Source: a virus
Direction: 5' to 3' (one strand)
Virus record (IMG/VR): IMGVR_UViG_3300010885_046411
Span: 1 to 64,000 of that record
DNA length: 64,000 nt
The notes below the pieces were generated by a model. That model saw only the letters and a list, made by a program, of their open reading frames with translations, did no database searches and was not told the DNA's origin. Positions 1 through 64,000 of this stretch are shown here, in pieces; position 1 is the stretch's first letter, and every line of letters begins with the position of its first letter. Position numbers and translations under genes: made by a program.

Positions 1-584
1 AGCGTATCCGTCTCTTTATCTACAACGATATTGCCATAGGTCTGTATCACCCACATACGAAATGCTGTCCACGTCTTAAACTGCCTAAGCAATACGATAG
101 CATCAAAGTCTGCTGGCACACGCTTGCTCTCTAGCATCTGCCCATGCAAGTGCGTTTTAAGCCAGTCTAATAACTTCTCATCTTGCATCAAGTGTATGGC
201 AGAGGATATGGCAGGGCAATACACAAACTCATGCTTAAAATGCCTATTACGGGCATCCCACACAAACCCAAATGGCCTGCCCACCTTCGTATGTGTTACA
301 AAGAAAGGCTCAAAGCCATGCCTAAATGATGGCACAATCAGCAGCGACCCGATGGATATGTTAGAGAGTCCGCAGCCTATCTTGAGCATTATCTTATCCT
401 CGGCATCTACTATGTCAGCACGCCTATGCAAGACATCGGCAAGTTCATCTAAGTCCTTGGCTAGTTGCTCAGGGGGGTAGTTGGGGTCTAAGCATAGTTT
501 GCTTAGGTCTGGCGTTGAGTATTGGCCCCAGCGTTGCTCTATAAACGCACTGGCTCTATTAATATCTGTCCTCCTTCTGGCCAT
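1..584 (-). CDS. Hypothetical protein, N-terminal part (runs off left edge)
   Basis: Open from an ATG at 584 to the left edge with no stop, giving about 194 residues of a longer protein. The start MARRRTDINRASAFIEQRWG overlaps the 3' end of the upstream gene by 46 bases in another frame. The overlap is long, but no later start keeps the beginning of the frame intact. The visible part is soluble and mixed alpha/beta, with several aromatic stretches, and I recognise no domain. It is the last visible gene of the leftward early unit that begins at the promoter near 1150. Confidence 0.7.
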   Translation of the reverse strand, partial: MARRRTDINRASAFIEQRWGQYSTPDLSKLCLDPNYPPEQLAKDLDELADVLHRRADIVDAEDKIMLKIGCGLSNISIGSLLIVPSFRHGFEPFFVTHTKVGRPFGFVWDARNRHFKHEFVYCPAISSAIHLMQDEKLLDWLKTHLHGQMLESKRVPADFDAIVLLRQFKTWTAFRMWVIQTYGNIVVDKETDT

Positions 585-1138
585 TGTAGTCTGTAGTCCC
601 ATTCAGGGCTATTGTTAAAGAATGTTAGCATAGTCTCTTTCTCATCTTCTATAAGCATGGGGAAAGGCATTAGCATCATGTCGGGGCCACTAGCCCCCTC
701 GTCTTTAGCTTCTTTGTAGAGGGATGCCCTTTGCATAATGTCTTTACGGGCCGAAGCCCCAAAGTGTGATTCAAAGAGTTTAAGGTATGCCGTAGCCCTC
801 TTATATTGGATAGAGGGCTGGAGGGTAGTGTCTGTAGCATCGGCCCCATATAGCATTTTGCTGTGCCACTCGGCTAGTCTATTGTACCCTTGCTTGGCAT
901 CGGAGCAGTGCATGTGGCAGAACATCGCCTTTTCGCCATCGCTTAGGCTATCCCAATTTTCAGGCATCTGCCCCGATGCGGCGGCTTTAAGACGTATGTT
1001 CAGGCGGTAGGAAGATAAAACAATACGCGCAGATTCTATGGCGATGGGTATGCGCCATTCGTTTCTGGTCAGGTCTAGCCCTATGTACTTGGACTGCTGC
1101 CCCGTTATTTCAGGGAATAAGGAAAAGCTCTGCGCCAT
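539..1138 (-). CDS. Hypothetical early protein (199 aa)
   Basis: Complete 199-residue frame with typical phage codon use. It begins with ATG only seven bases downstream of a TACCTTTA box, so its mRNA has almost no leader. The protein is soluble and has a Cys/His cluster (CHMHC) near residue 80, which could bind metal, but nothing else supports that. No family recognised. It is the first gene of the leftmost transcription unit and overlaps the next gene by 46 bases. Confidence 0.75.
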   Translation of the reverse strand: MAQSFSLFPEITGQQSKYIGLDLTRNEWRIPIAIESARIVLSSYRLNIRLKAAASGQMPENWDSLSDGEKAMFCHMHCSDAKQGYNRLAEWHSKMLYGADATDTTLQPSIQYKRATAYLKLFESHFGASARKDIMQRASLYKEAKDEGASGPDMMLMPFPMLIEDEKETMLTFFNNSPEWDYRLQWPEGGQILIEPVRL

Positions 1139-1145
1139 TGTGCCC

Positions 1146-1153
1146 TAAAGGTA
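1146..1153 (-). promoter_or_regulatory. Promoter -7 box for the leftmost operon
   Basis: The minus strand reads TACCTTTA, one mismatch from the Bacteroidota TAnnTTTG -7 consensus, seven bases before the ATG at 1138. Confidence 0.5.
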
Positions 1154-1246
1154 CAAAATTGTTTGTCAGATATCTACACTTTTTTTGCTTTAATTGTCGG
1201 TTGCTTCTATAAAGTTCATGGTGGTGGGGGTTAAGATTGTGAAGGA

Positions 1247-1735
1247 TTAAGCTGAAAGGTTTGATTGTCTCCGCATATTTGCGGTTTGCTCTAGCAGTGC
1301 TAGAAACTGTGGGCTATCGCACTCGGCGATATGATTGTTCTTGCTGGTCGGTATGGCTCGTAATACTATCCACCCCATAGAGGCGGCTGTATTATACTTC
1401 TCACAGTCGGACAGAAAGTGTGCCCCTCGTGTGTGTGCGCCGCCAGAGAAAATGCCGCCCTCAATTTCAACGGCTATCATTAACTCTTGGCAGTATATAT
1501 CCATCCGCCACTTACGCTTTGGATGGAAAGCAAGTTCAACGCCCCACTCAGCCCCCGTAATCTTATTGTATATAGGGATTAGATAGTCGTACTTAGACGC
1601 AACTGCCTTGGGGTCTGGCTTGACCTTGGCTGGCTTCTTAGATACAGCAGCAGCAACTACACGGGCCTTTGCTTTAGGCTCTATGATGCGCCCTGCAATG
1701 GCAGGGTCGTCTGCGCTGAATCGTTTGCCTGCCAT
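1247..1735 (-). CDS. PD-(D/E)XK-type endonuclease
   Basis: 162 residues. After a basic, Ala/Lys-rich N-terminal tail of about 45 residues comes a nuclease-like core: an Asp in RMDIY on one strand, followed by VEIEGG on the next and then SGGAHTRGAHF. That is the D...ExE/G pattern of small phage PD-(D/E)XK endonucleases related to VRR-NUC and DUF559 folds. The likely role is cutting branched or double-stranded DNA during recombination or packaging. It is co-oriented with the ERF and YqaJ-type genes upstream, which supports a DNA-processing role. The exact substrate cannot be read from sequence. Confidence 0.6.
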   Translation of the reverse strand: MAGKRFSADDPAIAGRIIEPKAKARVVAAAVSKKPAKVKPDPKAVASKYDYLIPIYNKITGAEWGVELAFHPKRKWRMDIYCQELMIAVEIEGGIFSGGAHTRGAHFLSDCEKYNTAASMGWIVLRAIPTSKNNHIAECDSPQFLALLEQTANMRRQSNLSA

Positions 1736-1744
1736 GTTAGTTGC

Positions 1745-2110
1745 CTAAAGGGTAATGATGTCCACAATCATTTCTGTCCATCGCTCTAAATCTTCGCGTG
1801 TCTTGATATGCTCAACCATATACTCTTGCAGGGTCATAAAGTTGCGTTGCAGTTGAGGGTTGCCAAAGGAGAACCTAGCTATATCGCCTTGGTTGCCCAT
1901 AGCCTCCCAGAAGTCGCTATTTGCCTCTCGTGGCATCTTGCGCTCTGCTAAGGTTATTAGGCTGTTGCAGGCGTTACGTGCTGGTGCTAACGCCATAGCA
2001 ACCTCTCTGTCTAACTTCTCGCCCTTTAGTGCATCTATATAGATAACTACCTGCCCAGCGTGCATGATAGCCATGTGCATCAAGTTTGTGCGCGTCTCTT
2101 GGTCTAACAT
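1745..2110 (-). CDS. Hypothetical protein (121 aa)
   Basis: All-alpha, acidic 121-residue protein whose ATG directly follows the stop of the ERF-like gene, so the two are probably translated together. No family recognised. Its position between an ssDNA-annealing protein and a nuclease suggests an accessory role in replication or recombination; this is inferred from context only. Confidence 0.65.
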   Translation of the reverse strand: MLDQETRTNLMHMAIMHAGQVVIYIDALKGEKLDREVAMALAPARNACNSLITLAERKMPREANSDFWEAMGNQGDIARFSFGNPQLQRNFMTLQEYMVEHIKTREDLERWTEMIVDIITL

Positions 2111-2845
2111 CTACTTTTTAGTGGACTTGTATCCTACGTTTTTCATCCAAGGCTCAGGGCAATGTTCAGAGATACCAGCATCCACAAATGCTTGCGCCAA
2201 GATGCCTTGCGTTTCTTTGCTGATGCTGTAATTTGCCGCCTTGCCGATAACATCAGCATAGCCAGACTTACCATCCTTAATGAAGTCAATCATGTGCGTG
2301 AGGGCAGGCTCGTTAAGCCAAGGCTTTTCGGGCGCACTGCTGCTAGATGCTGGCTTAGGAGGGGCGGGGTTGTAGTTGGTTGAGTTGGCAACGGGCTTGC
2401 TGTCGGCCTCCACATCGTCTGCAAATGGTATGCAGAATGTTTGCCCAAGCATATACTTATAGCACGTAGATAATGCCTTTCCAGTGGCCTTATCGCCGCT
2501 ATCGTTGGCCTCGCCAACTAAGATAGCCGTATCTATGAAAGAGCCATCTAATGTGCATAGCAGCGTATATTTCACTGTTATGCGGCAGAAGTTCATGGTT
2601 GTGCGGTTAGAACCTATCTCAAAGGTCTGGTAGTCCTTCTCAATAACGGTAGGGATAACAAGTATCTTGGCTTCCTTTAACTTGTCGTGGAAGTCATTGA
2701 TAACATCGTCTATGCGACGATATTTGTACTTGACTGCGCCATTAGGCGAATCGGCCTTAGCAATCGGCTCCACAAGGCCCATAAGGACTTGTAGTTGCGC
2801 ATAAATGGCAGGAGTTGCGGTGTCTTGTTCTGGTTTAGTTGCCAT
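2111..2845 (-). CDS. ERF-family single-strand DNA annealing protein
   Basis: 244 residues. The N-terminal ~150 residues match the ERF superfamily layout: AVKYKYRRIDDVI, in which the annealing domain begins, then paired beta strands, then GEANDSGDKATGKALSTCYKYML, split here as the conserved DKATGKALSTCYKY helix. The C-terminal third is a Ser/Pro/Ala linker followed by a small helical tail. ERF proteins anneal complementary single strands and drive phage recombination, usually with an exonuclease partner. A YqaJ-type exonuclease is encoded immediately upstream in the same direction. A promoter box lies about 25 bases before the ATG. Confidence 0.85.
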   Translation of the reverse strand: MATKPEQDTATPAIYAQLQVLMGLVEPIAKADSPNGAVKYKYRRIDDVINDFHDKLKEAKILVIPTVIEKDYQTFEIGSNRTTMNFCRITVKYTLLCTLDGSFIDTAILVGEANDSGDKATGKALSTCYKYMLGQTFCIPFADDVEADSKPVANSTNYNPAPPKPASSSSAPEKPWLNEPALTHMIDFIKDGKSGYADVIGKAANYSISKETQGILAQAFVDAGISEHCPEPWMKNVGYKSTKK

Positions 2846-2870
2846 GTTGGGGGCTTGTTAATTGGTTCTG

Positions 2871-2878
2871 TAAAGGTA
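2871..2878 (-). promoter_or_regulatory. Promoter -7 box for the ERF operon
   Basis: The minus strand reads TACCTTTA, with a T-rich stretch about 16 bases upstream in the -33 position. A GCGTAA motif at 2908-2913 lies upstream of it, as at two other early promoters. Confidence 0.5.
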
Positions 2879-2920
2879 CGAAATGGGTCTTGAAAAACTG
2901 AAATCTTGCGTAAGGTTTTG

Positions 2921-3664
2921 TTAAAAAGGCAAAGGATGTTTTACATCTAAGTCTTTGTTGTCCTCTTGCTGCCGTGCAAACCTGTCAGCCCACTTATCTA
3001 TCTGTGGGTAGGCCTCTTGTAGTGCCTGCTCATATAAAGCAAGGTCTGGCATATCCTCTGCATCTAAGTCTAAAAAAACCCAGTGCATAAACAAATCGGC
3101 TTCAATTAGGTTGGGGTCATTGGTGTACCACACAAACAAGCCATACTTAGCCCCCATCATGCGGCAGTGAAAGCATAGTTGATGAGCATATACGGCATCG
3201 TATTCTAATAGACTAGGCCAATCTTCTACGGCAAAGCTATCTAAGAAACGGTCTATGCTAGTAGGGCATTTAATTTCTACACCTACAATTCCATCTTCAT
3301 CATAAGTTTCAAACCATCCATCAGGGCTGTCAAGCATCTTGCCCTTAATGATACACCTATGCTCATAGATAGGCTGCCCCATAGCCTCGCTGGCTGCCGC
3401 CCGTGCAAATGGCTCCATGTCGGTTCCATGCTGCATAGCCTGCTGCGCCCACCTTGTATCGTATCTAGGCACTGGCTTCCCCGTTACCTGCTTATAGGCT
3501 ATATCCCGACACCGTTTATCTCGTGCATCGGTAAACAACTCGCCTATAACGCTGCCCGTTATATCGGCGGCGTTTCTGGCAGCATACCATTCTTCGGTAT
3601 GCTGTGCGGGGCCAAGTATTGTACCCTCTAAGTGCGGGAACCCGTCTGTGTAAATGATGCTCAT
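2921..3664 (-). CDS. YqaJ-like (lambda exonuclease-type) recombinase nuclease
   Basis: 247 residues. It shows the YqaJ/lambda-exo signatures in order: HTEEWYAARN near residue 22, a catalytic Asp in DSPDGWFE around residue 112, and GVEIKCP around residue 127, the ExK of the PD-(D/E)XK fold. Proteins of this family resect double-stranded ends to give single strands for an annealing partner; the ERF-family gene just downstream fits that pairing. The start lies two bases after the stop of the alpha-CTD-like gene, so it belongs to the operon starting at 5036. Confidence 0.85.
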   Translation of the reverse strand: MSIIYTDGFPHLEGTILGPAQHTEEWYAARNAADITGSVIGELFTDARDKRCRDIAYKQVTGKPVPRYDTRWAQQAMQHGTDMEPFARAAASEAMGQPIYEHRCIIKGKMLDSPDGWFETYDEDGIVGVEIKCPTSIDRFLDSFAVEDWPSLLEYDAVYAHQLCFHCRMMGAKYGLFVWYTNDPNLIEADLFMHWVFLDLDAEDMPDLALYEQALQEAYPQIDKWADRFARQQEDNKDLDVKHPLPF

Positions 3665-3666
3665 GT

Positions 3667-4179
3667 CTAAAATGCGTTAAGAACTTTTTGAATATGATGC
3701 GCTTGGCACAAGGATTTTATTGCCTCTCCATCAACTTTTAAATAACGCACCTTGTCTTCGGGGAATTGATATTTACACCCGCCTGCCCCAATGTTTATCC
3801 AATAACGCCCTGTCCCTTGCTCTGCAAAGAACCCAACACTACCCTTCTCTTGCTTCCATTCTAGCGGCTTAATCGCCGCACGGATTTGGTCTAGGGTTGG
3901 CGTTTCTATGTTAATAAGATGTTGGGCAATAGGCTTACCTGCTGGTGTAAGATAGTCTTGAGACGATAATTTCAAGCCATGCTCTGCCAAAGCCTCGCGA
4001 ATTTCTCTTATCGTTTTTCGCCCTATATTTCTAAACCTCAACAAGTCGGCTTCTGAAAGATGTGCTACTTCGCTTGCCTTACCTTCCCATCCAAAAAAAC
4101 TTACAAGAGGGGTTCTAGCACGAGTGCTTAACCCTAAGTGTTTAATAAGCACAGTCTCAGGCTTAGATACATTCTCCAT
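3667..4179 (-). CDS. Small protein with RNA polymerase alpha-CTD-like domain
   Basis: 170 residues. Residues ~10-70 read like the bacterial RpoA C-terminal domain: LGLSTRARTPL near the start and LRFRNIGRKTIREIREAL further on, matching the alpha-CTD pattern of helix 1 plus helix-hairpin-helix. The positions equivalent to E. coli alpha R265, G296, K298 and E302 are occupied by R, G, K and E, so DNA-binding residues are kept. The remaining ~95 residues are an unrecognised domain. No alpha N-terminal dimerisation domain is present, so it cannot replace alpha. A role in steering host RNA polymerase or binding DNA is possible but unproven. Confidence 0.65.
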   Translation of the reverse strand: MENVSKPETVLIKHLGLSTRARTPLVSFFGWEGKASEVAHLSEADLLRFRNIGRKTIREIREALAEHGLKLSSQDYLTPAGKPIAQHLINIETPTLDQIRAAIKPLEWKQEKGSVGFFAEQGTGRYWINIGAGGCKYQFPEDKVRYLKVDGEAIKSLCQAHHIQKVLNAF

Positions 4180-4181
4180 GT

Positions 4182-4412
4182 CTATACAGGCAGTTTAAGT
4201 GAGTAAAAAGGCTCCAGTGTCAGCCCATTGCGCACCCCGCTAAGGGATAGCACTCTGTTTTCTTGGGCATAGGTAAGCACGACCACATCGTCCATCTCGG
4301 CACATAGCCGTGTCTGGAGGATTAGCAGGCTTTCTTTCGTGTAAGCCTTTGTGAGCTTAAACTTTTTTGCCAACCCAATTAGGTAGGCATCTAGGGGCGA
4401 TGATGCAATCAT
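4182..4412 (-). CDS. Hypothetical protein (76 aa)
   Basis: I chose the ATG at 4412 (MIASSPLDAYL...) because its ATGA overlaps the stop of the small membrane-protein gene upstream, a standard coupled arrangement, and the frame before it reads like an out-of-frame shadow. The 76-residue product has an alpha-helical N-terminal half and a beta-rich C-terminal half. No family recognised. Confidence 0.6.
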   Translation of the reverse strand: MIASSPLDAYLIGLAKKFKLTKAYTKESLLILQTRLCAEMDDVVVLTYAQENRVLSLSGVRNGLTLEPFYSLKLPV

Positions 4413-4516
4413 AGTGAGATAAAAACAAGTAAAGTGGCTACGGAACCTATCACGGCCCCTGCAAACAGGCAACCCATGATAAGGCGAAAAATCTCTAAGG
4501 GGGTGTAGGGGGTCAT
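4409..4516 (-). CDS. Tiny single-pass membrane protein (35 aa)
   Basis: ATG at 4516 to TGA at 4409. The product is MTPYTPLEIFRLIMG followed by a hydrophobic Gly/Ala/Leu/Val segment of about 20 residues, a single transmembrane helix with almost no tail. It fills the gap between two genes exactly, starting four bases after the upstream stop and overlapping the next start as ATGA. The tight packing is the main evidence that it is real. Function unknown. Confidence 0.55.
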   Translation of the reverse strand: MTPYTPLEIFRLIMGCLFAGAVIGSVATLLVFISL

Positions 4517-4519
4517 TGG

Positions 4520-4852
4520 TTAGAGAGTCGGTGGCGGGGTTGCGTAACGCCAATAGCGATTGCCAGAATAGAAGTGCGTAAAATCTGTAGGGTCTGTGAA
4601 CATCACAAAACACCTATTTGAAAAATCGTCTCCGTCTATGACTTCAACAAGACAAAACGAATCTGGCATTGTGCCGCCCTTGCTAATCTTCACCCAAGGA
4701 TTCTTTTCAGGTTCGGGGGCATAAAGGCGGTCTAAGGCTTCGTCAAGTGCCTGCCACTCCGAATCGCTATTCCACGCCCTAGATGCAACGTATTCCACAG
4801 ATACAATAAGCGACATCAATTCTTCCTTTGTCGGTCTCGGTTGCTTGTCCAT
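4520..4852 (-). CDS. Hypothetical acidic protein (110 aa)
   Basis: The start MDKQPRPTKEEL at 4852 lies one base after the stop of the 49-residue gene, so I prefer it to longer starts that would overlap that gene. The product has an N-terminal helical part (KEELMSLIVSVEYV) and a beta-rich C-terminal half. No known domain. It lies in the operon that leads to the recombination genes. Confidence 0.6.
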   Translation of the reverse strand: MDKQPRPTKEELMSLIVSVEYVASRAWNSDSEWQALDEALDRLYAPEPEKNPWVKISKGGTMPDSFCLVEVIDGDDFSNRCFVMFTDPTDFTHFYSGNRYWRYATPPPTL

Positions 4853-4853
4853 A

Positions 4854-5003
4854 TTAGTAAATGCGTTCGTCGGGGTTTTGGGATAGGTAGTCTTCCTCGG
4901 CCTGCTGCTGTTCAAGCCAGCAGCCCCACATATAGTCCTCATCCACATGGTCTGGGGCAGCAGGGGTATCGGAGGATTCAAAAGCTAATTCTTGTGCGCT
5001 CAT
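4854..5003 (-). CDS. Short acidic protein (49 aa)
   Basis: ATG at 5003, TAA at 4854. The sequence begins MSAQELAFESSDTPAAPDH and is strongly acidic, with a run of Gln and Glu in the middle. It is the first gene after a complete promoter (TACTTTTG at 5029-5036 and TTTG at 5053-5056), and the next gene starts one base after its stop. Function unknown; short acidic early proteins of phages often bind host proteins, but nothing here proves that. Confidence 0.55.
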   Translation of the reverse strand: MSAQELAFESSDTPAAPDHVDEDYMWGCWLEQQQAEEDYLSQNPDERIY

Positions 5004-5028
5004 GGTTTGATTGGCTAATTGTACACCA

Positions 5029-5056
5029 CAAAAGTACCTAGCCCATACAGCCCAAA
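5029..5056 (-). promoter_or_regulatory. Promoter for the leftward recombination operon
   Basis: On the minus strand, TTTG (5053-5056) and TACTTTTG (5029-5036) are separated by 16 bases, a full Bacteroidota -33/-7 promoter. The leader to the ATG at 5003 is about 22 bases. Confidence 0.65.
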
Positions 5057-5257
5057 TACTTGCTTTTTACAGAAAATCTTACATGGGCATCCCTTAGCCG
5101 CTTCTTTATCTTTGATGCCCCATTTGCCCATAACAGATACGACCTTAACCGTATATGCCTTACGCCGCCCACAAAAGCCATCACTTTAATACACCCACAG
5201 CCTTACATTATGCTTTTTTACTTTAGGCCATGCTTGTCTCAAGGCACCTCCCTATCC
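5037..5257. other. Divergent intergenic region upstream of the helicase
   Basis: About 220 bases between the leftward operon and the rightward helicase gene. It holds both promoters and an extra plus-strand TATCTTTG at 5107-5114, which could be a second start for the helicase transcript. No gene-like frame is convincing. Confidence 0.4.
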
Positions 5258-5265
5258 TACCTTTG
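5258..5265 (+). promoter_or_regulatory. Promoter -7 box for the primase-helicase gene
   Basis: TACCTTTG, with six bases to the ATG at 5272, so the transcript would be leaderless or nearly so. This spacing also decides the start codon. Confidence 0.6.
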
Positions 5266-5271
5266 ACATCT

Positions 5272-7275
5272 ATGGCCCTTTTTAATTCCTTTGAAGAGGC
5301 TGGCATTGATGCCACAAGTTTCAAAAAACAAGCACCTCACCATATCATTTGCCCTAAGTGCGGGGCCGACCGCAAGAAAGCCAAAGAGCCATCCCTACGT
5401 GTATGGCCCAAAGAGGGGCTATTTAAGTGCTATAACTGCGAATTTAGGGGCAAGATTAAAGACCCCAACTTTAATATAGTCTATCAGAAGCCCCACAAAA
5501 GCTATAAAAAGCCACACATACCCGAAACGCCGCCACCGCTTACCCCCGCCGCATCTACATGGTTAGCCTCTCGTGCTATATCAGAAGATACCGCCTATGC
5601 GTATGGCCTATACTCTACTGAAAGGTACTTTCCTTACCCCAAAGAATACGTTGCCTCTGATGGCACTACAAAAACCCGCGATAAGGGGCTATCCTCATGT
5701 ATAGCCTTCCCATACATGACCCCCGACTATGAGTGTCTATTTATTCAGTATCGGGATGCCATCAAGCGGTTTGTGGTTGAGGCCGATTGCCAACTAATAC
5801 CTTTTGGGATGCACATAGCCGCCCACTATGGCGGCTTAAAGGATAAGAACGACCGCCCGAACTCTGCCCTTATATGGACAGAGGGGCAACTAGATTGTAT
5901 GAGCCTCTATGAGGCTGGCTGTGGCAACGTAGTCTCTGTGCCGAATGGTTCGCAGCAGTCCCCTCAACTAGAATGGCTAGACGATGTACAGGACTTTGTA
6001 GGGCTATTTACAACGCATATCCTATGCCTTGACGATGATAGTGCAGGGCTGCCCCTAAAGAAGGAACTGATGCGCCGCCTCGGTGCCTCACGCTGCAAGG
6101 TTGTTCACTACCCCAAAGATGCTAAGGGGCAACACCAACTAGCCAAAGATGGCAGGCCCATGAAAGATGCCAATGCCGTACTCACTACGCTAGGGGCACA
6201 AGGGCTGAAAGACTTGATTGAAAAGGCCGACTTTGAGCCTATGGTTTCCTTTTACTCTAAGGAGTACCTGCTAGAGAAAATGATGCAGGTAGGCGATAGG
6301 GGTATAGATGGCGGGGCTACATTGGGCTGGCCTGAATTTGATGAGTATCTACGGTTTTCTTTTGAAAGGGTTACGGCCATTTCTGGCACCCCCAACGCTG
6401 GCAAGTCAGATTTTGTAGACCAAATTGCTATAATCTTAAACCGTAAGCATGGCTGGAAGGGTAGTTTTCATAGCCCTGAGAAAGACTACATCTTGCAACT
6501 AGGCACCCTTGCCGCCAAGCTAAATTCTAAGCCTTATTTCAACTTTGCGCATGTGCCAGGGGATAGACACTCGGTAGCCTATACGAAAGAAGAACAAGTG
6601 AAGGCGATAGATTACCTGACTGATAACTTTTATTTTTTCAATCCTACATCGGCGCAGCTAACCTACCAGCAAGTGATAGAGGACTGGCGCAGTTTGGTAC
6701 AGCGATATGGCATACGCTTTGCAGTGCTAGACCCGTACAACTACTTGCGCATGGATGAAAAAGACGAGGCTATGTTCATTAAGAAGATGCTGATTGCTTT
6801 CAAGGATGCGGCAAGGGAGTTGCAGATACACGTATTTATTGTGGCCCACCCCACTAAGGCAGGTAAGATAGACCCGAAGGGGGGCTTATATAGCATTGCT
6901 GGCTCGGCCCACTGGGCGAACTCGGTAGATAACTTTATATGGCTGTATAGGCACATAGGGGAAGGCAGAGGGCAGGGGTATGGGGATAATACAGAGGTGT
7001 TTGTCCACAAGCTACGGAATCAGCAATTTGAGGGTAGGCTTACGGGGGAAGATGGCATAATGCTGTCGTACAAAATGAATACTGGTGAGTTTGATGTAGC
7101 CAGCAACCGCCCTGCGATTGCGGCCCCGCCGCCGCCCAAGACTATGTACACCCCCAAGAATACCTATGGTAGGAATACGGGCGTAGTGTATGACCAAGAG
7201 CAAACCATAAAAGCATTTTATGCGGAGGTGCCACAGTTGGCGGCATCTTTAGATGCGGAGGGGTTGCCGTTTTAG
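5272..7275 (+). CDS. T7 gp4-like primase-helicase
   Basis: 667 residues. The start MALFNSFEEAG is set by the promoter box six bases upstream; an upstream in-frame ATG at 5230 would include the promoter in the gene. Domains in order: zinc ribbon with C27xxC30 and C53xxC56; TOPRIM core with E204 (TEGQLD) and the D254-D256 cluster (LDDDSAG); RecA-like DnaB-family helicase with Walker A GTPNAGKS at 372-379 and a later LDPYNYL strand. This is the layout of phage T7 gp4 and Twinkle, which prime and unwind DNA at the fork. It is the only plus-strand gene within the early block. The C-terminal ~60 residues are Pro-rich and probably flexible. Confidence 0.9.
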   Translation: MALFNSFEEAGIDATSFKKQAPHHIICPKCGADRKKAKEPSLRVWPKEGLFKCYNCEFRGKIKDPNFNIVYQKPHKSYKKPHIPETPPPLTPAASTWLASRAISEDTAYAYGLYSTERYFPYPKEYVASDGTTKTRDKGLSSCIAFPYMTPDYECLFIQYRDAIKRFVVEADCQLIPFGMHIAAHYGGLKDKNDRPNSALIWTEGQLDCMSLYEAGCGNVVSVPNGSQQSPQLEWLDDVQDFVGLFTTHILCLDDDSAGLPLKKELMRRLGASRCKVVHYPKDAKGQHQLAKDGRPMKDANAVLTTLGAQGLKDLIEKADFEPMVSFYSKEYLLEKMMQVGDRGIDGGATLGWPEFDEYLRFSFERVTAISGTPNAGKSDFVDQIAIILNRKHGWKGSFHSPEKDYILQLGTLAAKLNSKPYFNFAHVPGDRHSVAYTKEEQVKAIDYLTDNFYFFNPTSAQLTYQQVIEDWRSLVQRYGIRFAVLDPYNYLRMDEKDEAMFIKKMLIAFKDAARELQIHVFIVAHPTKAGKIDPKGGLYSIAGSAHWANSVDNFIWLYRHIGEGRGQGYGDNTEVFVHKLRNQQFEGRLTGEDGIMLSYKMNTGEFDVASNRPAIAAPPPPKTMYTPKNTYGRNTGVVYDQEQTIKAFYAEVPQLAASLDAEGLPF

Positions 7276-7287
7276 AGGGTACAAAAA

Positions 7288-7311
7288 GAGGGCTAGAAGC
7301 CCTCATTTTTG
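7288..7311. terminator. Bidirectional intrinsic terminator between convergent genes
   Basis: GAGGGCT, loop AGA, AGCCCTC, then ATTTTTG on the plus strand; an A-rich run on the other side gives a U-tract for the minus strand too. It sits between the helicase stop and the end of the leftward early operon. Confidence 0.8.
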
Positions 7312-7347
7312 TAAAAATAATTAACACCTTTTAACGCAAAATTCACA

Positions 7348-7632
7348 CTATTTCTTTAAAGCCTCTAGGGCTTGGAATACTTGGTCTTTGGTTGCGCTGC
7401 CCTGAAAGAGCGTGTCGGTCAGGGCTACACAGCCTTGTTCTTTGAGCCACTTGCGTAACTTCATAAGACGTTGCAAGGATAGGGCCATGATGGAAGGGTA
7501 GGATAGGCCAGACTTGGCACAACGGCGTATAGATGAAGGGGTGGGGTTGCTCACCCTTATCATATATTCGGTGCTGTCTGCCTTCGGCTTGTAATGCTCA
7601 ATGCACTTAACTAGCGGGTCTTTGGGTGTCAT
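7348..7632 (-). CDS. Hypothetical basic protein (94 aa)
   Basis: 94 residues, Lys/Arg-rich and mostly helical, with the look of a small nucleic-acid-binding protein (SSIRRCAKSGLSYPSIMAL could form an HTH). No family recognised. It is the last gene of the leftward operon before the terminator at 7288. Confidence 0.6.
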   Translation of the reverse strand: MTPKDPLVKCIEHYKPKADSTEYMIRVSNPTPSSIRRCAKSGLSYPSIMALSLQRLMKLRKWLKEQGCVALTDTLFQGSATKDQVFQALEALKK

Positions 7633-7647
7633 GTTACGTGGTGGGGG

Positions 7648-7902
7648 TTAAAAGGGCTGAATTAAAAGGGTATTGGTACGCTTGTCAAAGAAGCCAACTT
7701 GGCTGTTGTAAAATGTCAGCAACTCCCGTGCAATCACGGTTAAGTGGCTGATAGGTAATTTGCCCGTCTCGTTTAGAGGTACGGGTATAGTGCCCTTTGG
7801 CAACGTCTGTGTGTAGCTTTGGCACTCGGTATGTGTGATGCGTAAAAGCATGGTTAGGCGGGTGGGGTTAAAGCGAACGGTTGTAATTTCGGTAATGCTC
7901 AT
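7648..7902 (-). CDS. Hypothetical protein (84 aa)
   Basis: The start MSITEITTVRF at 7902 is preferred, although an in-frame ATG 15 bases earlier is possible. Either way it overlaps the end of the small membrane-protein gene in another frame. The product is beta-rich and I recognise no domain. Confidence 0.55.
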   Translation of the reverse strand: MSITEITTVRFNPTRLTMLLRITHTECQSYTQTLPKGTIPVPLNETGKLPISHLTVIARELLTFYNSQVGFFDKRTNTLLIQPF

Positions 7903-7993
7903 TTTGTTTGGCTGCATTGTAGGCTCTTAGCATAATAGCCAATAGCAGTGGTGAAAAGACTAGGGCCGTTGCCCAAAAGAGAAAGGTGTACAT
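7868..7993 (-). CDS. Tiny membrane protein (41 aa)
   Basis: ATG at 7993, TAA at 7868. A hydrophobic helix of about 22 residues starts almost at once (MYTFLFWATALVF) and is followed by a short polar tail rich in Asn, Tyr and Arg. It begins three bases after the upstream stop and overlaps the next gene by 35 bases. Function unknown. Confidence 0.5.
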   Translation of the reverse strand: MYTFLFWATALVFSPLLLAIMLRAYNAAKQNEHYRNYNRSL

Positions 7994-7996
7994 AGG

Positions 7997-8533
7997 CTAT
8001 GGGTGGGTGGCTTTAAAATGCTCCCAATCTTCGGCCTCACGCTCGGCCTTGTCTTTGGCATCTGAGTTTGCGGATTCAAGAAAGGCAAGCACATCCGTTT
8101 CCATGTCTGCCCAGCTTATATCCTTGCCCATTGCCGCCGTTAGTTGGGTGGCTATGGCATCGGCAATATAGTCTCCCAAATCGCCAGCCTCGTTAAGGGC
8201 TTCAAATTCGGGGGCTGCGCCGCCGCAAAGGTCTTCCAAAAGTTCTTCAGCCCCGTCATAAAAAGCAAGCACAAGGCTCTCGTATTCAATGTGCCTGTGG
8301 GTTGGCACGTCTAGTATGCTCTCAATCACAGATGAACTATGACCGCCGCCAGCAAGCGAATAAGTATCTACGGCCTCTATGCGAGCATAGTCGTTAAAGG
8401 CAGTTGTGTACCATTGGCCTTCCTTGCCTTTGATAATGAGTTTAAATTTGATGCCGTTTGTTGTGCGAACGGTTTGGCCTGAGCGCAGTTGCTCTTGGGT
8501 GGGGTAAATGGTTGGGGGTATTTGCGCGTTCAT
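7997..8533 (-). CDS. Hypothetical acidic protein (178 aa)
   Basis: 178 residues, strongly acidic in the C-terminal 80 residues. Near residue 45 it contains YTTAFN, encoded by a 16-base stretch (8392-8407) also found in the neighbouring gene at 8740-8755 in the same reading frame. No known domain. It sits in the middle of the early leftward operon. Confidence 0.65.
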   Translation of the reverse strand: MNAQIPPTIYPTQEQLRSGQTVRTTNGIKFKLIIKGKEGQWYTTAFNDYARIEAVDTYSLAGGGHSSSVIESILDVPTHRHIEYESLVLAFYDGAEELLEDLCGGAAPEFEALNEAGDLGDYIADAIATQLTAAMGKDISWADMETDVLAFLESANSDAKDKAEREAEDWEHFKATHP

Positions 8534-8557
8534 GGGGTGGGGTGTTAAGTGGATGAA

Positions 8558-8938
8558 TTAAGAAAGAATGGCTACGGCCTGCATAAGCGGTGCGCCAGAC
8601 CATTTGCCTAGCCTCACTGCCTTCCCTAGTGGGGCTAATGCTTCACTGGCTACGGCCTCGGTTACAATTCTACGCTCTACTAGAGAGCGCACAAACCGTA
8701 ATTCTAGGTGTCTAGCGGCTGCGCTGTTAAACGCATTGCCGTTAAAGGCAGTTGTATATACCTTACACTTGGCTGCGGCCTGTATGGCCTTTGCTAGGGT
8801 AGAGGTGCTAGGGTCTTGTTCGCATCGTTCGGATGCCTTGCGCCATTCTTGCATGGCGGGTTCGTATGCACATGCCTGCACGGCCTCTGTGTAGAGCGTG
8901 TCTAGGATTGCTTCGGCTTGGTCTGCTTGGATGGTCAT
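8558..8938 (-). CDS. Hypothetical Ala-rich helical protein (126 aa)
   Basis: 126 residues, mostly alpha-helical and Ala-rich. It shares the YTTAFN motif and its exact 16-base coding sequence with the next gene of the operon, the only resemblance between them. No family recognised. Confidence 0.65.
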   Translation of the reverse strand: MTIQADQAEAILDTLYTEAVQACAYEPAMQEWRKASERCEQDPSTSTLAKAIQAAAKCKVYTTAFNGNAFNSAAARHLELRFVRSLVERRIVTEAVASEALAPLGKAVRLGKWSGAPLMQAVAILS

Positions 8939-8941
8939 AGC

Positions 8942-9145
8942 TTAGTCTTCTGAAATATCGTCTGGGTGCGTTACGTTGTAACCTTCTTGCTCTAAGAAAT
9001 CAACGGCAAGAGAGCGCATATCGAAGTATGCCTGCCTTTCTGGGGGCGATAATTCATTTGGGCTTTTATCCCCCAAACTATCTACACAGTCTCGGAAGTC
9101 TGCAAGGGTGTTTTGCCAACGGCAATAAGACATATTGTGTGCCAT
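8942..9145 (-). CDS. Small conserved phage protein, MSYCRW type (67 aa)
   Basis: Residues 5-20 read MSYCRWQNTLADFRDC, the opening of a small protein that recurs in phages of many hosts, normally annotated as hypothetical. Translation may start at that internal Met (9133) rather than at 9145. The C-terminal half is helical and acidic. The family's function is not known to me. Confidence 0.7.
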   Translation of the reverse strand: MAHNMSYCRWQNTLADFRDCVDSLGDKSPNELSPPERQAYFDMRSLAVDFLEQEGYNVTHPDDISED

Positions 9146-9146
9146 A

Positions 9147-9284
9147 TTATCTGTGGGTTGCGCCCCGATACACGGGGCAAGTGGGTGAATAAAGGGGTTG
9201 AAAGGCGGTGCAGCTTGCTAGGGCAACGGCGGCGGCTAGGATGGCCGCGTACATGGTGAGGCGGTATATTGTGCGCGGTTGCAT
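9147..9284 (-). CDS. Tiny lipoprotein (45 aa)
   Basis: ATG at 9284, TAA at 9147. A short basic N-region (MQPRTIYR) is followed by the hydrophobic MYAAILAAAVALASC, whose LASC is a canonical lipobox with Cys25 as the modified residue. The mature peptide would have only 21 residues. It starts two bases after the upstream stop and ends one base before the next ATG, so it is very likely real. Small phage lipoproteins serve in lysis (Rz1-like) or superinfection exclusion; early-operon placement favours exclusion, by inference only. Confidence 0.6.
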   Translation of the reverse strand: MQPRTIYRLTMYAAILAAAVALASCTAFQPLYSPTCPVYRGATHR

Positions 9285-9286
9285 TG

Positions 9287-9499
9287 CTAGTTGCGCTTTT
9301 GTTGAATGTTGCTCATGCTTGAAATACTTGGGTTGTATCGGTGATACTTACCAATAGGACTTTGAACTAATGCCCGACCAAAACAAACATCTAGCAATGT
9401 GCCATAATAGTTTGTAAGTTGGCCCGATACGGTTTGGTGCCATTCAATCTCTTTGCCGATAAGGCTTTCTAAAAGCTCAATTTTGTCTAGCGTACTCAT
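9287..9499 (-). CDS. Hypothetical protein (70 aa)
   Basis: 70 residues with a helical start (LDKIELLESLIG) and a beta-barrel-like middle (GTLLDVCFGRALVQSP), a pattern seen in small SH3-like phage proteins. No firm family. The start overlaps the end of the upstream gene by four bases (ATGA). Confidence 0.6.
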   Translation of the reverse strand: MSTLDKIELLESLIGKEIEWHQTVSGQLTNYYGTLLDVCFGRALVQSPIGKYHRYNPSISSMSNIQQKRN

Positions 9500-9687
9500 C
9501 TGGTTTGGAGTTTGAAATTGGGTGCAGGGTTAAGGTGCATAAGTTTTGTGGTGCTGCCCTCTGGCTCTATCCAAACCTCCAGCGATAGGTCTCTGGCTAT
9601 CTTGTATGCCTCGGCGGTTGCTTGCTTGAAGTCTCCGTAGGGCTTAGACTTGAAGCCTTGATTTGTGGGTATTACAATCGAGTACAT
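9496..9687 (-). CDS. Hypothetical protein (63 aa)
   Basis: The start MYSIVIPTNQG at 9687 lies five bases after the upstream stop; a longer start at 9717 would overlap that gene and adds an implausible N-terminus. The product looks like one small alpha/beta domain (Y..FKQATAEAYKIARDL). No family recognised. Confidence 0.55.
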   Translation of the reverse strand: MYSIVIPTNQGFKSKPYGDFKQATAEAYKIARDLSLEVWIEPEGSTTKLMHLNPAPNFKLQTR

Positions 9688-9692
9688 AATAT

Positions 9693-10112
9693 TTAGGCGA
9701 ATACGCCCATTTTGCAAAGGGTTAGAATACGGGCAAGGCCAGTGTCGGTAATGTCGTCAGTCGCTACGTCTCTGTGTGAGCCATCCTCCCAAAACCCTGC
9801 CCACACTTTATTCATTTCAGGGTGGTATTTGACATTGCAACACGAAACAGCCCTTCCATCTTTTAGGGTGATTAGAAAGTCGTCTAGCCCCATCTGCTTC
9901 ATGCTAAACAGGTCGGGGTAAGCAAGGGCATACGATTGCTCCAACCCCAATGCAGCCCCAACACTAAGGAATTTAATAGGGCCGCGCTGGTTTGGGCTTT
10001 TGTATAGCATAGACCTTAGCTCTAAGTAGTCCCTACCCCGTTGGTGTAGCGTTTCTAGCCATGTGCTAGTTAGGTGCGCGTATTCTGGTGATAGTTGCTG
10101 TTTGTTTTCCAT
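9693..10112 (-). CDS. Hypothetical protein (139 aa)
   Basis: 139 residues, soluble, helical at the N-terminus and beta-rich after residue 85, with a CC pair near residue 92. No known domain recognised. It lies one base from the upstream gene in the early operon. Confidence 0.65.
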   Translation of the reverse strand: MENKQQLSPEYAHLTSTWLETLHQRGRDYLELRSMLYKSPNQRGPIKFLSVGAALGLEQSYALAYPDLFSMKQMGLDDFLITLKDGRAVSCCNVKYHPEMNKVWAGFWEDGSHRDVATDDITDTGLARILTLCKMGVFA

Positions 10113-10113
10113 G

Positions 10114-10683
10114 TTAAAAAATGAATGTGTCGGTGGGTGGGTATGAGCCGTTACTTTCTGCCAAGCCCCAAGTGCATAGGTAGTCCCAAAGGGCTACATT
10201 TTTGCAGTCGTCGGGCAAGTCGTCAAAAGATATTTTTTTACCTTGCTTGGGGTATTGAGATGTGCTTATCTCCCCGTGTTGGCAAAAACCATGTGGAGCA
10301 AATGGTGTCGCCGACATAGCCACATACTCTGTGGTGTTACGTTCACGGCCTGCATAGCGGCCTGTGAACCATACAGTATAGAGGTCTATGGTTTGGCCGC
10401 CGTTATCTCGTATATCCATGTATCTTGGCTCACGGGTGCCCTCTTTTAGCAAAGACCTTACAGCCTTTTCAAAGGTCTTGCGCTGGTATCGGTGCCAAAT
10501 GGTTCCGTATGAAACATATACATGGGCCTTGGTATAGGCAATGCTGCCATACGTGCCAAATAGTGTATTTGCCCACCACTTAGAGCCTTCTGGCAAGGGG
10601 CCTGCCCATATTACTGCTTGCCCGTATGCGCTCACGCGCATAGCCAAGGGCGGGTATTTCTCTAAGTCTTTTAGTGTTTCCAT
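10114..10683 (-). CDS. Hypothetical protein (189 aa)
   Basis: 189 residues, unusually rich in Trp and Tyr, with no signal peptide or membrane helix. No family recognised. It is preceded by a hairpin with a U-tract (10709-10732), so its expression may depend on read-through from the promoter at 11056. Confidence 0.65.
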   Translation of the reverse strand: METLKDLEKYPPLAMRVSAYGQAVIWAGPLPEGSKWWANTLFGTYGSIAYTKAHVYVSYGTIWHRYQRKTFEKAVRSLLKEGTREPRYMDIRDNGGQTIDLYTVWFTGRYAGRERNTTEYVAMSATPFAPHGFCQHGEISTSQYPKQGKKISFDDLPDDCKNVALWDYLCTWGLAESNGSYPPTDTFIF

Positions 10684-10708
10684 GCGTTAAGGGGTGGTGT
10701 TAAAAGGT

Positions 10709-10732
10709 AAAAAGCGGTTGCCTGTACACCGC
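10709..10732 (-). terminator. Possible internal terminator or attenuator
   Basis: On the minus strand GCGGT, a nine-base loop and ACCGC are followed directly by TTTTT. The stem is short, so termination may be partial. It lies between the first two genes of the operon. Confidence 0.4.
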
Positions 10733-10742
10733 AAGGTAGGGG

Positions 10743-11033
10743 TTATTTTTTAGGGAAAGCAACTTGGGAAAAAAGTTTATCAATATCTTCTTGACACATA
10801 TAGCGGTTGCCATCTTCTTCCATCAAGGTAGCATAGGTTAGCCTGCCCCAAGTAGAGCAGTTGGCATAAGCAATTTTTTTGCCTAGCTTTTTCATAACCG
10901 CCGCTTTGATGTTTGGCGTAGACATGGCACGACAAACTTCTTTGCCGTTTTTGTCATAAAAGAAAACAGTTGCGCCCCAGATAGAACCAAGTGAGGCTAA
11001 TTTGTTAGAAGATGAGCTGCGAAGCGTTTTCAT
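10743..11033 (-). CDS. Hypothetical basic protein (96 aa)
   Basis: 96 residues, basic, first gene behind its own promoter. The middle (VFFYDKNGKEVCRAM) looks like a beta-hairpin and the region after it is helical. No family recognised. A possible attenuator follows the gene. Confidence 0.65.
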   Translation of the reverse strand: MKTLRSSSSNKLASLGSIWGATVFFYDKNGKEVCRAMSTPNIKAAVMKKLGKKIAYANCSTWGRLTYATLMEEDGNRYMCQEDIDKLFSQVAFPKK

Positions 11034-11055
11034 GTTGTTGTCCCGTTTGGTAGTA

Positions 11056-11063
11056 CAAAGGTA
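11056..11063 (-). promoter_or_regulatory. Promoter -7 box for the 11.0-7.3 kb operon
   Basis: The minus strand reads TACCTTTG; the leader to the ATG at 11033 is about 22 bases. Confidence 0.65.
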
Positions 11064-11094
11064 TAGGGCCGTATGGCGGCGTTGATTGAAATAT

Positions 11095-11110
11095 GCGTAA
11101 TTACTTACGC
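11095..11110. repeat. Inverted repeat GCGTAA-TTAC-TTACGC upstream of promoter
   Basis: A perfect 6-base inverted repeat with a 4-base spacer lies about 35 bases upstream of the -7 box at 11056. The same hexamer lies upstream of the promoters at 2871 and 14661, so it may be an operator or activator site. Confidence 0.4.
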
Positions 11111-11130
11111 GGATATTACATGGTGGGTTA

Positions 11131-11367
11131 TTAAAAAGCTAGTAATACGGCTGTCTGCACGGCTGGGTACTGGTGGCCTCGGTAATCGGCTGCCCATGCC
11201 TGCAACTCCTCTAGGCTGTCAAATACTTGGTAACTATGTAGGTCTCTTAGGTCTGCATCTGTTTGCGCTATCCTAGACTGATAGGCAAAGGGTGCGGACT
11301 TGTGGGGTATCTCGCATACCCATTGGCCGCGTTTAACGGCTAGGTCGGTGGTATTGTCTGTGTTCAT
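11131..11367 (-). CDS. Hypothetical protein (78 aa)
   Basis: 78 residues with alternating beta and helical parts; SYQVFDSLEELQAWAAD is a likely helix. No family recognised. It is the last gene of the 14.6-11.1 kb leftward unit. Confidence 0.6.
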   Translation of the reverse strand: MNTDNTTDLAVKRGQWVCEIPHKSAPFAYQSRIAQTDADLRDLHSYQVFDSLEELQAWAADYRGHQYPAVQTAVLLAF

Positions 11368-11379
11368 GGTTACGGGGTG

Positions 11380-11601
11380 TTAGGTGGTTCGCTTTGCGTG
11401 TCTGAAAAGCATAGAGGAAATTTTGCCCACAATCCCCCCTCTGGTTGATAGGTCTGAGAAAATTTGCGTTGCTATGGGCTTGCCTACGCCACTTACTAAG
11501 TCTTTGTAAACGGTGTAGGGCTTATCGGTGTTATCCGATATAATGTTTGCCATCTGGTCTAATAGGGCCGCTTTTCTATCGGCTTGCGTATGTGTTTGCA
11601 T
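11380..11601 (-). CDS. Hypothetical helical protein (73 aa)
   Basis: 73 residues, mostly helical and basic at the C-terminus (MLFRHAKRTT). The middle (VYKDLVSGVGKPIATQIFSD) resembles a winged-helix or HTH segment, though too weakly to call. Co-oriented with its neighbours. Confidence 0.6.
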   Translation of the reverse strand: MQTHTQADRKAALLDQMANIISDNTDKPYTVYKDLVSGVGKPIATQIFSDLSTRGGIVGKISSMLFRHAKRTT

Positions 11602-11615
11602 GGTGGTAGGGTGGG

Positions 11616-11918
11616 TTAAACGTGGGCTAGTTGGTTGGCTACGGTTGCGGCACGTAGGGCTGCCTGCTTACCTGTCTGTAAGCCACTCCAGCCATTAACA
11701 GGCGGGTTGTAAAGGGCATGTATATGCCCATTCCCTTGCAACCCCCATGCGTTAAGGCTCTGCCCCTCGGCTAGTAATTTGGCTGCATGGGTGCGAAAGG
11801 CGGCAATATCTGCATAGCCGTACTGTGCTAAATTACCGTTATGGTTGCGCATGAATTTTTGGTAAAAATTTGCATCTTCATGCAAGCCGTTTACGGTTTG
11901 GTTGTGGCAAGTTGTCAT
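11616..11918 (-). CDS. Hypothetical protein behind structured RNA element (100 aa)
   Basis: I place the start at the ATG at 11918 (MTTCHNQTVNG). A GTG at 11960 is also in frame, but the stretch between them is the 3' part of an RNA element duplicated in front of another gene, so it is more likely untranslated. The product is rich in His, Asn and Ala, has no known domain, and its start lies about 19 bases after the last hairpin of the element. Confidence 0.55.
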   Translation of the reverse strand: MTTCHNQTVNGLHEDANFYQKFMRNHNGNLAQYGYADIAAFRTHAAKLLAEGQSLNAWGLQGNGHIHALYNPPVNGWSGLQTGKQAALRAATVANQLAHV

Positions 11919-11936
11919 TTTTAAAGGTGTTAAAAT

Positions 11937-12001
11937 AGAGCGGTATTGCTCTGAGCGCACATCTAGCAGCGAACTAGGTAAGCCCTACGGCTTGTGTGCG
12001 C
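11937..12001 (-). ncRNA. Structured intercistronic RNA element, copy 1
   Basis: Read on the minus strand: GCGCACA (12001-11995) pairs with UGUGCGC (11961-11955), enclosing hairpin AAGCC/GGCUU and a second hairpin CUAGU-UCGCU-GCUAG. A further hairpin AGAGC/GCUCU follows. Copy 2 at 13572-13636 has the same length and fold, with compensatory changes in the second hairpin. Each copy ends about 20 bases before an ATG. Confidence 0.7.
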
Positions 12002-12011
12002 TTGGGTTAGT

Positions 12012-12197
12012 CTATTTGTAGTATTGCCTATCTGAGCCATCTGGCATAATTAGTAGAACTTTATAACCTTTATTGGCTAATTGTTTAGCCCTATCTTTTG
12101 CGTCCTTTTCATTTGTGAAGCTATGTTCATAGCTATCTGAAAATACACTTTTTGTGAATTTCACAGTGAATTTCACAGTGAATTTTTGAGTGTTCAT
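12012..12197 (-). CDS. Small basic protein with tandem N-terminal repeat (61 aa)
   Basis: 61 residues. The N-terminus repeats FTVK (KFTVKFTVKFTK) because of a 12-base tandem repeat at about 12158-12182. A helical, Lys-rich segment and a short beta strand follow. No family recognised. The 12-base repeat is a likely site of length change by slippage. Confidence 0.6.
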   Translation of the reverse strand: MNTQKFTVKFTVKFTKSVFSDSYEHSFTNEKDAKDRAKQLANKGYKVLLIMPDGSDRQYYK

Positions 12198-12221
12198 GCT
12201 TGGTAGGGGTTGGGCTGGGGT

Positions 12222-12839
12222 TTAGATTTGTTCGCCGTTCTCTGTAAATTCGTACTCGTTGGCTTCTAAAGACTCAGATACGGCCTCGTCGCTTGTAAGG
12301 TCTTCGTATGCGGCTTTTAGGTCTTTATACAGTTGCTTGCAAAGGGTGCGATATTCTTGGGTTGCCTCATCTGCTATCTTATCGCAAATGGCATACAAAT
12401 ACGCTTCTAGGTTTGGCCAGTGCCCGTATGGCATGCCGTCTTTCAGGTCTTCAAAAACATCTCCAGCGTCTATATAGCGCGTTCTTTCGTGGCAGTATTG
12501 ATTAAACCATAGGTTTTTGGCTATGCCTACCTTGTTTCTTGCGTATGCTTCGCATATCTTAGCAAAGCGGGTGCCTTTATAGTTGTCTTCAACCCATTTT
12601 TTTAGGTCAAAAGTGCCCTCAAAGCACGCCCCGTCCCCTTGCGAATTGAAGCCAGAAAAAAGAATATCTGAGGGCTCAAAATAGCCGTATTCTTTGAGCG
12701 TTTCTCTGAACCCTTCATATACTGAGTCCCACCATTCGCCGTATTCTACGTTAAAATAGCGGTGCTGCTCAATAGCTTTTTGTTTTGCCTCTTCTGAAAG
12801 CTCGGCAAACATATAGGCGGTTGTTTCAATAGTTCTCAT
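12222..12839 (-). CDS. Conserved phage protein of unknown function (205 aa)
   Basis: 205 residues, acidic and aromatic-rich. It carries LSEEAKQKAIEQHR near residue 14, EWWDSVYEGFRE near 35 and FSGFNSQGDGACFEG near 61. The last motif is the hallmark of a protein family found in many unrelated phages. I know of no established function for the family. The start lies one base after the stop of a tiny membrane-protein gene. Confidence 0.7.
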   Translation of the reverse strand: MRTIETTAYMFAELSEEAKQKAIEQHRYFNVEYGEWWDSVYEGFRETLKEYGYFEPSDILFSGFNSQGDGACFEGTFDLKKWVEDNYKGTRFAKICEAYARNKVGIAKNLWFNQYCHERTRYIDAGDVFEDLKDGMPYGHWPNLEAYLYAICDKIADEATQEYRTLCKQLYKDLKAAYEDLTSDEAVSESLEANEYEFTENGEQI

Positions 12840-12840
12840 C

Positions 12841-12948
12841 TTATCGGGTTGCCACTTGCGCGGCGGGTTTGGTGGTGAAAAGGTGGCGGTTTGAATGTAT
12901 AGCCCACACTAGGCAGGCTATTAGTAAAAGGGTGGATAGGGTGCGCAT
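12841..12948 (-). CDS. Tiny membrane or secreted peptide (35 aa)
   Basis: ATG at 12948, TAA at 12841. MRTLSTLLLIACLVWAIHS is a hydrophobic N-terminal helix and the remaining ~16 residues are polar. It lies four bases after the upstream stop and one base before the next ATG, so it is probably translated. It could be membrane-anchored or a cleaved peptide. Function unknown. Confidence 0.5.
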   Translation of the reverse strand: MRTLSTLLLIACLVWAIHSNRHLFTTKPAAQVATR

Positions 12949-12952
12949 GGGT

Positions 12953-13267
12953 TTAGGCGAGTATTAAGGCCGTTTCCTCTTTGCTTATACGCGCTGCATG
13001 GTATAGGGCTGTGCCTATGTCGGTGTAGGCTTGGAACTCACCTTCGGTATCAATAGCCCCGCTATGCAGAGACCTGCGCAGGCTGTATTTGCGTGTATGG
13101 CCTTCGCCAAATGTGCATTTTTCAGAAGACACAAACAGCGTTGAGCCTTCTGAGCCTGCAAATGTTTTTTCACTGAAACGCGAGGCAAAAAAGCGCAGCG
13201 CACCTTTGTCAAAAAAGTGGTGCCCGATTAGCTTGTTAGCCCATTTAATCTCTTGTAATGTTCTCAT
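12953..13267 (-). CDS. Hypothetical protein (104 aa)
   Basis: 104 residues, basic and Ser/Phe-rich in the first half. No domain recognised. The region just upstream (13271-13291) forms a hairpin, GCCCGT-loop-ACGGGC, in the transcript, with the start codon a few bases downstream; this may affect translation. Confidence 0.6.
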   Translation of the reverse strand: MRTLQEIKWANKLIGHHFFDKGALRFFASRFSEKTFAGSEGSTLFVSSEKCTFGEGHTRKYSLRRSLHSGAIDTEGEFQAYTDIGTALYHAARISKEETALILA

Positions 13268-13331
13268 AACATAGGCCCGTATTTTCGCACGGGCGGGCGG
13301 GTAAGGGTAAGGGGTGAAAAGGTGTAAAGTG

Positions 13332-13553
13332 TTAGGCGGTTAGACGGTTGTTTATTAACCTGTGGCAAGCTCTGGCCATATCCCATGGCGTTTGGTAGTC
13401 TGGGTTAGGGTGAATGTATCCGACATCTTGTAACCTTAGAAACAGGTTGCGCGATTGAGATAGCATTTTGATTGCACTTGCGTTATTCTTGCTGCGGGTG
13501 TAAGAGCCTGCAAAAAGACTAACCGCCTTACTGTACATTCGGTCGTTATTCAT
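13332..13553 (-). CDS. Hypothetical protein behind structured RNA element (73 aa)
   Basis: I place the start at the ATG at 13553 (MNNDRMYSKAV). An in-frame GTG at 13595 would add residues encoded by the duplicated RNA element and is less likely. The product is helical and basic with no recognised domain, and it does not resemble the other gene (11616-11918) that follows a copy of the element. Confidence 0.55.
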   Translation of the reverse strand: MNNDRMYSKAVSLFAGSYTRSKNNASAIKMLSQSRNLFLRLQDVGYIHPNPDYQTPWDMARACHRLINNRLTA

Positions 13554-13571
13554 TGGTAAAAGTGTTAAAAT

Positions 13572-13636
13572 AGAGCGGCATTGCTCTGAGCGCACATACG
13601 GTAACGAACCGTGTAAGCCCTATGGCTTGTGTGCGC
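13572..13636 (-). ncRNA. Structured intercistronic RNA element, copy 2
   Basis: Same 65-base architecture as copy 1: outer stem GCGCACA/UGUGCGC, hairpin AAGCC/GGCUU, hairpin ACGGU-UCGUU-ACCGU, then AGAGC/GCUCU. In the third helix three of five pairs differ from copy 1 by changes on both strands, and U-G becomes U-A. The other differences lie in loops. Confidence 0.7.
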
Positions 13637-13647
13637 TGGGTGGGCTG

Positions 13648-14169
13648 TTAGTAGTTTACATAGTTTTGTATGGTTTCATAGGCCCATTCGGGGTACATGG
13701 TATGCCAGTCAGCACCTTGTAAATAGTCTAAATAGCTATACTTGATTATGCCTGAACGTATAATTTGCAGCCGTTCGCGCCTATCCATTTGCGCCCATGC
13801 TTCGTGCATCTCTTCAATTTCACGTTCAAAATAGTCATCTTCATCCAAACTTGGATAGTCTTCTATTTCTGACAAGATGGCTTCACATTCTGCCAACTTT
13901 GGGCTATCTTCACGTATTAGGATAGCATCTACATGCCCGCACGCCCAATGGCCAAAACAGGCTGTAAATTCTGTATCTGTTTCCGTCGTAGTTATACCTA
14001 AACGGTCTAAAATTGTTTCGTAGTTACTGTTTAGCAGTATGCCGCTATCACCGGTTCTGCTATACATTACAAAGCAATTATCATATTGCTCTCCCATGTA
14101 GCTATCGGGATGTTTCCATCTCTTAGCTTCAAGCAAGGGGTATTGTGTAGGTGTTTCAATCGTTGTCAT
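13648..14169 (-). CDS. Hypothetical acidic protein (173 aa)
   Basis: 173 residues, acidic, with many Tyr, Glu and Asp. It has a Cys/His group (CFGHWACGH) near residue 71 that might bind metal, and a very acidic helix at 100-125. No family recognised. Confidence 0.65.
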   Translation of the reverse strand: MTTIETPTQYPLLEAKRWKHPDSYMGEQYDNCFVMYSRTGDSGILLNSNYETILDRLGITTTETDTEFTACFGHWACGHVDAILIREDSPKLAECEAILSEIEDYPSLDEDDYFEREIEEMHEAWAQMDRRERLQIIRSGIIKYSYLDYLQGADWHTMYPEWAYETIQNYVNY

Positions 14170-14194
14170 GTTCGTGTTGGTGTTGGGTTGAGGG

Positions 14195-14401
14195 TTAGAC
14201 GGTTACGGGTTCGTTCCAAATACATTTGGCATCTTCTGCAAGTACATAGGCGCGGAACTTAGAACGGGCCTCTCTTAGACCACAATAGGCGTATGCCTGT
14301 TTGTACTCTACACATTTGTAGGTAGTGCGACAAATGATACAAGATAAGCCACCAAAAGTCCTTACCTTTTCTGTGCTTATGTCAAACTGTGCTTTTGTCA
14401 T
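14195..14401 (-). CDS. Small Cys-rich protein (68 aa)
   Basis: The start MTKAQFDIST at 14401 is preferred over longer starts that run into the upstream gene. It contains CIICRTTYKC followed by YCGL, which gives four or five cysteines and could form a small zinc site, although the spacing is not a standard zinc finger. No family recognised. Confidence 0.55.
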   Translation of the reverse strand: MTKAQFDISTEKVRTFGGLSCIICRTTYKCVEYKQAYAYCGLREARSKFRAYVLAEDAKCIWNEPVTV

Positions 14402-14423
14402 GTTGGTTAGATGGTTAGAGGGT

Positions 14424-14612
14424 TTATTGATTAACGTGACGCGTTTTAATTGTTTGCACATTGTACCCAGCACAGGCCAGCCGTTCTACAACAGCAGCGA
14501 CGGCTAGTACCTTAGACGTAGCTTGTATGTGTTCTATACAAAACCAAACACCCCATTTGCCCCAAGCGTCAGAGTAGCCAGCGTGCGTAACAGCGAACCA
14601 AAAATTTTTCAT
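14424..14612 (-). CDS. Hypothetical protein, first gene of early operon (62 aa)
   Basis: The start MKNFWFAVTHAG at 14612 is used because the promoter box at 14661-14668 places transcription start downstream of the longer alternative. The product has an aromatic N-terminal half and a helical second half. No family recognised. The ~45-base leader folds into a hairpin (AGGGTGGC/GTGCTACCCT region, 14622-14645). Confidence 0.55.
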   Translation of the reverse strand: MKNFWFAVTHAGYSDAWGKWGVWFCIEHIQATSKVLAVAAVVERLACAGYNVQTIKTRHVNQ

Positions 14613-14660
14613 GTTGAAGATGATAATAGGGTAGCACCATTGCCACCCTGTTTGATACTT

Positions 14661-14688
14661 CAAATATAGAACGCCCGTTTTACGCAAA
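14661..14688 (-). promoter_or_regulatory. Promoter for the 14.6-11.1 kb leftward operon
   Basis: The minus strand has TTTG (14685-14688), a 16-base spacer and TATATTTG (14661-14668), a full Bacteroidota promoter. The palindrome TTACGCGTAA at 14711-14720 lies upstream. Confidence 0.7.
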
Positions 14689-14710
14689 TACTTAAATAAC
14701 AGCGAAAAAC

Positions 14711-14720
14711 TTACGCGTAA
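14711..14720. repeat. Palindrome TTACGCGTAA upstream of early promoter
   Basis: Perfect 10-base palindrome 43 bases upstream of the -7 box. Related hexamers occur at 2908-2913, 11095-11110 and 14680-14685. Confidence 0.4.
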
Positions 14721-15204
14721 CTTACATAGGTTAATTTATTTATAGATACAACGAAACTCTATTACATACACCCAAACCGTTGTATATCATGCCTACCTAA
14801 ACATGTACAGAATAACGTACATACATTCTACTAACAAACTGCCACCACAGCCCAACACATACCACTGCCAAATAGGCACTATGCCATAAATCAAACTGAA
14901 CGGCCCCAACTCTTACAAGGCACCCAGACCGCATAGGTAGCCCTTAGATGCGGATATATGTATGGGGTAAGTATCTCCATAGGCTAGCCGATACGGGTAA
15001 CATATACGATAGTAGGAGATAGTTAGCAGATAGACTAGTTATGGGAGTCCTACTCTTTCGCCTCTCTCTCCCCCTTTCCCTCACCCCTCTCTATCCTATT
15101 TAACATAACGAAGCCCGTTTCCTTGAAACGTACGTACCATAGCCCTACCTAAATCCGTACAGCCAAACGTAGGAGCCTTCATTATGTTAAGTACACCCAT
15201 AGAA

Positions 15205-15284
15205 TGTATCTATTTAGATACAACCATCGTCGGACTGTATCTATTTGGATACATGCACCCCGACTCTTGGATACATGCACCCCG
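15205..15284. repeat. TGTATC-N6-GATACA inverted repeats and direct repeats
   Basis: TGTATC TATTTA GATACA (15205-15222) recurs as TGTATC TATTTG GATACA at 15236-15253, exactly 31 bases later, about three helical turns. The second copy overlaps a direct repeat TTGGATACATGCACCCCG found at 15245-15262 and 15267-15284. Likely protein-binding sites. Confidence 0.6.
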
Positions 15285-15687
15285 CCCCTTTGCTCTTAAG
15301 GGCAAGGGATACGCGGTAAGCGTAAGCCCTGCACCCGTTGCCCCGCCTATTACACCCCGACCCCACCCCCTCACACCCTTTCCGTCGGGGGATTGCTCGG
15401 CAGGCGGGGGTGTATATATGTTACTCCGCCCATTCTGACTATGCGCTACGGTAAACCCTCCTGCCACTCTGAGTTTGCTGCTACGAATAACATTCTGTCT
15501 GCACGTATGCTTTACGCTGCTATATGTACTGCTTTCGTTTCATATTGACGGGTATTTGCTACGGCTCCGTATTTGTTAGCCTCGGTGGGAAACAAGCTGC
15601 ATTCTGTAGGAATGTACGCGTACTTTGTAGCAGGGTGGTTAAGCCGTGTAGGTTTTAGACCGCTTCGGTTGTTATACGGCTACGCGC

Positions 15688-15706
15688 TTGTAGCGCTTGC
15701 CTACAA
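15688..15706. repeat. Inverted repeat TTGTAG-N7-CTACAA
   Basis: Perfect six-base arms around CGCTTGC within the non-coding region. It could be a hairpin or a dimeric protein site. Confidence 0.4.
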
Positions 15707-16009
15707 CCTAGCTTAGTAGTGTTTTTTTTGTGATTAGCGCGCGGTGGTAGCGCCCTGCGCGTACACAAGCGTGCGTGCTGGTAGTTTGTATGTTTTGGCG
15801 CGTATTGTAGCGTAGCGTACAATTAAGCGCCGTATTCGGTGTGTCTGTGGTAATATACCGCTGCTAGGTTATAGGTATCGGCGGGTTTGGCTCCGCGCTG
15901 TTGGCGCTTGCCTCACCGCCTATTGTATATAGGGAAAGGTATGCGCTATTGGGGAGCGTATGCGGGTAGAGAGAGGATATGGCTAGGATATAGTTATATT
16001 CCCCCCCTG

Positions 16010-16063
16010 TTAAAATACTTAAATATTTTAATCTATGCTAATCATACTGTATGGTTTAGTATG
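16010..16063. repeat. AT-rich palindrome and CATACT/AGTATG inverted repeat
   Basis: A 22-base near-perfect palindrome (TTAAAATACTT then AAATATTTTAA, 16010-16031) is followed by CATACT-N9-AGTATG (16043-16063). Such AT-rich dyads are common at unwinding elements. Confidence 0.45.
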
Positions 16064-16098
16064 ACCGTGCATGGGTAGTAATGTGGGGGAACCGAAGT

Positions 16099-16212
16099 AT
16101 GAAGGTAAAGGATTTGAACCTTGTTTCATTACTGTATAACACTGGGCGCATTGACCTGAACCAAGCCACGTGTTATGTAGGCAAGTGTAGTAGTATCTGG
16201 GATGCACTATAA
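16099..16212 (+). CDS. Possible small protein (37 aa)
   Basis: An ATG frame of 37 codons (MKVKDLNLVSLLYNTGRIDL then a Cys-containing tail) with protein-like composition and gene-like codons. The same DNA, read on the other strand, lies just downstream of a promoter box at 16247-16254 and contains hairpins, so it may instead specify RNA. No promoter box or ribosome signal is evident for the plus-strand frame. Confidence 0.3.
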   Translation: MKVKDLNLVSLLYNTGRIDLNQATCYVGKCSSIWDAL

Positions 16213-16246
16213 GATGGCATACGGAGTATTCCGTCCACTACTGCAA

Positions 16247-16254
16247 CAAAGATA
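16247..16254 (-). promoter_or_regulatory. Minus-strand promoter box reading into the non-coding region
   Basis: The minus strand reads TATCTTTG. The predicted transcript begins about 16245 and at once contains the hairpin ACGGA-AUAC-UCCGU (about 16222-16235). No minus-strand gene follows. Confidence 0.4.
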
Positions 16255-16333
16255 ATACATACCTAAGGTTATTTCCAAATCTGCGTACATCTTTTTTTTT
16301 CCAAATTAGTTGTTGCGATAATAAAAAGTGTTG

Positions 16334-16341
16334 TACCTTTG
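16334..16341 (+). promoter_or_regulatory. Promoter -7 box for the rightward early operon
   Basis: TACCTTTG with a TTG about 18 bases upstream; the leader to the ATG at 16379 is about 35 bases. Confidence 0.65.
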
Positions 16342-16378
16342 TCAAGTGCTACAAGGCTCTCCCTTCGAATCATAAATT

Positions 16379-16636
16379 ATGGAAACCAACACCTTCAAAG
16401 AGTCTGCTCTAATGCAGATGCTAACAACGGCATGTAATGAGGCTGTGTTGTCTTTTCACAACGCAGTAGCCGTTAGCCCTAAATTATATGATTGGGTAAG
16501 GTCAATGCAGCCCACTAACACAGACCCAGAAAGGGTCGGCTTTATGGGTGTTCATGTAATTCTTGCAGAAAGCCTGCCCGAATATTCTTGCATACCATGT
16601 CTTCTAAGTAAAGACTTAGACGCTATCCCCTCATAG
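16379..16636 (+). CDS. Hypothetical early protein (85 aa)
   Basis: 85 residues, largely helical, with no known domain. It is the first gene of the rightward early operon, followed after two bases by the next gene. Confidence 0.6.
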   Translation: METNTFKESALMQMLTTACNEAVLSFHNAVAVSPKLYDWVRSMQPTNTDPERVGFMGVHVILAESLPEYSCIPCLLSKDLDAIPS

Positions 16637-16638
16637 CC

Positions 16639-16851
16639 ATGCACAATAAAACAACAGCAGAACGCCTAGAGGCTATTGCCACCAGTGCTATGCAAGGCAT
16701 ATTGGCAAGTGATTCTATTTACGCACAGCATGTAATGCGAGAGGGTGGTGATTGCCGCAAAAAAGAGATAGTATCTGCTAGTTTTACGCTAGCCAAAATG
16801 CTGCTTGAAAAAATAGACAACGACACAGCCGACCCAAACAACCAGCAATAA
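16639..16851 (+). CDS. Small helical phage protein (70 aa)
   Basis: 70 residues. Two predicted helices (AERLEAIATSAMQGILAS and EIVSASFTLAKMLLEKI) flank a polar loop, a pattern common in short phage proteins that mature around an 'A..MQG.L...' core. Function unknown. Confidence 0.6.
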   Translation: MHNKTTAERLEAIATSAMQGILASDSIYAQHVMREGGDCRKKEIVSASFTLAKMLLEKIDNDTADPNNQQ

Positions 16852-16856
16852 CGCCT

Positions 16857-17204
16857 ATGTTTACTGCCAAAGAAATCCAAGACGACCTAAGCGGCTTTCT
16901 GTCGCTAAATAATGCCGTACAATCTATTGTAACGCTGCTAGAGTATCAAGTAGCCGATGCTCTTAATAGCATATTTGGCATAGCAGAGATAGAGATTGCT
17001 AACATAGCCGACGACTATGGTCTTGCTACTGTAGATGCAGATGGCTACCGTATATGTACGCCAGAACTACAAACCGCCATAGAAAAAGAACTTGATGAGG
17101 CTGGCTATTGGTATGAGTTTAATCTTATTTCCATAAGCAGCATAGATGTGCTTGAGCCATCGCACCAGCGTTTAACCATCTCCACCCTTGACAAGCCCGA
17201 ATAG
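16857..17204 (+). CDS. Hypothetical acidic protein (115 aa)
   Basis: 115 residues, acidic, helical in the first half, alpha/beta in the second. No family recognised. Ends two bases before the next gene. Confidence 0.6.
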   Translation: MFTAKEIQDDLSGFLSLNNAVQSIVTLLEYQVADALNSIFGIAEIEIANIADDYGLATVDADGYRICTPELQTAIEKELDEAGYWYEFNLISISSIDVLEPSHQRLTISTLDKPE

Positions 17205-17206
17205 CA

Positions 17207-17464
17207 ATGAACAAGCCTTTAACAGCAAAAGAATTAGAGGTTTTGTCGTTGAACAACCTAAAAATTGTTCAGCAAGCACACTCTGATGGGTTATATTTGC
17301 TTATCCCTGTTGATATAGAAAAACCGTCTGTATCTTTTGGGATTAGGCTTAAACAGTTCTCTAGCCCACAAGAGGCGTATGATACGGTTTTAGAAGGGCT
17401 AAAAGAAAACAAGACACAGATTCCATTTACAGAAGAGATAGAGTCTGTGTTCCACGCAAAATAA
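17207..17464 (+). CDS. Hypothetical protein (85 aa)
   Basis: 85 residues forming one small alpha/beta unit (KELEVLSLNNLKIV, then strand and helix). No known domain. Co-oriented and tightly spaced in the early rightward operon. Confidence 0.6.
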   Translation: MNKPLTAKELEVLSLNNLKIVQQAHSDGLYLLIPVDIEKPSVSFGIRLKQFSSPQEAYDTVLEGLKENKTQIPFTEEIESVFHAK

Positions 17465-17501
17465 ACTCTTACAGAAGACCAACTGTTCCCACCCAATAGC
17501 C

Positions 17502-17720
17502 ATGCCAGTTTACAAGCGTAGAGGTAAAACATGGGTGCCCATATACAACAAGCGTGAACGCGCTATTGTTGAGGGCTACCATGCCCCGCTTGAAAAGTGC
17601 TATGCCCCACCGCGCCAACGTAACCTAACCCCCATAACCACCGAGCAGAAACAACAACTGCTTAAAAATGGGGCTAAATGTGTTTCCATGTCCACGACCA
17701 CCCATAAACAGCAATTATGA
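17502..17720 (+). CDS. Small basic protein (72 aa)
   Basis: 72 residues, basic and Pro-rich (KRRGKTWVPIYNKRERA), probably disordered or nucleic-acid-binding. Its stop overlaps the start of the next gene (ATGA). No family recognised. Confidence 0.55.
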   Translation: MPVYKRRGKTWVPIYNKRERAIVEGYHAPLEKCYAPPRQRNLTPITTEQKQQLLKNGAKCVSMSTTTHKQQL

Positions 17721-17923
17721 TTCCCGTACCCAACGAACAACTCATAAGCCTTAGAGTGTGGGCCTATGACAAAGCCACCGAACAAAACGTTGATAGGCCA
17801 GAGAAACGTGCCAACGATATTATTGATTGGCTGCTGTCTAACCCCGAAGGCACCAGGTCTCTTACACCTGTATTAGAGAGCGGTGGCCCCGCTTTAGAAG
17901 AAGACCTTGTGCCAGTCCAATGA
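17717..17923 (+). CDS. Hypothetical acidic protein (68 aa)
   Basis: 68 residues, acidic, with a central helix (RANDIIDWLLSN). Overlaps both neighbours by four bases, so translation is probably coupled. No family recognised. Confidence 0.55.
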   Translation: MIPVPNEQLISLRVWAYDKATEQNVDRPEKRANDIIDWLLSNPEGTRSLTPVLESGGPALEEDLVPVQ

Positions 17924-18102
17924 AGAAAAAACTGCTTCATAAGTTAAACATGGACTTTGCCCGTGTAGGCATACGGATTCTTCCGCATCCTCACGGGCAC
18001 CTAGTCCTCCACAACAATAAGCCCATTGGGCCAGCGCAGACAACTAAAGACAAAGCACGTGCCCAAGCCATCATCTTCTTAGAAAAACAAGCCATAGCCT
18101 AA
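17920..18102 (+). CDS. Small basic protein (60 aa)
   Basis: 60 residues, basic and His-rich in the middle (ILPHPHGHLVLHNN), ending in a helix. No family recognised. Coupled to the upstream gene by ATGA overlap. Confidence 0.55.
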   Translation: MKKKLLHKLNMDFARVGIRILPHPHGHLVLHNNKPIGPAQTTKDKARAQAIIFLEKQAIA

Positions 18103-18124
18103 GCATGGTTGCTATCTTTATGGC

Positions 18125-18310
18125 ATGGTTGCTACCGCTAAAAACGTGCGCAAGTATTTTCCCAATACGTTTGTGTTTCATGGCACCCACGCCCAAAATC
18201 TTGAAAAGATAGCCATCCTAATGCACGTAGGGCTGTATAGGGGGTACTTTGTATTTGAATACGAGCAAGAAGTACGCATTGGCGGCTTCTTGACATCTTG
18301 CGCCAACTAG
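18125..18310 (+). CDS. Hypothetical protein (61 aa)
   Basis: 61 residues, aromatic and basic, with alternating beta strands. A direct repeat ATGGTTGCTA occurs 20 bases before its start and again at it, so start choice is uncertain. No family recognised. Confidence 0.5.
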   Translation: MVATAKNVRKYFPNTFVFHGTHAQNLEKIAILMHVGLYRGYFVFEYEQEVRIGGFLTSCAN

Positions 18311-18313
18311 CCT

Positions 18314-18781
18314 ATGAAATCAGTTTTTGTTTTTTGTCGGGAGGCCGACATGGGGCACATGGCCCTATATGAAACGGAGATGGCCGAAATACTGCCAGCC
18401 AAGGCCAAGCTGACCTACGGCAGCCACCTAATAGAAATACATAGCATACACATTGATGGGATAGATAAAACCGTAACCTACTTATGTGTCTCCGCCGACA
18501 ACCATAGGGTAACCGATACCAGAGACTTTCTAATAGCTATTGGCTGGAAGAAAGCAGATAAACGGCCTCCTGCCATAGATGAGCAAGCGGTAAACAACCT
18601 CAAACGCAAGTTCTATGCCACCACAGCCGATGGGTTATTGCTGCGTAAGCAGCAGCATAGCAAGGCAAGCATAGATGCGCTAGCCGACGAGTATGGCGTT
18701 AGCCACACTCACATGCGCAAAGCCATAGATAACGCCCATAATAATCTTAGGATGTATATAGAAAACCGTGTCAAGCCATAG
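18314..18781 (+). CDS. Hypothetical protein with C-terminal HTH-like segment (155 aa)
   Basis: 155 residues. The first 85 are beta-rich and unrecognised. Near residue 120, SIDALADEYGVSHTHMRKA has the spacing of a helix-turn-helix, with Gly in the turn and a Ser/Thr/His-rich recognition helix. It could be a DNA-binding regulator for early genes, by inference. The start follows the upstream stop by three bases. Confidence 0.55.
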   Translation: MKSVFVFCREADMGHMALYETEMAEILPAKAKLTYGSHLIEIHSIHIDGIDKTVTYLCVSADNHRVTDTRDFLIAIGWKKADKRPPAIDEQAVNNLKRKFYATTADGLLLRKQQHSKASIDALADEYGVSHTHMRKAIDNAHNNLRMYIENRVKP

Positions 18782-18817
18782 CTTTACATGCCGCCTATAA
18801 AAGTCAAGCAATAGGAT

Positions 18818-18825
18818 TACCTTTG
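18818..18825 (+). promoter_or_regulatory. Promoter -7 box, leaderless arrangement
   Basis: TACCTTTG followed by exactly four bases and the ATG at 18830. Confidence 0.6.
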
Positions 18826-18829
18826 TGGT

Positions 18830-19078
18830 ATGATTGATAGATACCTACACCCTAGCACCGTACAAATACAGCCCATAGACACACCTATAAAGCCGAGCTT
18901 TATAGCGCAGGCCAAGTGGCAAGAAAACCCCGATGCGCAATCTTGCACAATAGTAAAAACGCCCGACCACCTAAAGTCTCTGGAGGGCAAGCAAGCACTT
19001 GTTTTCCGTATGTATCAGACGGTCTGTGAAGATGGCACGGCCATTGTGGATGAGCGCAATATTATTTGCGTAGAGTAG
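18830..19078 (+). CDS. Hypothetical protein (82 aa)
   Basis: 82 residues, probably a small beta-sheet domain (CTIVKTPDHLKSLEGKQALV). No family recognised. It has its own promoter with a four-base gap to the ATG, so the mRNA should be leaderless. Last gene of the rightward early cluster. Confidence 0.6.
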   Translation: MIDRYLHPSTVQIQPIDTPIKPSFIAQAKWQENPDAQSCTIVKTPDHLKSLEGKQALVFRMYQTVCEDGTAIVDERNIICVE

Positions 19079-19215
19079 GGGCGTTTGGAGCGTTATACTT
19101 AGGTAATGTTGCTATATATACACCATTAAAGGTATTTACGCCTATAATGTATTTAATTTACGACACAAATATAATATACCCCAAATAGATTGCGCAAATA
19201 ATCGAACGAAATTTG

Positions 19216-20037
19216 TTATGATTGATGATGTTCATGCTTGTGATGCTTGTGCCTCCACCAAAACAGCCAATCAATAAAACTCTGTTTTCTTTTAATTGAT
19301 TCTCCTAATTCGTAATTTTGTGGGCCAAACGGAGGTGTGCCTCGCCCTTTCCAATTTTGCCCCTTCTCGTGCTTTTTGCTTGTGATGTGTATGCAAACAA
19401 TATCTGGCAAAAGCTCTTTTTTGTGTCTAGGCCAACGATGCTGGTGGATTACATCAGTTCGGTTGTACCCCTCCATTTCCACAGGATAGTCATAGATGCC
19501 TGATTCTTTTGGACACCACATTTGGAAAAATCCGATGTTCCACCAACCATCGCCTTTGTATTGAACCATTCTGTCGCCCACAGGGAATAAAGACATATCA
19601 ACATATACCCATTCTTTGTAAAGCAATCTGTATTCTTTGTGCAAGAACGCATACCATTCTTCCCAAGAATCGCACATAAACCTATCTATCCCATATAACT
19701 TAGTCTTATCAAGATTAGGAGACAATGTTTTTATTAGGCTTTTTGTAACAGCAGGCAAATAGATGTCGGCATCCAACTGAACAACCCACCCATCAAGGGC
19801 CAAAGCCTTTAAGCCTTCATTTATGCCAGCAGCCTTATTTGCCACTGTTTCTCCATTAGCGTAAAACGCATTGGTCTGAACGCATTTTACATTGTGAATT
19901 TCGCAAACTCTTTTGGTGTCTTTGTCTTGGGTGTCCGTAACAACGACTAACCTATCAAACTGCGTTTTTGTGTAGGGGAGTGTATGGCTTAAAATGTCTG
20001 CAAAATCTATACAGACAATGACTGCTTCCAGTTTCAT
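19216..20037 (-). CDS. GT-A-type glycosyltransferase-like protein
   Basis: 273 residues. It opens with a Rossmann-like strand (LEAVIVCIDFADIL), then LVVVTDTQD and, near residue 90, VVQLDADIYLP, whose D-A-D is the metal- and nucleotide-sugar-binding DxD of GT-A enzymes. The C-terminus is very rich in His (HKHHKHEH). It lies alone on the minus strand between plus-strand blocks, has its own promoter (20073-20080) and is more AT-rich than its neighbours, so it was probably acquired separately. The target could be virion proteins, phage DNA or a host surface glycan. Confidence 0.7.
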   Translation of the reverse strand: MKLEAVIVCIDFADILSHTLPYTKTQFDRLVVVTDTQDKDTKRVCEIHNVKCVQTNAFYANGETVANKAAGINEGLKALALDGWVVQLDADIYLPAVTKSLIKTLSPNLDKTKLYGIDRFMCDSWEEWYAFLHKEYRLLYKEWVYVDMSLFPVGDRMVQYKGDGWWNIGFFQMWCPKESGIYDYPVEMEGYNRTDVIHQHRWPRHKKELLPDIVCIHITSKKHEKGQNWKGRGTPPFGPQNYELGESIKRKQSFIDWLFWWRHKHHKHEHHQS

Positions 20038-20072
20038 AAAAAAGGAGTGTTATGCGATTGATTGCCGCACAA

Positions 20073-20080
20073 CAAAGATA
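20073..20080 (-). promoter_or_regulatory. Promoter -7 box for the glycosyltransferase gene
   Basis: The minus strand reads TATCTTTG; the leader is about 30 bases. Confidence 0.6.
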
Positions 20081-20136
20081 TGAAATAACCAGTATCCCCT
20101 TTTTGCCAAGAGCAAAACAACCCTATCCTCATAGCC

Positions 20137-20144
20137 TTATTTTG
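20137..20144 (+). promoter_or_regulatory. Possible promoter box for the terminase operon
   Basis: TTATTTTG, one mismatch from the consensus, five bases before the ATG at 20150. Confidence 0.35.
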
Positions 20145-20149
20145 TAGTT

Positions 20150-22312
20150 ATGAGAATTATATACAACCCCTCTAAAAAAGAATTGTTGCCAGGGGATGAA
20201 GGCCAACGGTGGATAGAGAACAACCGCATATACGAGTGGATACGTGGCTACCTATCTGTATCGCCACCCATACCATCCAATAGCGATATAATCAACTACG
20301 ACAAGCCCCTAAACGAGCGCAAATGGCGGGTGCCCACGCAGCCAGCCTACATGGATGCGCCCCAATACAACTCCGATGGGGCCGTAGCCCTTTCTAGCCA
20401 GCAAAAAGAATACATGACCAAAGAATACAACCGCATAGAAAACGGGATATTCATATACATATACGACACCATCACCTACATAACAGGGGAACACTATTAC
20501 GAACTGTCCTACTTCCCTATGGATGTGGGGCTGAAAGAATACCGCGACCGAGACCGCCGCTTTTGGTCGGTCTGGCGCATGGCTAAACTAGACCCCTTTT
20601 GTTTAGGGGTGATAAAATGTAAGCCCCGCCGTGAAGGAGCTACCTATCAAGCCCTGTCTCTAGTATATCGGGAAATATCTTTGCACAAGTCCACCGTAGG
20701 CGGCTTGCAAGGTAATACCGAGCGTACTGCCAAGCGGAACTTTGGGCGCATAAATAGAAGCCACCGTAAGATGCCTTGGTGGCTGCGCCCATCTTCTAAC
20801 TCTGAGCAGGGCCGTTCTCCTGGCAAAGAGTTAATTTTCCCGCATTTAGAAAGCAAGGTTGTCTATGCCCCCTCAACAGCCCACGCACTTGATGGCGAGA
20901 AGCTGCGCATCTGGTATTTTGATGAGGCAGGTAAGTTAGGGTCTCCAGGGAATATCAACGAAGTTATAGAGGTTGTATCAGAGACCATGATGCTTGGCCC
21001 CGCCCGTCAGGGCATGGGGGCCATATTCACTACGGTAGATGAAGTAGGCGGTAGCCTACAGAACTTCCGCATCCTATGGAATGAGGCCGAACCATTCTAT
21101 AAAGAAGACGATGTAAAAAATACGCACTTCCCATCGGCAAATAGGTTTATACGGATATTCATGCCTACATGGGATGGGCAAGAGGGCTTTATCGGGCCGT
21201 ATGGCGAATCCATTATTATCGAGCCTACAGCCATCCAGAAAGAGTATTTGCTAGAAAGATTTAAAAAGCAATCTAGCATATACGAGAGGGGCTGGGGGGC
21301 TAAGAAATATCGGGATGCCCACATAGCCTCCTTCAAAGGCAATGCCTCTAAGATAGCGGCATATATGCGCAAGTACCCCTCTAGTGAAAGCGAAATCTTT
21401 GGGCTTGCCAATGGTAAAAGTGAGTTTAACTTGGCGGTGTTGCAGCAGGTTCTTGCCAAGTTAGACTACCATAAAGATTTGGCTAGGCGGGGGCACTTTG
21501 CTTGGAAGAATGAAACCAAAACAGAAATCAAATGGGTGGACGACCCAGAGGGTAGATTTTGGGTATCTTGGCTGCCAGAGGACTTAAACGCACAAGCCAA
21601 GAAATTTGGCAACGTGCAGACAACCTTTTCAACGTCTGTAATACGGTGGGCACCCTCTACGCCCGTATATGGGTTCTTGGGGGCCGACCCCTTTAAAAAA
21701 TCGCAGTCAAGAACGACAGGCTCCCGTGGTGGGCTTATAGGGGTTATGCCCTACCAGCCTACTAGTGAATTGTTGGCGGGGCAGAAGATACCATCAGGGC
21801 CATGTTGGTTCTTGTATTATGACCACCGCCCTAGTTCCTTGCAAGAATACTTTGAAGACTGCATTATGGCCTGCCATGTGTACGGGTTTAAGATAAACCC
21901 CGAAGCAAACTTGACGGGTATGCAAGATTATTTTAATGAAAGGGGTTACCAAGACTACTATTATACTGCTTATGAATTAACAGGCAAATACTCTGTAGAA
22001 AACGCTGCCGAGGCTGGCACCAGCAACACAACGGGCAAGGTTATACAAGGTAAGATAGGGCTTATAGATAGGTTTATTGATGGCAATGACCCTATCCTAT
22101 GCCCGTTGCCGTATGACATTATAGAGGAAATCTGGCGCATACCCTTCCCGCCGTTTGTAGAAAGCCTTATGTCGTTTACATTTGAGGAAAGAACACACTT
22201 TGATGATGTGATGGCGGCGGGGCAGGCACTAGAGGCTATGGTAGCCATAGGCCCATCCCGCAAAAAAAATGAATTAGACTATCGGGGCTTGATGCAAATA
22301 CTTACCAATTAG
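20150..22312 (+). CDS. Terminase large subunit
   Basis: 720 residues. The ATPase has a variant Walker A, KPRREGAT near residue 160, and Walker B IWYFDEA near residues 253-259. The RNase H-like nuclease follows, with GADPF near residue 511, DGNDPIL near 645 and a final acidic DDVMAA near 685, the usual three-Asp set. It pumps DNA into the procapsid and cuts the concatemer. No small terminase is obvious next to it; one of the small proteins upstream could serve. It begins the late plus-strand block. Confidence 0.88.
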   Translation: MRIIYNPSKKELLPGDEGQRWIENNRIYEWIRGYLSVSPPIPSNSDIINYDKPLNERKWRVPTQPAYMDAPQYNSDGAVALSSQQKEYMTKEYNRIENGIFIYIYDTITYITGEHYYELSYFPMDVGLKEYRDRDRRFWSVWRMAKLDPFCLGVIKCKPRREGATYQALSLVYREISLHKSTVGGLQGNTERTAKRNFGRINRSHRKMPWWLRPSSNSEQGRSPGKELIFPHLESKVVYAPSTAHALDGEKLRIWYFDEAGKLGSPGNINEVIEVVSETMMLGPARQGMGAIFTTVDEVGGSLQNFRILWNEAEPFYKEDDVKNTHFPSANRFIRIFMPTWDGQEGFIGPYGESIIIEPTAIQKEYLLERFKKQSSIYERGWGAKKYRDAHIASFKGNASKIAAYMRKYPSSESEIFGLANGKSEFNLAVLQQVLAKLDYHKDLARRGHFAWKNETKTEIKWVDDPEGRFWVSWLPEDLNAQAKKFGNVQTTFSTSVIRWAPSTPVYGFLGADPFKKSQSRTTGSRGGLIGVMPYQPTSELLAGQKIPSGPCWFLYYDHRPSSLQEYFEDCIMACHVYGFKINPEANLTGMQDYFNERGYQDYYYTAYELTGKYSVENAAEAGTSNTTGKVIQGKIGLIDRFIDGNDPILCPLPYDIIEEIWRIPFPPFVESLMSFTFEERTHFDDVMAAGQALEAMVAIGPSRKKNELDYRGLMQILTN

Positions 22313-22313
22313 T

Positions 22314-22321
22314 TATATTTG
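22314..22321 (+). promoter_or_regulatory. Promoter -7 box, leaderless arrangement
   Basis: TATATTTG, then four bases, then the ATG at 22326. Confidence 0.6.
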
Positions 22322-22325
22322 TGCC

Positions 22326-22664
22326 ATGATAAAATTTGTATCGTTCTGGTGGGATATATGTGTAACACTATATCTGCTGGCCCACATACTAGGGCCGACT
22401 GCTATCCCTTGGAATACCGAGGTTGTTTTGTGTATGCAAGTTTTGAGCATGACCATAGACCTAGTTATCATGGATAGGCGTGCTACTAAAGACGAGAGGG
22501 CTATTGCCAGCGATGAGGCGCGGCTAGACCAGATAGAATCCCGCTTAGAGAACCACTCGGAACGGTTAGCCGATGCCGAAATAAAACTTGTGTATCTTGA
22601 CAACGAAGATTTATTGACGGACGAAGATGATGAGGCCGAAGATGAGCCTCAAATAGAATCATAG
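22326..22664 (+). CDS. Small membrane protein with coiled-coil and acidic tail (112 aa)
   Basis: Two hydrophobic segments (about residues 5-25 and 30-50) are followed by a charged coiled coil (ARLDQIESRLENHSERL) and an acidic tail. This layout is seen in phage holins and in virion membrane-interacting proteins, but no family is recognised. It is a separate unit: leaderless promoter before it, terminator at 22719 after it. Confidence 0.6.
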   Translation: MIKFVSFWWDICVTLYLLAHILGPTAIPWNTEVVLCMQVLSMTIDLVIMDRRATKDERAIASDEARLDQIESRLENHSERLADAEIKLVYLDNEDLLTDEDDEAEDEPQIES

Positions 22665-22718
22665 GACATAGTTAATTGTTTTGCATAGTTTTTCATGGTT
22701 TAGATAGTTTTGTACATA

Positions 22719-22740
22719 GGGCGGCAGTAGCCGCCTTTTG
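22719..22740 (+). terminator. Intrinsic terminator
   Basis: GGCGGC, loop AGTA, GCCGCC, then TTTTG. Confidence 0.7.
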
Positions 22741-22774
22741 TATGTATATACCCGCGAACCCTCTGTAAATGCGC

Positions 22775-22782
22775 CATATTTG
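22775..22782 (+). promoter_or_regulatory. Promoter-like -7 box
   Basis: CATATTTG, one mismatch from consensus, exactly four bases before the ATG at 22787; this spacing decides the start. Confidence 0.45.
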
Positions 22783-22786
22783 CCGT

Positions 22787-23059
22787 ATGCGCTTATTTAC
22801 TATTCTCAGAACTACCTTAACAAACCTTGATGGGCAGTGGTCAGGCAAGCGCATGACCGCCTTCTCGTTTTCGGCATGGGCGCAGTTGGTTATAGCCATC
22901 TTCTGCTACAAACTATACAAAGACAATGTGTTTGCGTGGGAGCATTTCTCCGAGGTTTTATGGACTTTGGTCGCTTTTATCTCTTCTTTATTTGGATTAA
23001 CGGGCTTTGATAGATACCTTAGCAACAAAAATCAGCAGCCGCCGCCTAGCCAACCCTAA
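22787..23059 (+). CDS. Small two-helix membrane protein (90 aa)
   Basis: The start MRLFTILRTTL at 22787 is favoured by the -7 box four bases upstream; an ATG at 22769 would include that box. WSGKRMTAF precedes a hydrophobic segment and a second one follows after ~15 residues. Proteins with this SGKR-then-two-helices layout are frequent in Bacteroidota phages and sometimes annotated as holins; I cannot confirm that role. The Pro/Gln tail is disordered. The stop overlaps the next start. Confidence 0.55.
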   Translation: MRLFTILRTTLTNLDGQWSGKRMTAFSFSAWAQLVIAIFCYKLYKDNVFAWEHFSEVLWTLVAFISSLFGLTGFDRYLSNKNQQPPPSQP

Positions 23060-23610
23060 TGGATGTCCCTTTTCAAAAATATGAAGCCTACCTCGCGGGT
23101 AATCAAATCCCCCAAGAGGCGATGTTCTTGGCTAACGTACCAGCAGCACAAGCCCATGACCCCAACAAATGGGCCAAAGAGCAAATAGCCCTATTGCGTA
23201 AGGAGATAGACCATGCGGTACACGCACGGCTACGGGCCGTGCTTACCCATGCGTTCAATATAAAGAACGCGATACAAACAAACAACCCATACGCTACCAG
23301 CAAGCACACCATTGAGGTGTATTCAGGCATGTATTTTATGGTGTTCCGTAGTGGGGGGCATACGATGGTGGGGGGCAAGGTGGTAGATACGCCCGCCGAG
23401 TATGTTACCTTAAAGCCAGCCCTCATAGACCACAACTTTACGGCGGCGGGGTTTGAGGGGCATAATATCCGCATCAAAAGGGGCGGGGTGCATACATTAG
23501 ATGCCCCTACAATTAAAGATGCGGCGGCAAAGATTGTGGCTGAAATAAAGGGGCTATCTTTACCGAAGGCCAAGAAGGCAGAAAAAAGTGCTTCTTACGG
23601 TCTATTCTAG
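23059..23610 (+). CDS. Hypothetical protein (183 aa)
   Basis: 183 residues with a helical N-terminal half (IALLRKEIDHAVHARLRA) and a beta-rich second half. The ATG overlaps the stop of the membrane-protein gene by one base. No domain recognised. Its position after terminase suggests a head-assembly role, by context only. Confidence 0.6.
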   Translation: MDVPFQKYEAYLAGNQIPQEAMFLANVPAAQAHDPNKWAKEQIALLRKEIDHAVHARLRAVLTHAFNIKNAIQTNNPYATSKHTIEVYSGMYFMVFRSGGHTMVGGKVVDTPAEYVTLKPALIDHNFTAAGFEGHNIRIKRGGVHTLDAPTIKDAAAKIVAEIKGLSLPKAKKAEKSASYGLF

Positions 23611-23612
23611 CA

Positions 23613-24272
23613 ATGGACAAGTCAAAATTTCAGGAGTGCATAGACCATTTATTAACGCTGCCAATAGGTGAGGCGGCGGGGCCGCAGATATGCGCCTATA
23701 TGCCTTTTGTGTATAGCCTAGAATCTCCCATCAAAAATGAACGGGATTTAAGCAAGCGCAAAAAAGAAGCTCTTAAACGGGCCAACATCACCGACCCAGA
23801 CCTACAAAATAGCCTTATAGAGTTAAGCCAAGAAGAATATGTCTCTTTGGCTCTAGCGGCCTTTATATTCTCTAGCACCCGCAAGTGGCAGTTGTATGTA
23901 GCCAAGCAGGAGTTGTTTCAGCAGTGTATGCGTGCCGCCATAACGCCCGTAGCCGCCGAGGACAAAGACCGTGATAAGACGTGGACAACTAAGTATGCCA
24001 ACATACAGAAAGCCACTGCCCTATCAGCCGAACTAGAGGCCATAGAAGATGAGGACTTTGCCGCCGAAAGAAAGATTATTGAGAAGGCCGCCAAAGAAGC
24101 CCTTACAACCATAGCCGCAGGTGGGCTAGAGGCTTTCTTGAAAGAGACTGAGAAAAGTGCCATAACTAGCGAAGAAAAACTTACGCACGGCGAGAGGCGT
24201 ACCGCCGCCGCCGCCCGACCTCAGCCTAAGAAAAAGAAGCTAAAAGATAGCGAGTTTGAAACTAACGACTAA
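23613..24272 (+). CDS. Hypothetical helical protein with basic tail (219 aa)
   Basis: 219 residues, almost entirely helical, with a charged Ala/Glu-rich centre (coiled-coil-like, 130-185) and a basic tail (RPQPKKKKLKD). No known family. It could be a structural or DNA-binding protein of the packaging machinery. Confidence 0.6.
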   Translation: MDKSKFQECIDHLLTLPIGEAAGPQICAYMPFVYSLESPIKNERDLSKRKKEALKRANITDPDLQNSLIELSQEEYVSLALAAFIFSSTRKWQLYVAKQELFQQCMRAAITPVAAEDKDRDKTWTTKYANIQKATALSAELEAIEDEDFAAERKIIEKAAKEALTTIAAGGLEAFLKETEKSAITSEEKLTHGERRTAAAARPQPKKKKLKDSEFETND

Positions 24273-24288
24273 GCCAAGGGGAACTTCG

Positions 24289-24296
24289 TACATTTA
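24289..24296 (+). promoter_or_regulatory. Promoter-like -7 box
   Basis: TACATTTA followed by four bases and the ATG at 24301. Confidence 0.45.
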
Positions 24297-24300
24297 GTGT

Positions 24301-24972
24301 ATGGATGTAATTTCCTTAGTTGCTGACATATACGGGCAGGTAGGGCGTACTGAGCAGAGTTTTGATGCCAATGATATTACAATGGCAATCAGAAATGCTC
24401 AGTCGCAACTACTCAATGACCTTGTATATGGGGTTAGGAGCAGACAAAAGGGCGCAATGCAGCCCCCTGAAATGCGGGACGGGGCCTTTACGTCTAAACT
24501 GTTAGCTCCCTTCTACGTGCCATTTGGCCCCATTCCCGCTTCTGGAACAGGCAACTTCACCATCGTGGGCGATGATGTTACCCGCCTAGATTACTTGATG
24601 GCTACCTATGCCTCTGGTAAAACATCCCTATGCGACACCATAAACCTAACGCAAAAGGGGTATAGAGATACTTCCTCTACCCTGTTAGTTGGCCCCACAG
24701 AGGCATATCCATCCTTGTGTATCATGGGGAACAATCAGTGGCAGGTATCGCCAGCCCCTACGCAAGTGCAGGGTATCTACATTAAAGGCTATACCGACGT
24801 GGTGTTTACCTTTGATGATACCAAGCCCTATAAGCTATCCCCTAGCATAGACACCCTATTGTGGACAGAGGAGGCTAGACCTTTCTTACTATCTACTGCT
24901 TGCAAAACACTAGGTATATCTGTACGTGATTTCCCACTGGCTGCTGCCGTAGCCCAAGCCGCACTAACCTAA
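24301..24972 (+). CDS. Probable head-tail connector protein A (223 aa)
   Basis: 223 residues. The helical N-terminus (NDITMAIRNAQSQLLNDL) and the final block LLWTEEARPFLLSTACKTLGI, with a beta-rich middle between them, match the layout of connector and adaptor proteins that sit in the neck of podoviruses. It is followed by two proteins of similar size and order, which fits stacked neck rings. Assignment is by layout and context, not by a diagnostic motif. Confidence 0.5.
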   Translation: MDVISLVADIYGQVGRTEQSFDANDITMAIRNAQSQLLNDLVYGVRSRQKGAMQPPEMRDGAFTSKLLAPFYVPFGPIPASGTGNFTIVGDDVTRLDYLMATYASGKTSLCDTINLTQKGYRDTSSTLLVGPTEAYPSLCIMGNNQWQVSPAPTQVQGIYIKGYTDVVFTFDDTKPYKLSPSIDTLLWTEEARPFLLSTACKTLGISVRDFPLAAAVAQAALT

Positions 24973-24973
24973 G

Positions 24974-25582
24974 ATGGAAGATGCCCGTTTAGACATATTG
25001 GCAGAGCAAGCCCATAGGCTGCTGGAGGGGGGCGATATACCCGCCGACACACGCTATTCCCGCAGGGAGTTGCGCCTATACATACAGCAGTGCATAGCGA
25101 AGTTAGCCCTAGACAGGGCCAACCAAGCCGCCCAAGTAAATAGAGCCGATGGCATGAAGCAAACGCTTGAGTCGCCAGCCTCTATGCTCGTTACCCTTGG
25201 CCCTATTAAGGTAGCCACAGATGTAACGGGTAGTTATGTAGTATTGCCTGAGCAAACAATATGGCTTCCTGCTGGCCGCAACTTAGATGCCGCCTATGCC
25301 GTTCGGGCGGGGGCGCAAGTGCGCGACTGCATGGTCGTCAAGCCACAAGATGCTGCCTCTTTACGGCGCATTAAAAATCAGTTTGCGGCCCCGTTTGTAT
25401 GGCAAGAATCGGGTCGGGTGTATGTAGATGGCTGCGGCCCCCTGCCTACGGCCTTGTCGGTACGCATACCCGTAGCGCAAGCAACGGATGAGGGCATAGA
25501 GGTAGAGGCTCTGTCTATGTGCCTACAAGCCTTTGCCAAGAAAAACAATATAGACTTCACCCCTGACCAAACACCTGAATAA
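24974..25582 (+). CDS. Probable head-tail connector protein B (202 aa)
   Basis: 202 residues: helical first 50 residues, then beta-rich with several short strands. One base separates it from the upstream gene and two from the downstream one. No family motif recognised; the neck role is inferred from the run of three similar-sized genes after terminase. Confidence 0.45.
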   Translation: MEDARLDILAEQAHRLLEGGDIPADTRYSRRELRLYIQQCIAKLALDRANQAAQVNRADGMKQTLESPASMLVTLGPIKVATDVTGSYVVLPEQTIWLPAGRNLDAAYAVRAGAQVRDCMVVKPQDAASLRRIKNQFAAPFVWQESGRVYVDGCGPLPTALSVRIPVAQATDEGIEVEALSMCLQAFAKKNNIDFTPDQTPE

Positions 25583-25584
25583 TC

Positions 25585-26283
25585 ATGGTAGGCAAACGGC
25601 TCACGGACATCGTAAACGAAATCCAAATACAAGAAGGGGCAGCACAGCAGAAAGAGGTTAAGATGCTCTTGGATGGGTATGACTTTGTGCGCCGTATGGC
25701 CCTAGATGCTGCGGGGGTGGTTAAGCAGGTGCAGTTTGATATGCCCCTAAGTCGGCAGAAGCAGTTGCCAGAGGACTTTGTAGATTGGGTAGATGTGAAT
25801 GTATGTATCGCTGGCGGTGGATGGGAAAGCGTAGGCACTAAAACACCTACCCGCATAGGAGCCATTGTCCCCGCTAGTACCACAGCCGATGGTGTTAGCC
25901 CACTTACCATAGAGCAGGCCGTTATCAATACAGGCTACCCCAATGATAATGGCTGGTCTAACAAAGTGCTTGAGAGGCCACAGGCCGACAAGCATAAGAA
26001 TTTCTTTGTAATAGACAACGGCCTTATACGGTTTGCGCCAGAGATACCCGACTGCACCATACGCATCTTGTATTTGTCGCTATGCCATACGAATGAGCAA
26101 GAGACTATTTTGCACCCGTATTTTATACAGGCGTGTAAGGCGTATATCACCTATCGGCTAGACCCTACGCAGGCAAGGCAGTATGAGTACGAGAATGAGT
26201 GGTCTAAGGCGGTAGTTAGGCAGCAAGCGTTTAAGTTGCAAGACTTGCTAGACGTATTTTATACCTACACACCAAGACGGTAG
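25585..26283 (+). CDS. Probable neck or ring structural protein C (232 aa)
   Basis: 232 residues. LPEDFVDWVDVNV near residue 52, then IRILYLSL around 155 and HPYFIQACKAYITYRLD near 174 follow the layout of ring or stopper proteins in crAss-like and related short-tailed phages, where a 'LP.D.V.Y..V' strand precedes a C-terminal HPxF/Y..A...YI helix. This is the best-supported of the three connector-like genes. Confidence 0.55.
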   Translation: MVGKRLTDIVNEIQIQEGAAQQKEVKMLLDGYDFVRRMALDAAGVVKQVQFDMPLSRQKQLPEDFVDWVDVNVCIAGGGWESVGTKTPTRIGAIVPASTTADGVSPLTIEQAVINTGYPNDNGWSNKVLERPQADKHKNFFVIDNGLIRFAPEIPDCTIRILYLSLCHTNEQETILHPYFIQACKAYITYRLDPTQARQYEYENEWSKAVVRQQAFKLQDLLDVFYTYTPRR

Positions 26284-26309
26284 TGTAGCGTAGGGAATGA
26301 TATACATCT

Positions 26310-26552
26310 CTAACCCATTGCTAGGATATAAGATGATTTACTATCTTGACATTTCACTGGCCTTCTACCCTTGGCTTTCACCAAAGATGTTTGAAGCACC
26401 TCCACGTCTGTAACGGGGCGTTTCCCACACCCCGATAAGGCCATAGCCTTAATGTTAATCGCCGCATTTATATTAGCCGCCCTCATTTCCAGAAGGAATT
26501 GCTCCCGTTGTTTAACGGTGGGGTTCAGTTTGAAGAGATAGCCTTGTAGCAC
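26310..26552 (-). pseudogene. Internally deleted TnpB (IS200/IS605 OrfB) remnant
   Basis: 80 codons from a GTG at 26552. The first ~20 residues (GYLFKLNPTVKQREQF) match the start of TnpB proteins, and the rest (NINAAINIKAMALSGCGKRP) matches their very C-terminal end; the ~300 catalytic residues between are gone, with the frame kept. The box CATCTTTG lies exactly four bases before the GTG. It is inserted against the direction of the late genes and sits beside an HNH endonuclease gene. No transposase or nuclease activity can remain. Confidence 0.65.
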
Positions 26553-26556
26553 CTGA

Positions 26557-26564
26557 CAAAGATG
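26557..26564 (-). promoter_or_regulatory. Promoter-like -7 box before the TnpB remnant
   Basis: The minus strand reads CATCTTTG, four bases before the GTG. Confidence 0.35.
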
Positions 26565-26612
26565 CGAAACGTGGGTTAGATTTATATATTGCTCCCATCT
26601 TATATTTACTAA

Positions 26613-27059
26613 ATGATAAACGTAATCAAAGTCTCTCCCGAACATAATGACCTGCTGGCACATGACTGGCAGGAGGATGTTAGAGGCTTGTTTTATCGGC
26701 AGATATCCATGCCCAAGGGCAAGCCCAAGGAGGAATGGCTACATTGTGTGCTGGCATGGCGGCTCTTTAATGAGGACTTGTATAATAACCAGCGCAAGAA
26801 GATAGACCATATCAACGGCGATACAAGAGACTACACCAACGAGAATATATGCGTAGTCATAAAGACAAAATCTAAGACCCGCCGAGGGCATCTTATCCCC
26901 GTGCAGGGAGCGTTGATTGAGGGGAAAGGGCCGACTAGCTGTTGGGCTAAGTTATTATGCGATGATGGCTGGCGCACATTTACGGCAGAGACCGTAGTAG
27001 AGGCTAAGAAGAAACGGCAGTCGTATATGGATAAATTTGGGTACACTTTTGAAAAATAG
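26613..27059 (+). CDS. HNH homing endonuclease-like protein
   Basis: 148 residues. An N-terminal beta region (GLFYRQISM...EEWLHCVLAWRLF) leads to KIDHINGDTRDYTNENICV near residue 65, the DHINGD...N.ENL core of HNH_3-type homing endonucleases. A C-terminal DNA-binding extension follows. It stands between structural genes next to a TnpB remnant, as expected of a selfish gene, and it cuts DNA lacking the insertion. A second mobile-DNA scar in the same spot suggests an insertion hotspot. Confidence 0.75.
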   Translation: MINVIKVSPEHNDLLAHDWQEDVRGLFYRQISMPKGKPKEEWLHCVLAWRLFNEDLYNNQRKKIDHINGDTRDYTNENICVVIKTKSKTRRGHLIPVQGALIEGKGPTSCWAKLLCDDGWRTFTAETVVEAKKKRQSYMDKFGYTFEK

Positions 27060-27094
27060 CAAAGAAAATTCTTTGTTATTGGGTTGGGGGAGTT

Positions 27095-27102
27095 AATTTT
27101 GT
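27095..27102 (+). promoter_or_regulatory. Promoter -7 box for the methyltransferase gene
   Basis: TAATTTTG, about 18 bases before the ATG at 27121. A short palindrome CAAAGAA/TTCTTTG (27060-27076) lies just upstream and might end the HNH transcript. Confidence 0.5.
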
Positions 27103-27120
27103 GGCATACAAATAATGCCA

Positions 27121-28149
27121 ATGCAAGAATCATATATCAACAAAATAATCAATGCCGATTGCATTGAAGGCATGAAAGCAATGCCAGACAACTCGGTGGA
27201 TTGCTGTATTACTAGCCCTCCTTACTTTGGCTTGAGAGACTATTTGGTAGATGGGCAAATAGGCTTAGAGCCTACACTGCCAGAGTATATACAAAACTTG
27301 GTTGCCGTTTTCAGAGAAGTGAAGCGTGTGTTAAAGTCAGAGGGCACACTTTGGCTTAACATGGGTGATAGCTATGCTGGCTCAGGCAAGGGGCGTAATA
27401 TTGATGGCACGGCACATGAGGCATCCTTGCTATCAAAGCAAGGGTCTAATGCTGGTACGGTTACTGGTAATATACAAGGCGGCTATACTCCCGAAGGGCT
27501 AAAACCAAAAGACCTTATGGGGGTGCCTTGGCGGCTTGCTTTTGCCCTACAAGACGATGGGTATTACTTACGTCAAGACATAATTTGGCACAAAACAAAC
27601 CCTATGCCAGAATCGGTAACTGACCGATGCACAAAATCTCACGAGTACATCTTCCTCTTGTCTAAGTCTAGCAGGTATTATTTTGACCATGAAGCCATAA
27701 AAGAGCCACTTGCTAATGCAAGCATTGGCAGAGCAGGCCGCAAACAAAATCTTATTGACCGTGAGGGGGTTGGTACTCTTGGTAAGCAAATTCTAAGTGG
27801 TGTAAATCAAGATAACGGGTATGCTGGCTTGGCTCAAGCCAGAAATGGCAAGACGGGATATGATTTAGAATATGGGATGCGTAGTAAGCGCAGCGTTTGG
27901 AGCGTATCTGTAAATTCTTTTTCAGGCGCTCACTTTGCCACGTTTCCAGAAGAATTGATTATCCCATGTGTGAAAGCGGGATGCCCTAAAGGGGGGCTTA
28001 TATTAGACCCATTCATGGGGGCTGGCACTACTGCCCTTGTGGCGGAATCACACGGTAGAAATTATGTAGGCTTTGAGTTAAACCCCGACTACATAAAAAT
28101 TGCCCAAAAGCGCATAGATGCGGCGTTTGGCATGTGGGCAAACAAGTAA
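27121..28149 (+). CDS. DNA methyltransferase (N4-cytosine or N6-adenine, beta class)
   Basis: 342 residues from MQESYINKI; an ATG six bases earlier is possible. Catalytic motif IV, TSPPYFGLRDY, lies near residue 30 and motif I, DPFMGAGTTALVAES, near 297, the order of beta-class enzymes; the C-terminus ends with the AdoMet-site VGFELNPDYI. SPPY is used by both N4-C and some N6-A enzymes. It has its own promoter and no restriction partner is adjacent, so it probably protects phage DNA. More AT-rich than its neighbours, so likely acquired. Confidence 0.85.
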   Translation: MQESYINKIINADCIEGMKAMPDNSVDCCITSPPYFGLRDYLVDGQIGLEPTLPEYIQNLVAVFREVKRVLKSEGTLWLNMGDSYAGSGKGRNIDGTAHEASLLSKQGSNAGTVTGNIQGGYTPEGLKPKDLMGVPWRLAFALQDDGYYLRQDIIWHKTNPMPESVTDRCTKSHEYIFLLSKSSRYYFDHEAIKEPLANASIGRAGRKQNLIDREGVGTLGKQILSGVNQDNGYAGLAQARNGKTGYDLEYGMRSKRSVWSVSVNSFSGAHFATFPEELIIPCVKAGCPKGGLILDPFMGAGTTALVAESHGRNYVGFELNPDYIKIAQKRIDAAFGMWANK

Positions 28150-28150
28150 T

Positions 28151-29497
28151 ATGCGTAACCGCAATACACAGTATTACGCCGTACAATCGTACACCAAGCG
28201 GTGTGGACGCAGCCCTTTCAAGCGGTTTGCGGATAGTGCCGCCATGCGCCATGCCGCCGAGGAAGCCAAACTACTAGCCGAGAAGATACGAGACCTGCCC
28301 ACCGATATGCCCCGTGCTATCATGTGGGACTTTGTAATGGATAGCCCCTTTTATCGGCTTATAGAGAAACGGCATAACCCTATGCCCTTCGGCATAGATT
28401 ATAGGGGATGCTCTGACGAGGGATTGTCTAGCCTGCTCTGGACAACACAAATGCAACATCAGCCCTCACAGAAATTACGTTGTGGGGAGTTATTTGGCTA
28501 CCAGCAAATGTTCATTGAGCAGTCTATGCTATACAAGCATAGGCCCGTAATGAGTGCCTTCTATGACCCCACCGTAAAGGCGGCTAAGATGCTCAATAGC
28601 TACTATGCCACCCTAAAGACGGAACGGCTGCCCTTCTTTTTGAAGATAGACAAACTCACCGAACTATATGGACAGGCCGCATGGGTGCATGAGGTTGTAT
28701 GGCGGCTATTACCCAACAGCAACTCTAAACATAGGGCTGCCGTAAGGTATCGGCTTAGGCACTTTATACGTTGGGGCTTCCCATTTGTAGATGGGGGGCT
28801 AGAGAATATCTTAGACGACATCCTTAACAATGGCATACACCCCCCAGAGTTCTATGCCAAGCAATACCGTAAACTAAACCCCGCCGCAGGCTACCAGAGA
28901 AAAACGCCCCGCCGTGAGCTTATGCAGACCTTGGATATGCGGCTAGATTCTCGCAAGAGCTTGGCGGCAAGTGTTTCCATAGTCAAGATGAGCAGGCGGG
29001 GGCACAACCTTGGCAGGCTGGCGTTAGAGTTCCCGATGTATTCGGTGGCAGAGATACGCAAGCTAACCAAGTTCCCACCCAATGATGTGCTTAATAAGAT
29101 ACGCAAGGATAGGTTTAACTTCCGCAAGAAGATAGTAGAGCCAGGCCGCAGGCTGGCAAAGGTTATGCCTACCCTTGTAAACACGGGGGAGATAGTGCCT
29201 ACGGTCAAACTGAATTTCCTTAGCCTAACCCCTTTCAGGATAAGCCGTGTATTTGGGGAGGAGTTGGTAAGGTATAGCACCGAGAACAACGATGGCCGCA
29301 CGCCAAGGTATTACAAGTATCTGTGCAGCCTTATGAAGGTGAAGATATTTTCACCGTTTAGAGATATACAGCCTGCCGAGGAGTACATCAAAAAGCAGAG
29401 GGGCTATAAGGGAACGCTTATCTTAACGGGCAAATACAAGAACATAGGCACGGGCAAAAAGGCAATACCTAGCCTAAATAGGCCAAAAGGCCGTTAA
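28151..29497 (+). CDS. Hypothetical late protein (448 aa)
   Basis: 448 residues from MRNRNTQYYAV at 28151, right after the methyltransferase stop; a longer start would overlap that gene. Basic, with Arg/Lys-rich patches throughout and a basic C-terminus (GTGKKAIPSLNRPKGR). No signal peptide, membrane helix or known domain. It probably is a virion or DNA-packaging-associated protein, from position only. Confidence 0.6.
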   Translation: MRNRNTQYYAVQSYTKRCGRSPFKRFADSAAMRHAAEEAKLLAEKIRDLPTDMPRAIMWDFVMDSPFYRLIEKRHNPMPFGIDYRGCSDEGLSSLLWTTQMQHQPSQKLRCGELFGYQQMFIEQSMLYKHRPVMSAFYDPTVKAAKMLNSYYATLKTERLPFFLKIDKLTELYGQAAWVHEVVWRLLPNSNSKHRAAVRYRLRHFIRWGFPFVDGGLENILDDILNNGIHPPEFYAKQYRKLNPAAGYQRKTPRRELMQTLDMRLDSRKSLAASVSIVKMSRRGHNLGRLALEFPMYSVAEIRKLTKFPPNDVLNKIRKDRFNFRKKIVEPGRRLAKVMPTLVNTGEIVPTVKLNFLSLTPFRISRVFGEELVRYSTENNDGRTPRYYKYLCSLMKVKIFSPFRDIQPAEEYIKKQRGYKGTLILTGKYKNIGTGKKAIPSLNRPKGR

Positions 29498-29522
29498 AGG
29501 ATAGGTATGCTGGCGTTGGTAG

Positions 29523-29530
29523 TATCTTTG
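29523..29530 (+). promoter_or_regulatory. Promoter -7 box for the large structural operon
   Basis: TATCTTTG with a leader of about 20 bases to the ATG at 29553. Confidence 0.6.
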
Positions 29531-29552
29531 TGTATAAGCATATTTACCTACG

Positions 29553-31529
29553 ATGGATAGCGGAACTTACGTGCCTTTGGGGCGAGATGGTACGGGTGAG
29601 GCAACGGTTATAGATACCACGCCTTTGATTAAGCTTGCGCTGCAACGCCAGAATAGTGCTGACAGGTATAAGGCTGCCCAAGCAAAGGCGCAAGGGGATG
29701 CGGATAAGCAGTTGCTAGACCAAGCCAAAACCCTATCGCAGGGGAATCATGGTATAATGGCAACGCTTTCTAACCCGCACCAAGATAGAATTGTCAATGA
29801 AGTGCAACAAGGGCTTGCTAAAGGTACAATCAATGGCAAGGGGATAGCAAGCGCACAAATGACTTTGGCTGGTGTGCAAAGCAGAGATGATGCAGCTAAT
29901 GAATTGTATAAGGGCTATGTCGATGCTATTCAAAAAAATGGTGGTAATGCTGACGCTTTCACAAATAGATTTTTGCAATCTCAAATAGACCATCATAGGC
30001 AAGGCAACGCAAGGCAAGATTTTGATGAGACAACTATGATGCACGATGCGTTCAGAAATTCCTTAACAGAATCCGATGCAACTAACGCTTATCTATCTCA
30101 TAGGGCAGGAGGCGGGGATAAGCCTGGTCTTACAGCATTTAGCTACACGCCACAAAATTCTAAGGTTGGCCCTTACGGCTCTGTTAAAGAATCAAGTTTG
30201 TCATTGTTTCTCCCTCGTTTAGTTAAAGATAAAGATGGTCGCGTAATTGATTACTATAAAAGAACTTCTAACGGGCGGCAAAGGTACGATATAGACCCCC
30301 AAAGGGTTTTAGATTACGAAAGGTCTAACCCTGATTATGCGGCGGCAATGATAACGCCTAACCTCGAAGCGTCAAGAAAAGAATTAGAAACGGAACACCC
30401 TGGTGTTACGCCTACCGACCTTGAGATAAAGACAAATGCTTTTGAACTTGCTTTGCACCATAAGGGGGTTGAGCTAGGGGCTGGTAGTGTAAAAGACGGT
30501 TACCACTACAATCCTACCCCGCCCAATGGCTCTGGAAAAACAGCCGCCCAGAAAAACTCTCAAATCATTCTTACCCCAACAAAGGTAAATGATAAGTCTA
30601 TTGCGCAAGGCTCTACCTCTGATAGGCGTGTTTTCCCAAGCGGAGGTGCTTACGTGCCTAGAACAGCAGGCGGCAAAGATTTAACGGTAGGACAAATAAA
30701 CTCTACGGTATATGCAGTTAAGGGGGCTACAACGGTTCCGATAGATGTTAGAAATGCTACCAAATTTGTAGTAGGGCCAATTCGCCCTATGTATGTTGCT
30801 GACCCTGAATCTGGCCCTGTTCCCGAAAAGCCCAATCCTAATTATGTAAAAGATATTAGTGATGCATATAATAAAGCTAAAACTGCTCGTGCAGAATATA
30901 ATAAGCATAAAGACCCTGAACTAAAAAAAGTGTTAGAATATGCGCAAGAAAAATACTTGCAGGTAAAAGAATCAAAATATGTTCCATATAATGCAGGGGA
31001 GCCTATACTTGCGCAACCCAAGAGTTTTTATGGTAGGATTAACCCTGCAACTGGTGCGCCCTATGGGATGCGTAGAGCATTGGTAGTTTCGTTAAGTCCT
31101 TCTATTAACTCTGTTGCAGAATTTACATCAGAATCCCAAGGGCAAAACGATATGGGTGATTTTAATAATACAACTACGTCAGAAAGGCCGATAAAATCTT
31201 TTGGGACTGTATATGCGCCACTAGACCAAGTTCCAGAAGTTGAAGGACTGTTTACGCCAGAGCAGAAGCAAAAGTTGATGGCTGACATGGATAAGCACCT
31301 TGCTAACGGAGGCCACGCCACCATGCTTAGGAATTACAATATTGGGAATGGAACCCCCGCACGGCAAGCTGCAACCGCCCCTGCTAAAGTCGAACCTGTC
31401 AAAGCGCATCCAGAACCTAAGCCAGCAGCACGCACGGCGGCACCTGCCCCCGCACAGCCACAGCCAACACAAGCCCTCCCTGCTAAGGCAAAGGCTATTA
31501 GCGACAAGTTAAAAAACTACAACCCGTAA
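29553..31529 (+). CDS. Large virion-associated protein (658 aa)
   Basis: 658 residues with no signal peptide or membrane helix. The first ~60 residues are helical and Gln/Ala-rich, the centre is low in hydrophobics and the last ~70 residues are an Ala/Pro/Lys linker (PAPAQPQPTQALP) like those of ejected or minor virion proteins. Its stop is directly followed by the ATG of the giant gene, so the two are made together. More AT-rich than its neighbours. Best guess: cargo protein packed with the giant protein. Confidence 0.55.
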   Translation: MDSGTYVPLGRDGTGEATVIDTTPLIKLALQRQNSADRYKAAQAKAQGDADKQLLDQAKTLSQGNHGIMATLSNPHQDRIVNEVQQGLAKGTINGKGIASAQMTLAGVQSRDDAANELYKGYVDAIQKNGGNADAFTNRFLQSQIDHHRQGNARQDFDETTMMHDAFRNSLTESDATNAYLSHRAGGGDKPGLTAFSYTPQNSKVGPYGSVKESSLSLFLPRLVKDKDGRVIDYYKRTSNGRQRYDIDPQRVLDYERSNPDYAAAMITPNLEASRKELETEHPGVTPTDLEIKTNAFELALHHKGVELGAGSVKDGYHYNPTPPNGSGKTAAQKNSQIILTPTKVNDKSIAQGSTSDRRVFPSGGAYVPRTAGGKDLTVGQINSTVYAVKGATTVPIDVRNATKFVVGPIRPMYVADPESGPVPEKPNPNYVKDISDAYNKAKTARAEYNKHKDPELKKVLEYAQEKYLQVKESKYVPYNAGEPILAQPKSFYGRINPATGAPYGMRRALVVSLSPSINSVAEFTSESQGQNDMGDFNNTTTSERPIKSFGTVYAPLDQVPEVEGLFTPEQKQKLMADMDKHLANGGHATMLRNYNIGNGTPARQAATAPAKVEPVKAHPEPKPAARTAAPAPAQPQPTQALPAKAKAISDKLKNYNP

Positions 31530-34500
31530 ATGAACGAACCACAAGTACCGAATGATGGGCAGCCTACCGCCCCTTCTTTGCAGCCCGTATATGAATACTT
31601 GGCTCGTGATAAGGGGTTTAAGGATATTGTGCCCACCTATCAGGATTTTGTAGAGGCAAAAGACACAGAGGGTATGCTTTTGCATATATCTAAAGTGTAT
31701 GATAAAGACAAAACCTTTGCGACTATGCTTGACAAGGGAGTAGATGCTAAAACCGTGGCTGCCGAGCGGCAGCGTGCAGAGGCAGATAATCGCATACAAC
31801 AAAGGGAGTCGCAGGTTATTTCTCGTGCTAAAGATATAGCCCAAGAATTGTCGGCTACCGTGCGCCCTAAAAAATCAGGAGACGTAGATTACGCAGGCAA
31901 GGCCACATTAGGGCAATTATATGATTACTTTTCTGGTGCTGGTGGCGATTTTCAAAAGAATTTTCCGACAGAAAAAGATTTGCACCAAATTACAAAAACA
32001 CCCGAATTTCGTAAAACGCTTAAAGATGCTTATACGAAAGACCCCAACTTCAAACAACTAATTGATACGGGTACATACCCTGACCAAAGGCCAAGCAAAC
32101 GGCCTCAAAACGAGATGCAGCAGATGATATTTGATGTATCTCAGCAGCAGCAAGACCCTAACGAGACTAAGGTATCAGCAGGCTACAACCCCATAAAAAT
32201 TAAAGCCTTTGGGAAACAGTTTGAAGCACCGCGTATGCTATCAAACTTGGTTGCGTCTGCGGCTATCAATTTAACTAGGGGCGTAATTGGCGGCATATCT
32301 ACGTTTGTCGGTGCTGCTGGGCAGGGGATGAAGGCGTTTAGAGATATGGGGAACGCTGCAACGGGGCAAGGCGAAGAAGGCGTTGAGGCAGGATATTTAG
32401 AGCGCAAGGCCCAAGAAGTATTTGAAGGGGGTGCTAAACTAGCCAATTATGGCAGCGAGAAAGGGCAACAAGCCTTTGCGAATAGTGGTGTACCCCTAGA
32501 ATCTGGCGGCGTAGTAACCGACCCCAGTGCGGGGGCAGGCACAATAGCCAAGTCGGCGGCGGGATATGTGGCAGGGCAATTAACAAATTCACTGCCTTAC
32601 ATAGTCCCCTATCTGGCTGGCCCCGCCGCAGGGTTTGCGACAAATGTCGTGCAGATGTCTGGCGATAATACGCAAAACGCCTACGACAAACTAAAGAACA
32701 AGATAACGCAAGAAAACGGCGGCATACCCGCAACGGATGAGCAGGTATTAGAAAGTAAGCAACTAAACCCTATCATCTCTGTTATTGCCGCCGTGCCAGA
32801 GGCCGCTATTGAGCGATATTTTGGCGAGGGCTTCTTGGTAAAGAACTTAACAGAGGCGGTTGCCGCCAAGAAACTAAAGCAACTTGTCGCTGAAAAGGGG
32901 CAGGCAGGGCTTAAAGAGTTTGCACAAAAATACCTAAACAAGAATTTCGCCAAGGAATTTGCTGTTAATTTGGCAAAAGACGTTGCTGGCGAAGAAGTAC
33001 AATCAGGTATAGAGGCTACGCAAGGCAGCTATCAGGCTGGCACCCCACAAACCGATGCAGGCGGCGGGGCAGACCGAAAAGTATATACAGAGACGTTGGC
33101 GGCGGCGGGTGCGCTAGGCGTAGGGCTTGCTGCGGCACCTGCTATAATCAACTCCGTTAAAAGCAAAGGCCCAGCCCCCATAACCGAGCAAACCGCCGCC
33201 TCAATGGCTGGCGCATACACCATGCCCAATGCCCCCAAGGCAAGCCCACAGAAAGGGGCTGGCGTGGTTGATGCTATCAACGGCATACTTATAGATGCCG
33301 AGCCTAGCAAGTCTCGTAGTGCGGCAATGAAGGCCGTTCTGGAGGATGCTATGGAGCATGACGATGTGCCCATAACAACGCAAGACTTGGCGGGGCTATC
33401 TACAACGACAGAGGCAGGTACAGATATAGTATCTAGGCTGCGCCCCGATGAGGAAGGTAATCTAACCCTTGTGCAAGATGGGGAGGAGTTGCGGCCTCTA
33501 ACCAAAGAAGAAAGCGATGAGGCCAGCACCTTTGCTACGGCGAATTTATTGATAGGCGTTCATGCAGGCAGCCTAACCAAGGCTCATGCCAGAGTATTGA
33601 CGGACATCCTAGATGGGGCTGCGATAGCGCAAGCCAAGCAGTCTGCCGTTAATGACGATGGCTCACCCAAGAACCCGTTAGCCCTAGCGGCTGATAATGC
33701 CCTTACAGCCCTAAAAGGTATAGCCGACAAGAATGTCTTAGATACCGAAAGCGGCAAGGTAAAAGAGGGCGAAGTGCCCCAAGAGTTGCAATGGCAACGT
33801 GAGGCACTAGATAATATAGGTTCTATGCAGGCGGGGGATGTGTTTCGTGCTATGGATGCCGACATGGTATTTAATGGCATAGATGCCGATGGCAATGTAT
33901 CTATCACAGATAATAACGGGGCCACATTGACGCTTGCGCCAGAGCAAGTGGCGGGACTTATGACGGCCCAACGTGCCACTGATGCGGATGTGGCCGCACA
34001 GAAAGAGGCCGTATCGGCCTATGGCAATATACCCGCAAGCAGCCCTGCGTATGAGCCATTACGGGCAATGAAAGACTTCACGAAGTCTATGCGTGCTGCG
34101 TTCCCCAACTTGCAGGTTATTGCCGACAAGGGCGAGATGGATGCTGTAATCAACAAGAAAGGTATAGCCCTAAAAGATGGCGATACAGTCTATGGGTTTG
34201 TGCATAATGGCAAGGTGTACTTAGACCCCGACAAGGTTACAAAAGACACCCCTGCCCATGAGATACTAGGGCACGTACACAATAAACTGATGAAAGAGCA
34301 GATGCCTGACCTATATACTAAACTTACGGGTTTAGTTGGGCAGACACCGCTATATCAAGAGGTTGCTGATGATGAGTTCTATAAGGCACGTATAGCCGAT
34401 GGCTCTATGACCGCCGATGATATTGCCGAGGAGGCGTTGGCGCAGTTTATAGCCAAGCACTACGGCAACCAACAATCCCCGTATGTGGGCACACGTTGGT

Positions 34501-37500
34501 ATGAGAAATTGGCGGAGATAATCGGCAAGGCATGGCGTAAACTGTTCGGCAAAACGAAGCAGTTGGCAGACCTATCCCCTGCCGATATACAAACCCTAAC
34601 GCTAGAATCTTTTGGGGATTTGTTGAACCAAGAGGTTAAGCGTGGGCAGTCTAGCATAGCCCAAAAAGGCGGTAAGGCAACGAACGCTACTGACATATCT
34701 TTGAACCTTGCCAGCGGAGTAGTACCGCAAGCAACAAACACTCAAGCAAATGAGAATTTACCCCAGACCAGCAACCAAGAACCAGCCAATGCTGGACTTC
34801 GGCAATCGCAAACAGAAGCATCAACTCAGCGAGCAGGAGTTGAACAGTCTCCACAAAATGCTTACCGACGAGAAGAAGCAAGGGAAGCCCTCAAACAACT
34901 AAGTAAAGACGGCGTTCTAGTAAGCTCGGCTAAAACTGGCAGCACGGGCAAGCCTATGACAGAGGCAGAAATAGATGGGCAAATGGCCCTTCTTGATGCT
35001 ATGTCTAATGTATGGAGCAAGACGACAGGTAAAAACAACTTCTACGAGACGTTTATTTCAGACATCAAACGGGGCGACATAGCCTACGTTAAAAGTCTGG
35101 GCGGGGTTTTGTTCCAAGATGAAAGCGACCCTAAGCGGCCCACTTCTACCGTTTCCTTAGCCATATTCAAAGAACAGCAGTTTGAGAAGATGGTGGGGCA
35201 GAACGTATCTCCCCAATCTATAAAGGACTTTATTAAAGGCCGTGGCAAGCAAATTGAGAGAGATATAATCAACGAAGTCCTTGACTACGACAAGTATCAA
35301 GGCCAGAAACGTATATCTTTCAACGAGTTCAAGGCTGACGTAGAAATCCAAGTTATGAAACTTGAGAAGATACGCACGCAGTCTTATGCAACTTATGGCC
35401 GAGAAAACCTTGGCTCATCAAGAGATTATGGCGACGCAGAAACGGTCATTTTCAACTCGCCAATAAATCACGGCGAAAAAGGGCACTTTAGCGGGGACTT
35501 TGACACTTCTGGCTTATCTGATAAAGAGTGGGAGGTAAGACAAATCCCTGGCACAGACACCTATGCGGCTGTTGATAAAGCCATGCCTGCGGGTGCCACA
35601 CAGGCTGAAATCCAACAATATGTAGGTACGGCTGGAACCGAGGCAGATGTAAAGAGGTGGGTTGAGCGAAGAAATGCAGCACTAGGGACACCTATAAACG
35701 AAGGTTTGTTTGGCCATATTAGGTCTTGGTTTAACAAGGCCACGGGCGTATTTCACTTAGCAGAGGCCCAAAGCGACTACTTCCAAAAAAACAAAGCATC
35801 AGAACTGCTTGCTGCTAGTGTGCCGCAGGATGAAGTAGATGAGTACATGAATAGGGAGGTTTGGAAGCCTTTTCACCAAAAATATGCCCAAGAAATCAAA
35901 GAAAACACTCAAATCAAAAGTGCATTTAAAGACAATGCTTGGGAGTTCTATGACAAGAATGGAACTATTGTAAATAGAAAACCGCTAAACCGTAAGCCAT
36001 TTATTGGCTATGAAGAGGGGGAACACGAGGAAGCCAATGGATTGTCTATTGCATTATCTCGCTTGGCCAGAACCGAAGTGAGCGTACTAGAACGCACACG
36101 GAATACTGGTATGGTTTTCACTGTTAATGTAGAGCCTGGCAATATAGAGCGAAGACAATTTGAGTTCAAAACAAGAGAAGAAGCAGAATCCTTTTCACTT
36201 GAATATGGACGTTATATCTCGGAAACCAAAGAGTATTCTGATGATTTGTATGATAGATACAAAAAAGAAAAGATTGCCCTTGAGATAAAGGAGCAAGAGT
36301 ATATTAACAAACGGGTTGAGGAGTTAAAAACTCAGAAGCCCCCACTGGTTCTAAAGCAATTCGTTGCTTCTCAGAAGGTACATGAACTGCGCCTATTCAG
36401 AGAGGCCATTAAACACGCCGCCGAGGAGGGGGCTACAACTCTGCGTTTCCCATCTCCCTACACCATAGCGGTTATAGAGGGGTATGTGAGTGGGGGCGGT
36501 AACGGCGCACCATATACCATTGAACAAGGTGATTCTGACCGATTGTATGCGGGGGATGTTATTGACTATGGCGGCACCCGAATGACCGTAGTAGATTCAG
36601 ACCGCTACAGCATAACTGTTGCGCCATCAGATGAGGTATATAACTATGATGTTTATGAGTATATATATAGCGAGGCCACGAAGCGTATTTATCAAATAGA
36701 ATATGAGGGGAAAAACCATTTTGCCGACATAGAAAACATAACCGCCGAAGATATCGCCTCTTATGAGCCTGACGAATGGATGGGAAATGTTGCTAAGGAC
36801 TTGCTCCAAGAGGCCATTGATAATGCCAAAGATGGCGAAACCGTGGCATGGCGTGATATTGAAAGTGAATTAGAAAGAATGGTAAGAGACAGTTACTCAG
36901 ACGAATCATTAGAAGATTTGTTTTTTGGGTATCAAGCCATCTATGCATACGGTAACGACTATGTATATGTAGTTAAAGGACGCGGCAGCGTGGAAACACT
37001 CCAACAGCCAGATGAGTACGAGGCGGTATCTAACGCAGATAATTATGAAGAAAACCTGTCCTCTGAACAAAAAACAGTTGTAAGCAAATACAAAGAAATG
37101 GGCGAGGCGATTGTGAAGATGCGCCCAGATGCGAGCATTGTAACCGACGACAACGGTTTTGATTGGCTAGAAACCAAAATAACACCAGCAGATATCAGTA
37201 ACCCTGTTATTGCCTTCCAGCAAGAGGGGGCTAAGATTAAAGGGGCTGTTGATTTTGTTAGTGATAACAAAGCCACCATACACCTATTTGATGGAGCTGA
37301 TGTATCTACGCTGGCCCACGAAATAGGTGGACACATAGGGCGTAGGATGCTAGAAAAGATGGCTGAAACATCGCCTAAGTTTGCCAAAGACTACGAAACT
37401 GCCAAGAAATGGGCGGGTGCTAAAGACGGGGTATGGACTACAGCCGCCGAAGAAAAGTTTGCTCGTGGATTTGAGAAGTACCTACTGGAAGGCAAAGCCC

Positions 37501-40500
37501 CAAATGATGCGCTTAAAAACGTATTTAAGATGTTTGCCAAGTGGCTTACAAATATCTACCAGCACATTAAAGGCAGCAGCATAGACATAGAACTAACGCC
37601 AGAGATACGTCAGGTGTTTGACAACTTGCTTGCTGACCAATCCTCAACTACCGAATCTGCCCAACCTCTCACTACCCCCCAAAAGCCGAAACAAGAAGGC
37701 CCAATATTTGCAGACTTAGCAACTTTTGTTAAAACGCTATCCGAGGCAGACGCAAAAGAGTATGCACGATATGAAGACATAGCGTACAGGCTGGCTGCTA
37801 TGCAAGGCAGAGAGCAGGGCTATAAACCGTATGAGGTATCTAAGGCAGAGCGACAAGAGTACGCAGCCTTAGAACAAAAGTTTGACACTATGTTTGCTAA
37901 TTTTGCAGCAGAGGTTTATAAAGAGGATGAAGAATCGGCAAAAGAAATAGACATTGCGGCGAAAAAATTAAACGGTATAATTAAAAATCTTAAATACCCA
38001 GAATCTATTAAGGAAATAATAAGAAAAAGATTTGGATTAAATAGCAATGGCAACTATGTTTCTTCTATACCATTTGATACACTTGTAAAGTACAACGAGT
38101 TTTCCAGAACAACAAAATTTATAAAAGATATTTTTGCTGAATTACTAAGAGAAAAATATGGAGAATTTTCTAAACAGTATTCACATGAACTAGATAAAAT
38201 GTATAATCAAGTTAATTATTATATGCAAAGATTGCTGGATTCTGAGGGAGATGGTAGTGCACTGGTTGATGAAATACCTGAAGTTTCAAAAATTGCTAAT
38301 ATAGAAATCCATATACAAGATTTGTTTAATGAATTAGATAAGTCGGCTTTGAATGTTGCTTCGGCAGAAGAAAAATCTGAACCCAAGGGCAAAAAAGAGA
38401 GCGGAATAAAAGAAAAAAATTACCAACTTCAGCATCGTATAACCAAAGATGAGACTTCATCTACTTTAGATGACCTTACTCAAGGGTCTTCACCTTCTGA
38501 TATCTACACGAACATTGGACAATATGCAAACCTTTCTGAGAAATCATATCAAGAGTCCGTTAAAGCCGTAAAAGCGGCCAAAGGCAATCCCGATGCTATT
38601 GTTACCATATACCGTAGCGTACCCAAAGGTGTATCTGCTATAAATGCTGGAGACTGGGTTTCGTTGTCAAAAACCTATGCTACCGAACATGGGTATCACG
38701 AAACAGACCAAAGCCAAGATATGCCTGTTATATCAATGCAGGTAAAAGCTAAAGATGTTGTTTGGGATGGCAATGACCTTAATGAGTTTGCTTACTTCCC
38801 AAATGACATAAGGTTTTCTGCAACAACTGAAACCACAGCCGAAGAAAGCGGGGAATCCGAAAAGCCTAGCGGCCCCTTCAAAGACAGCCCCGCTATGTCC
38901 AAGGCCCAAGACGATAAAAAAGAAGCCGAGACAGCCCTTGCCGAAGCACAGAAGCGTGGGCAAAAGTCTCTTATAGACAAGGCAAAAGAGGAACTAGCCA
39001 AGGCCCAACTGGCCTACGATACCGAGTTTGGGAAGTATGTAGAGGCTAAAACGCCTGAACTATACATTAACTTAACCCGCCTATTTGAGGAGGCTACCAA
39101 CCGCAAACGCACCAAAGAGCAACTAGAGCGTGGCGAGGCAAACAAGTTCTTCGTTAAGGCTCTATTCTCAAAGCGGCCCGAAATCTCGGACATGAAGAAA
39201 TTTGGGCTGCTAAATAAGCAATTAGCAGACCTAGATGCCCTATCTGAACATGCCATACAGACACGCACCAACTACGTCCGTGATTTGGTGGATGGGCTAA
39301 CGGCCCCGCAGATACACCACATGGTACGCTATATTATACTTAGCGACGTAGTGGGGGCATACGATGAGAAATATAGGGGTGCCGATGGGTTGCGTGAGAA
39401 ACTATTGCCCTTGGCTCTGTCGGAGGCGCAGGCCCGTGAGCAGTTTGCCACGTATAAGGCATGGCTAGATGATAGCCCTATTGTTAAAGAGCGTGTAGAG
39501 TGGCGCAGGCAATACCTCAAGAACCTATACAATGAAGCTGTAAAATACGGCCTAGCCACGTCTTTTATCACAGACATAAAAGATGAAAATGAGCAATACT
39601 ATGAGTGGTTCCACCGTAGTATTATGAAGTATGAAGATGGCGAGGGCGGCAAGGCTGGCAGAAAATATACCGAATCCTTAAATGCCACCCTAAAGCATAA
39701 TGCCTTTAGGGAACGTGCTGGCTCGGATGCCGACTACGATATACGCCTTGGTACGATAGATGGCAATGTGGTGGCAGCCCTAACGTATGCGGTAGAACGC
39801 CGTAAGATAGCCATAGAAATGATGGCCCCGTATGTCCAAAAGACTATGGATGTTAAGGAGGCACTAGAGAACTTCAAAAAAACTAGCTCGGCTTTCTTGA
39901 ACTTGACGCTGCTGATAAATCATATTACTGCCAAAATAGCTGACATCAATAAAATAGGCAGCCAAAATAGCGCAAAGCAGTCTTTAATACGGGCCAAGCA
40001 AGTAGAACTTGTGAGGGATAACCCAGAGCATATTGCCCTATTAAAAGAAATGGCAACCCTGCGCAAGCAGTCTAAAGCCTACCAAGATGCTCTATCTCAA
40101 TACGATAAAGCCCTAGCGCAAGCCCCGCTTGTAGAAAAGCGCAAGGCTGTATCGGAGGCAAAGAGGAAACTAACATCTCTTAAAAAGGCTGGAAATAAAT
40201 ACCAGTCCGAAAAACCCAAGTCTGGCATTGCAGTATATAGCAAGGAGGATGGCTCAAGGAAAGCCTATACCCCCCAATATGTTTTCGCTAAGATAGCCTA
40301 CGAAGAAGCAGAAAATGAGTACGCTACAGCCCTTGGCAACTTCGGCCCTGCCAACGAGGCTGCCGTAGCCAAGGCTAAAGCATTGTCGGAGATTGAGGGC
40401 TACCAAGCCCTGATGAATAAAGATAAAGAGGTTGTAGATGCCATAAAGGCAAGCGATGAGTTTACGACCTTAACCAAGCGAGCCGAAGACCTTAAAAAGC

Positions 40501-43199
40501 AGCAGACCCGCAAACTAGAAAATGCTAGAGATGCCTATGTGCGGGAGATGCAACGCCTTACCGACGACTACATGAGGGTTAATGCCCCCGAAGGCTATAC
40601 CCTTGTGGATGCAGGCAAGAACCCCGTCTATTCCCTAGAAAAGACCGACCCCTACGAGATAGACTCGCCCTTTGCGCAGATGGGGCTAGACCAGATAGCC
40701 GTGCCCGTAATTCGGGAGTTCACCATCAAAGATGGCGATGCAGTCTATCTACCCAATGAGGTGAAGGCTTTATTTGACCGCATGAATAGAGTTGCCTCCG
40801 AGAAGCCAAGTAAGGCGATGGAGCAATTTTACAAAGGCGTTAAATTCATTCGTAGGGCTTCGGCATGGAACTTACTCTTTAACCCTACCCGATTCTACAA
40901 CTTCCTATCTCAAAACATCATAGAGAACTCATCCCGTGCGATGGCTACAAACCTATGGGGTAACAATGTCTTTGCGATGGCTAGGGATGTGGGCAAGGAG
41001 GCCATTGCCTTTGCGAAGTTTATACGCACACATGAAGACCCTACGGGCAGGTATGCCAAGGCCCGTAAGGCGGGGGCTATAAATACAGACTTCGGGGCTA
41101 AGGTAATCGGCAATGCCCCATCTAATACCGAGGTTGAGATGCTAGATAGCAGCCGAGACCCGTATCTGGTATTCACATTTGGGGGCAAGGTATTTAACTT
41201 GCCACACGTAGAGCCGCTATCTATTAAGATACCCTTTAAGAAATCGCCTATCCAAATTTCGCAGGGGTCTAGGACAGATAAATACATTGGCAAGAACACC
41301 GTCTTATTGGGGGTTGCCAAATACCTATGGCAGAAAGCAGGCGCACCGTTGTATGGGGCTACTGTAGCCATAAACTCATCTGTAGAGAACGGCTACCGCA
41401 TGGCTACGATTGCCAAGTTAGAGGCTAAGGAGGGCGATATAAATAAGCCTCTTACGCAATACTATTCTTCTAATGCCAAGCAGATAAACTCCATCTTTGA
41501 TGAGACCGTTAAGCGGGTGAAAGCCAGCGACGAGTTTTATAAGACCCCAAAGGCAGGCGAAAAGCCGCCATACCCCGTAGATGCCAAGACAGGTAAATAC
41601 CTTACCGATGGCGGGCGGGCGTTGCTACGCCGTGCTAGGGAGCAACAGATAGGGGCTATTGCTGCCGACATATACGGCAACTACTTAGAGACCCCCTACT
41701 TCATAGACCAAGGCGAGAAAATGGGGTTATTGATGTTTTCCCGCTACCAAGCCGTGAACGTCAAGACTACCATAAATGCCTTCCGAAACAACTTTATCAT
41801 GCCTCGGCAACTGATGCCAGATGGAACCACCAATACCGCCTTCCCCGTAACGGCAGGTAAGTTGGCGGCTAAGTTTGGATGGCGCACTACGGGCAGGTTC
41901 TTGCATGTCTTTATGTGGTATCAGGCCGCACAGTTATTAACGGCTGCGATACGGTACTGGCAGACAAAGGATGATGATGAGATGAAGAAAGCGTATGAAA
42001 CGCTAGACAAAACCAACAAAAACCCGTTTGTAATTACCTCATTTGATAGGGCTACGCGCAAGGTAAAAAGCTACCAAGTACCCAATGCCGTTGGTGATTT
42101 AATGCGCTTGACACCCGTGTCCGACTTTATATACTCTAGGTATCAAGACTATCTCTACTTCCGAGGGGATAAAGGCGAAACTATTACCGATATGATGGAG
42201 GAGAGCATGAAAAATACGGCTGATGCATGGTATGGTATTGTATCGCCGACATTAAAGCAGATAAACTCTGTGCTTATAAATGCGATGGTGCAAGATAACC
42301 AAGATAGAAGTATGTCTCTGTTCCACTCTAAATATATGCCCCCTGCCAAGCAAGGCATAGAAGGGGTTGGCCGTGCGGCGGCATCTGTACTAGCGGCCAC
42401 ACAAGAGTACGATATGTTTGCGCGGCTTTTTAAAAAATCCTTTGATGCCAACTATGTGCCTAGCCCCTACGAGGAGGATAAGGCCAGAGAATCGCCGCTC
42501 GTTTCCTACACAACCCTAAACGCCGCAGACCTTGACAAAAAACAAATGCAGATGGCATACGCGGTAGCATCTGCCTCTATAGGCAAGTATGGCAAAGCAG
42601 GGGAGCGTACCGAGTACGACGACCTGAAAGAGAAGGAGAAAGAAATATCTAAGGCGTGTGCCTATGCCCTCATAAACGAAGATGTGGCTCTATTTTCTAG
42701 GACATACCCCCTCTTATTTGAGGCGGCGGGTACTGAAAAGAAAGCCGACAGAGCCATTCAATACGGCCTTAGCCTATATGACCCCTTCTCCATATACGAT
42801 TCTAAGGATAAGGAGCTAAAACATAAGCGGTATGCCATGATGTTTGGGGCCGCTATGGGCTTCACCTTGGGGCTACGTGATGCCATTGAGCCGTATAACC
42901 TAGACGAAGCCTATGCCGAGGAGGTAAAAATTATAGAGCATAATGCTGTATATGCCGTAGATGAGGCCGCAAAGAAGAAAAAACTAGATGCTAAGTATTC
43001 AGTAGCCTACGACCTCAAAGAGAAAGATAGGCGTATTTTGGCGCAGGGGTATCTTGGATATTTGAACCAGAAACGCCAGAACTACTACAGCCTCCTGAAA
43101 AACAACGAAGGGCAGAAGTTCTCGGACAAACTTGCCGATAGCGACGACCTTTACACTAGAGTGAGCAAATACTACAAGCAAACGCACCCCAACGAATAG
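31530..43199 (+). CDS. Giant polyvalent, probably ejected, protein (3889 aa)
   Basis: One uninterrupted 3889-codon frame. Residues ~230-550 hold long Gly/Ala-rich hydrophobic helices able to enter membranes. A first metallopeptidase-like motif, HEILGH, is at 910-915, and a second, HEIGGH, at 1930-1935 (LAHEIGGHIGRRM); both are the HExxGH form of phage polyvalent proteins. An ADP-ribosyltransferase-like region follows: YRSVPKG with R2362, then GDWVSLS and WDGNDLNEF near 2415. Long coiled coils occupy ~2450-2900, and the C-terminal third includes a segment (NLLFNPTRFYNFLSQNI, near 3115) like a large polyvalent-associated domain. Such proteins are injected with DNA to modify host targets. The 37.9-38.5 kb part is more AT-rich, suggesting an insertion. 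Confidence 0.75.
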   Translation: MNEPQVPNDGQPTAPSLQPVYEYLARDKGFKDIVPTYQDFVEAKDTEGMLLHISKVYDKDKTFATMLDKGVDAKTVAAERQRAEADNRIQQRESQVISRAKDIAQELSATVRPKKSGDVDYAGKATLGQLYDYFSGAGGDFQKNFPTEKDLHQITKTPEFRKTLKDAYTKDPNFKQLIDTGTYPDQRPSKRPQNEMQQMIFDVSQQQQDPNETKVSAGYNPIKIKAFGKQFEAPRMLSNLVASAAINLTRGVIGGISTFVGAAGQGMKAFRDMGNAATGQGEEGVEAGYLERKAQEVFEGGAKLANYGSEKGQQAFANSGVPLESGGVVTDPSAGAGTIAKSAAGYVAGQLTNSLPYIVPYLAGPAAGFATNVVQMSGDNTQNAYDKLKNKITQENGGIPATDEQVLESKQLNPIISVIAAVPEAAIERYFGEGFLVKNLTEAVAAKKLKQLVAEKGQAGLKEFAQKYLNKNFAKEFAVNLAKDVAGEEVQSGIEATQGSYQAGTPQTDAGGGADRKVYTETLAAAGALGVGLAAAPAIINSVKSKGPAPITEQTAASMAGAYTMPNAPKASPQKGAGVVDAINGILIDAEPSKSRSAAMKAVLEDAMEHDDVPITTQDLAGLSTTTEAGTDIVSRLRPDEEGNLTLVQDGEELRPLTKEESDEASTFATANLLIGVHAGSLTKAHARVLTDILDGAAIAQAKQSAVNDDGSPKNPLALAADNALTALKGIADKNVLDTESGKVKEGEVPQELQWQREALDNIGSMQAGDVFRAMDADMVFNGIDADGNVSITDNNGATLTLAPEQVAGLMTAQRATDADVAAQKEAVSAYGNIPASSPAYEPLRAMKDFTKSMRAAFPNLQVIADKGEMDAVINKKGIALKDGDTVYGFVHNGKVYLDPDKVTKDTPAHEILGHVHNKLMKEQMPDLYTKLTGLVGQTPLYQEVADDEFYKARIADGSMTADDIAEEALAQFIAKHYGNQQSPYVGTRWYEKLAEIIGKAWRKLFGKTKQLADLSPADIQTLTLESFGDLLNQEVKRGQSSIAQKGGKATNATDISLNLASGVVPQATNTQANENLPQTSNQEPANAGLRQSQTEASTQRAGVEQSPQNAYRREEAREALKQLSKDGVLVSSAKTGSTGKPMTEAEIDGQMALLDAMSNVWSKTTGKNNFYETFISDIKRGDIAYVKSLGGVLFQDESDPKRPTSTVSLAIFKEQQFEKMVGQNVSPQSIKDFIKGRGKQIERDIINEVLDYDKYQGQKRISFNEFKADVEIQVMKLEKIRTQSYATYGRENLGSSRDYGDAETVIFNSPINHGEKGHFSGDFDTSGLSDKEWEVRQIPGTDTYAAVDKAMPAGATQAEIQQYVGTAGTEADVKRWVERRNAALGTPINEGLFGHIRSWFNKATGVFHLAEAQSDYFQKNKASELLAASVPQDEVDEYMNREVWKPFHQKYAQEIKENTQIKSAFKDNAWEFYDKNGTIVNRKPLNRKPFIGYEEGEHEEANGLSIALSRLARTEVSVLERTRNTGMVFTVNVEPGNIERRQFEFKTREEAESFSLEYGRYISETKEYSDDLYDRYKKEKIALEIKEQEYINKRVEELKTQKPPLVLKQFVASQKVHELRLFREAIKHAAEEGATTLRFPSPYTIAVIEGYVSGGGNGAPYTIEQGDSDRLYAGDVIDYGGTRMTVVDSDRYSITVAPSDEVYNYDVYEYIYSEATKRIYQIEYEGKNHFADIENITAEDIASYEPDEWMGNVAKDLLQEAIDNAKDGETVAWRDIESELERMVRDSYSDESLEDLFFGYQAIYAYGNDYVYVVKGRGSVETLQQPDEYEAVSNADNYEENLSSEQKTVVSKYKEMGEAIVKMRPDASIVTDDNGFDWLETKITPADISNPVIAFQQEGAKIKGAVDFVSDNKATIHLFDGADVSTLAHEIGGHIGRRMLEKMAETSPKFAKDYETAKKWAGAKDGVWTTAAEEKFARGFEKYLLEGKAPNDALKNVFKMFAKWLTNIYQHIKGSSIDIELTPEIRQVFDNLLADQSSTTESAQPLTTPQKPKQEGPIFADLATFVKTLSEADAKEYARYEDIAYRLAAMQGREQGYKPYEVSKAERQEYAALEQKFDTMFANFAAEVYKEDEESAKEIDIAAKKLNGIIKNLKYPESIKEIIRKRFGLNSNGNYVSSIPFDTLVKYNEFSRTTKFIKDIFAELLREKYGEFSKQYSHELDKMYNQVNYYMQRLLDSEGDGSALVDEIPEVSKIANIEIHIQDLFNELDKSALNVASAEEKSEPKGKKESGIKEKNYQLQHRITKDETSSTLDDLTQGSSPSDIYTNIGQYANLSEKSYQESVKAVKAAKGNPDAIVTIYRSVPKGVSAINAGDWVSLSKTYATEHGYHETDQSQDMPVISMQVKAKDVVWDGNDLNEFAYFPNDIRFSATTETTAEESGESEKPSGPFKDSPAMSKAQDDKKEAETALAEAQKRGQKSLIDKAKEELAKAQLAYDTEFGKYVEAKTPELYINLTRLFEEATNRKRTKEQLERGEANKFFVKALFSKRPEISDMKKFGLLNKQLADLDALSEHAIQTRTNYVRDLVDGLTAPQIHHMVRYIILSDVVGAYDEKYRGADGLREKLLPLALSEAQAREQFATYKAWLDDSPIVKERVEWRRQYLKNLYNEAVKYGLATSFITDIKDENEQYYEWFHRSIMKYEDGEGGKAGRKYTESLNATLKHNAFRERAGSDADYDIRLGTIDGNVVAALTYAVERRKIAIEMMAPYVQKTMDVKEALENFKKTSSAFLNLTLLINHITAKIADINKIGSQNSAKQSLIRAKQVELVRDNPEHIALLKEMATLRKQSKAYQDALSQYDKALAQAPLVEKRKAVSEAKRKLTSLKKAGNKYQSEKPKSGIAVYSKEDGSRKAYTPQYVFAKIAYEEAENEYATALGNFGPANEAAVAKAKALSEIEGYQALMNKDKEVVDAIKASDEFTTLTKRAEDLKKQQTRKLENARDAYVREMQRLTDDYMRVNAPEGYTLVDAGKNPVYSLEKTDPYEIDSPFAQMGLDQIAVPVIREFTIKDGDAVYLPNEVKALFDRMNRVASEKPSKAMEQFYKGVKFIRRASAWNLLFNPTRFYNFLSQNIIENSSRAMATNLWGNNVFAMARDVGKEAIAFAKFIRTHEDPTGRYAKARKAGAINTDFGAKVIGNAPSNTEVEMLDSSRDPYLVFTFGGKVFNLPHVEPLSIKIPFKKSPIQISQGSRTDKYIGKNTVLLGVAKYLWQKAGAPLYGATVAINSSVENGYRMATIAKLEAKEGDINKPLTQYYSSNAKQINSIFDETVKRVKASDEFYKTPKAGEKPPYPVDAKTGKYLTDGGRALLRRAREQQIGAIAADIYGNYLETPYFIDQGEKMGLLMFSRYQAVNVKTTINAFRNNFIMPRQLMPDGTTNTAFPVTAGKLAAKFGWRTTGRFLHVFMWYQAAQLLTAAIRYWQTKDDDEMKKAYETLDKTNKNPFVITSFDRATRKVKSYQVPNAVGDLMRLTPVSDFIYSRYQDYLYFRGDKGETITDMMEESMKNTADAWYGIVSPTLKQINSVLINAMVQDNQDRSMSLFHSKYMPPAKQGIEGVGRAAASVLAATQEYDMFARLFKKSFDANYVPSPYEEDKARESPLVSYTTLNAADLDKKQMQMAYAVASASIGKYGKAGERTEYDDLKEKEKEISKACAYALINEDVALFSRTYPLLFEAAGTEKKADRAIQYGLSLYDPFSIYDSKDKELKHKRYAMMFGAAMGFTLGLRDAIEPYNLDEAYAEEVKIIEHNAVYAVDEAAKKKKLDAKYSVAYDLKEKDRRILAQGYLGYLNQKRQNYYSLLKNNEGQKFSDKLADSDDLYTRVSKYYKQTHPNE

Positions 43200-43200
43200 C

Positions 43201-46200
43201 ATGGCCAGCAGAAACCAGTCCACCCCCGAACAGGCATTTGAGATAAACTCGGACATCTTCGCCCGTAGCTTAACGCTGCGGGATGCCTCTGGCACACGCC
43301 AATTCTTTCAGTCGGAAGGGCAAGGGGGCATACTCACTGCCCACTTTGGCACTAAGGAAGTTATCCTTACAGGGGATGTGCCCCAGCCTAATGAGACCTT
43401 TGTGTTTGGGGTATATGGTGTGCTATCTGATGGTACAGAGATATACACAATGGCTATCAAGGGTAACGTGCCCCGCCTAGTTACTATCTCTGACGCGGGG
43501 GTATGCAAAACGGTCATGCAAGAGACTTTCTTGCCTTGGCAAGATACCTCCCAAGAGTTCTGGCAGGTGCGGTGGCATAGTGGCTACTTTATAGCCACGC
43601 ATCCCGACAGTGAAGCTATACGCATAAACGTAGAATACTGGCTCAACAACCCCCGCCGACCACAAGAGTTTGCAGACATAACGCTTGCTAAATTTGGGCC
43701 TGCCTACCCGCCCATAATCACTTACCCACAAGACTTTTCATATAATGCCAACCAGAAACTACCTAAGATACCAAGGTACGGGGTGTACTTTGCTTGGCAG
43801 TATGAGTATGAGACGGGCGAGGTGTCCTCTAGGGGGGCACAGTCAGACCCTATATTTTTGGGCTTTCATGGGTTTGTGTGTCAGGCTGATATAGACAGCC
43901 GCGACAAGGCTCGTATATTCAACTCAGGGGCTATGACGCGCCGAGATGTTGTAGCAGTAAGGCTTCTGTACAAGCAGGGCATAGCGGGTGTTTGGCGCAT
44001 TGCGTATAGGGTAACCATAGATGATGCGGCTACGGCGTTGCCATCGTTTGTTCGGGATATTGAATACGATGCCTTGTTTGGCATATCCCCTACCGATGAT
44101 ACAATAGACCCTTCTGGCAACGTGCCTATACAGCCAGCCGCTTTAGAGATGGTTAAAAACTCTATGGTGGCACTGAACTATATTGCAGACTACCCCCTGC
44201 CTAATGTAACGGGGAAGGTAGAACGATTGGCCGACCCAGAGGGTAATGGGCCAGGGATTGTAGATGCAACGGATGTTATTAACCTTTATGAGAATAATGC
44301 GTATATACCTACCTCCATTAATAATGAGTATAACACTTTTACAACAAAGGTGCATAGGCCAGGGGCCACATATAAATGCGGCGTAATTTTATCTGATGAG
44401 TTTGGGCGCAGGACGACTACGCTTGCAGATACAACCTTTATCCCGCCAGAATACACCATACAAAACAGTTTTGTAGAGCCTTATGTACAAAACGCTGCAC
44501 CCTATATAACCAAGGGTGGTTTTGTAGATTATGTAGATGGCAGTTGGAGAAACATACCTGCGGAGCAAGGGCTATACCCAAACCCTTATAAATTTTCGGG
44601 GTATGATTCTAGCCAGTGTTTTATTACACAAGCGACGTTCCCAAAGTTTAAGGGCACATTTGTATTTGACAAAATACCTTCATGGGCAAAACAAGTTAGG
44701 CTTGTTCAGACACAAGCACTAGGGCGCAATAGGTTTATACAGACACCTGCCACCATGCTGTTTCGCTATAAAACAGGCGATGGCACGGAGTTTATGTCTG
44801 TTGGCTTTGCGCGGGGTGGGGTTAATACCTTTATTGGCCTAACCTTTGTTATACCTATTGAGGCGGGCTATCAGGCTAGTGTTGGGCAAAAATTATATTT
44901 GCGTGCAGCCTCTCAGGCTACGCAAGACTCAACAGAAACATTACGGGCTGCATTATGTGAAAAGATATTTAATGATGCCCCATCTTATGACGTTACCTCT
45001 GTAACGGGCACGCAAGTAACGTGCGCCCTTACCGATGCCGAGGCTGCTTACTTGGGGGGGTGCGGCATTAGAACAAAAATAGAGCCTGCCGATTATGGAA
45101 ACTTCCAGTGGATACGGGTGCTTGTAGAAATTGAAGATGCCGTAACAAATACCACTACATCTAACGTAGATGCCTCAAATGTATATTACGAAACGGGGGA
45201 TGTGTTGGATGTGGTAGATGGGCAACTGTCTTACACCTTTGATTTGAAGGGTGATTATTATGCTTACGGCACACCTTTTGCTTGGACGGGCGGCGGAAGC
45301 ACGGCTAATTCTGATAGAAATAAGGGCACAATATCTGCGGCGGCACAAGTCGTTCAACTAGATTCAGACCCTACGGATGCTGGCACATCTTCATCATCGG
45401 TAACGATAGGGAAATATGATTGCTTTGGACTATTGTTATCTGAATCGCCCTTATCCAATACGCCTACTACGCATGACTTACTTGCAGGGTTTGTGTCCAC
45501 AGTGTTTGATAAGCAGATTAAGACAGCACGCGCCTATCAAAGGTTTATCGCCTCTGGCACGTATATCTATGGCACGCAAACAAACTATATGAACTACTTT
45601 GACGTAAGCACTACGTCAGAAGTACCGTTAGAGCATGAGGGTATTACGTGCGCCTATGTAGCTGAAACGGGCAGCGAACTTCAAAGCAGGTTGCTTATTG
45701 TCAGCAGTCGCGGGGTATGCTCCGTGTATCTTGGCCCTATATCTGTCAAGAATGGGCAGAATGGGATAGAGGTAAATGGCAGCAGTTTCTTTTCCCAAAT
45801 TAACCCCTTGGCGGGGCGGGGCGGCTGCCAGTTGCCGCACCTATCATGCACCGATAAAGAGGGCCATGTATGGTTCTTTGATAACATTGTTAAAGAGTTA
45901 TGGCAGGCTGATACCTCTGGCTTAAACCCGATAGGGCTTAGTCGCGGGTGTCGCAACTACCTAAACGCTAAGTTCCCCGATGGAGCCGATGGTGTTATGG
46001 TATTCTCCCCCCACTTTCGGGAGGTGTGGCTATTCTCTACTAGGGGGGCATTGCTTCTGTCTCGGCGGGATGAGCCACGCTTCTGCTCTTTTACAGTGCC
46101 CGACTACAGCAATGGAGGCGAGAGTTTTAAAGGTGTCGCGGCTTTTAATGCACCGTTTACGGGCTTTGTGGCGCAAGGCAATCGGCTGTTTAAGATAGAC

Positions 46201-46536
46201 CAGACGGGCGATGAAACGTTGCTAGGGCAGCCGTATGTTAAGTCGTGTGAGTATGAGGGCCGCACCCCGTTCCTAGATACCAAGATGGCTATGCCCATAA
46301 AAGCATCTGCGGTAGGATGGGACTTTACGGCGGCAACATTGCTAGATACCCCTCTTGGGGATGTGGCTGCCAATGTCTCTACCGACAAGCAAACGGGCAA
46401 ATCCTCTGTTATCCTTAAAACACTAGATGGCAAAGATGCTAGAGACTACTACGGCCTACGTGTTAGGCTGGAGAGCAAAAAGGCAGGTAGCCGTCTGTTT
46501 TCTATTATCTTACATCAGGTAGTTAATCAATCCTAA
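43201..46536 (+). CDS. Large tail protein, P22 gp10-like / tail hub (1111 aa)
   Basis: 1111 residues, nearly all beta structure, starting one base after the giant gene's stop. Repeated aromatic-plus-Gly strands such as GVYFAWQYEYETGEVS, and late KEGHVWFFDNIVKELW and RGVCSVYL, look like beta-propeller or tubular tail proteins of short-tailed phages (P22 gp10, T7 gp12). Its size and place before an internal protein gene fit the large tail protein of crAss-like phages. No receptor-binding region is obvious. Confidence 0.65.
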   Translation: MASRNQSTPEQAFEINSDIFARSLTLRDASGTRQFFQSEGQGGILTAHFGTKEVILTGDVPQPNETFVFGVYGVLSDGTEIYTMAIKGNVPRLVTISDAGVCKTVMQETFLPWQDTSQEFWQVRWHSGYFIATHPDSEAIRINVEYWLNNPRRPQEFADITLAKFGPAYPPIITYPQDFSYNANQKLPKIPRYGVYFAWQYEYETGEVSSRGAQSDPIFLGFHGFVCQADIDSRDKARIFNSGAMTRRDVVAVRLLYKQGIAGVWRIAYRVTIDDAATALPSFVRDIEYDALFGISPTDDTIDPSGNVPIQPAALEMVKNSMVALNYIADYPLPNVTGKVERLADPEGNGPGIVDATDVINLYENNAYIPTSINNEYNTFTTKVHRPGATYKCGVILSDEFGRRTTTLADTTFIPPEYTIQNSFVEPYVQNAAPYITKGGFVDYVDGSWRNIPAEQGLYPNPYKFSGYDSSQCFITQATFPKFKGTFVFDKIPSWAKQVRLVQTQALGRNRFIQTPATMLFRYKTGDGTEFMSVGFARGGVNTFIGLTFVIPIEAGYQASVGQKLYLRAASQATQDSTETLRAALCEKIFNDAPSYDVTSVTGTQVTCALTDAEAAYLGGCGIRTKIEPADYGNFQWIRVLVEIEDAVTNTTTSNVDASNVYYETGDVLDVVDGQLSYTFDLKGDYYAYGTPFAWTGGGSTANSDRNKGTISAAAQVVQLDSDPTDAGTSSSSVTIGKYDCFGLLLSESPLSNTPTTHDLLAGFVSTVFDKQIKTARAYQRFIASGTYIYGTQTNYMNYFDVSTTSEVPLEHEGITCAYVAETGSELQSRLLIVSSRGVCSVYLGPISVKNGQNGIEVNGSSFFSQINPLAGRGGCQLPHLSCTDKEGHVWFFDNIVKELWQADTSGLNPIGLSRGCRNYLNAKFPDGADGVMVFSPHFREVWLFSTRGALLLSRRDEPRFCSFTVPDYSNGGESFKGVAAFNAPFTGFVAQGNRLFKIDQTGDETLLGQPYVKSCEYEGRTPFLDTKMAMPIKASAVGWDFTAATLLDTPLGDVAANVSTDKQTGKSSVILKTLDGKDARDYYGLRVRLESKKAGSRLFSIILHQVVNQS

Positions 46537-46540
46537 AGCA

Positions 46541-47281
46541 ATGAACCCTCCTTCAAGAAGCGGCCAAGGTTACCCAAGCGATTTTGGGCGATGGGCCGAT
46601 GATAATTTTGCTAATTATGGCAGAAATATGATTGGGCCACGAGTAGATGAGGTGGATGGGCAGCCCTATGACATGGGCTACGCTGTTGCTCCTGCGCAAA
46701 AAACTGCGGCTCCTGCTGCCGCGCCAGCAGCCGCATCTGGTGGCGGTGGCGGTGGTGGCCCTATGGGGGCTATAGTCGGCCTTGGGCAGGTCGCGTTTGG
46801 CATACACCAATTACACCTAGCCAACAAGATACGCAGGCGTGGGCCGCAAGACCTGACTCCGCAAGCCGTGAGGGATGTGTATGCCGAGCGTGCCGCAGCG
46901 CAAGTAAGCAATAAGGCACCTGGCCAAGCCGAAGCGGAGAATAGGCTTGCAAGCACATTGGGCCGCAGCGTGGGAGCATTGGCGCGTGGGGCTACCTCTG
47001 GCGCACAGTTGCTATCTATGGCAAATAATCAGGCAAACAATGCCTACAACCAACAAGCCAATATAAATACTGCCGCATCGCAATTCCGTCAGAATATGAC
47101 GCAGCAGAAACAACTTGCCCAAGCGCAACTAGGCCAATACCAAGACCTATCACGTAGGACATGGGCAAACGAAGTTGGGGCTTTACGTGGCGGCGGCTGG
47201 AAAAACATCTTCGGCGGCGCAACTACTACGGCGGCCTCTGCGGATGGTGCCATAAAAGATGTGGCAAAGTTGATAATGTAA
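46541..47281 (+). CDS. Probable internal virion protein (246 aa)
   Basis: 246 residues. A Pro/Ala and poly-Gly linker (residues ~50-73) precedes a hydrophobic Gly/Ala segment (MGAIVGLGQVAFGIHQL) and a long Gln/Ala/Asn-rich helical part, the composition of T7-type internal or pilot proteins that line the ejection channel. No family motif. Ends 28 bases before a promoter and new transcript. Confidence 0.55.
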   Translation: MNPPSRSGQGYPSDFGRWADDNFANYGRNMIGPRVDEVDGQPYDMGYAVAPAQKTAAPAAAPAAASGGGGGGGPMGAIVGLGQVAFGIHQLHLANKIRRRGPQDLTPQAVRDVYAERAAAQVSNKAPGQAEAENRLASTLGRSVGALARGATSGAQLLSMANNQANNAYNQQANINTAASQFRQNMTQQKQLAQAQLGQYQDLSRRTWANEVGALRGGGWKNIFGGATTTAASADGAIKDVAKLIM

Positions 47282-47296
47282 AACCATTGCAAGGTG

Positions 47297-47304
47297 TACC
47301 TTTG
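47297..47304 (+). promoter_or_regulatory. Promoter -7 box before the glycosyltransferase module
   Basis: TACCTTTG, five bases before the ATG at 47310. Confidence 0.6.
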
Positions 47305-47309
47305 CAGGG

Positions 47310-48134
47310 ATGAGTGTAACGTACATACATAGCGGCGACATGGGCGATATTATATACGCCCTCGCCGCCATAAAAGAAAAGCATCTTAATCAAAGTGGCA
47401 AGCCCGTCTTGGTGCTTAATTATTTGAACGCTTATAAGATAGAGCCGAAGCCCCGCTTTTCAGAGAATGAGTTTAATGTGCTTGTGCCCCTGCTACACTA
47501 TGCCGCAAGCGATTACTGCAAGATAAGTTTTGAGCCGTTTGACCCGCAGAAGAAGTATTACAAGCCCACTATTTTAGATAGGTTTCGCATAGGCAACGAC
47601 CTTTCCAACGTATCTATTTTAGAGAACCATAGAAAGATTATGGGGCTAACGGGGGAGCCAACCGTGCAAACATGGCTACGGGGGCGGGATGAAAAGAAAA
47701 CGGCGTTTGGATTTGGGCAGACAGCGCGGTATGGTAATGATGGGGTGCGTATAGGTATGGTAGATACAGCCCTAGCCATAGCAAAAGAGAAGGGCTATGC
47801 GTGTCTATTCTTTGGTACAGAACGTGAATATCGGCTTGCCTATCGCAAGCAAGATATGGAGTTTGTCTATACCAAAGACCTGATGGAAGCGGCACGGGAA
47901 CTAGGCCATGTGGAGGCGTTCTTTGGGAATCAGTCGGTACTAGCGGCGATGTGCATGGGGCTAGGGATAAAAACGTTTTTAGAGGTGTGCCTACGGTGCC
48001 CAAACTGTTCTCTTACACACTTGCCACACTTAACCCCGCTAACCAAGATGGCAGATTGTGAGGTGATGATACAAAATAAATTATTAAATGTTCAGAATAC
48101 CTTACATGATATTTGTGAGACCAACTTGGTTTAG
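47310..48134 (+). CDS. GT-B glycosyltransferase-like protein (GT9-like)
   Basis: 274 residues. It opens YIHSGDMGDIIYALAAIK, the N-terminal motif of ADP-heptose-transferase-like (GT9) enzymes, in which a HxGDxGD loop binds the acceptor side. Near residue 203, FFGNQSVLAAMCMGLGIKT matches the nucleotide-sugar binding half of GT-B folds. A CLRCPNCS stretch near 230 could bind zinc. First gene of a unit with a second GT-B-like gene. Acceptor unknown; capsid decoration is one possibility. Confidence 0.7.
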   Translation: MSVTYIHSGDMGDIIYALAAIKEKHLNQSGKPVLVLNYLNAYKIEPKPRFSENEFNVLVPLLHYAASDYCKISFEPFDPQKKYYKPTILDRFRIGNDLSNVSILENHRKIMGLTGEPTVQTWLRGRDEKKTAFGFGQTARYGNDGVRIGMVDTALAIAKEKGYACLFFGTEREYRLAYRKQDMEFVYTKDLMEAARELGHVEAFFGNQSVLAAMCMGLGIKTFLEVCLRCPNCSLTHLPHLTPLTKMADCEVMIQNKLLNVQNTLHDICETNLV

Positions 48135-48136
48135 TT

Positions 48137-48144
48137 CATCTTTG
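48137..48144 (+). promoter_or_regulatory. Promoter-like -7 box
   Basis: CATCTTTG, about 21 bases before the GTG at 48166. Confidence 0.4.
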
Positions 48145-48165
48145 TAGCAACCAATTCAAACAACC

Positions 48166-48693
48166 GTGAACTTATACGAAATCACCCAAGAGTACAGCCA
48201 GATAGCCGAAACCTTAGAGGCGGCAGAAGGCGAGATAACCCCCGAAATTGCTGCCCTTTTAGAGATAAACGAGGCCAACAAGGAGAAGAAAATATCTGCC
48301 TACATCCACATTTGGTCAGACGTGCAGATGAAGTTAGAGGCTATTGACAAAGAGAACAAGCGTCTAGCCGACATCAAGAAACGCCTCAACAAGCAGGCCG
48401 AGCAACTAGAGACGGGCTTGCTACTTGCCACACAAACCTTTGGTGCGCCCAATAAGTCTGGCAACAAAGTGTATGACTTCACTACGACAAATGGCGTACC
48501 CGTGAAGTTTATGGAGCGCAGGTCGGAGAGTGTGGTTATCACTACCGAGGACTTGGGTACGCTGCCAGAGCAGTACGTGAAAACAAAGACCGAGCAGTCC
48601 GTAGATAAGGCTGCCATCAAAGAAGCCATCAAATCAGGCGAGACCATTGACGGAGCCTACATAGCCACCAACATTTCCCTTTCTATCAAGTAG
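48166..48693 (+). CDS. Gp157-family protein
   Basis: 175 residues from a GTG start. A long helical N-terminal part (LAALLEINEANKEKK-like, with IKKRLNKQAEQLETGL) and a beta-strand C-terminal end with LPEQYVKTKTEQSVDKAAIKEAI near residue 140 are the pattern of siphovirus Gp157-like proteins. That family is tied to phage resistance and recombination in the literature, with mechanism unsettled. It often accompanies ssDNA-binding and recombination genes; here it sits with a sliding clamp. Confidence 0.8.
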   Translation: MNLYEITQEYSQIAETLEAAEGEITPEIAALLEINEANKEKKISAYIHIWSDVQMKLEAIDKENKRLADIKKRLNKQAEQLETGLLLATQTFGAPNKSGNKVYDFTTTNGVPVKFMERRSESVVITTEDLGTLPEQYVKTKTEQSVDKAAIKEAIKSGETIDGAYIATNISLSIK

Positions 48694-48694
48694 T

Positions 48695-49690
48695 ATGGCT
48701 GACAAAAAGCAGATAAAAATAGTCTATTACTCCCCTACGGGGGCGGGTTCTGCCCAATCTTTCTACCGAGGCATCCCACAGCTATCCCTGTTTGGCAGGG
48801 TAACTATTATAGAAGGCGATAGACCCTCTTGGGAGCATTTCTGCGGCGAAGATGTCTTGTACATCCAGTCGCCCACAGACTCCCTTAGCTTGGCCTATAT
48901 AGACTATGCCCAACACTTCGGATTGAAGGTATGGCTAGACATAGACGACAACCATTGGGTAGGCAGGCATGATGCCTCTAGCCGTTTGCTGGAGGTTATG
49001 CCCACCTTCAAGGATAACGCCACCAAGGCCATAGAAATGCTGCGCCCGAATATAGATGCGCTTACCGTATCTAACAAAAACATCTTGCCATACCTAAACA
49101 TTGGCAAGGTGCGCCATGAGGTTGTAGATGCGTGGCTGCCACAGCAAGTATTATCCTCTTTGGGGGCGGGTACATTGCCCAAGGAACCAAAGTCTATACT
49201 TGTGCGTGGCCATGTATCTGACAGCGAGAAAGCAGCCCTTATAGAGGTCTATAAGATGTTTGACAATGTTACATGGATATTTGTCGGGTGTGAGCCAGCC
49301 CCTTCGGGCTTTGGCTTCGCCTCTGACCATTCACGGGGCGTAACAGTCTATTCACGGGCATGGGAGCCTGACCTTATGGACTACTTCAAAATCCTTAGAG
49401 AAGACAGTGGGCATGTGTGCTTGAAACTACTTGCCGACACGCCCTTCAATCAGTGTCGCTCTAATACCCACATGCTAGAATCCGCCCTTTTCGGGCGGGT
49501 ATCTGTTGGGCCTAACTATTCCCGTTCACAAACCGAGTATCGGTTTGATAATGGGCAAATCATCCCCACGTCTCTGTTTAATGCCATATCCAATGGACTA
49601 GAGAGTGTTCCATTACACCATGACCTTATAAGCATGTTCCGCCTAGACCAGCAATCCAAGTTCTCCACAATCGTTTCTTACCTTTCTTAG
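48695..49690 (+). CDS. GT-B glycosyltransferase-like protein
   Basis: 331 residues. The N-terminal half (IVYYSPTGAGSAQSFYR, VWLDIDDNHWV) and the C-terminal TVYSRAWEPDLMDYF plus TPFNQCRSNTHMLESALFGR at ~250-265, with an E in the donor-binding helix, look like a GT4-type GT-B enzyme. It follows the Gp157-like gene by one base. Together with the GT9-like gene this suggests a glycosylation pathway encoded in the late region. Specificity unknown. Confidence 0.6.
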   Translation: MADKKQIKIVYYSPTGAGSAQSFYRGIPQLSLFGRVTIIEGDRPSWEHFCGEDVLYIQSPTDSLSLAYIDYAQHFGLKVWLDIDDNHWVGRHDASSRLLEVMPTFKDNATKAIEMLRPNIDALTVSNKNILPYLNIGKVRHEVVDAWLPQQVLSSLGAGTLPKEPKSILVRGHVSDSEKAALIEVYKMFDNVTWIFVGCEPAPSGFGFASDHSRGVTVYSRAWEPDLMDYFKILREDSGHVCLKLLADTPFNQCRSNTHMLESALFGRVSVGPNYSRSQTEYRFDNGQIIPTSLFNAISNGLESVPLHHDLISMFRLDQQSKFSTIVSYLS

Positions 49691-49698
49691 CCCCAACT

Positions 49699-50901
49699 AT
49701 GTTTACAATCTCCGCAGCCAAACTTGCCAAGGCATTATCAACGGCAAAGCGTTTTGTACCCTCTAACGCCATCCTCCCCATCCTAGAGAATTTTCGGCTT
49801 ACTGCCGATGCAAAGTCTAGCAAGTTGCAGATACGTGCCGCCGACATGGGGGCCAGCCTATACCTATATGTGCCCTGCGCCGTTGGGGCTGATATGGATG
49901 TGTGCATCCCTGCCAATAGGCTATCTGGTCTTATAGACTTGCTTGCCAAAGAGAACACCAACCAAAACATAGTCATAAAAGCCGATGGCCCATTTGGGGT
50001 GCATGTATTGTATGACCGCAATGGCAAGACAGCCATTGCAGGCCAAGACCCAAAAGACTGGCCCACACAAAACCAAGAGAACCCTATCTCCTCGCTCACC
50101 GTAGAGGCAGAGCTTTTTGCAAATACACTAAGCAATGCCCTTGTTTTCTGCGACCCACATAATCAACTTAGGCCGTTCTTTGAGTGCGTTACCCTATTCT
50201 CTGATGGCGATGATTTCTTTGTTGCCTCGGCAACCTCTGCCACCCTATACAGAGATAAGTTCCAAGGTATAGAGGGTATGGAAGGTGTGTTCCGCACGTA
50301 TGTACCCGACTATTGTGTTAAGCGTATGCTTGACGTATTGCGCTTGGGGCAAGAGGGGGATTTTTATAAGTTGTTCCTATATAGCAATGGCATATCCCTA
50401 GTGCGCTTTGACAAAGATGGCAATACACTTGCCAGTGTGGCTGCCCGTATCAACACAGAGACCATTGGCGAAGATGATAAGCCATTCTATGCGCCACACA
50501 TTTCTGCTGGAAGGACAGAGGCATTTACATTCTCCCTGCCAGAGACTTCGTTTATTGTGCAGCGTTGCAATATGATGTCTCCCAACTACGGGGTAGAGGC
50601 CGATGCCAACATAACCCATATAGCTCCCAAGGGCAAAAAGGTTACTCTATATGCTAGTGATTCGGCCTCCAATAACTCTATCTATGAGGAGATGGAAGGG
50701 GGGCAGGCATTGCATAAGTTTGCCGAGGTAAGTCTATCGGGGGCATTGCTTACCAAGTCGTTGTCTGTATTTGACAATGTGCCATTGACGGCTAGCCTAG
50801 TAGATTTTGGGCCTAACAGACCGCCTATGATTTCCATAGCCCCCGAAAGCGGGTTCCCGTCTATATACATTGCGCAAGTAATGCCACCCCCTGCGGCGTA
50901 G
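49699..50901 (+). CDS. dnaN: DNA polymerase III beta-like sliding clamp
   Basis: 400 residues, close to the ~370 of bacterial clamps. Three repeated alpha/beta parts are visible: SAAKLAKALSTAKRFVPSNAILPILEN at the start in the DnaN pattern, a middle domain with VEAELFANTLSNALVFC, and a third with SLSGALLTKSLSVF. The C-terminal strand that bacterial clamps end with (…MPMRL) is replaced by a Pro/Ala tail, so binding to host clamp partners may differ. No polymerase gene is in the window, so the clamp may serve a host or unseen phage polymerase, or act on packaging or transcription as in T4. Confidence 0.75.
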   Translation: MFTISAAKLAKALSTAKRFVPSNAILPILENFRLTADAKSSKLQIRAADMGASLYLYVPCAVGADMDVCIPANRLSGLIDLLAKENTNQNIVIKADGPFGVHVLYDRNGKTAIAGQDPKDWPTQNQENPISSLTVEAELFANTLSNALVFCDPHNQLRPFFECVTLFSDGDDFFVASATSATLYRDKFQGIEGMEGVFRTYVPDYCVKRMLDVLRLGQEGDFYKLFLYSNGISLVRFDKDGNTLASVAARINTETIGEDDKPFYAPHISAGRTEAFTFSLPETSFIVQRCNMMSPNYGVEADANITHIAPKGKKVTLYASDSASNNSIYEEMEGGQALHKFAEVSLSGALLTKSLSVFDNVPLTASLVDFGPNRPPMISIAPESGFPSIYIAQVMPPPAA

Positions 50902-50904
50902 TCA

Positions 50905-51195
50905 ATGACCCCCAGAGAGCAACTACTTAGCCGCCCCGCCTACCATGAGCAGGACTGGCAACTTCTTTTGTATGATGCTGCTAGTAAATTCATGGAGCAG
51001 GAGGGGCTATCTGCCGAAGAACTACGCTAGAGGCTTGGCTTATCAAAACGAGCTATGCGTATGTTGCTCAATGGGGAATCTGACCTCAAGATGTCTAAGA
51101 TGATTGAAATAATCTTAGCGATGGGCAAATTCCCGATACTCAAACTTATTCCCAAAGACGTTAAACTTTTTGACAACCATGACCTACAACCCTAA
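50905..51195 (+). pseudogene. XRE-type helix-turn-helix gene interrupted by an amber codon
   Basis: 96 codons of continuous sense on both sides of one TAG at 51028-51030. Residues ~35-60 read GLSAEELR*RLGLSKRAM, the classic LTQxELAxRLGxS...-style HTH with the amber inside helix 2 or its turn, where a Gln is common, so CAG to TAG is a plausible single change. The C-terminal half (MLLNGESDLKMSKMIEII) is the rest of the HTH fold. It starts three bases after the clamp gene and overlaps the next start. Nonsense mutation is simplest; read-through is possible. Confidence 0.65.
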
Positions 51196-51562
51196 ACACT
51201 ACCCCTCCCTCGCCACATGCAAAGCCTTGAAAGATGCTGGTATTGGCGTGGATGAGAACGGCAAGATATTGACGAAGGCTTGTTGGGCTGGAGATAAAAT
51301 TTGGGATTCAGGGCTTGTAAAAAACAACCGTGTTAGCTTTAACGTAAATACATTAGATGGGTTTGAAAGCTACCCATGCCCCGACTTGCACGAGATAGTT
51401 GTAATGACAGAAGACGGTAAAACGTCTATATTCTTGCCAGCTTCCAAGTCAATAATAGACTTAGACTTGATGGCTGGGGCAATAGCATTTACGGTTCGAA
51501 ACGGTCTTGATACCGCCGCTATATTCAACTCCCGCCTAATCGCCCACAACACAATACCATAA
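51179..51562 (+). CDS. Hypothetical protein (127 aa)
   Basis: 127 residues from MTYNPKHYPSLATCKAL, beginning inside the end of the interrupted HTH frame; a TTG nine bases earlier is less likely. The opening HYPSLATCKALKDAGI is seen in small phage proteins near replication or regulatory genes. Beta-rich after residue 40. Function unknown. A strong terminator follows. Confidence 0.65.
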   Translation: MTYNPKHYPSLATCKALKDAGIGVDENGKILTKACWAGDKIWDSGLVKNNRVSFNVNTLDGFESYPCPDLHEIVVMTEDGKTSIFLPASKSIIDLDLMAGAIAFTVRNGLDTAAIFNSRLIAHNTIP

Positions 51563-51564
51563 AA

Positions 51565-51593
51565 GAAAAGGAGGGCATAACCCTCCTTTTTTC
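51565..51593. terminator. Strong bidirectional terminator
   Basis: AAAAGGAGGG, loop CATAA, CCCTCCTTTTTTC. It lies between convergent genes and has U-tracts for both strands. Confidence 0.85.
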
Positions 51594-51617
51594 ATAAGCC
51601 AATATGTGTGTGTGGCA

Positions 51618-51899
51618 CTACGATACAGTAGTAACGCCTGTGCCGCCTAAAGCGGTGCCTATGCCCGTAAGCAAGTTGGCAACAGTGTTTTCAATCTCTA
51701 CACGCTGAGAGCGGGTGCCACCAGGAGGGGCATAATAGAAGAACGCACCAGGCAGTGCAGTAGAAGCACCAGGCCGTGTGCCAACACCTTTGTCAAGCAA
51801 GATGTTCTCGGCAATGTAGTAGCCAAAGGCGGTAGGGGCACCAGCAACGGTCTTGTACTGATAGCCTGTTTTAGATACTTTAACTTTAATTCCAGCCAT
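51618..51899 (-). CDS. Small Gly/Thr-rich protein (93 aa)
   Basis: 93 residues with no membrane helix; many Gly, Thr and Ala and a regular beta pattern (KVKVSKTGYQYKTVAG). It looks like a small virion or decoration protein, but no family is recognised. It has its own promoter box at 51925-51932. Confidence 0.5.
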   Translation of the reverse strand: MAGIKVKVSKTGYQYKTVAGAPTAFGYYIAENILLDKGVGTRPGASTALPGAFFYYAPPGGTRSQRVEIENTVANLLTGIGTALGGTGVTTVS

Positions 51900-51924
51900 G
51901 TGATTTTTGGGTTAGGGTTCAAGA

Positions 51925-51932
51925 CAAAAGTA
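51925..51932 (-). promoter_or_regulatory. Promoter -7 box
   Basis: The minus strand reads TACTTTTG, with a leader of about 25 bases. Confidence 0.5.
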
Positions 51933-51990
51933 CCTTAGCCCCGAAGCCTACACCCATATTTGTGTGCTAGATATTTAAGCAACAAATATT

Positions 51991-52731
51991 TTACTTGCGC
52001 ACTATGTCTGAATATCCATGCACACCCTCTAGCACCCCATCCTGATAAAATGATGGCACCGCTACTAGGTTATCATATCCACCGAACAGAGGCACCTTAT
52101 ATGACCACCGTAAGCCTCTCTGCTGTTTGCGGGGTAATACAATGCAATCGCCCTTGCGCATAGCCAGCCCCTTTACAGGCTGCCCCTCAAACACTACCTT
52201 ACCCACCCCCGTAAGGGGGAACGCTTGCGCATGTATGCCCGATGGTCGTTTTGTCCAATAGGTATTAGGCACTAGCCCCTCTGATACATTATCCTCTGTA
52301 AAAACAGGCTCTAATAGATTCCAGCCGCCATACACGTTAAACTGCCCATCGCGCACGTACCCATAAATCTGTGTGTGCGCCATAAGGAACAACTCCTCGT
52401 ACCCTGGGATGCGCTTATCACTGCGGGAACCAGTAAACATGAAATAGACTGTATCGCCTGCACGTAGTTCAGGCATGGGCATATCGGATAGATAGATGTC
52501 TTTCTGTTCCCATATAGTGAATACGCTGTCGGGGCTAGTGGACTTAGAGGGGGGCATACAAGGGGGGCATACAACCGTGCCCTTATACTGCTTGTCTTTG
52601 GTGAGGGTGCTACCCTCTACATACAGCCGAAACCCGCTAGGGGTCTCCATGTAGGAGATGTGTTCATTGTCTAGTTTTACGATTACCATTCCTGGCCCCG
52701 CTAGTTTACCCTCAAAATATTTGGCATCCAT
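51991..52731 (-). CDS. Hypothetical protein, possible duplicated GroES-like fold (246 aa)
   Basis: 246 residues, all beta. Two parts share a plan: near residue 13 GPGMVIVKLDNE and later RAGDTVYFMF; near 175 GVGKVVFEGQPVKGLAMRKGDCIVLP and a closing LVAVP strand. A GxVV strand, long loop, then GD-V strand is the GroES/gp31 plan, and some phages encode such co-chaperonins to fold their capsid protein. The match is by pattern only and weak. Leaderless promoter box four bases before the ATG. Confidence 0.35.
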   Translation of the reverse strand: MDAKYFEGKLAGPGMVIVKLDNEHISYMETPSGFRLYVEGSTLTKDKQYKGTVVCPPCMPPSKSTSPDSVFTIWEQKDIYLSDMPMPELRAGDTVYFMFTGSRSDKRIPGYEELFLMAHTQIYGYVRDGQFNVYGGWNLLEPVFTEDNVSEGLVPNTYWTKRPSGIHAQAFPLTGVGKVVFEGQPVKGLAMRKGDCIVLPRKQQRGLRWSYKVPLFGGYDNLVAVPSFYQDGVLEGVHGYSDIVRK

Positions 52732-52735
52732 GCCA

Positions 52736-52743
52736 CAAATTTA
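52736..52743 (-). promoter_or_regulatory. Promoter -7 box, leaderless arrangement
   Basis: The minus strand reads TAAATTTG, exactly four bases before the ATG at 52731. Confidence 0.55.
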
Positions 52744-52754
52744 ACGCATCAAAA

Positions 52755-53222
52755 CTATTTCACAAGGGCACGTAGTATAAGCACACCCAAAGCCCCTGCG
52801 CCAGCATAGGCCCACCTATTACGCTTGGCGTTCTTGCGTTCATAGGCTACGTCTTTGGCCCATTCTATCTGCTCTAAGGTGCATACGCTATCGCGCCTAT
52901 CCATTTCCCCTTGCATAAGGGCTATAAGGGTGTCTCTTGCGGCCTCGCCCTTAGCCACATCGTCTAGCAGTGGCTTACTCTTTATGGTAGCGTTATACCG
53001 AGATTGTACCTGCTTATACAAAGCAGGCGTAAAGCATATAAGGCTATCCTTAGTGAGTGTATTGGGCCGTAACGCTATCACTCTTTGCCCATAACTCCTC
53101 TGCGCTAGGCAAGGTGTCAGCAATAGTAACGCCAGCCCAAGGAGCCAAAACAACCTGCAATTTCTTAGAAGATATTGCAGTACGTGCAATAATGGTTTTG
53201 AGGGTGTCTGCTTGTTTCTCAT
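52755..53222 (-). CDS. Exported protein, possible spanin partner (up to 155 aa)
   Basis: A signal-peptide-like segment (RLFWLLGLALLLLTPCLA) lies 23-41 residues into the frame, so the true start is probably later than 53222, for example a TTG at ~53156. A soluble helical part follows and a short hydrophobic C-terminal segment (AGALGVLILRAL). The 5' part is nested in the upstream gene in another frame, an arrangement typical of Rz/Rz1 pairs, though no lipobox is convincing. Confidence 0.4.
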   Translation of the reverse strand: MRNKQTPSKPLLHVLQYLLRNCRLFWLLGLALLLLTPCLAQRSYGQRVIALRPNTLTKDSLICFTPALYKQVQSRYNATIKSKPLLDDVAKGEAARDTLIALMQGEMDRRDSVCTLEQIEWAKDVAYERKNAKRNRWAYAGAGALGVLILRALVK

Positions 53223-53409
53223 ATACTTTCTTGGCTTGCGTAGATTGAGCCTCTAATCTACGCACACTTTGCGGCGTAGGAGCAATGGTATCTTCTTTAC
53301 TTGCTTTATCAAAGATAGATGCAGCTATCCATACAACTAAAGCAAGTAGTGGGATTAGCGACAATACCCATGCGCGTGTGTTAGGGCTGAACTGGCTCAT
53401 GGTCGTCAT
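53050..53409 (-). CDS. Membrane-anchored coiled-coil protein, possible inner spanin
   Basis: About 119 residues from MTTMSQFSPN. One N-terminal membrane helix (WVLSLIPLLALVVWIAASI) is followed by a charged coiled coil (VRRLEAQSTQAKKVYEKQ), the layout of an Rz-type inner spanin. It overlaps the holin-like gene at one end and the exported-protein gene at the other. Confidence 0.45.
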   Translation of the reverse strand: MTTMSQFSPNTRAWVLSLIPLLALVVWIAASIFDKASKEDTIAPTPQSVRRLEAQSTQAKKVYEKQADTLKTIIARTAISSKKLQVVLAPWAGVTIADTLPSAEELWAKSDSVTAQYTH

Positions 53410-53623
53410 TGTTTTTCTTTTTGGCCGCGCCAAAGATTTTCATTAGGTTCAAGATGGCTATGGAGCCAAGAACCAAAACCGTAAGCCACCCTGCTAAATC
53501 CTTTGGGAAAAAGTTAGTAGGTATGCCATTGATGATTGCTCCTAGCATAACGCTTATCGTAGATGCCATATTAAGAATTGGCAATGGAATATCAAAGTCG
53601 GTGTTGTGTGAGGATGCGTTCAT
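53381..53623 (-). CDS. Holin-like small membrane protein (80 aa)
   Basis: 80 residues with two hydrophobic segments (NMASTISVMLGAIING and LAGWLTVLVLGSIAIL) and a charged C-terminal tail, as in class II holins. It lies one base after a predicted cell-wall-active gene, so a lysis role is the best reading, though no family motif proves it. Confidence 0.5.
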   Translation of the reverse strand: MNASSHNTDFDIPLPILNMASTISVMLGAIINGIPTNFFPKDLAGWLTVLVLGSIAILNLMKIFGAAKKKNNDDHEPVQP

Positions 53624-53624
53624 C

Positions 53625-54041
53625 TTAGTTCGTGTCGGTTACTTTAATGGTGATAGGCTCCTTGGCTTTGTAAGCCACTTCTAACTTAGCCATTAAGGCT
53701 TCTTCGGCAACACGAGAGTTTAATATAGCAGATTGGTCGGGGGCTACATCCATACCCACTAAAACACACCCATGCGTGTCCTTATCGGTGTTGCCCCGAT
53801 GTATTCTGATAGCGTCAAAGTTAGGCACATTCTCTAAAAGAGGAAGCAACCTACCAAAACGCTTAGACATTGTAAGCACCACATTATATGTGCCAGAGGG
53901 GATACACGTCCTCCCAAAAACCTTAGAACCATCCCAACGTCTTTTATCCTCTAGGGTATGGCAGAAGAACACGCCATCAATAAGCAACCTGCCTAAAACC
54001 CTATCTTCGTGGTAATCGGTTCGTAAAACTTCCAGCTTCAT
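53625..54041 (-). CDS. DUF5675-family protein, probable cell-wall-active lysis enzyme
   Basis: 138 residues from MKLEVLRTDYHED at 54041; a longer frame includes the promoter region. The sequence follows the DUF5675 pattern: GRLLIDGVFFCHTLEDKRR, GRTCIPSGTYNVVLT, IRIHRGNTDKDTHGCVLVG near residue 90, and NSRVAEEALMAKL. The H-x-GNT...HGC core resembles L,D-transpeptidase-type folds, with His and Cys as candidate active residues. First gene of a minus-strand cassette with a holin-like gene, so it probably acts on peptidoglycan at lysis. Confidence 0.65.
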   Translation of the reverse strand: MKLEVLRTDYHEDRVLGRLLIDGVFFCHTLEDKRRWDGSKVFGRTCIPSGTYNVVLTMSKRFGRLLPLLENVPNFDAIRIHRGNTDKDTHGCVLVGMDVAPDQSAILNSRVAEEALMAKLEVAYKAKEPITIKVTDTN

Positions 54042-54070
54042 AGCACCTAACTTAAACAATTTTGATAGTA

Positions 54071-54078
54071 CAAAGATG
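54071..54078 (-). promoter_or_regulatory. Promoter-like -7 box for the lysis cassette
   Basis: The minus strand reads CATCTTTG, about 30 bases before the ATG at 54041. Confidence 0.4.
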
Positions 54079-54117
54079 GTGTGTACGTGCAAGGTGCTAC
54101 ACCTTAAACAAACCCGA

Positions 54118-54125
54118 TACCTTTA
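54118..54125 (+). promoter_or_regulatory. Promoter-like -7 box for the portal gene
   Basis: TACCTTTA with 17 bases to the ATG at 54143. Confidence 0.4.
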
Positions 54126-54142
54126 TTGAGTAAAATACCATT

Positions 54143-56605
54143 ATGGCCCAATTCCCGAAAGATACCGAGCCAGAAAAAGGGTTCAAATGGCACATGGATG
54201 TTGCCAAGACCCTAGAGCAAATTTGGATGCGTACTTACCCTATGGCAGGGGGGCGTTCGCGTGTGTTAGACCTAGCTAAATATGCTACGGGCTACATGGC
54301 CCTAACACCTACGGGAAACAATACGCTCTTAGCCTCTGGCGTAACACCTGGCACGGGCAGCGCATTTGATGGCGAGGTCGTACCAAAGGCACACATAGGA
54401 GCCAATAGGCTAGAGCAAGACGATATGCTATCGGTTATCCCTATGTTGCTTGGTACGGTAATGGGGGTATTGTCTAAGCAAGAACTACGCCCCTTGCTGG
54501 TGCCCATAGATGCAGCCAGCAATGATGTGCGCAGGGATTACGAGGCTATCATACGCACCTATAAGGCGTTTGCTGAATCGGGTATGCAGTTTACAGACCT
54601 GCTCAAACAGATAGGTCTTACGCCCGACCAAGTGCCCGATGATGATGATGAACTCCGTATGCTCTTGCAGACAAGGCCCGTGTTTAAGCAGGCCATGAAT
54701 GGGGAGTTGTTCTTGGAGCAAGTCTTTGCCGAAAACAACTTAGAAGTTGTTGCACGGCAGTATCAGTTATACCTAGCCACACTAGGATGGGGTGCTGTTA
54801 AGTGTTCCTACATAAATGGGGAACACGTCTTAGAGCGTTGCCCTATGGAGGACTTCATCTTTGACCTGCGCTACCTGCAAGATGGCAATGCTAGGTATTA
54901 TGGTGTAGTGCGCTACTTAAAGGTAGGCGAGATTATAGAACGTGCCAAAGAATCTAACGGCGGAAGAGGGCTAACAGACGACCAGATAAAAGAACTCAAT
55001 GCCAAGAGGGGTAGCGGCTGGTGGTATCAGAATCAAGCGCAGCAGTTAGGGGATTTTACGGGAGATGTGAATGATTCCGTGCCCGTGCTTGACTTTGAGT
55101 ATTACAGCCTATTAACCATTATTGAGCGTACCAAATTGGGGCAAGATGGCTTCCCAAGAACGTATATAGAATCTAATAGGAAGCCGACCTCGCCAGAAGT
55201 GTTGGCGGCTAGTGAGCGTATCATATCCGAGCAAGTCTATACCGCTAATGCGTGGTATGGGGGCCAGTATGTGATAGGCACAAACATCATGTATAACTGG
55301 GGCTTAGTGGAAGGGCAGGGTAGAGACCCGCTTGCCAAAGACCCCAGAGACATGAAGATTGTAAAGCCTTGGAAGGCCATGTCCTCCTTCTACTTTGATG
55401 CCCCCGATGCTTTTGCGGGGGCTAAGAAGTCTATGGTGGAGCAGATGGTTCCCGTTGCTAGGCAGATACAGCGCACATGGAAAAACCTGTCTGCCCTTAT
55501 GCAGCGTTATACGCCCTATAAGGAGGAGATAGACATGGGGTTAATGGCCGAAATAAGCTCTTCCTTTGGGGGCGGTAAAGCAATTAGTCCCCAAGAAGTT
55601 ATACGCATCTATAAGACCGAGCATATTCTGTTAAAGAATACGGTTGCCACGAAGATGCACCCCAATGCAAGTGGCCGTGCTATTGAGCTTGTGCCTACAC
55701 CCGATGCGCAGCAGTTACAGTTCTTGGTAGGGCAGCTAAATAGCGACATAGCCCTATTGCGCTCTATAACGGGCGTTACGGGCATTTCGTCTGGGCAGAT
55801 ACAGAGTGCCGAGATAACCAACTCCACGCAAATGCTGGCCCTGCAAGGCACCGACAACGTGCTTGAGGGTATTGCCTCATCTTCCCGTAGGATGGTAGAG
55901 TATTTCTCTAAGTTGATAGTATGCCGTGAGCAATACTTACGCAGGGAACGTGAGGGGGTAAGTGGTACGCAGCCCTATAAGTTGGATGAGAGTTTCCATG
56001 ATACTATCATGGGCGTAAAGGTTGTTGTTAAGCCTACGGTTTTAGAAAAGCAGAGGTTTGAGCAAGCGGCGGCGGCGGCATTAGCACGTCAGGCTATTAC
56101 CCAAGCCGACTATTTCTTTGTGCTTAACATAGACAACATCCATCAGGCCGAGGAAATACTTGCGGTACGTGAGGCTAAGAGGACACGGGCGGCACAAGAG
56201 GCGGCGGCGCAGAACCAGCAAATGACGATACAAGGGCAGCAAGAATCTGCTATGGCTACGCACCAGATGAAGATGGAGCAGATTAAGGCTGAGATAGATG
56301 GCAAGATTATGCTCCAGCGTATTGAGAACGATGGCTTGCTGGCTGTGGAGGCATTGCGTGCGCAGGCGGCTCAAAATAATAACATGATAACCCCTATGCT
56401 TACAGAGGCCGTTAAGGCCGTGCTTAATGGGGGCGATAAGCCTAACGCTAAGAAGGGGGAGGAGATACTAAAGTCTATCCTCAATAATGCACAAGGGCCG
56501 CAACAGCAGCCCATGCAACAACAACAAGAGCCTGCTGCCGTTGAGCAGGCCGAGCCTATGCAGGAGCCGATGGCTCAGGAGCAGGCTGAGGTGCCTGTGG
56601 CGTAG
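54143..56605 (+). CDS. Portal protein
   Basis: 820 residues. The size, position directly before scaffold and major capsid genes, and long mixed alpha/beta body ending in a Gln/Glu-rich coiled tail (QQQPMQQQQEP) are those of portals of large podovirus-like and crAss-like phages. The sequence includes SAEITNSTQMLALQGTDNVLEGI near residue 554, consistent with the portal stem region. The dodecamer would sit at the capsid vertex and bind terminase. No protein-processing motif is seen. Confidence 0.75.
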   Translation: MAQFPKDTEPEKGFKWHMDVAKTLEQIWMRTYPMAGGRSRVLDLAKYATGYMALTPTGNNTLLASGVTPGTGSAFDGEVVPKAHIGANRLEQDDMLSVIPMLLGTVMGVLSKQELRPLLVPIDAASNDVRRDYEAIIRTYKAFAESGMQFTDLLKQIGLTPDQVPDDDDELRMLLQTRPVFKQAMNGELFLEQVFAENNLEVVARQYQLYLATLGWGAVKCSYINGEHVLERCPMEDFIFDLRYLQDGNARYYGVVRYLKVGEIIERAKESNGGRGLTDDQIKELNAKRGSGWWYQNQAQQLGDFTGDVNDSVPVLDFEYYSLLTIIERTKLGQDGFPRTYIESNRKPTSPEVLAASERIISEQVYTANAWYGGQYVIGTNIMYNWGLVEGQGRDPLAKDPRDMKIVKPWKAMSSFYFDAPDAFAGAKKSMVEQMVPVARQIQRTWKNLSALMQRYTPYKEEIDMGLMAEISSSFGGGKAISPQEVIRIYKTEHILLKNTVATKMHPNASGRAIELVPTPDAQQLQFLVGQLNSDIALLRSITGVTGISSGQIQSAEITNSTQMLALQGTDNVLEGIASSSRRMVEYFSKLIVCREQYLRREREGVSGTQPYKLDESFHDTIMGVKVVVKPTVLEKQRFEQAAAAALARQAITQADYFFVLNIDNIHQAEEILAVREAKRTRAAQEAAAQNQQMTIQGQQESAMATHQMKMEQIKAEIDGKIMLQRIENDGLLAVEALRAQAAQNNNMITPMLTEAVKAVLNGGDKPNAKKGEEILKSILNNAQGPQQQPMQQQQEPAAVEQAEPMQEPMAQEQAEVPVA

Positions 56606-56703
56606 GAGGCGATGCTTTTGTTAGTTCTTTGGCGTAAAAAGAACGAGGCCCAAGTGTATCCCACAAAACTTGATGTAAGAAAAAATCACCTTTCAACTTT
56701 TTT

Positions 56704-56711
56704 TATCTTTA
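56704..56711 (+). promoter_or_regulatory. Promoter-like -7 box for the scaffold-capsid operon
   Basis: TATCTTTA with 24 bases to the ATG at 56736. Confidence 0.4.
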
Positions 56712-56735
56712 CCCTTGTAATAACCCCATCCCCTT

Positions 56736-57884
56736 ATGGAAGAGCCAAGATTTGTCGTTACAGCAGTAACCCCTAATGGAGAAAGCACCGTTATTGAAGG
56801 GCAAGAGTACCTTCAAAACCCTACTTTCAATGCTGGCGGCAACCCCAACCAACAAGAACCCGACCCAGCCCAAACAGCCACCGAGCCTGTAGCCCCTACG
56901 GCCCCGCATGAGCCTACCGCCGAGCAAATAAATGCCGCCATACAAGCAAAGTATGGCTATGCCTCTATGGAGGCTATACAAGCCCGTATTGACTATGCCG
57001 AGCGTGTCAATGCCCCCTACGCCCAAGAAGTCCTTAAAGCCTTTGAGGACAACCCCGACAGCATCCAAGAACTAGCGTTCTTGAAATCGGGCAAGTATAA
57101 GACTATGGCCGAGGCCGACCCCGCCGCCCTCCTTAAACTTGGCATACAGCGTGAGTATAAGGATGCGCCACCCGTGTACATTGAACGCGAGTTCCGCAAT
57201 AGATTTGGGACACCGCCCCCTAAGCCTGCCGAACTAGACGAGTTCTCTACGGAAGATGAACGCGCCGAATTTGCCGCAGCGCAGCGCACCTATGAAGATG
57301 AAATATCTGCCTACAACTACGCCCTACGTGTAGCCTCTGGTAAGGTAGTATCTACTCTTGATGAGGAGGCCAAACGGTTTAGTTGGGAGCGTGAGCAGCC
57401 AGCCCCGACAGCCGCCCCCGCTGTATTGCTTGCCCAAGCACGGGAGGCATTGACGAAAGAGTTTAAGTTGGAGATTCCTGCGGGACGGATATTTGAGGGT
57501 AGCCCTGACTTCTCATATACTTTTGAGGAGTTGCCAGAGCAATTAAGGCAGGAGCTAGAGATTGCAAAGGCCGACCCCGCCACCCATTTCATTAACACTG
57601 TATATGGGGGCGATTTGTCAAACCAGCCCGACACGGCTGCGTATGTAAGACTGTTCGCCGCATCACGCATGTTAGAGGATGTTGTTAAAAAAGTTGGCAC
57701 AGAGCGGTTTGCTCAAGGTCAAAAAAACAGCAGCCAACATATTGCGCAAAACCTAGCGGGTGTCCAACCTACGCTGCCAAGCCAAGGTAGCCCTAATAAC
57801 AATGCAGGTGGTAACGGTGGGTACACCGAAACTGCTGTGCGTACAGGGCCACAACGCAAAGACATCTGGGGCCGACCTATTTAG
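56736..57884 (+). CDS. Scaffolding protein (382 aa)
   Basis: 382 residues, acidic, with Pro/Ala/Gln-rich N- and C-terminal parts (TEPVAPTAPHEP) and helical middle, no hydrophobic core. This composition, and its location between portal and capsid genes, is typical of a capsid scaffold. The gene ends within a strong hairpin (57869-57893) that separates it from the major capsid gene. Confidence 0.65.
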   Translation: MEEPRFVVTAVTPNGESTVIEGQEYLQNPTFNAGGNPNQQEPDPAQTATEPVAPTAPHEPTAEQINAAIQAKYGYASMEAIQARIDYAERVNAPYAQEVLKAFEDNPDSIQELAFLKSGKYKTMAEADPAALLKLGIQREYKDAPPVYIEREFRNRFGTPPPKPAELDEFSTEDERAEFAAAQRTYEDEISAYNYALRVASGKVVSTLDEEAKRFSWEREQPAPTAAPAVLLAQAREALTKEFKLEIPAGRIFEGSPDFSYTFEELPEQLRQELEIAKADPATHFINTVYGGDLSNQPDTAAYVRLFAASRMLEDVVKKVGTERFAQGQKNSSQHIAQNLAGVQPTLPSQGSPNNNAGGNGGYTETAVRTGPQRKDIWGRPI

Positions 57885-57893
57885 GTCTGGCCC
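57869..57893 (+). promoter_or_regulatory. Hairpin between scaffold and capsid genes
   Basis: GGGCCGACC pairs with GGTC(T)GGCCC through nine base pairs and one bulged T; the loop TATTTA carries the stop codon of the scaffold gene. It has no U-tract, so it is not a standard terminator. It could set the ratio of capsid to scaffold mRNA or guide processing. Confidence 0.5.
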
Positions 57894-57936
57894 ATTTCTC
57901 CAACCACAAAAACCCCAATCCCCCGACTAAAACCCA

Positions 57937-59322
57937 ATGAACCAGATTGCTAACAACCCGCAAGGGAACGTAGGCGGTTTTGACCCAGCGTTAGTGAACG
58001 GTGACTATCTTTTGAAGTACGCCGACCTAAAAAAACAGGGTGTAGCCAACTACAACGACGTAGGTTTCTACGACGAAATTGAGCAGATATATGGCGGCTC
58101 ATACGAAGCCTCCCGCTCCGATGCCATCTTCCACTATGAGATGGGGTCTGTATCTACAGGCGCAACCGTATTGTCTGTATCAGGTACGGCTGCCGAAGTA
58201 ACCATCACCCTTGACCCTGCCTCGGTTATTGGCCGTGCGGGTGTTGTAGGCGCAACAGCATACTACAAATCTACTTTAGTAGTAGGCCAGCGTGTGCGTG
58301 TAGCCAACGGTGCTGTGCAAGCCATTGTTAAAACCTCTGACGCATCTTCTACGTCGGCTTCGGGCCACACTGTAGTGTTGCGGCGTGATGATAGCTCCAC
58401 CTTTGATATGACTACCATTGCCGTTGGCGATGCTATCATACCTCTGGATAACGTGCAGGCCAAAGGTGGCGGCATGGTTGATGGCACCACACAGTTGTAC
58501 AGCCTATTCCAAGCCCAACTGCAAATCTTCCGTAATGGTATCTCTGCCATGACGGGCACAGATGAGGCAGGTATTGTTTACAACGTATCTGATGGGCAAG
58601 GCAACTTTAGCCAGTACAACAAGGCTACGGCGATTGCGGCCATCCTTCACAAGTTGGACATCGCCTACGCTGCCATGTACTCAGAAGGTGGCAGCTACAC
58701 CTTGGCTGATGGCGTACACACTGCCTTCAAAGGTATGTACAAGTTGGCCCAAGACTTCGGCAACACACAAAACATCCCTAAAGGTGGGTTTGTGCTTGAG
58801 GACTTGTATGCCCTAACGCAGTACCAAGTTACCGAACAAGGCGGCGATACTTTACTGTTGCGTTCTACCCTAAACCTGTCAAATGACATTGACTTGTCTA
58901 TGGGAGACCGCTTCAAAAACGGTGCGGTTGTGTACAACCAAAAGCTCCTTGACTTTGGCTTCTCAGGCTTTGACTTGGGCGGTGTGCGTGTGATGAAAAA
59001 ATACGCCAGCGAATCTATGCACAAGTTCCGTGGTACGCTCGGCCTAGCCGATAAGTACAACTACTCTGGCATAGTATTCCCGATGTCAGAAGGTCATGGT
59101 GTAGGCACAGGCAAAGGTATTGTTACCACTGGCACGTTGCCTACTATGACATGGCGTTATCTGACTGGCTCTGCCCCTGGTAACCAAACTCGCCGCTACC
59201 GTATGGTCTATAAAAATATAGACAACAACGGTGGCCTTGATACCACGCAGATGAACATTCTCTCTGAGCAGGCTTTGCAGGTAACCTCGCCAAGCAAGTT
59301 GCAACTTATCCTAGGCTCTTAG
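57937..59322 (+). CDS. Major capsid protein
   Basis: 461 residues. The location after portal and scaffold, length, and a helical N-arm, then beta-rich body with GDFVRVANG-like strands (VGQRVRVANGAVQAIV), SVSGTAAEVTITLDPAS, and the late RRYRMVYKN, fit an HK97-fold capsid protein. The Thr/Ser-rich insert near residues 80-150 could be an extra domain. The C-terminus is SPSKLQLILGS. A terminator follows at once. Confidence 0.8.
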   Translation: MNQIANNPQGNVGGFDPALVNGDYLLKYADLKKQGVANYNDVGFYDEIEQIYGGSYEASRSDAIFHYEMGSVSTGATVLSVSGTAAEVTITLDPASVIGRAGVVGATAYYKSTLVVGQRVRVANGAVQAIVKTSDASSTSASGHTVVLRRDDSSTFDMTTIAVGDAIIPLDNVQAKGGGMVDGTTQLYSLFQAQLQIFRNGISAMTGTDEAGIVYNVSDGQGNFSQYNKATAIAAILHKLDIAYAAMYSEGGSYTLADGVHTAFKGMYKLAQDFGNTQNIPKGGFVLEDLYALTQYQVTEQGGDTLLLRSTLNLSNDIDLSMGDRFKNGAVVYNQKLLDFGFSGFDLGGVRVMKKYASESMHKFRGTLGLADKYNYSGIVFPMSEGHGVGTGKGIVTTGTLPTMTWRYLTGSAPGNQTRRYRMVYKNIDNNGGLDTTQMNILSEQALQVTSPSKLQLILGS

Positions 59323-59357
59323 TCTGGATAGGTTCACTCAATAAGGGAAGCAATTTT

Positions 59358-59395
59358 GCCCTGCCTTGCCAACGCAAGGTGGGGCTTTTGCTTTT
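59358..59395 (+). terminator. Terminator after the major capsid gene
   Basis: GCCC..CCTTG, loop CCAACG, CAAGG..GGGC, then TTTTGCTTTT. It overlaps the 3' end of the convergent methyltransferase gene by two bases. Confidence 0.7.
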
Positions 59396-60011
59396 AGAAT
59401 ATCTGTATTTGCGACTGGTGTTTAATAAGCCGTTTAACGGCTTTCTCTAAGTATTCCTCATCTTGCTCAATAACCGTTAGCTTAAATCCCATATCGTGGC
59501 AGGCTATTGCTATGCTAAGAGAGCCGCCGTGCGTGTCCAAAATAGTATCACCTTCTTTGGCGTAGTTTTTTAGAAGCCACTTGTATAGGGCAACGGGTTT
59601 TTGAGTAGGGTGAATTTTGCCCTGCTCCGTTAAGACTGAATACCTAAATATTTTAGCTGGCTTCTGGATAGAACACCACGCAAGTTCTGCCATCGCTAGG
59701 CTAAAATCTTCTGGCTGTTTCTTATCCCAAATGATATAGTTTTGAGTTGGCGGCAATGGGAAATAATTACCACCCCACACTATTTGGCTTAATGTTTTAG
59801 CAAAAAATGCGCCAAAATACTTTTCATCTGGTATCGCATTGTCCCAGCCCTTTTTTTTGTGCATCTGCCGCACTGAGTTATTAGCAATGCCAATGCCATA
59901 CGGCGGGTCGCAAATAGCAAGGTCATACTCTTTATCCTTTGCTTGGGCCAGCAAGTCCATACAATCACCGTGATAGACGGTTATCCCTTGGTGTTCATAG
60001 TATAATTTCAC
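59394..60011 (-). CDS. N6-adenine DNA methyltransferase (DNA adenine methylase-like)
   Basis: 205 residues from a GTG at 60011. DPPYG near residue 35 is the catalytic motif of N6-adenine enzymes; TQKP near 135 and TILDTHGGSLSIAIACHDMGF near 156 are the C-terminal AdoMet motifs. The latter replaces the usual DPFxGSGTT with DTHGGS, as in a known phage subgroup. It lies alone on the minus strand in the late region, with its own leaderless promoter. Probably protects phage DNA. More AT-rich than its neighbours. Confidence 0.8.
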   Translation of the reverse strand: MKLYYEHQGITVYHGDCMDLLAQAKDKEYDLAICDPPYGIGIANNSVRQMHKKKGWDNAIPDEKYFGAFFAKTLSQIVWGGNYFPLPPTQNYIIWDKKQPEDFSLAMAELAWCSIQKPAKIFRYSVLTEQGKIHPTQKPVALYKWLLKNYAKEGDTILDTHGGSLSIAIACHDMGFKLTVIEQDEEYLEKAVKRLIKHQSQIQIF

Positions 60012-60015
60012 GCAA

Positions 60016-60023
60016 CAAATATA
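60016..60023 (-). promoter_or_regulatory. Promoter -7 box, leaderless arrangement
   Basis: The minus strand reads TATATTTG, exactly four bases before the GTG at 60011. Confidence 0.55.
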
Positions 60024-60059
60024 AACGGCCTGCCCAAAAAACGGCCTTAAAACTTATTT

Positions 60060-60067
60060 TATATTTG
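60060..60067 (+). promoter_or_regulatory. Promoter -7 box
   Basis: TATATTTG with 22 bases to the ATG at 60090. Divergent from the box at 60016-60023. Confidence 0.55.
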
Positions 60068-60089
60068 GGTACACAAAAAATCACAACGT

Positions 60090-61112
60090 ATGCGAAAGAG
60101 AATTGTGCCCGTAGGCGCAGGTGTTACAGAAACCTTTAACGAAATCCCTGCGGCCCTAGATAAACTGCTTGCCGAGGCCATGAACATATACAAGGTCAAA
60201 GGCCAATTTGCCAAGGTAGCTATCATACGCTCCCCACAAAAGACCATTGAGAATGTACGTGTAGGTGGCCCCGAATTGCTAGACGGTGGCGTACACCCTA
60301 TGAGCCTACCCGCTAACCCTACCCGCATCTGGGGCACTCGCCATGTCCACAACCGCTTTGATAGAGACTGGTATGACCCAGAAAAAGAAGAATACTACCC
60401 TCTCAAGATGGGCTTTTTTGTGGACAACCCCAAGGCAGACAAGAAATTTGCGCCTATTGAAATACGTGGCGGCGTGCGTAGGCTAGACACACGGGTATTG
60501 CCCGACCGTGAACTGCTAGAGTACCTACTTGTATGCCCCTATGTAGAGGGCAACATTATCTCCGACAGGGAGCCTATCGGCGGCTGGCAAGCATCTATTG
60601 ACAAGCCAGAGAAAAGCGCACGGGAGAAAACAGAAGACGGGCGCGTTATCACTCTTGCCAAGTCGGCGGTGTACTCATTCAGCAGCACTACCCCCGAAAA
60701 GAACCACATCCCCGCCTACAAAGAACTGCTATACAAAATTGGCTACCCAAGCATTGTAAAACAGAACTCCGCTATGGCTACCGAAGATGAGGCTGCCATC
60801 TATATGCAGAACATCTTGGAGATGTGCGACGATGCCAAATTAGCCGCACGTATTAAGGCTGTGATAGACGGCACCGACCAACGGGCCACGAAACGCATAG
60901 CCATTTTTGAGGCTATTGACGACAACCGCATCTATTGGGATGCCAATGAGTGCGCCGTTAAGTTAGACCGCAACAGCGAGGCATACAAACGCTTCTACCG
61001 CCCCATAGAAGAATCTATTGACTTGTTCGTAGATTGGGTAGAGACCGACCCTGTAGGTGAGCAGTTCTTCCGCGACCACATAAAGCCCAAGAAGGCAGCA
61101 GCGACTAAGTAA
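60090..61112 (+). CDS. Late protein, unknown function (340 aa)
   Basis: 340 residues, no signal peptide or membrane helix. A beta-rich first half (PHVHNRFDRDWYDPEKEEY-like stretches) and a helical second half (IAIFEAIDDNRIYWDANECAV). Conserved-looking and large, right after the capsid gene and one base from the next gene, so possibly a virion component; no domain recognised. Confidence 0.55.
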   Translation: MRKRIVPVGAGVTETFNEIPAALDKLLAEAMNIYKVKGQFAKVAIIRSPQKTIENVRVGGPELLDGGVHPMSLPANPTRIWGTRHVHNRFDRDWYDPEKEEYYPLKMGFFVDNPKADKKFAPIEIRGGVRRLDTRVLPDRELLEYLLVCPYVEGNIISDREPIGGWQASIDKPEKSAREKTEDGRVITLAKSAVYSFSSTTPEKNHIPAYKELLYKIGYPSIVKQNSAMATEDEAAIYMQNILEMCDDAKLAARIKAVIDGTDQRATKRIAIFEAIDDNRIYWDANECAVKLDRNSEAYKRFYRPIEESIDLFVDWVETDPVGEQFFRDHIKPKKAAATK

Positions 61113-61321
61113 TGGCTACCATACAAGACATGCGTGATTTACACGCCGAGCGTATAGCCCGATTCTTGCGTGATAATGCAGGGCTTATGAAGCGTGTGCC
61201 CGACTTCTTTAAGAAAGAGATGGAGGTTATGGATGCCTATGACAAGGACATCCAAGAGGGGCTTACCGATGCGGCGGCTGAAAAGCTAACGTGGCTACAA
61301 GAGAATATGCGGCCCGTATAA
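61112..61321 (+). CDS. Small helical protein (69 aa)
   Basis: 69 residues, entirely helical and charged (DLHAERIARFLRDNAGLM). The ATG overlaps the upstream stop (TAATG). No family recognised. The end is followed by a terminator hairpin. Confidence 0.55.
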   Translation: MATIQDMRDLHAERIARFLRDNAGLMKRVPDFFKKEMEVMDAYDKDIQEGLTDAAAEKLTWLQENMRPV

Positions 61322-61350
61322 ACGGCAACCATATTCTCCATTTTAAATAG

Positions 61351-61383
61351 ACCCCATTGTAATCACAGTGGGGTCTTACTTTT
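61351..61383 (+). terminator. Terminator overlapping the next promoter
   Basis: ACCCCATTGT, loop AATC, ACAGTGGGGT, then CTTACTTTT. The T-run belongs to the -7 box TACTTTTG (61377-61384) of the next gene. Confidence 0.6.
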
Positions 61384-61384
61384 G
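61377..61384 (+). promoter_or_regulatory. Promoter -7 box, leaderless arrangement
   Basis: TACTTTTG followed by TAGT and the GTG start at 61389. Confidence 0.55.
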
Positions 61385-61388
61385 TAGT

Positions 61389-62213
61389 GTGATACAAAAA
61401 CTACGACACGTATATCGGTTAGGAGATAAGACACTGCCGTCTTATTTATACGCCCTTCAAGCATGGTCAGTGCTGGAGGCCAGAGACCTATACCCCGACC
61501 TACCCTTTGAGTTTTGGGGGGATAAGAGTATGATAGATATGGTCGTAAAAACGAAGCTATCTTGCCTCTATACCTCTATACATCTATTGCCCGACAAAGA
61601 CCATATAGATACGGGCTTATTCTGGGCAATGGATAAGATGCGCCTATGTGGCCCCAATATCTTAATGATAGATACGGATGCCGTGCTTCATACGCAAATA
61701 GATGATACGCGCTTAGTGGTTGCTCACCTAGAGGATAACCCTTATATGCCGATAGAGCATTACACGCCCAATAATTACAAGTGGCCTGAATGGTATAACC
61801 ATAACTCCACACAAATGTTTAACACGTCTTTGCTTTACTTCCCGCACGGTAACATTTTTAAGGAATGGCTATCTAGTGCGTTAGCGTATGCTAGCTCGGT
61901 AACATTTGATATTGACAACGCATACCACTTCGTACCTATAAAATATGATTGGGAGTTGATTTGCTTGATTGAGCAGAAGTTTTTATATGACTTGGTATCT
62001 TCTACTGATTCGCTTGTGCAATATGCCAAGCATATTTCCATGCCAGAAGGGCAAAAGCCGTACTCGCATTTGGGCTTTAAGAAAACGCTATTAGCGCAAG
62101 AGGGCAAAGATGCCGAAGATAAGTATTGCCAAGAGAAGATACTAGCCAATGTCTTTAACCTTCGGCATCAATACTTTGGCAGGGTAATGGACATAGAGAA
62201 ACGGGCAAGGTAG
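61389..62213 (+). CDS. GT-A-type glycosyltransferase-like protein (274 aa)
   Basis: 274 residues from a GTG set by the box four bases upstream. LFWAMDKMRLCGPNILMIDTDAVL near residues 76-100 combines the W..x.K helix and IDTDA (DxD) loop of GT-A enzymes acting as metal-binding site; this order is also seen in the DUF6734-like group of Bacteroidota proteins. Helical C-terminal half with charged end. Acceptor unknown. Confidence 0.55.
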   Translation: MIQKLRHVYRLGDKTLPSYLYALQAWSVLEARDLYPDLPFEFWGDKSMIDMVVKTKLSCLYTSIHLLPDKDHIDTGLFWAMDKMRLCGPNILMIDTDAVLHTQIDDTRLVVAHLEDNPYMPIEHYTPNNYKWPEWYNHNSTQMFNTSLLYFPHGNIFKEWLSSALAYASSVTFDIDNAYHFVPIKYDWELICLIEQKFLYDLVSSTDSLVQYAKHISMPEGQKPYSHLGFKKTLLAQEGKDAEDKYCQEKILANVFNLRHQYFGRVMDIEKRAR

Positions 62214-62246
62214 TACGCTGATATATAAGGGGCTTGGGGGATGTAT

Positions 62247-62254
62247 TACTTTTG
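62247..62254 (+). promoter_or_regulatory. Promoter -7 box
   Basis: TACTTTTG with about 25 bases to the GTG at 62280. Confidence 0.5.
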
Positions 62255-62279
62255 TGCATAACCAAACCCCGTATTTAAA

Positions 62280-63041
62280 GTGCCTATCCCAACTACAACC
62301 GACACGTTCTCCAATATCAAGTTTTACCGTGATAATACGACCAACCGTGCTATCGCTGTATCTGCTTCTGGTAGTGGCACCCCAATCAACGAGTTGGGGC
62401 AGCTTGCCACATTAGCGGGAACCCTAGCCTCTAGCGGCACGACCGTTACGGGCACATCCACCACATTCACCTCGCAGGTTGCCGTAGGGGATATCCTCTA
62501 TACGGGGGCTGGCCCCACTTTCCTTGGTATTGTTGCTGCGATAGCCAGCAATACATCTCTTACGCTAGAGGCTGCCCCTGCGGTAGCCGTTTCTGGTGCA
62601 ACAGGCTACGGCCAAACAGGCTTTAGGCTGGCGGTGAATGAGAAGGTGCTAGTGCGTATTCCTGCTGTAACCGTATCTGGCACGCAGGTGAGCGTAGCAA
62701 CACCATACCATGCTCGCACACCTATCAGTGGCAATTCGGGCAACCTAGCCAATCCTGCCTACTATGCCTGCTTCCAAGAATCAACCGTAGGTTCCCCCAA
62801 CTCACCCATCTCGCCTACGAGCATTAACCTTACCCTCAACAGGCTTAACAGCTATGCTAATGATGGCACTTACATCACGGCCCTGCCATCGTTTACGTGG
62901 CTAGCGTTATCGCCGCTTGGAGGTGTAGGATTTATCTCGGCCAAAACCATTTACGACTTCTTCACCAATGAGACGCTTCCAAACTATCAGATAACTGTTG
63001 GCGTAACCCCTTATTCTGACACGCTCTTAGGCTATTTGTAG
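62280..63041 (+). CDS. Virion protein, Ser/Thr/Ala-rich (253 aa)
   Basis: 253 residues from a GTG start. Ser/Thr/Gly-rich beta strands (VTGTSTTFTSQVAVGD) precede a region ending in aromatic strands. The V.G.G/STTFT.QV.VGD motif is common in head-fibre, decoration and baseplate-like proteins. No receptor domain seen. Part of the fibre-like group at the right end. Confidence 0.5.
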   Translation: MPIPTTTDTFSNIKFYRDNTTNRAIAVSASGSGTPINELGQLATLAGTLASSGTTVTGTSTTFTSQVAVGDILYTGAGPTFLGIVAAIASNTSLTLEAAPAVAVSGATGYGQTGFRLAVNEKVLVRIPAVTVSGTQVSVATPYHARTPISGNSGNLANPAYYACFQESTVGSPNSPISPTSINLTLNRLNSYANDGTYITALPSFTWLALSPLGGVGFISAKTIYDFFTNETLPNYQITVGVTPYSDTLLGYL

Positions 63042-63044
63042 AAC

Positions 63045-63905
63045 ATGGCTAAAGTACGGGTTATATCCGCAGGGATAGCACGAGTACGTGTTATCCCTCT
63101 TGAACGCAATTTAAGGGTTATCTCGGCGGGGTATGCACAAGTGCGTGTAATACCCCTAGAGAGGAAGGTGCGTTTGATTTCTAGCGGATATGCCCAAGTG
63201 CGCCTTATCCCGTTAGAGCGTAAGGTACGGATTATAACGGCTGGCACCGCCAATGTGCGGGTGATTACCTATAGCCGCACCGAGCTAAACCTACGCCTAT
63301 CGGCTACGGCCATGATGTCCTCGGACTGCTCCACCATGACCCTAACGGATTCTACGGGGGTATATCCTACAGACCCAAGCGGCTACAACCCAGAGACCGC
63401 AGCCTATGACCCTCTACGCCCAAAGCGGTCTGAATTAAACTTGTATTGGGCCTATAGAAGTTACACGCTAGATGAGGTTACGGGGGCTGTAGATATAACT
63501 ACCTACAACCCAACCTCGCAAACGCCTACTTTAATACCTTGGCAGTTGTCGGCCTCGCTGCCAGCCCAAGGGGTCTATCAAGCCTACCTAATGGGCTTAC
63601 CCCTATCTGCCAACTATGCGTTTTATGTGGGCAATAGCATCCCAGAAACGGCGGCACAAGCCGATGGATGGTTTGTGGTGCCTGTGCCCGTGCTGGCGGG
63701 GTGTGCTGTTATTGCCTGCGTAAATGAGGCACTAGATAGCCAGTCTAACAACGTTCTTGCTGGCGGGTGCGATACGTGCTATGAACAGAAGGGGTTGCTT
63801 ATGCGTGGCCTTGCCTCTGCCCTAGCCGATAACGATATGACTGCTGCGGCAACCTTGTTTGACAGTTTACAAACACTCTGCGGGGAGGCGGATTGCGGAT
63901 GCTAA
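63045..63905 (+). CDS. Repeat protein with Cys-rich C-terminus (286 aa)
   Basis: 286 residues. The N-terminal ~77 are four near-identical 19-residue repeats (VRVISAG.A.VRVIPLER; 57-base DNA repeats from 63048), each built of two similar half-units. The middle is beta-rich; the last ~65 residues carry seven cysteines (…GGCDTCYEQKG…CGEADCGC). A solenoid or stacked beta-strand stem plus a Cys-rich, possibly metal-binding tip would fit a fibre or spike, but no family is recognised. Confidence 0.55.
   Translation: MAKVRVISAGIARVRVIPLERNLRVISAGYAQVRVIPLERKVRLISSGYAQVRLIPLERKVRIITAGTANVRVITYSRTELNLRLSATAMMSSDCSTMTLTDSTGVYPTDPSGYNPETAAYDPLRPKRSELNLYWAYRSYTLDEVTGAVDITTYNPTSQTPTLIPWQLSASLPAQGVYQAYLMGLPLSANYAFYVGNSIPETAAQADGWFVVPVPVLAGCAVIACVNEALDSQSNNVLAGGCDTCYEQKGLLMRGLASALADNDMTAAATLFDSLQTLCGEADCGC
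63048..63275 (+). repeat. Four tandem 57-base coding repeats
   Basis: Units start near 63048, 63105, 63162 and 63219 and encode 19 residues each; they differ at wobble positions and a few others, so selection keeps the protein unit. Confidence 0.65.
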
Positions 63906-64000
63906 CAGATACCAAAGAAACACTGCTATTACGGGCGGAGACCGTGCTTAAACAATGGGCTTTAGCCATTGCAGAAAGCTATGCCCGTGATAACGCCAAT
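63899..64000 (+). CDS. Unknown protein, N-terminal part (runs off right edge)
   Basis: ATG at 63899 overlaps the previous stop and the frame is open to the edge (34 codons, MLTDTKETLLLRAETVLKQW). The fragment is helical. No function can be assigned. Confidence 0.5.
   Translation, partial: MLTDTKETLLLRAETVLKQWALAIAESYARDNAN

What the first reader, a model, noticed from the sequence alone, without database searches (positions are those of the whole stretch)
11937..13636. Duplicated intercistronic RNA element with compensatory base changes
Two 65-base elements, 11937-12001 and 13572-13636 on the minus strand, share one fold: outer stem GCGCACA/UGUGCGC, hairpin AAGCC/GGCUU, a third hairpin, then AGAGC/GCUCU, each about 20 bases before an ATG. 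In the third hairpin the copies read CUAGU-UCGCU-GCUAG and ACGGU-UCGUU-ACCGU. Three of five pairs change on both sides, U-G becomes U-A, and other differences fall in loops. This is direct evidence that the RNA fold is selected. The 7-bp closing stem and T-loop-like UUCG hairpin recall a shortened tRNA. It could be a processing site, translational switch or decoy. The two downstream proteins are unrelated, so the element itself is mobile or reused.
Basis: seen in the sequence. Interest (0 to 1): 0.82.

Follow-up and report, generated by a model that had tools for sequence, protein, structure and literature searches.

The report
Duplicated structured leader in phage operon
An unclassified phage, probably of a Bacteroidota host, carries the same small folded RNA twice between genes of one operon, changed in a way that keeps its shape; it looks like a real but so far private control or processing element in the phage's messenger RNA.

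Summary
Two 66-nt minus-strand elements (11937-12002, 13572-13637) share one predicted fold: an 8-bp closing stem (P1) around two hairpins (P2, P3), then hairpin P4. All 23 pairs form in both copies; three P3 pairs change on both sides, one changes on one side, and the other three differences lie in loops. Each structure lies 9-10 nt after the upstream stop codon and exactly 18 nt before the next ATG. The similarity runs to that ATG and ends there; the open frame through it shows no coding constraint. There are exactly two copies in the 72,231-base virus record. I found no relative in Rfam, the scanned virus, phage and plasmid collections, distant kin phages, or about 1,590 Bacteroidota genome searches. 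The tRNA/T-loop reading is not supported, and mobility has no positive evidence. All changed pairs are in P3, so P1, P2 and P4 look fixed in sequence as well as shape. The best explanation is a cis-acting intercistronic mRNA element, most likely a processing/stability boundary between operon segments; a protein-bound translational operator and a co-transcriptional (put-like) signal are the main rivals. The element is well supported; its mechanism is inferred.

The parts
13572..13637 (-). Element copy 2 (first in transcription): P1-P2-P3 three-way junction plus P4
   Evidence: Fold -27.6 kcal/mol, z -4.10; CM 104.2 bits
11937..12002 (-). Element copy 1: same fold
   Evidence: Fold -27.7 kcal/mol, z -3.65; CM 102.5 bits
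13598..13612 (-). P3 of copy 2 (ACGGU-UCGUU-ACCGU), the variable helix
   Evidence: Three double and one single compensatory change against copy 1
11963..11977 (-). P3 of copy 1 (CUAGU-UCGCU-GCUAG), the variable helix
   Evidence: As above; 8 of the 10 differences lie in these 15 nt
13554..13571 (-). 18-nt leader between P4 and the ATG, copy 2
   Evidence: 15 of 18 identical to copy 1; mostly unpaired
11919..11936 (-). 18-nt leader between P4 and the ATG, copy 1
   Evidence: Same length as copy 2; weak 6-bp pairing possible
13332..13553 (-). Downstream ORF of copy 2, 73 aa, no family
11616..11918 (-). Downstream ORF of copy 1, 100 aa, no family, unrelated to the 73-aa ORF
13648..14169 (-). ORF upstream of copy 2, 173 aa; stop codon 10 nt before P1
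   Evidence: PHROG 4313
12012..12197 (-). ORF upstream of copy 1, 61 aa; stop codon 9 nt before P1

Best explanation
Each copy is a cis-acting structured element in a polycistronic phage mRNA, placed in the gap between one cistron's stop codon and the next cistron's translation initiation region. Shown by sequence: the fold, its duplication, pair-preserving change in P3, conserved spacing on both sides. Inferred: it acts as an operon boundary. The compact junction blocks exonucleases from either side and/or marks a cleavage site, so the operon's segments can be processed and decay separately while the downstream start region stays open. The sequence-fixed P1, P2 and P4 would be the surfaces read by a nuclease or RNA-binding protein; P3 needs only to be a helix. 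I put about 0.85 on 'RNA-level element with a selected fold' and about 0.4 on this mechanism.
For: Stable fold in both copies, retained in context. Pair-preserving changes. On the minus strand the one changed P3 pair is U-G in copy 1; on the plus strand it would be A-C, so the mRNA strand is favoured. No coding constraint, and similarity ends at the ATG: 36 of 150 identical after it. Of ten gaps tested in this gene array these two are by far the most structured (z -4.0 and -4.7, next -2.1). Spacers are 9/10 nt to the upstream stop and 18/18 nt to the ATG. The structure sits just outside the -20 to +20 region that is typically unstructured at Flavobacterium johnsoniae starts (PMC6847099), so it need not occlude initiation. 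Changes are concentrated in P3 (8 of 15 positions against 2 of 51, Fisher p 4e-5). Candidate TAnnTTTG boxes at 14668 and 11063 bracket a set of genes split by the two elements.
Against: No transcript ends, processing data or third sequence exist. The P1+P2 duplex (13 bp if stacked) is short for a classical RNase III substrate (background knowledge). The conserved leader may mean the element serves translation instead. P1, P2 and P4 show no covariation, so their pairing rests on energy alone. Operon limits are predicted, not measured.
Confidence: 0.4

Rival explanations
1. Translational operator: a phage or host RNA-binding protein recognises P1/P2/P4 and controls initiation at the two downstream ORFs, co-regulating two unrelated small early proteins.
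For: The repeat continues through the leader to the ATG with identical 18-nt spacing; P1, P2 and P4 are sequence-fixed while P3 only keeps its shape, as expected for protein recognition.
Against: The fold ends 18 nt before the ATG and leaves the start region largely open, especially in copy 2; no alternative fold sequestering the start appears (MFE and centroid agree). TTAAC-type leaders occur before other genes of this phage, so part of the leader match may be generic.
Confidence: 0.25
2. Co-transcriptional signal like HK022 put: the nascent RNA binds RNA polymerase and changes pausing or termination downstream.
For: put also occurs as two related copies of about 70 nt in one phage, each a multi-stem RNA acting on early transcription (PMC9378689).
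Against: put sites lie downstream of the two early promoters in two operons; these lie mid-array on one strand, after earlier genes. The fold differs (two stem-loops against three-way junction plus hairpin). P4 plus AUUUUA is not scored as a terminator, and no terminator near either copy was tested.
Confidence: 0.13
3. A mobile or recombining DNA element (MITE-like, cassette boundary) that inserted twice.
For: Direct repeats flank a four-ORF segment (12012-13553) and lie next to unrelated genes.
Against: Only two copies; no target-site duplication seen; the 3' boundary coincides with the ATG in both copies; nothing similar in scanned collections; a DNA hairpin would not favour the U-G pair of copy 1 over G-C or A-T.
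Confidence: 0.1
4. A trans-acting small RNA or decoy cut out of the operon transcript.
For: Compact 66-nt fold ending in a hairpin followed by AUUUUA.
Against: No tRNA or Rfam similarity; the conserved link to the ATG is not explained; no promoter box inside the element.
Confidence: 0.08
5. Ordinary recent duplication of an intergenic stretch with P3 changed by chance, no selected RNA role.
For: Only two sequences; the within-pair shuffle is reached in 65 of 500.
Against: Retention of every pair has probability 0.029 at the same positions and 0.0003 at random positions; both copies fold far better than shuffles.
Confidence: 0.04

Closest known systems
HK022 putL/putR antiterminator RNAs (PMC9378689)
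   Same: Two related copies of about 70 nt of structured RNA in one phage genome, encoded on the transcribed strand of early genes
   Different: put is two stem-loops near the early promoters of two operons and binds RNA polymerase; here a three-way junction plus hairpin lies twice inside one gene array, and the likely host is of a different phylum
RNase III sites between phage T7 early genes (background knowledge, not retrieved here)
   Same: Structured elements repeated between cistrons of one early transcript
   Different: T7 sites are long hairpins with an internal loop; this fold has no duplex longer than 8 bp (13 bp if P1 and P2 stack), and cleavage is untested
Three-way-junction riboswitch plus expression-platform hairpin (general architecture, background knowledge)
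   Same: A junction followed by a hairpin just before a start codon
   Different: Junction linkers are only 1-2 nt, no Rfam riboswitch matches at the elements, no alternative fold is predicted
tRNA-like structures
   Same: Short closing stem carrying hairpins
   Different: No tRNA score, no T-loop adenine, two arms only, linkers differ

Membership tests
tRNA or tRNA-like element | Recognised by tRNA models | tested here: not met
   ARAGORN 0 genes in the window; no Rfam tRNA match up to E = 10
tRNA or tRNA-like element | T-loop with U54-A58 pair (UUCRANY) | tested here: not met
   Loops read UUCGCUG and UUCGUUA: C or U at the position of A58
Any Rfam 15 family | Gathering score reached | tested here: not met
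   0 matches in the window; permissive search of the region gives none at either element
Intrinsic terminator | G+C-rich hairpin followed by a U tract | tested here: not met
   P4 is 5 bp followed by AUUUUAAC; not listed by the scan
Bacteroidota sigma-A promoter | TAnnTTTG box in or just downstream of the element | tested here: not met
   No minus-strand box in either gap; consensus from PMC9723704
HK022 put | Two stem-loops near each early promoter | tested here: not met
   Different fold and position
HK022 put | RNA binds RNA polymerase and suppresses termination | not testable with these tools
   Needs transcription assays
Phage intercistronic processing site | Structured RNA between cistrons of one transcript | tested here: met
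   Both gaps; that it is a single transcript is inferred from gene order and strand
Phage intercistronic processing site | RNA ends produced by cleavage at the element | not testable with these tools
   Needs RNA-seq of infected cells
Translational operator | Structure or bound protein overlaps the initiation region | tested here: inconclusive
   Fold ends 18 nt before the ATG; -18 to -1 unpaired 0.52 and 0.86; binding cannot be tested
Mobile element (MITE-like) | Multiple copies at unrelated sites or genomes, with terminal signatures | tested here: not met
   Two copies in the record, none elsewhere

The most novel reading that the evidence does not exclude
A previously undescribed class of phage intercistronic RNA, with three sequence-fixed helices and one shape-only helix, is recognised by a dedicated phage or host protein to coordinate unrelated genes of one early operon in a Bacteroidota phage.
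Probability: 0.25. Interest if true: 0.65.

Novelty: new variant of a known kind. Interest (0 to 1): 0.42.

Why it matters
Structured cis-acting RNAs between genes are well known in enterobacterial phages but, as far as I know, little described for phages of Bacteroidota, whose hosts naturally lack Shine-Dalgarno sequences (PMC6847099). Two natural copies that keep one fold while one helix has changed almost completely make a ready mutational comparison, and the exact spacing between neighbouring cistrons points to a role in a translated polycistronic mRNA. With no relative found and no known host, it is a candidate motif, not an established class.

Tried and rejected
Third copies: pattern, covariance-model and structure-only scans of the window and full record found none; the structure-only scan gave some other chance-like junctions.

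CM searches of kin phage loci and records were empty. One Bacteroidota match (L220, 27.9 bits) was rejected: several pairs are broken and it lies in overlapping reading frames.

Close kin of the phage: primase patterns found none; the best terminase match in the virus collection is 28%. The two downstream proteins have no relatives by close-match search or tblastn.

Kin phages also carry internal repeats, but none of the pairs tested showed compensatory changes.

Coding reading: a GTG-to-ATG frame is open in both copies, with 7 of 8 changed codons nonsynonymous. Considered by eye and dropped: a boxA-like reading of CGCUCUAUUUUAACA, because GCUCU is paired in P4 and the spacing does not fit; integron attC, because the end sequences do not match.

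Full report
What is there. On the minus strand, 13572-13637 and 11937-12002 hold two copies of one 66-nt sequence. Each folds as an 8-bp stem P1 (AGCGCACA/UGUGCGCU) closing two 5-bp hairpins, P2 (AAGCC/GGCUU) and P3, followed after one base by hairpin P4 (AGAGC/GCUCU). MFE and centroid agree; energies are -27.6 and -27.7 kcal/mol, z -4.10 and -3.65, and the fold persists in 151-nt context.

Is the fold selected? The copies differ at ten of 66 positions. Seven fall in the arms of P3 and three in loops. Three P3 pairs change on both sides and one changes from U-G to U-A; all 23 pairs are kept. Random bases at the same ten positions keep all pairs in 2.9% of trials, random positions in 0.03%. Sliding the partners destroys the signal, but the within-pair shuffle is reached in 65 of 500, so with two sequences the covariation is supportive, not conclusive. 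The U-G pair exists only on the minus strand, which favours the mRNA sense.

All four changed pairs lie in P3, a helix holding 5 of the 23 pairs (chance 0.0006). P3 has 8 differences in 15 positions, the rest of the structure 2 in 51 (Fisher p 4e-5). P1, P2 and P4 therefore look constrained in sequence as well as shape, as a recognition surface would be, while P3 looks like a structural prop. A block replacement of P3 would look the same.

Position. Each P1 begins 9 or 10 nt after the stop codon of the upstream ORF, and each P4 ends exactly 18 nt before the next ATG. The similarity continues to the ATG and stops there: 36 of 150 identical beyond it. The downstream proteins (73 and 100 aa) are unrelated and have no known family or relatives. 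The open frame through the 3' part of the element has 7 nonsynonymous and 1 synonymous codon changes, so it is not conserved as protein. In Flavobacterium johnsoniae the region -20 to +20 around starts tends to be unpaired (PMC6847099); the element ends at its edge. My reading is that it fits between the ribosome ending one cistron and the ribosome starting the next; this is inference.

Context. The window is part of a 72,231-base virus record. Its terminase is 25% identical to Caudoviricetes MW202828 and 23% to Flavobacterium elemo phages; its virus-collection kin reach 28%. With TAnnTTTG boxes, the sigma-A -7 consensus described in flavobacteria (PMC9723704), a Bacteroidota host is likely but not shown. 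The two gaps are the most structured of ten tested in this gene array: z -3.97 and -4.69, next -2.06. Candidate promoter boxes at 14668 and 11063 would place both elements in one transcription unit (inferred).

Relatives. Exactly two copies exist in the record. No Rfam family matches. Virus-collection patterns, phage and plasmid blastn, kin phage loci and records, and four sets of 391-401 Bacteroidota genomes (partly overlapping) gave no credible relative. Genome searches used strict filters and a two-sequence model, so distant relatives could be missed; the large metagenome collection could not be scanned.

Mechanism. The best account is a cis-acting intercistronic element that bounds mRNA segments by processing or exonuclease blocking. 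A protein-bound translational operator is next; a put-like effect on RNA polymerase, a mobile element and an excised small RNA are less likely. None of the mechanistic steps is shown. HK022 put is the nearest documented parallel for 'two related structured RNAs in one phage' (PMC9378689), but fold and placement differ, so membership is not claimed. The tRNA/T-loop comparison fails its tests.

Verdict. Real, unusual within its genome, probably a new motif, but private so far and with unknown mechanism. Interest 0.42.

Noticed in passing
window 12157-12185: The start of the 61-aa ORF contains TTCACTGTGAAATTCACTGTGAAATTCAC, tandem overlapping palindromes (TTCACTGTGAA) that resemble a protein operator.
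   Followed up: no
window 16328-16369 and 26529-26570: A 42-nt inverted pair, 81% alike, overlapping promoter-like sequence (TTGACA...TATTAT and TACCTTTG): possibly a duplicated divergent promoter region.
   Followed up: partly
window 500-14400, minus strand: TTAAC occurs in the 35 nt before 10 of 27 ORF starts, against about 0.05 expected per leader. Part of this is upstream TAA stop codons, but it may be a leader motif.
   Followed up: partly
window 13275-13294, minus strand: A 7-bp hairpin GCCCGTGCGAAAATACGGGC lies 7 nt before the ATG at 13267, in the gap after the 73-aa ORF.
   Followed up: partly
window 13048-13126, minus strand: Weak Rfam match to the c-di-GMP-I-UAU riboswitch (27.7 bits, gathering 65.9, E 0.0028) inside the DUF7447 ORF; probably chance.
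   Followed up: partly
window 14800-16300: About 1.5 kb with little convincing coding sequence and repeated palindromes such as TATCTAAATAGATAC; a possible origin or regulatory region.
   Followed up: no
window 12841-12948, minus strand: A 34-aa ORF with a hydrophobic N-terminus (MRTLSTLLLIACLVWAIHS...) fills most of the gap between the 104-aa and 205-aa ORFs.
   Followed up: no
window 31530-43199, plus strand: A single 3889-aa ORF among the structural genes; a very large ORF in similar position exists in MW202828.
   Followed up: no
window 12222-12839, minus strand: The 205-aa ORF between the two elements belongs to PHROG 5162 and has relatives at 30-36% identity in large phages of Cronobacter, Pectobacterium, Caulobacter and Escherichia.
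   Followed up: partly
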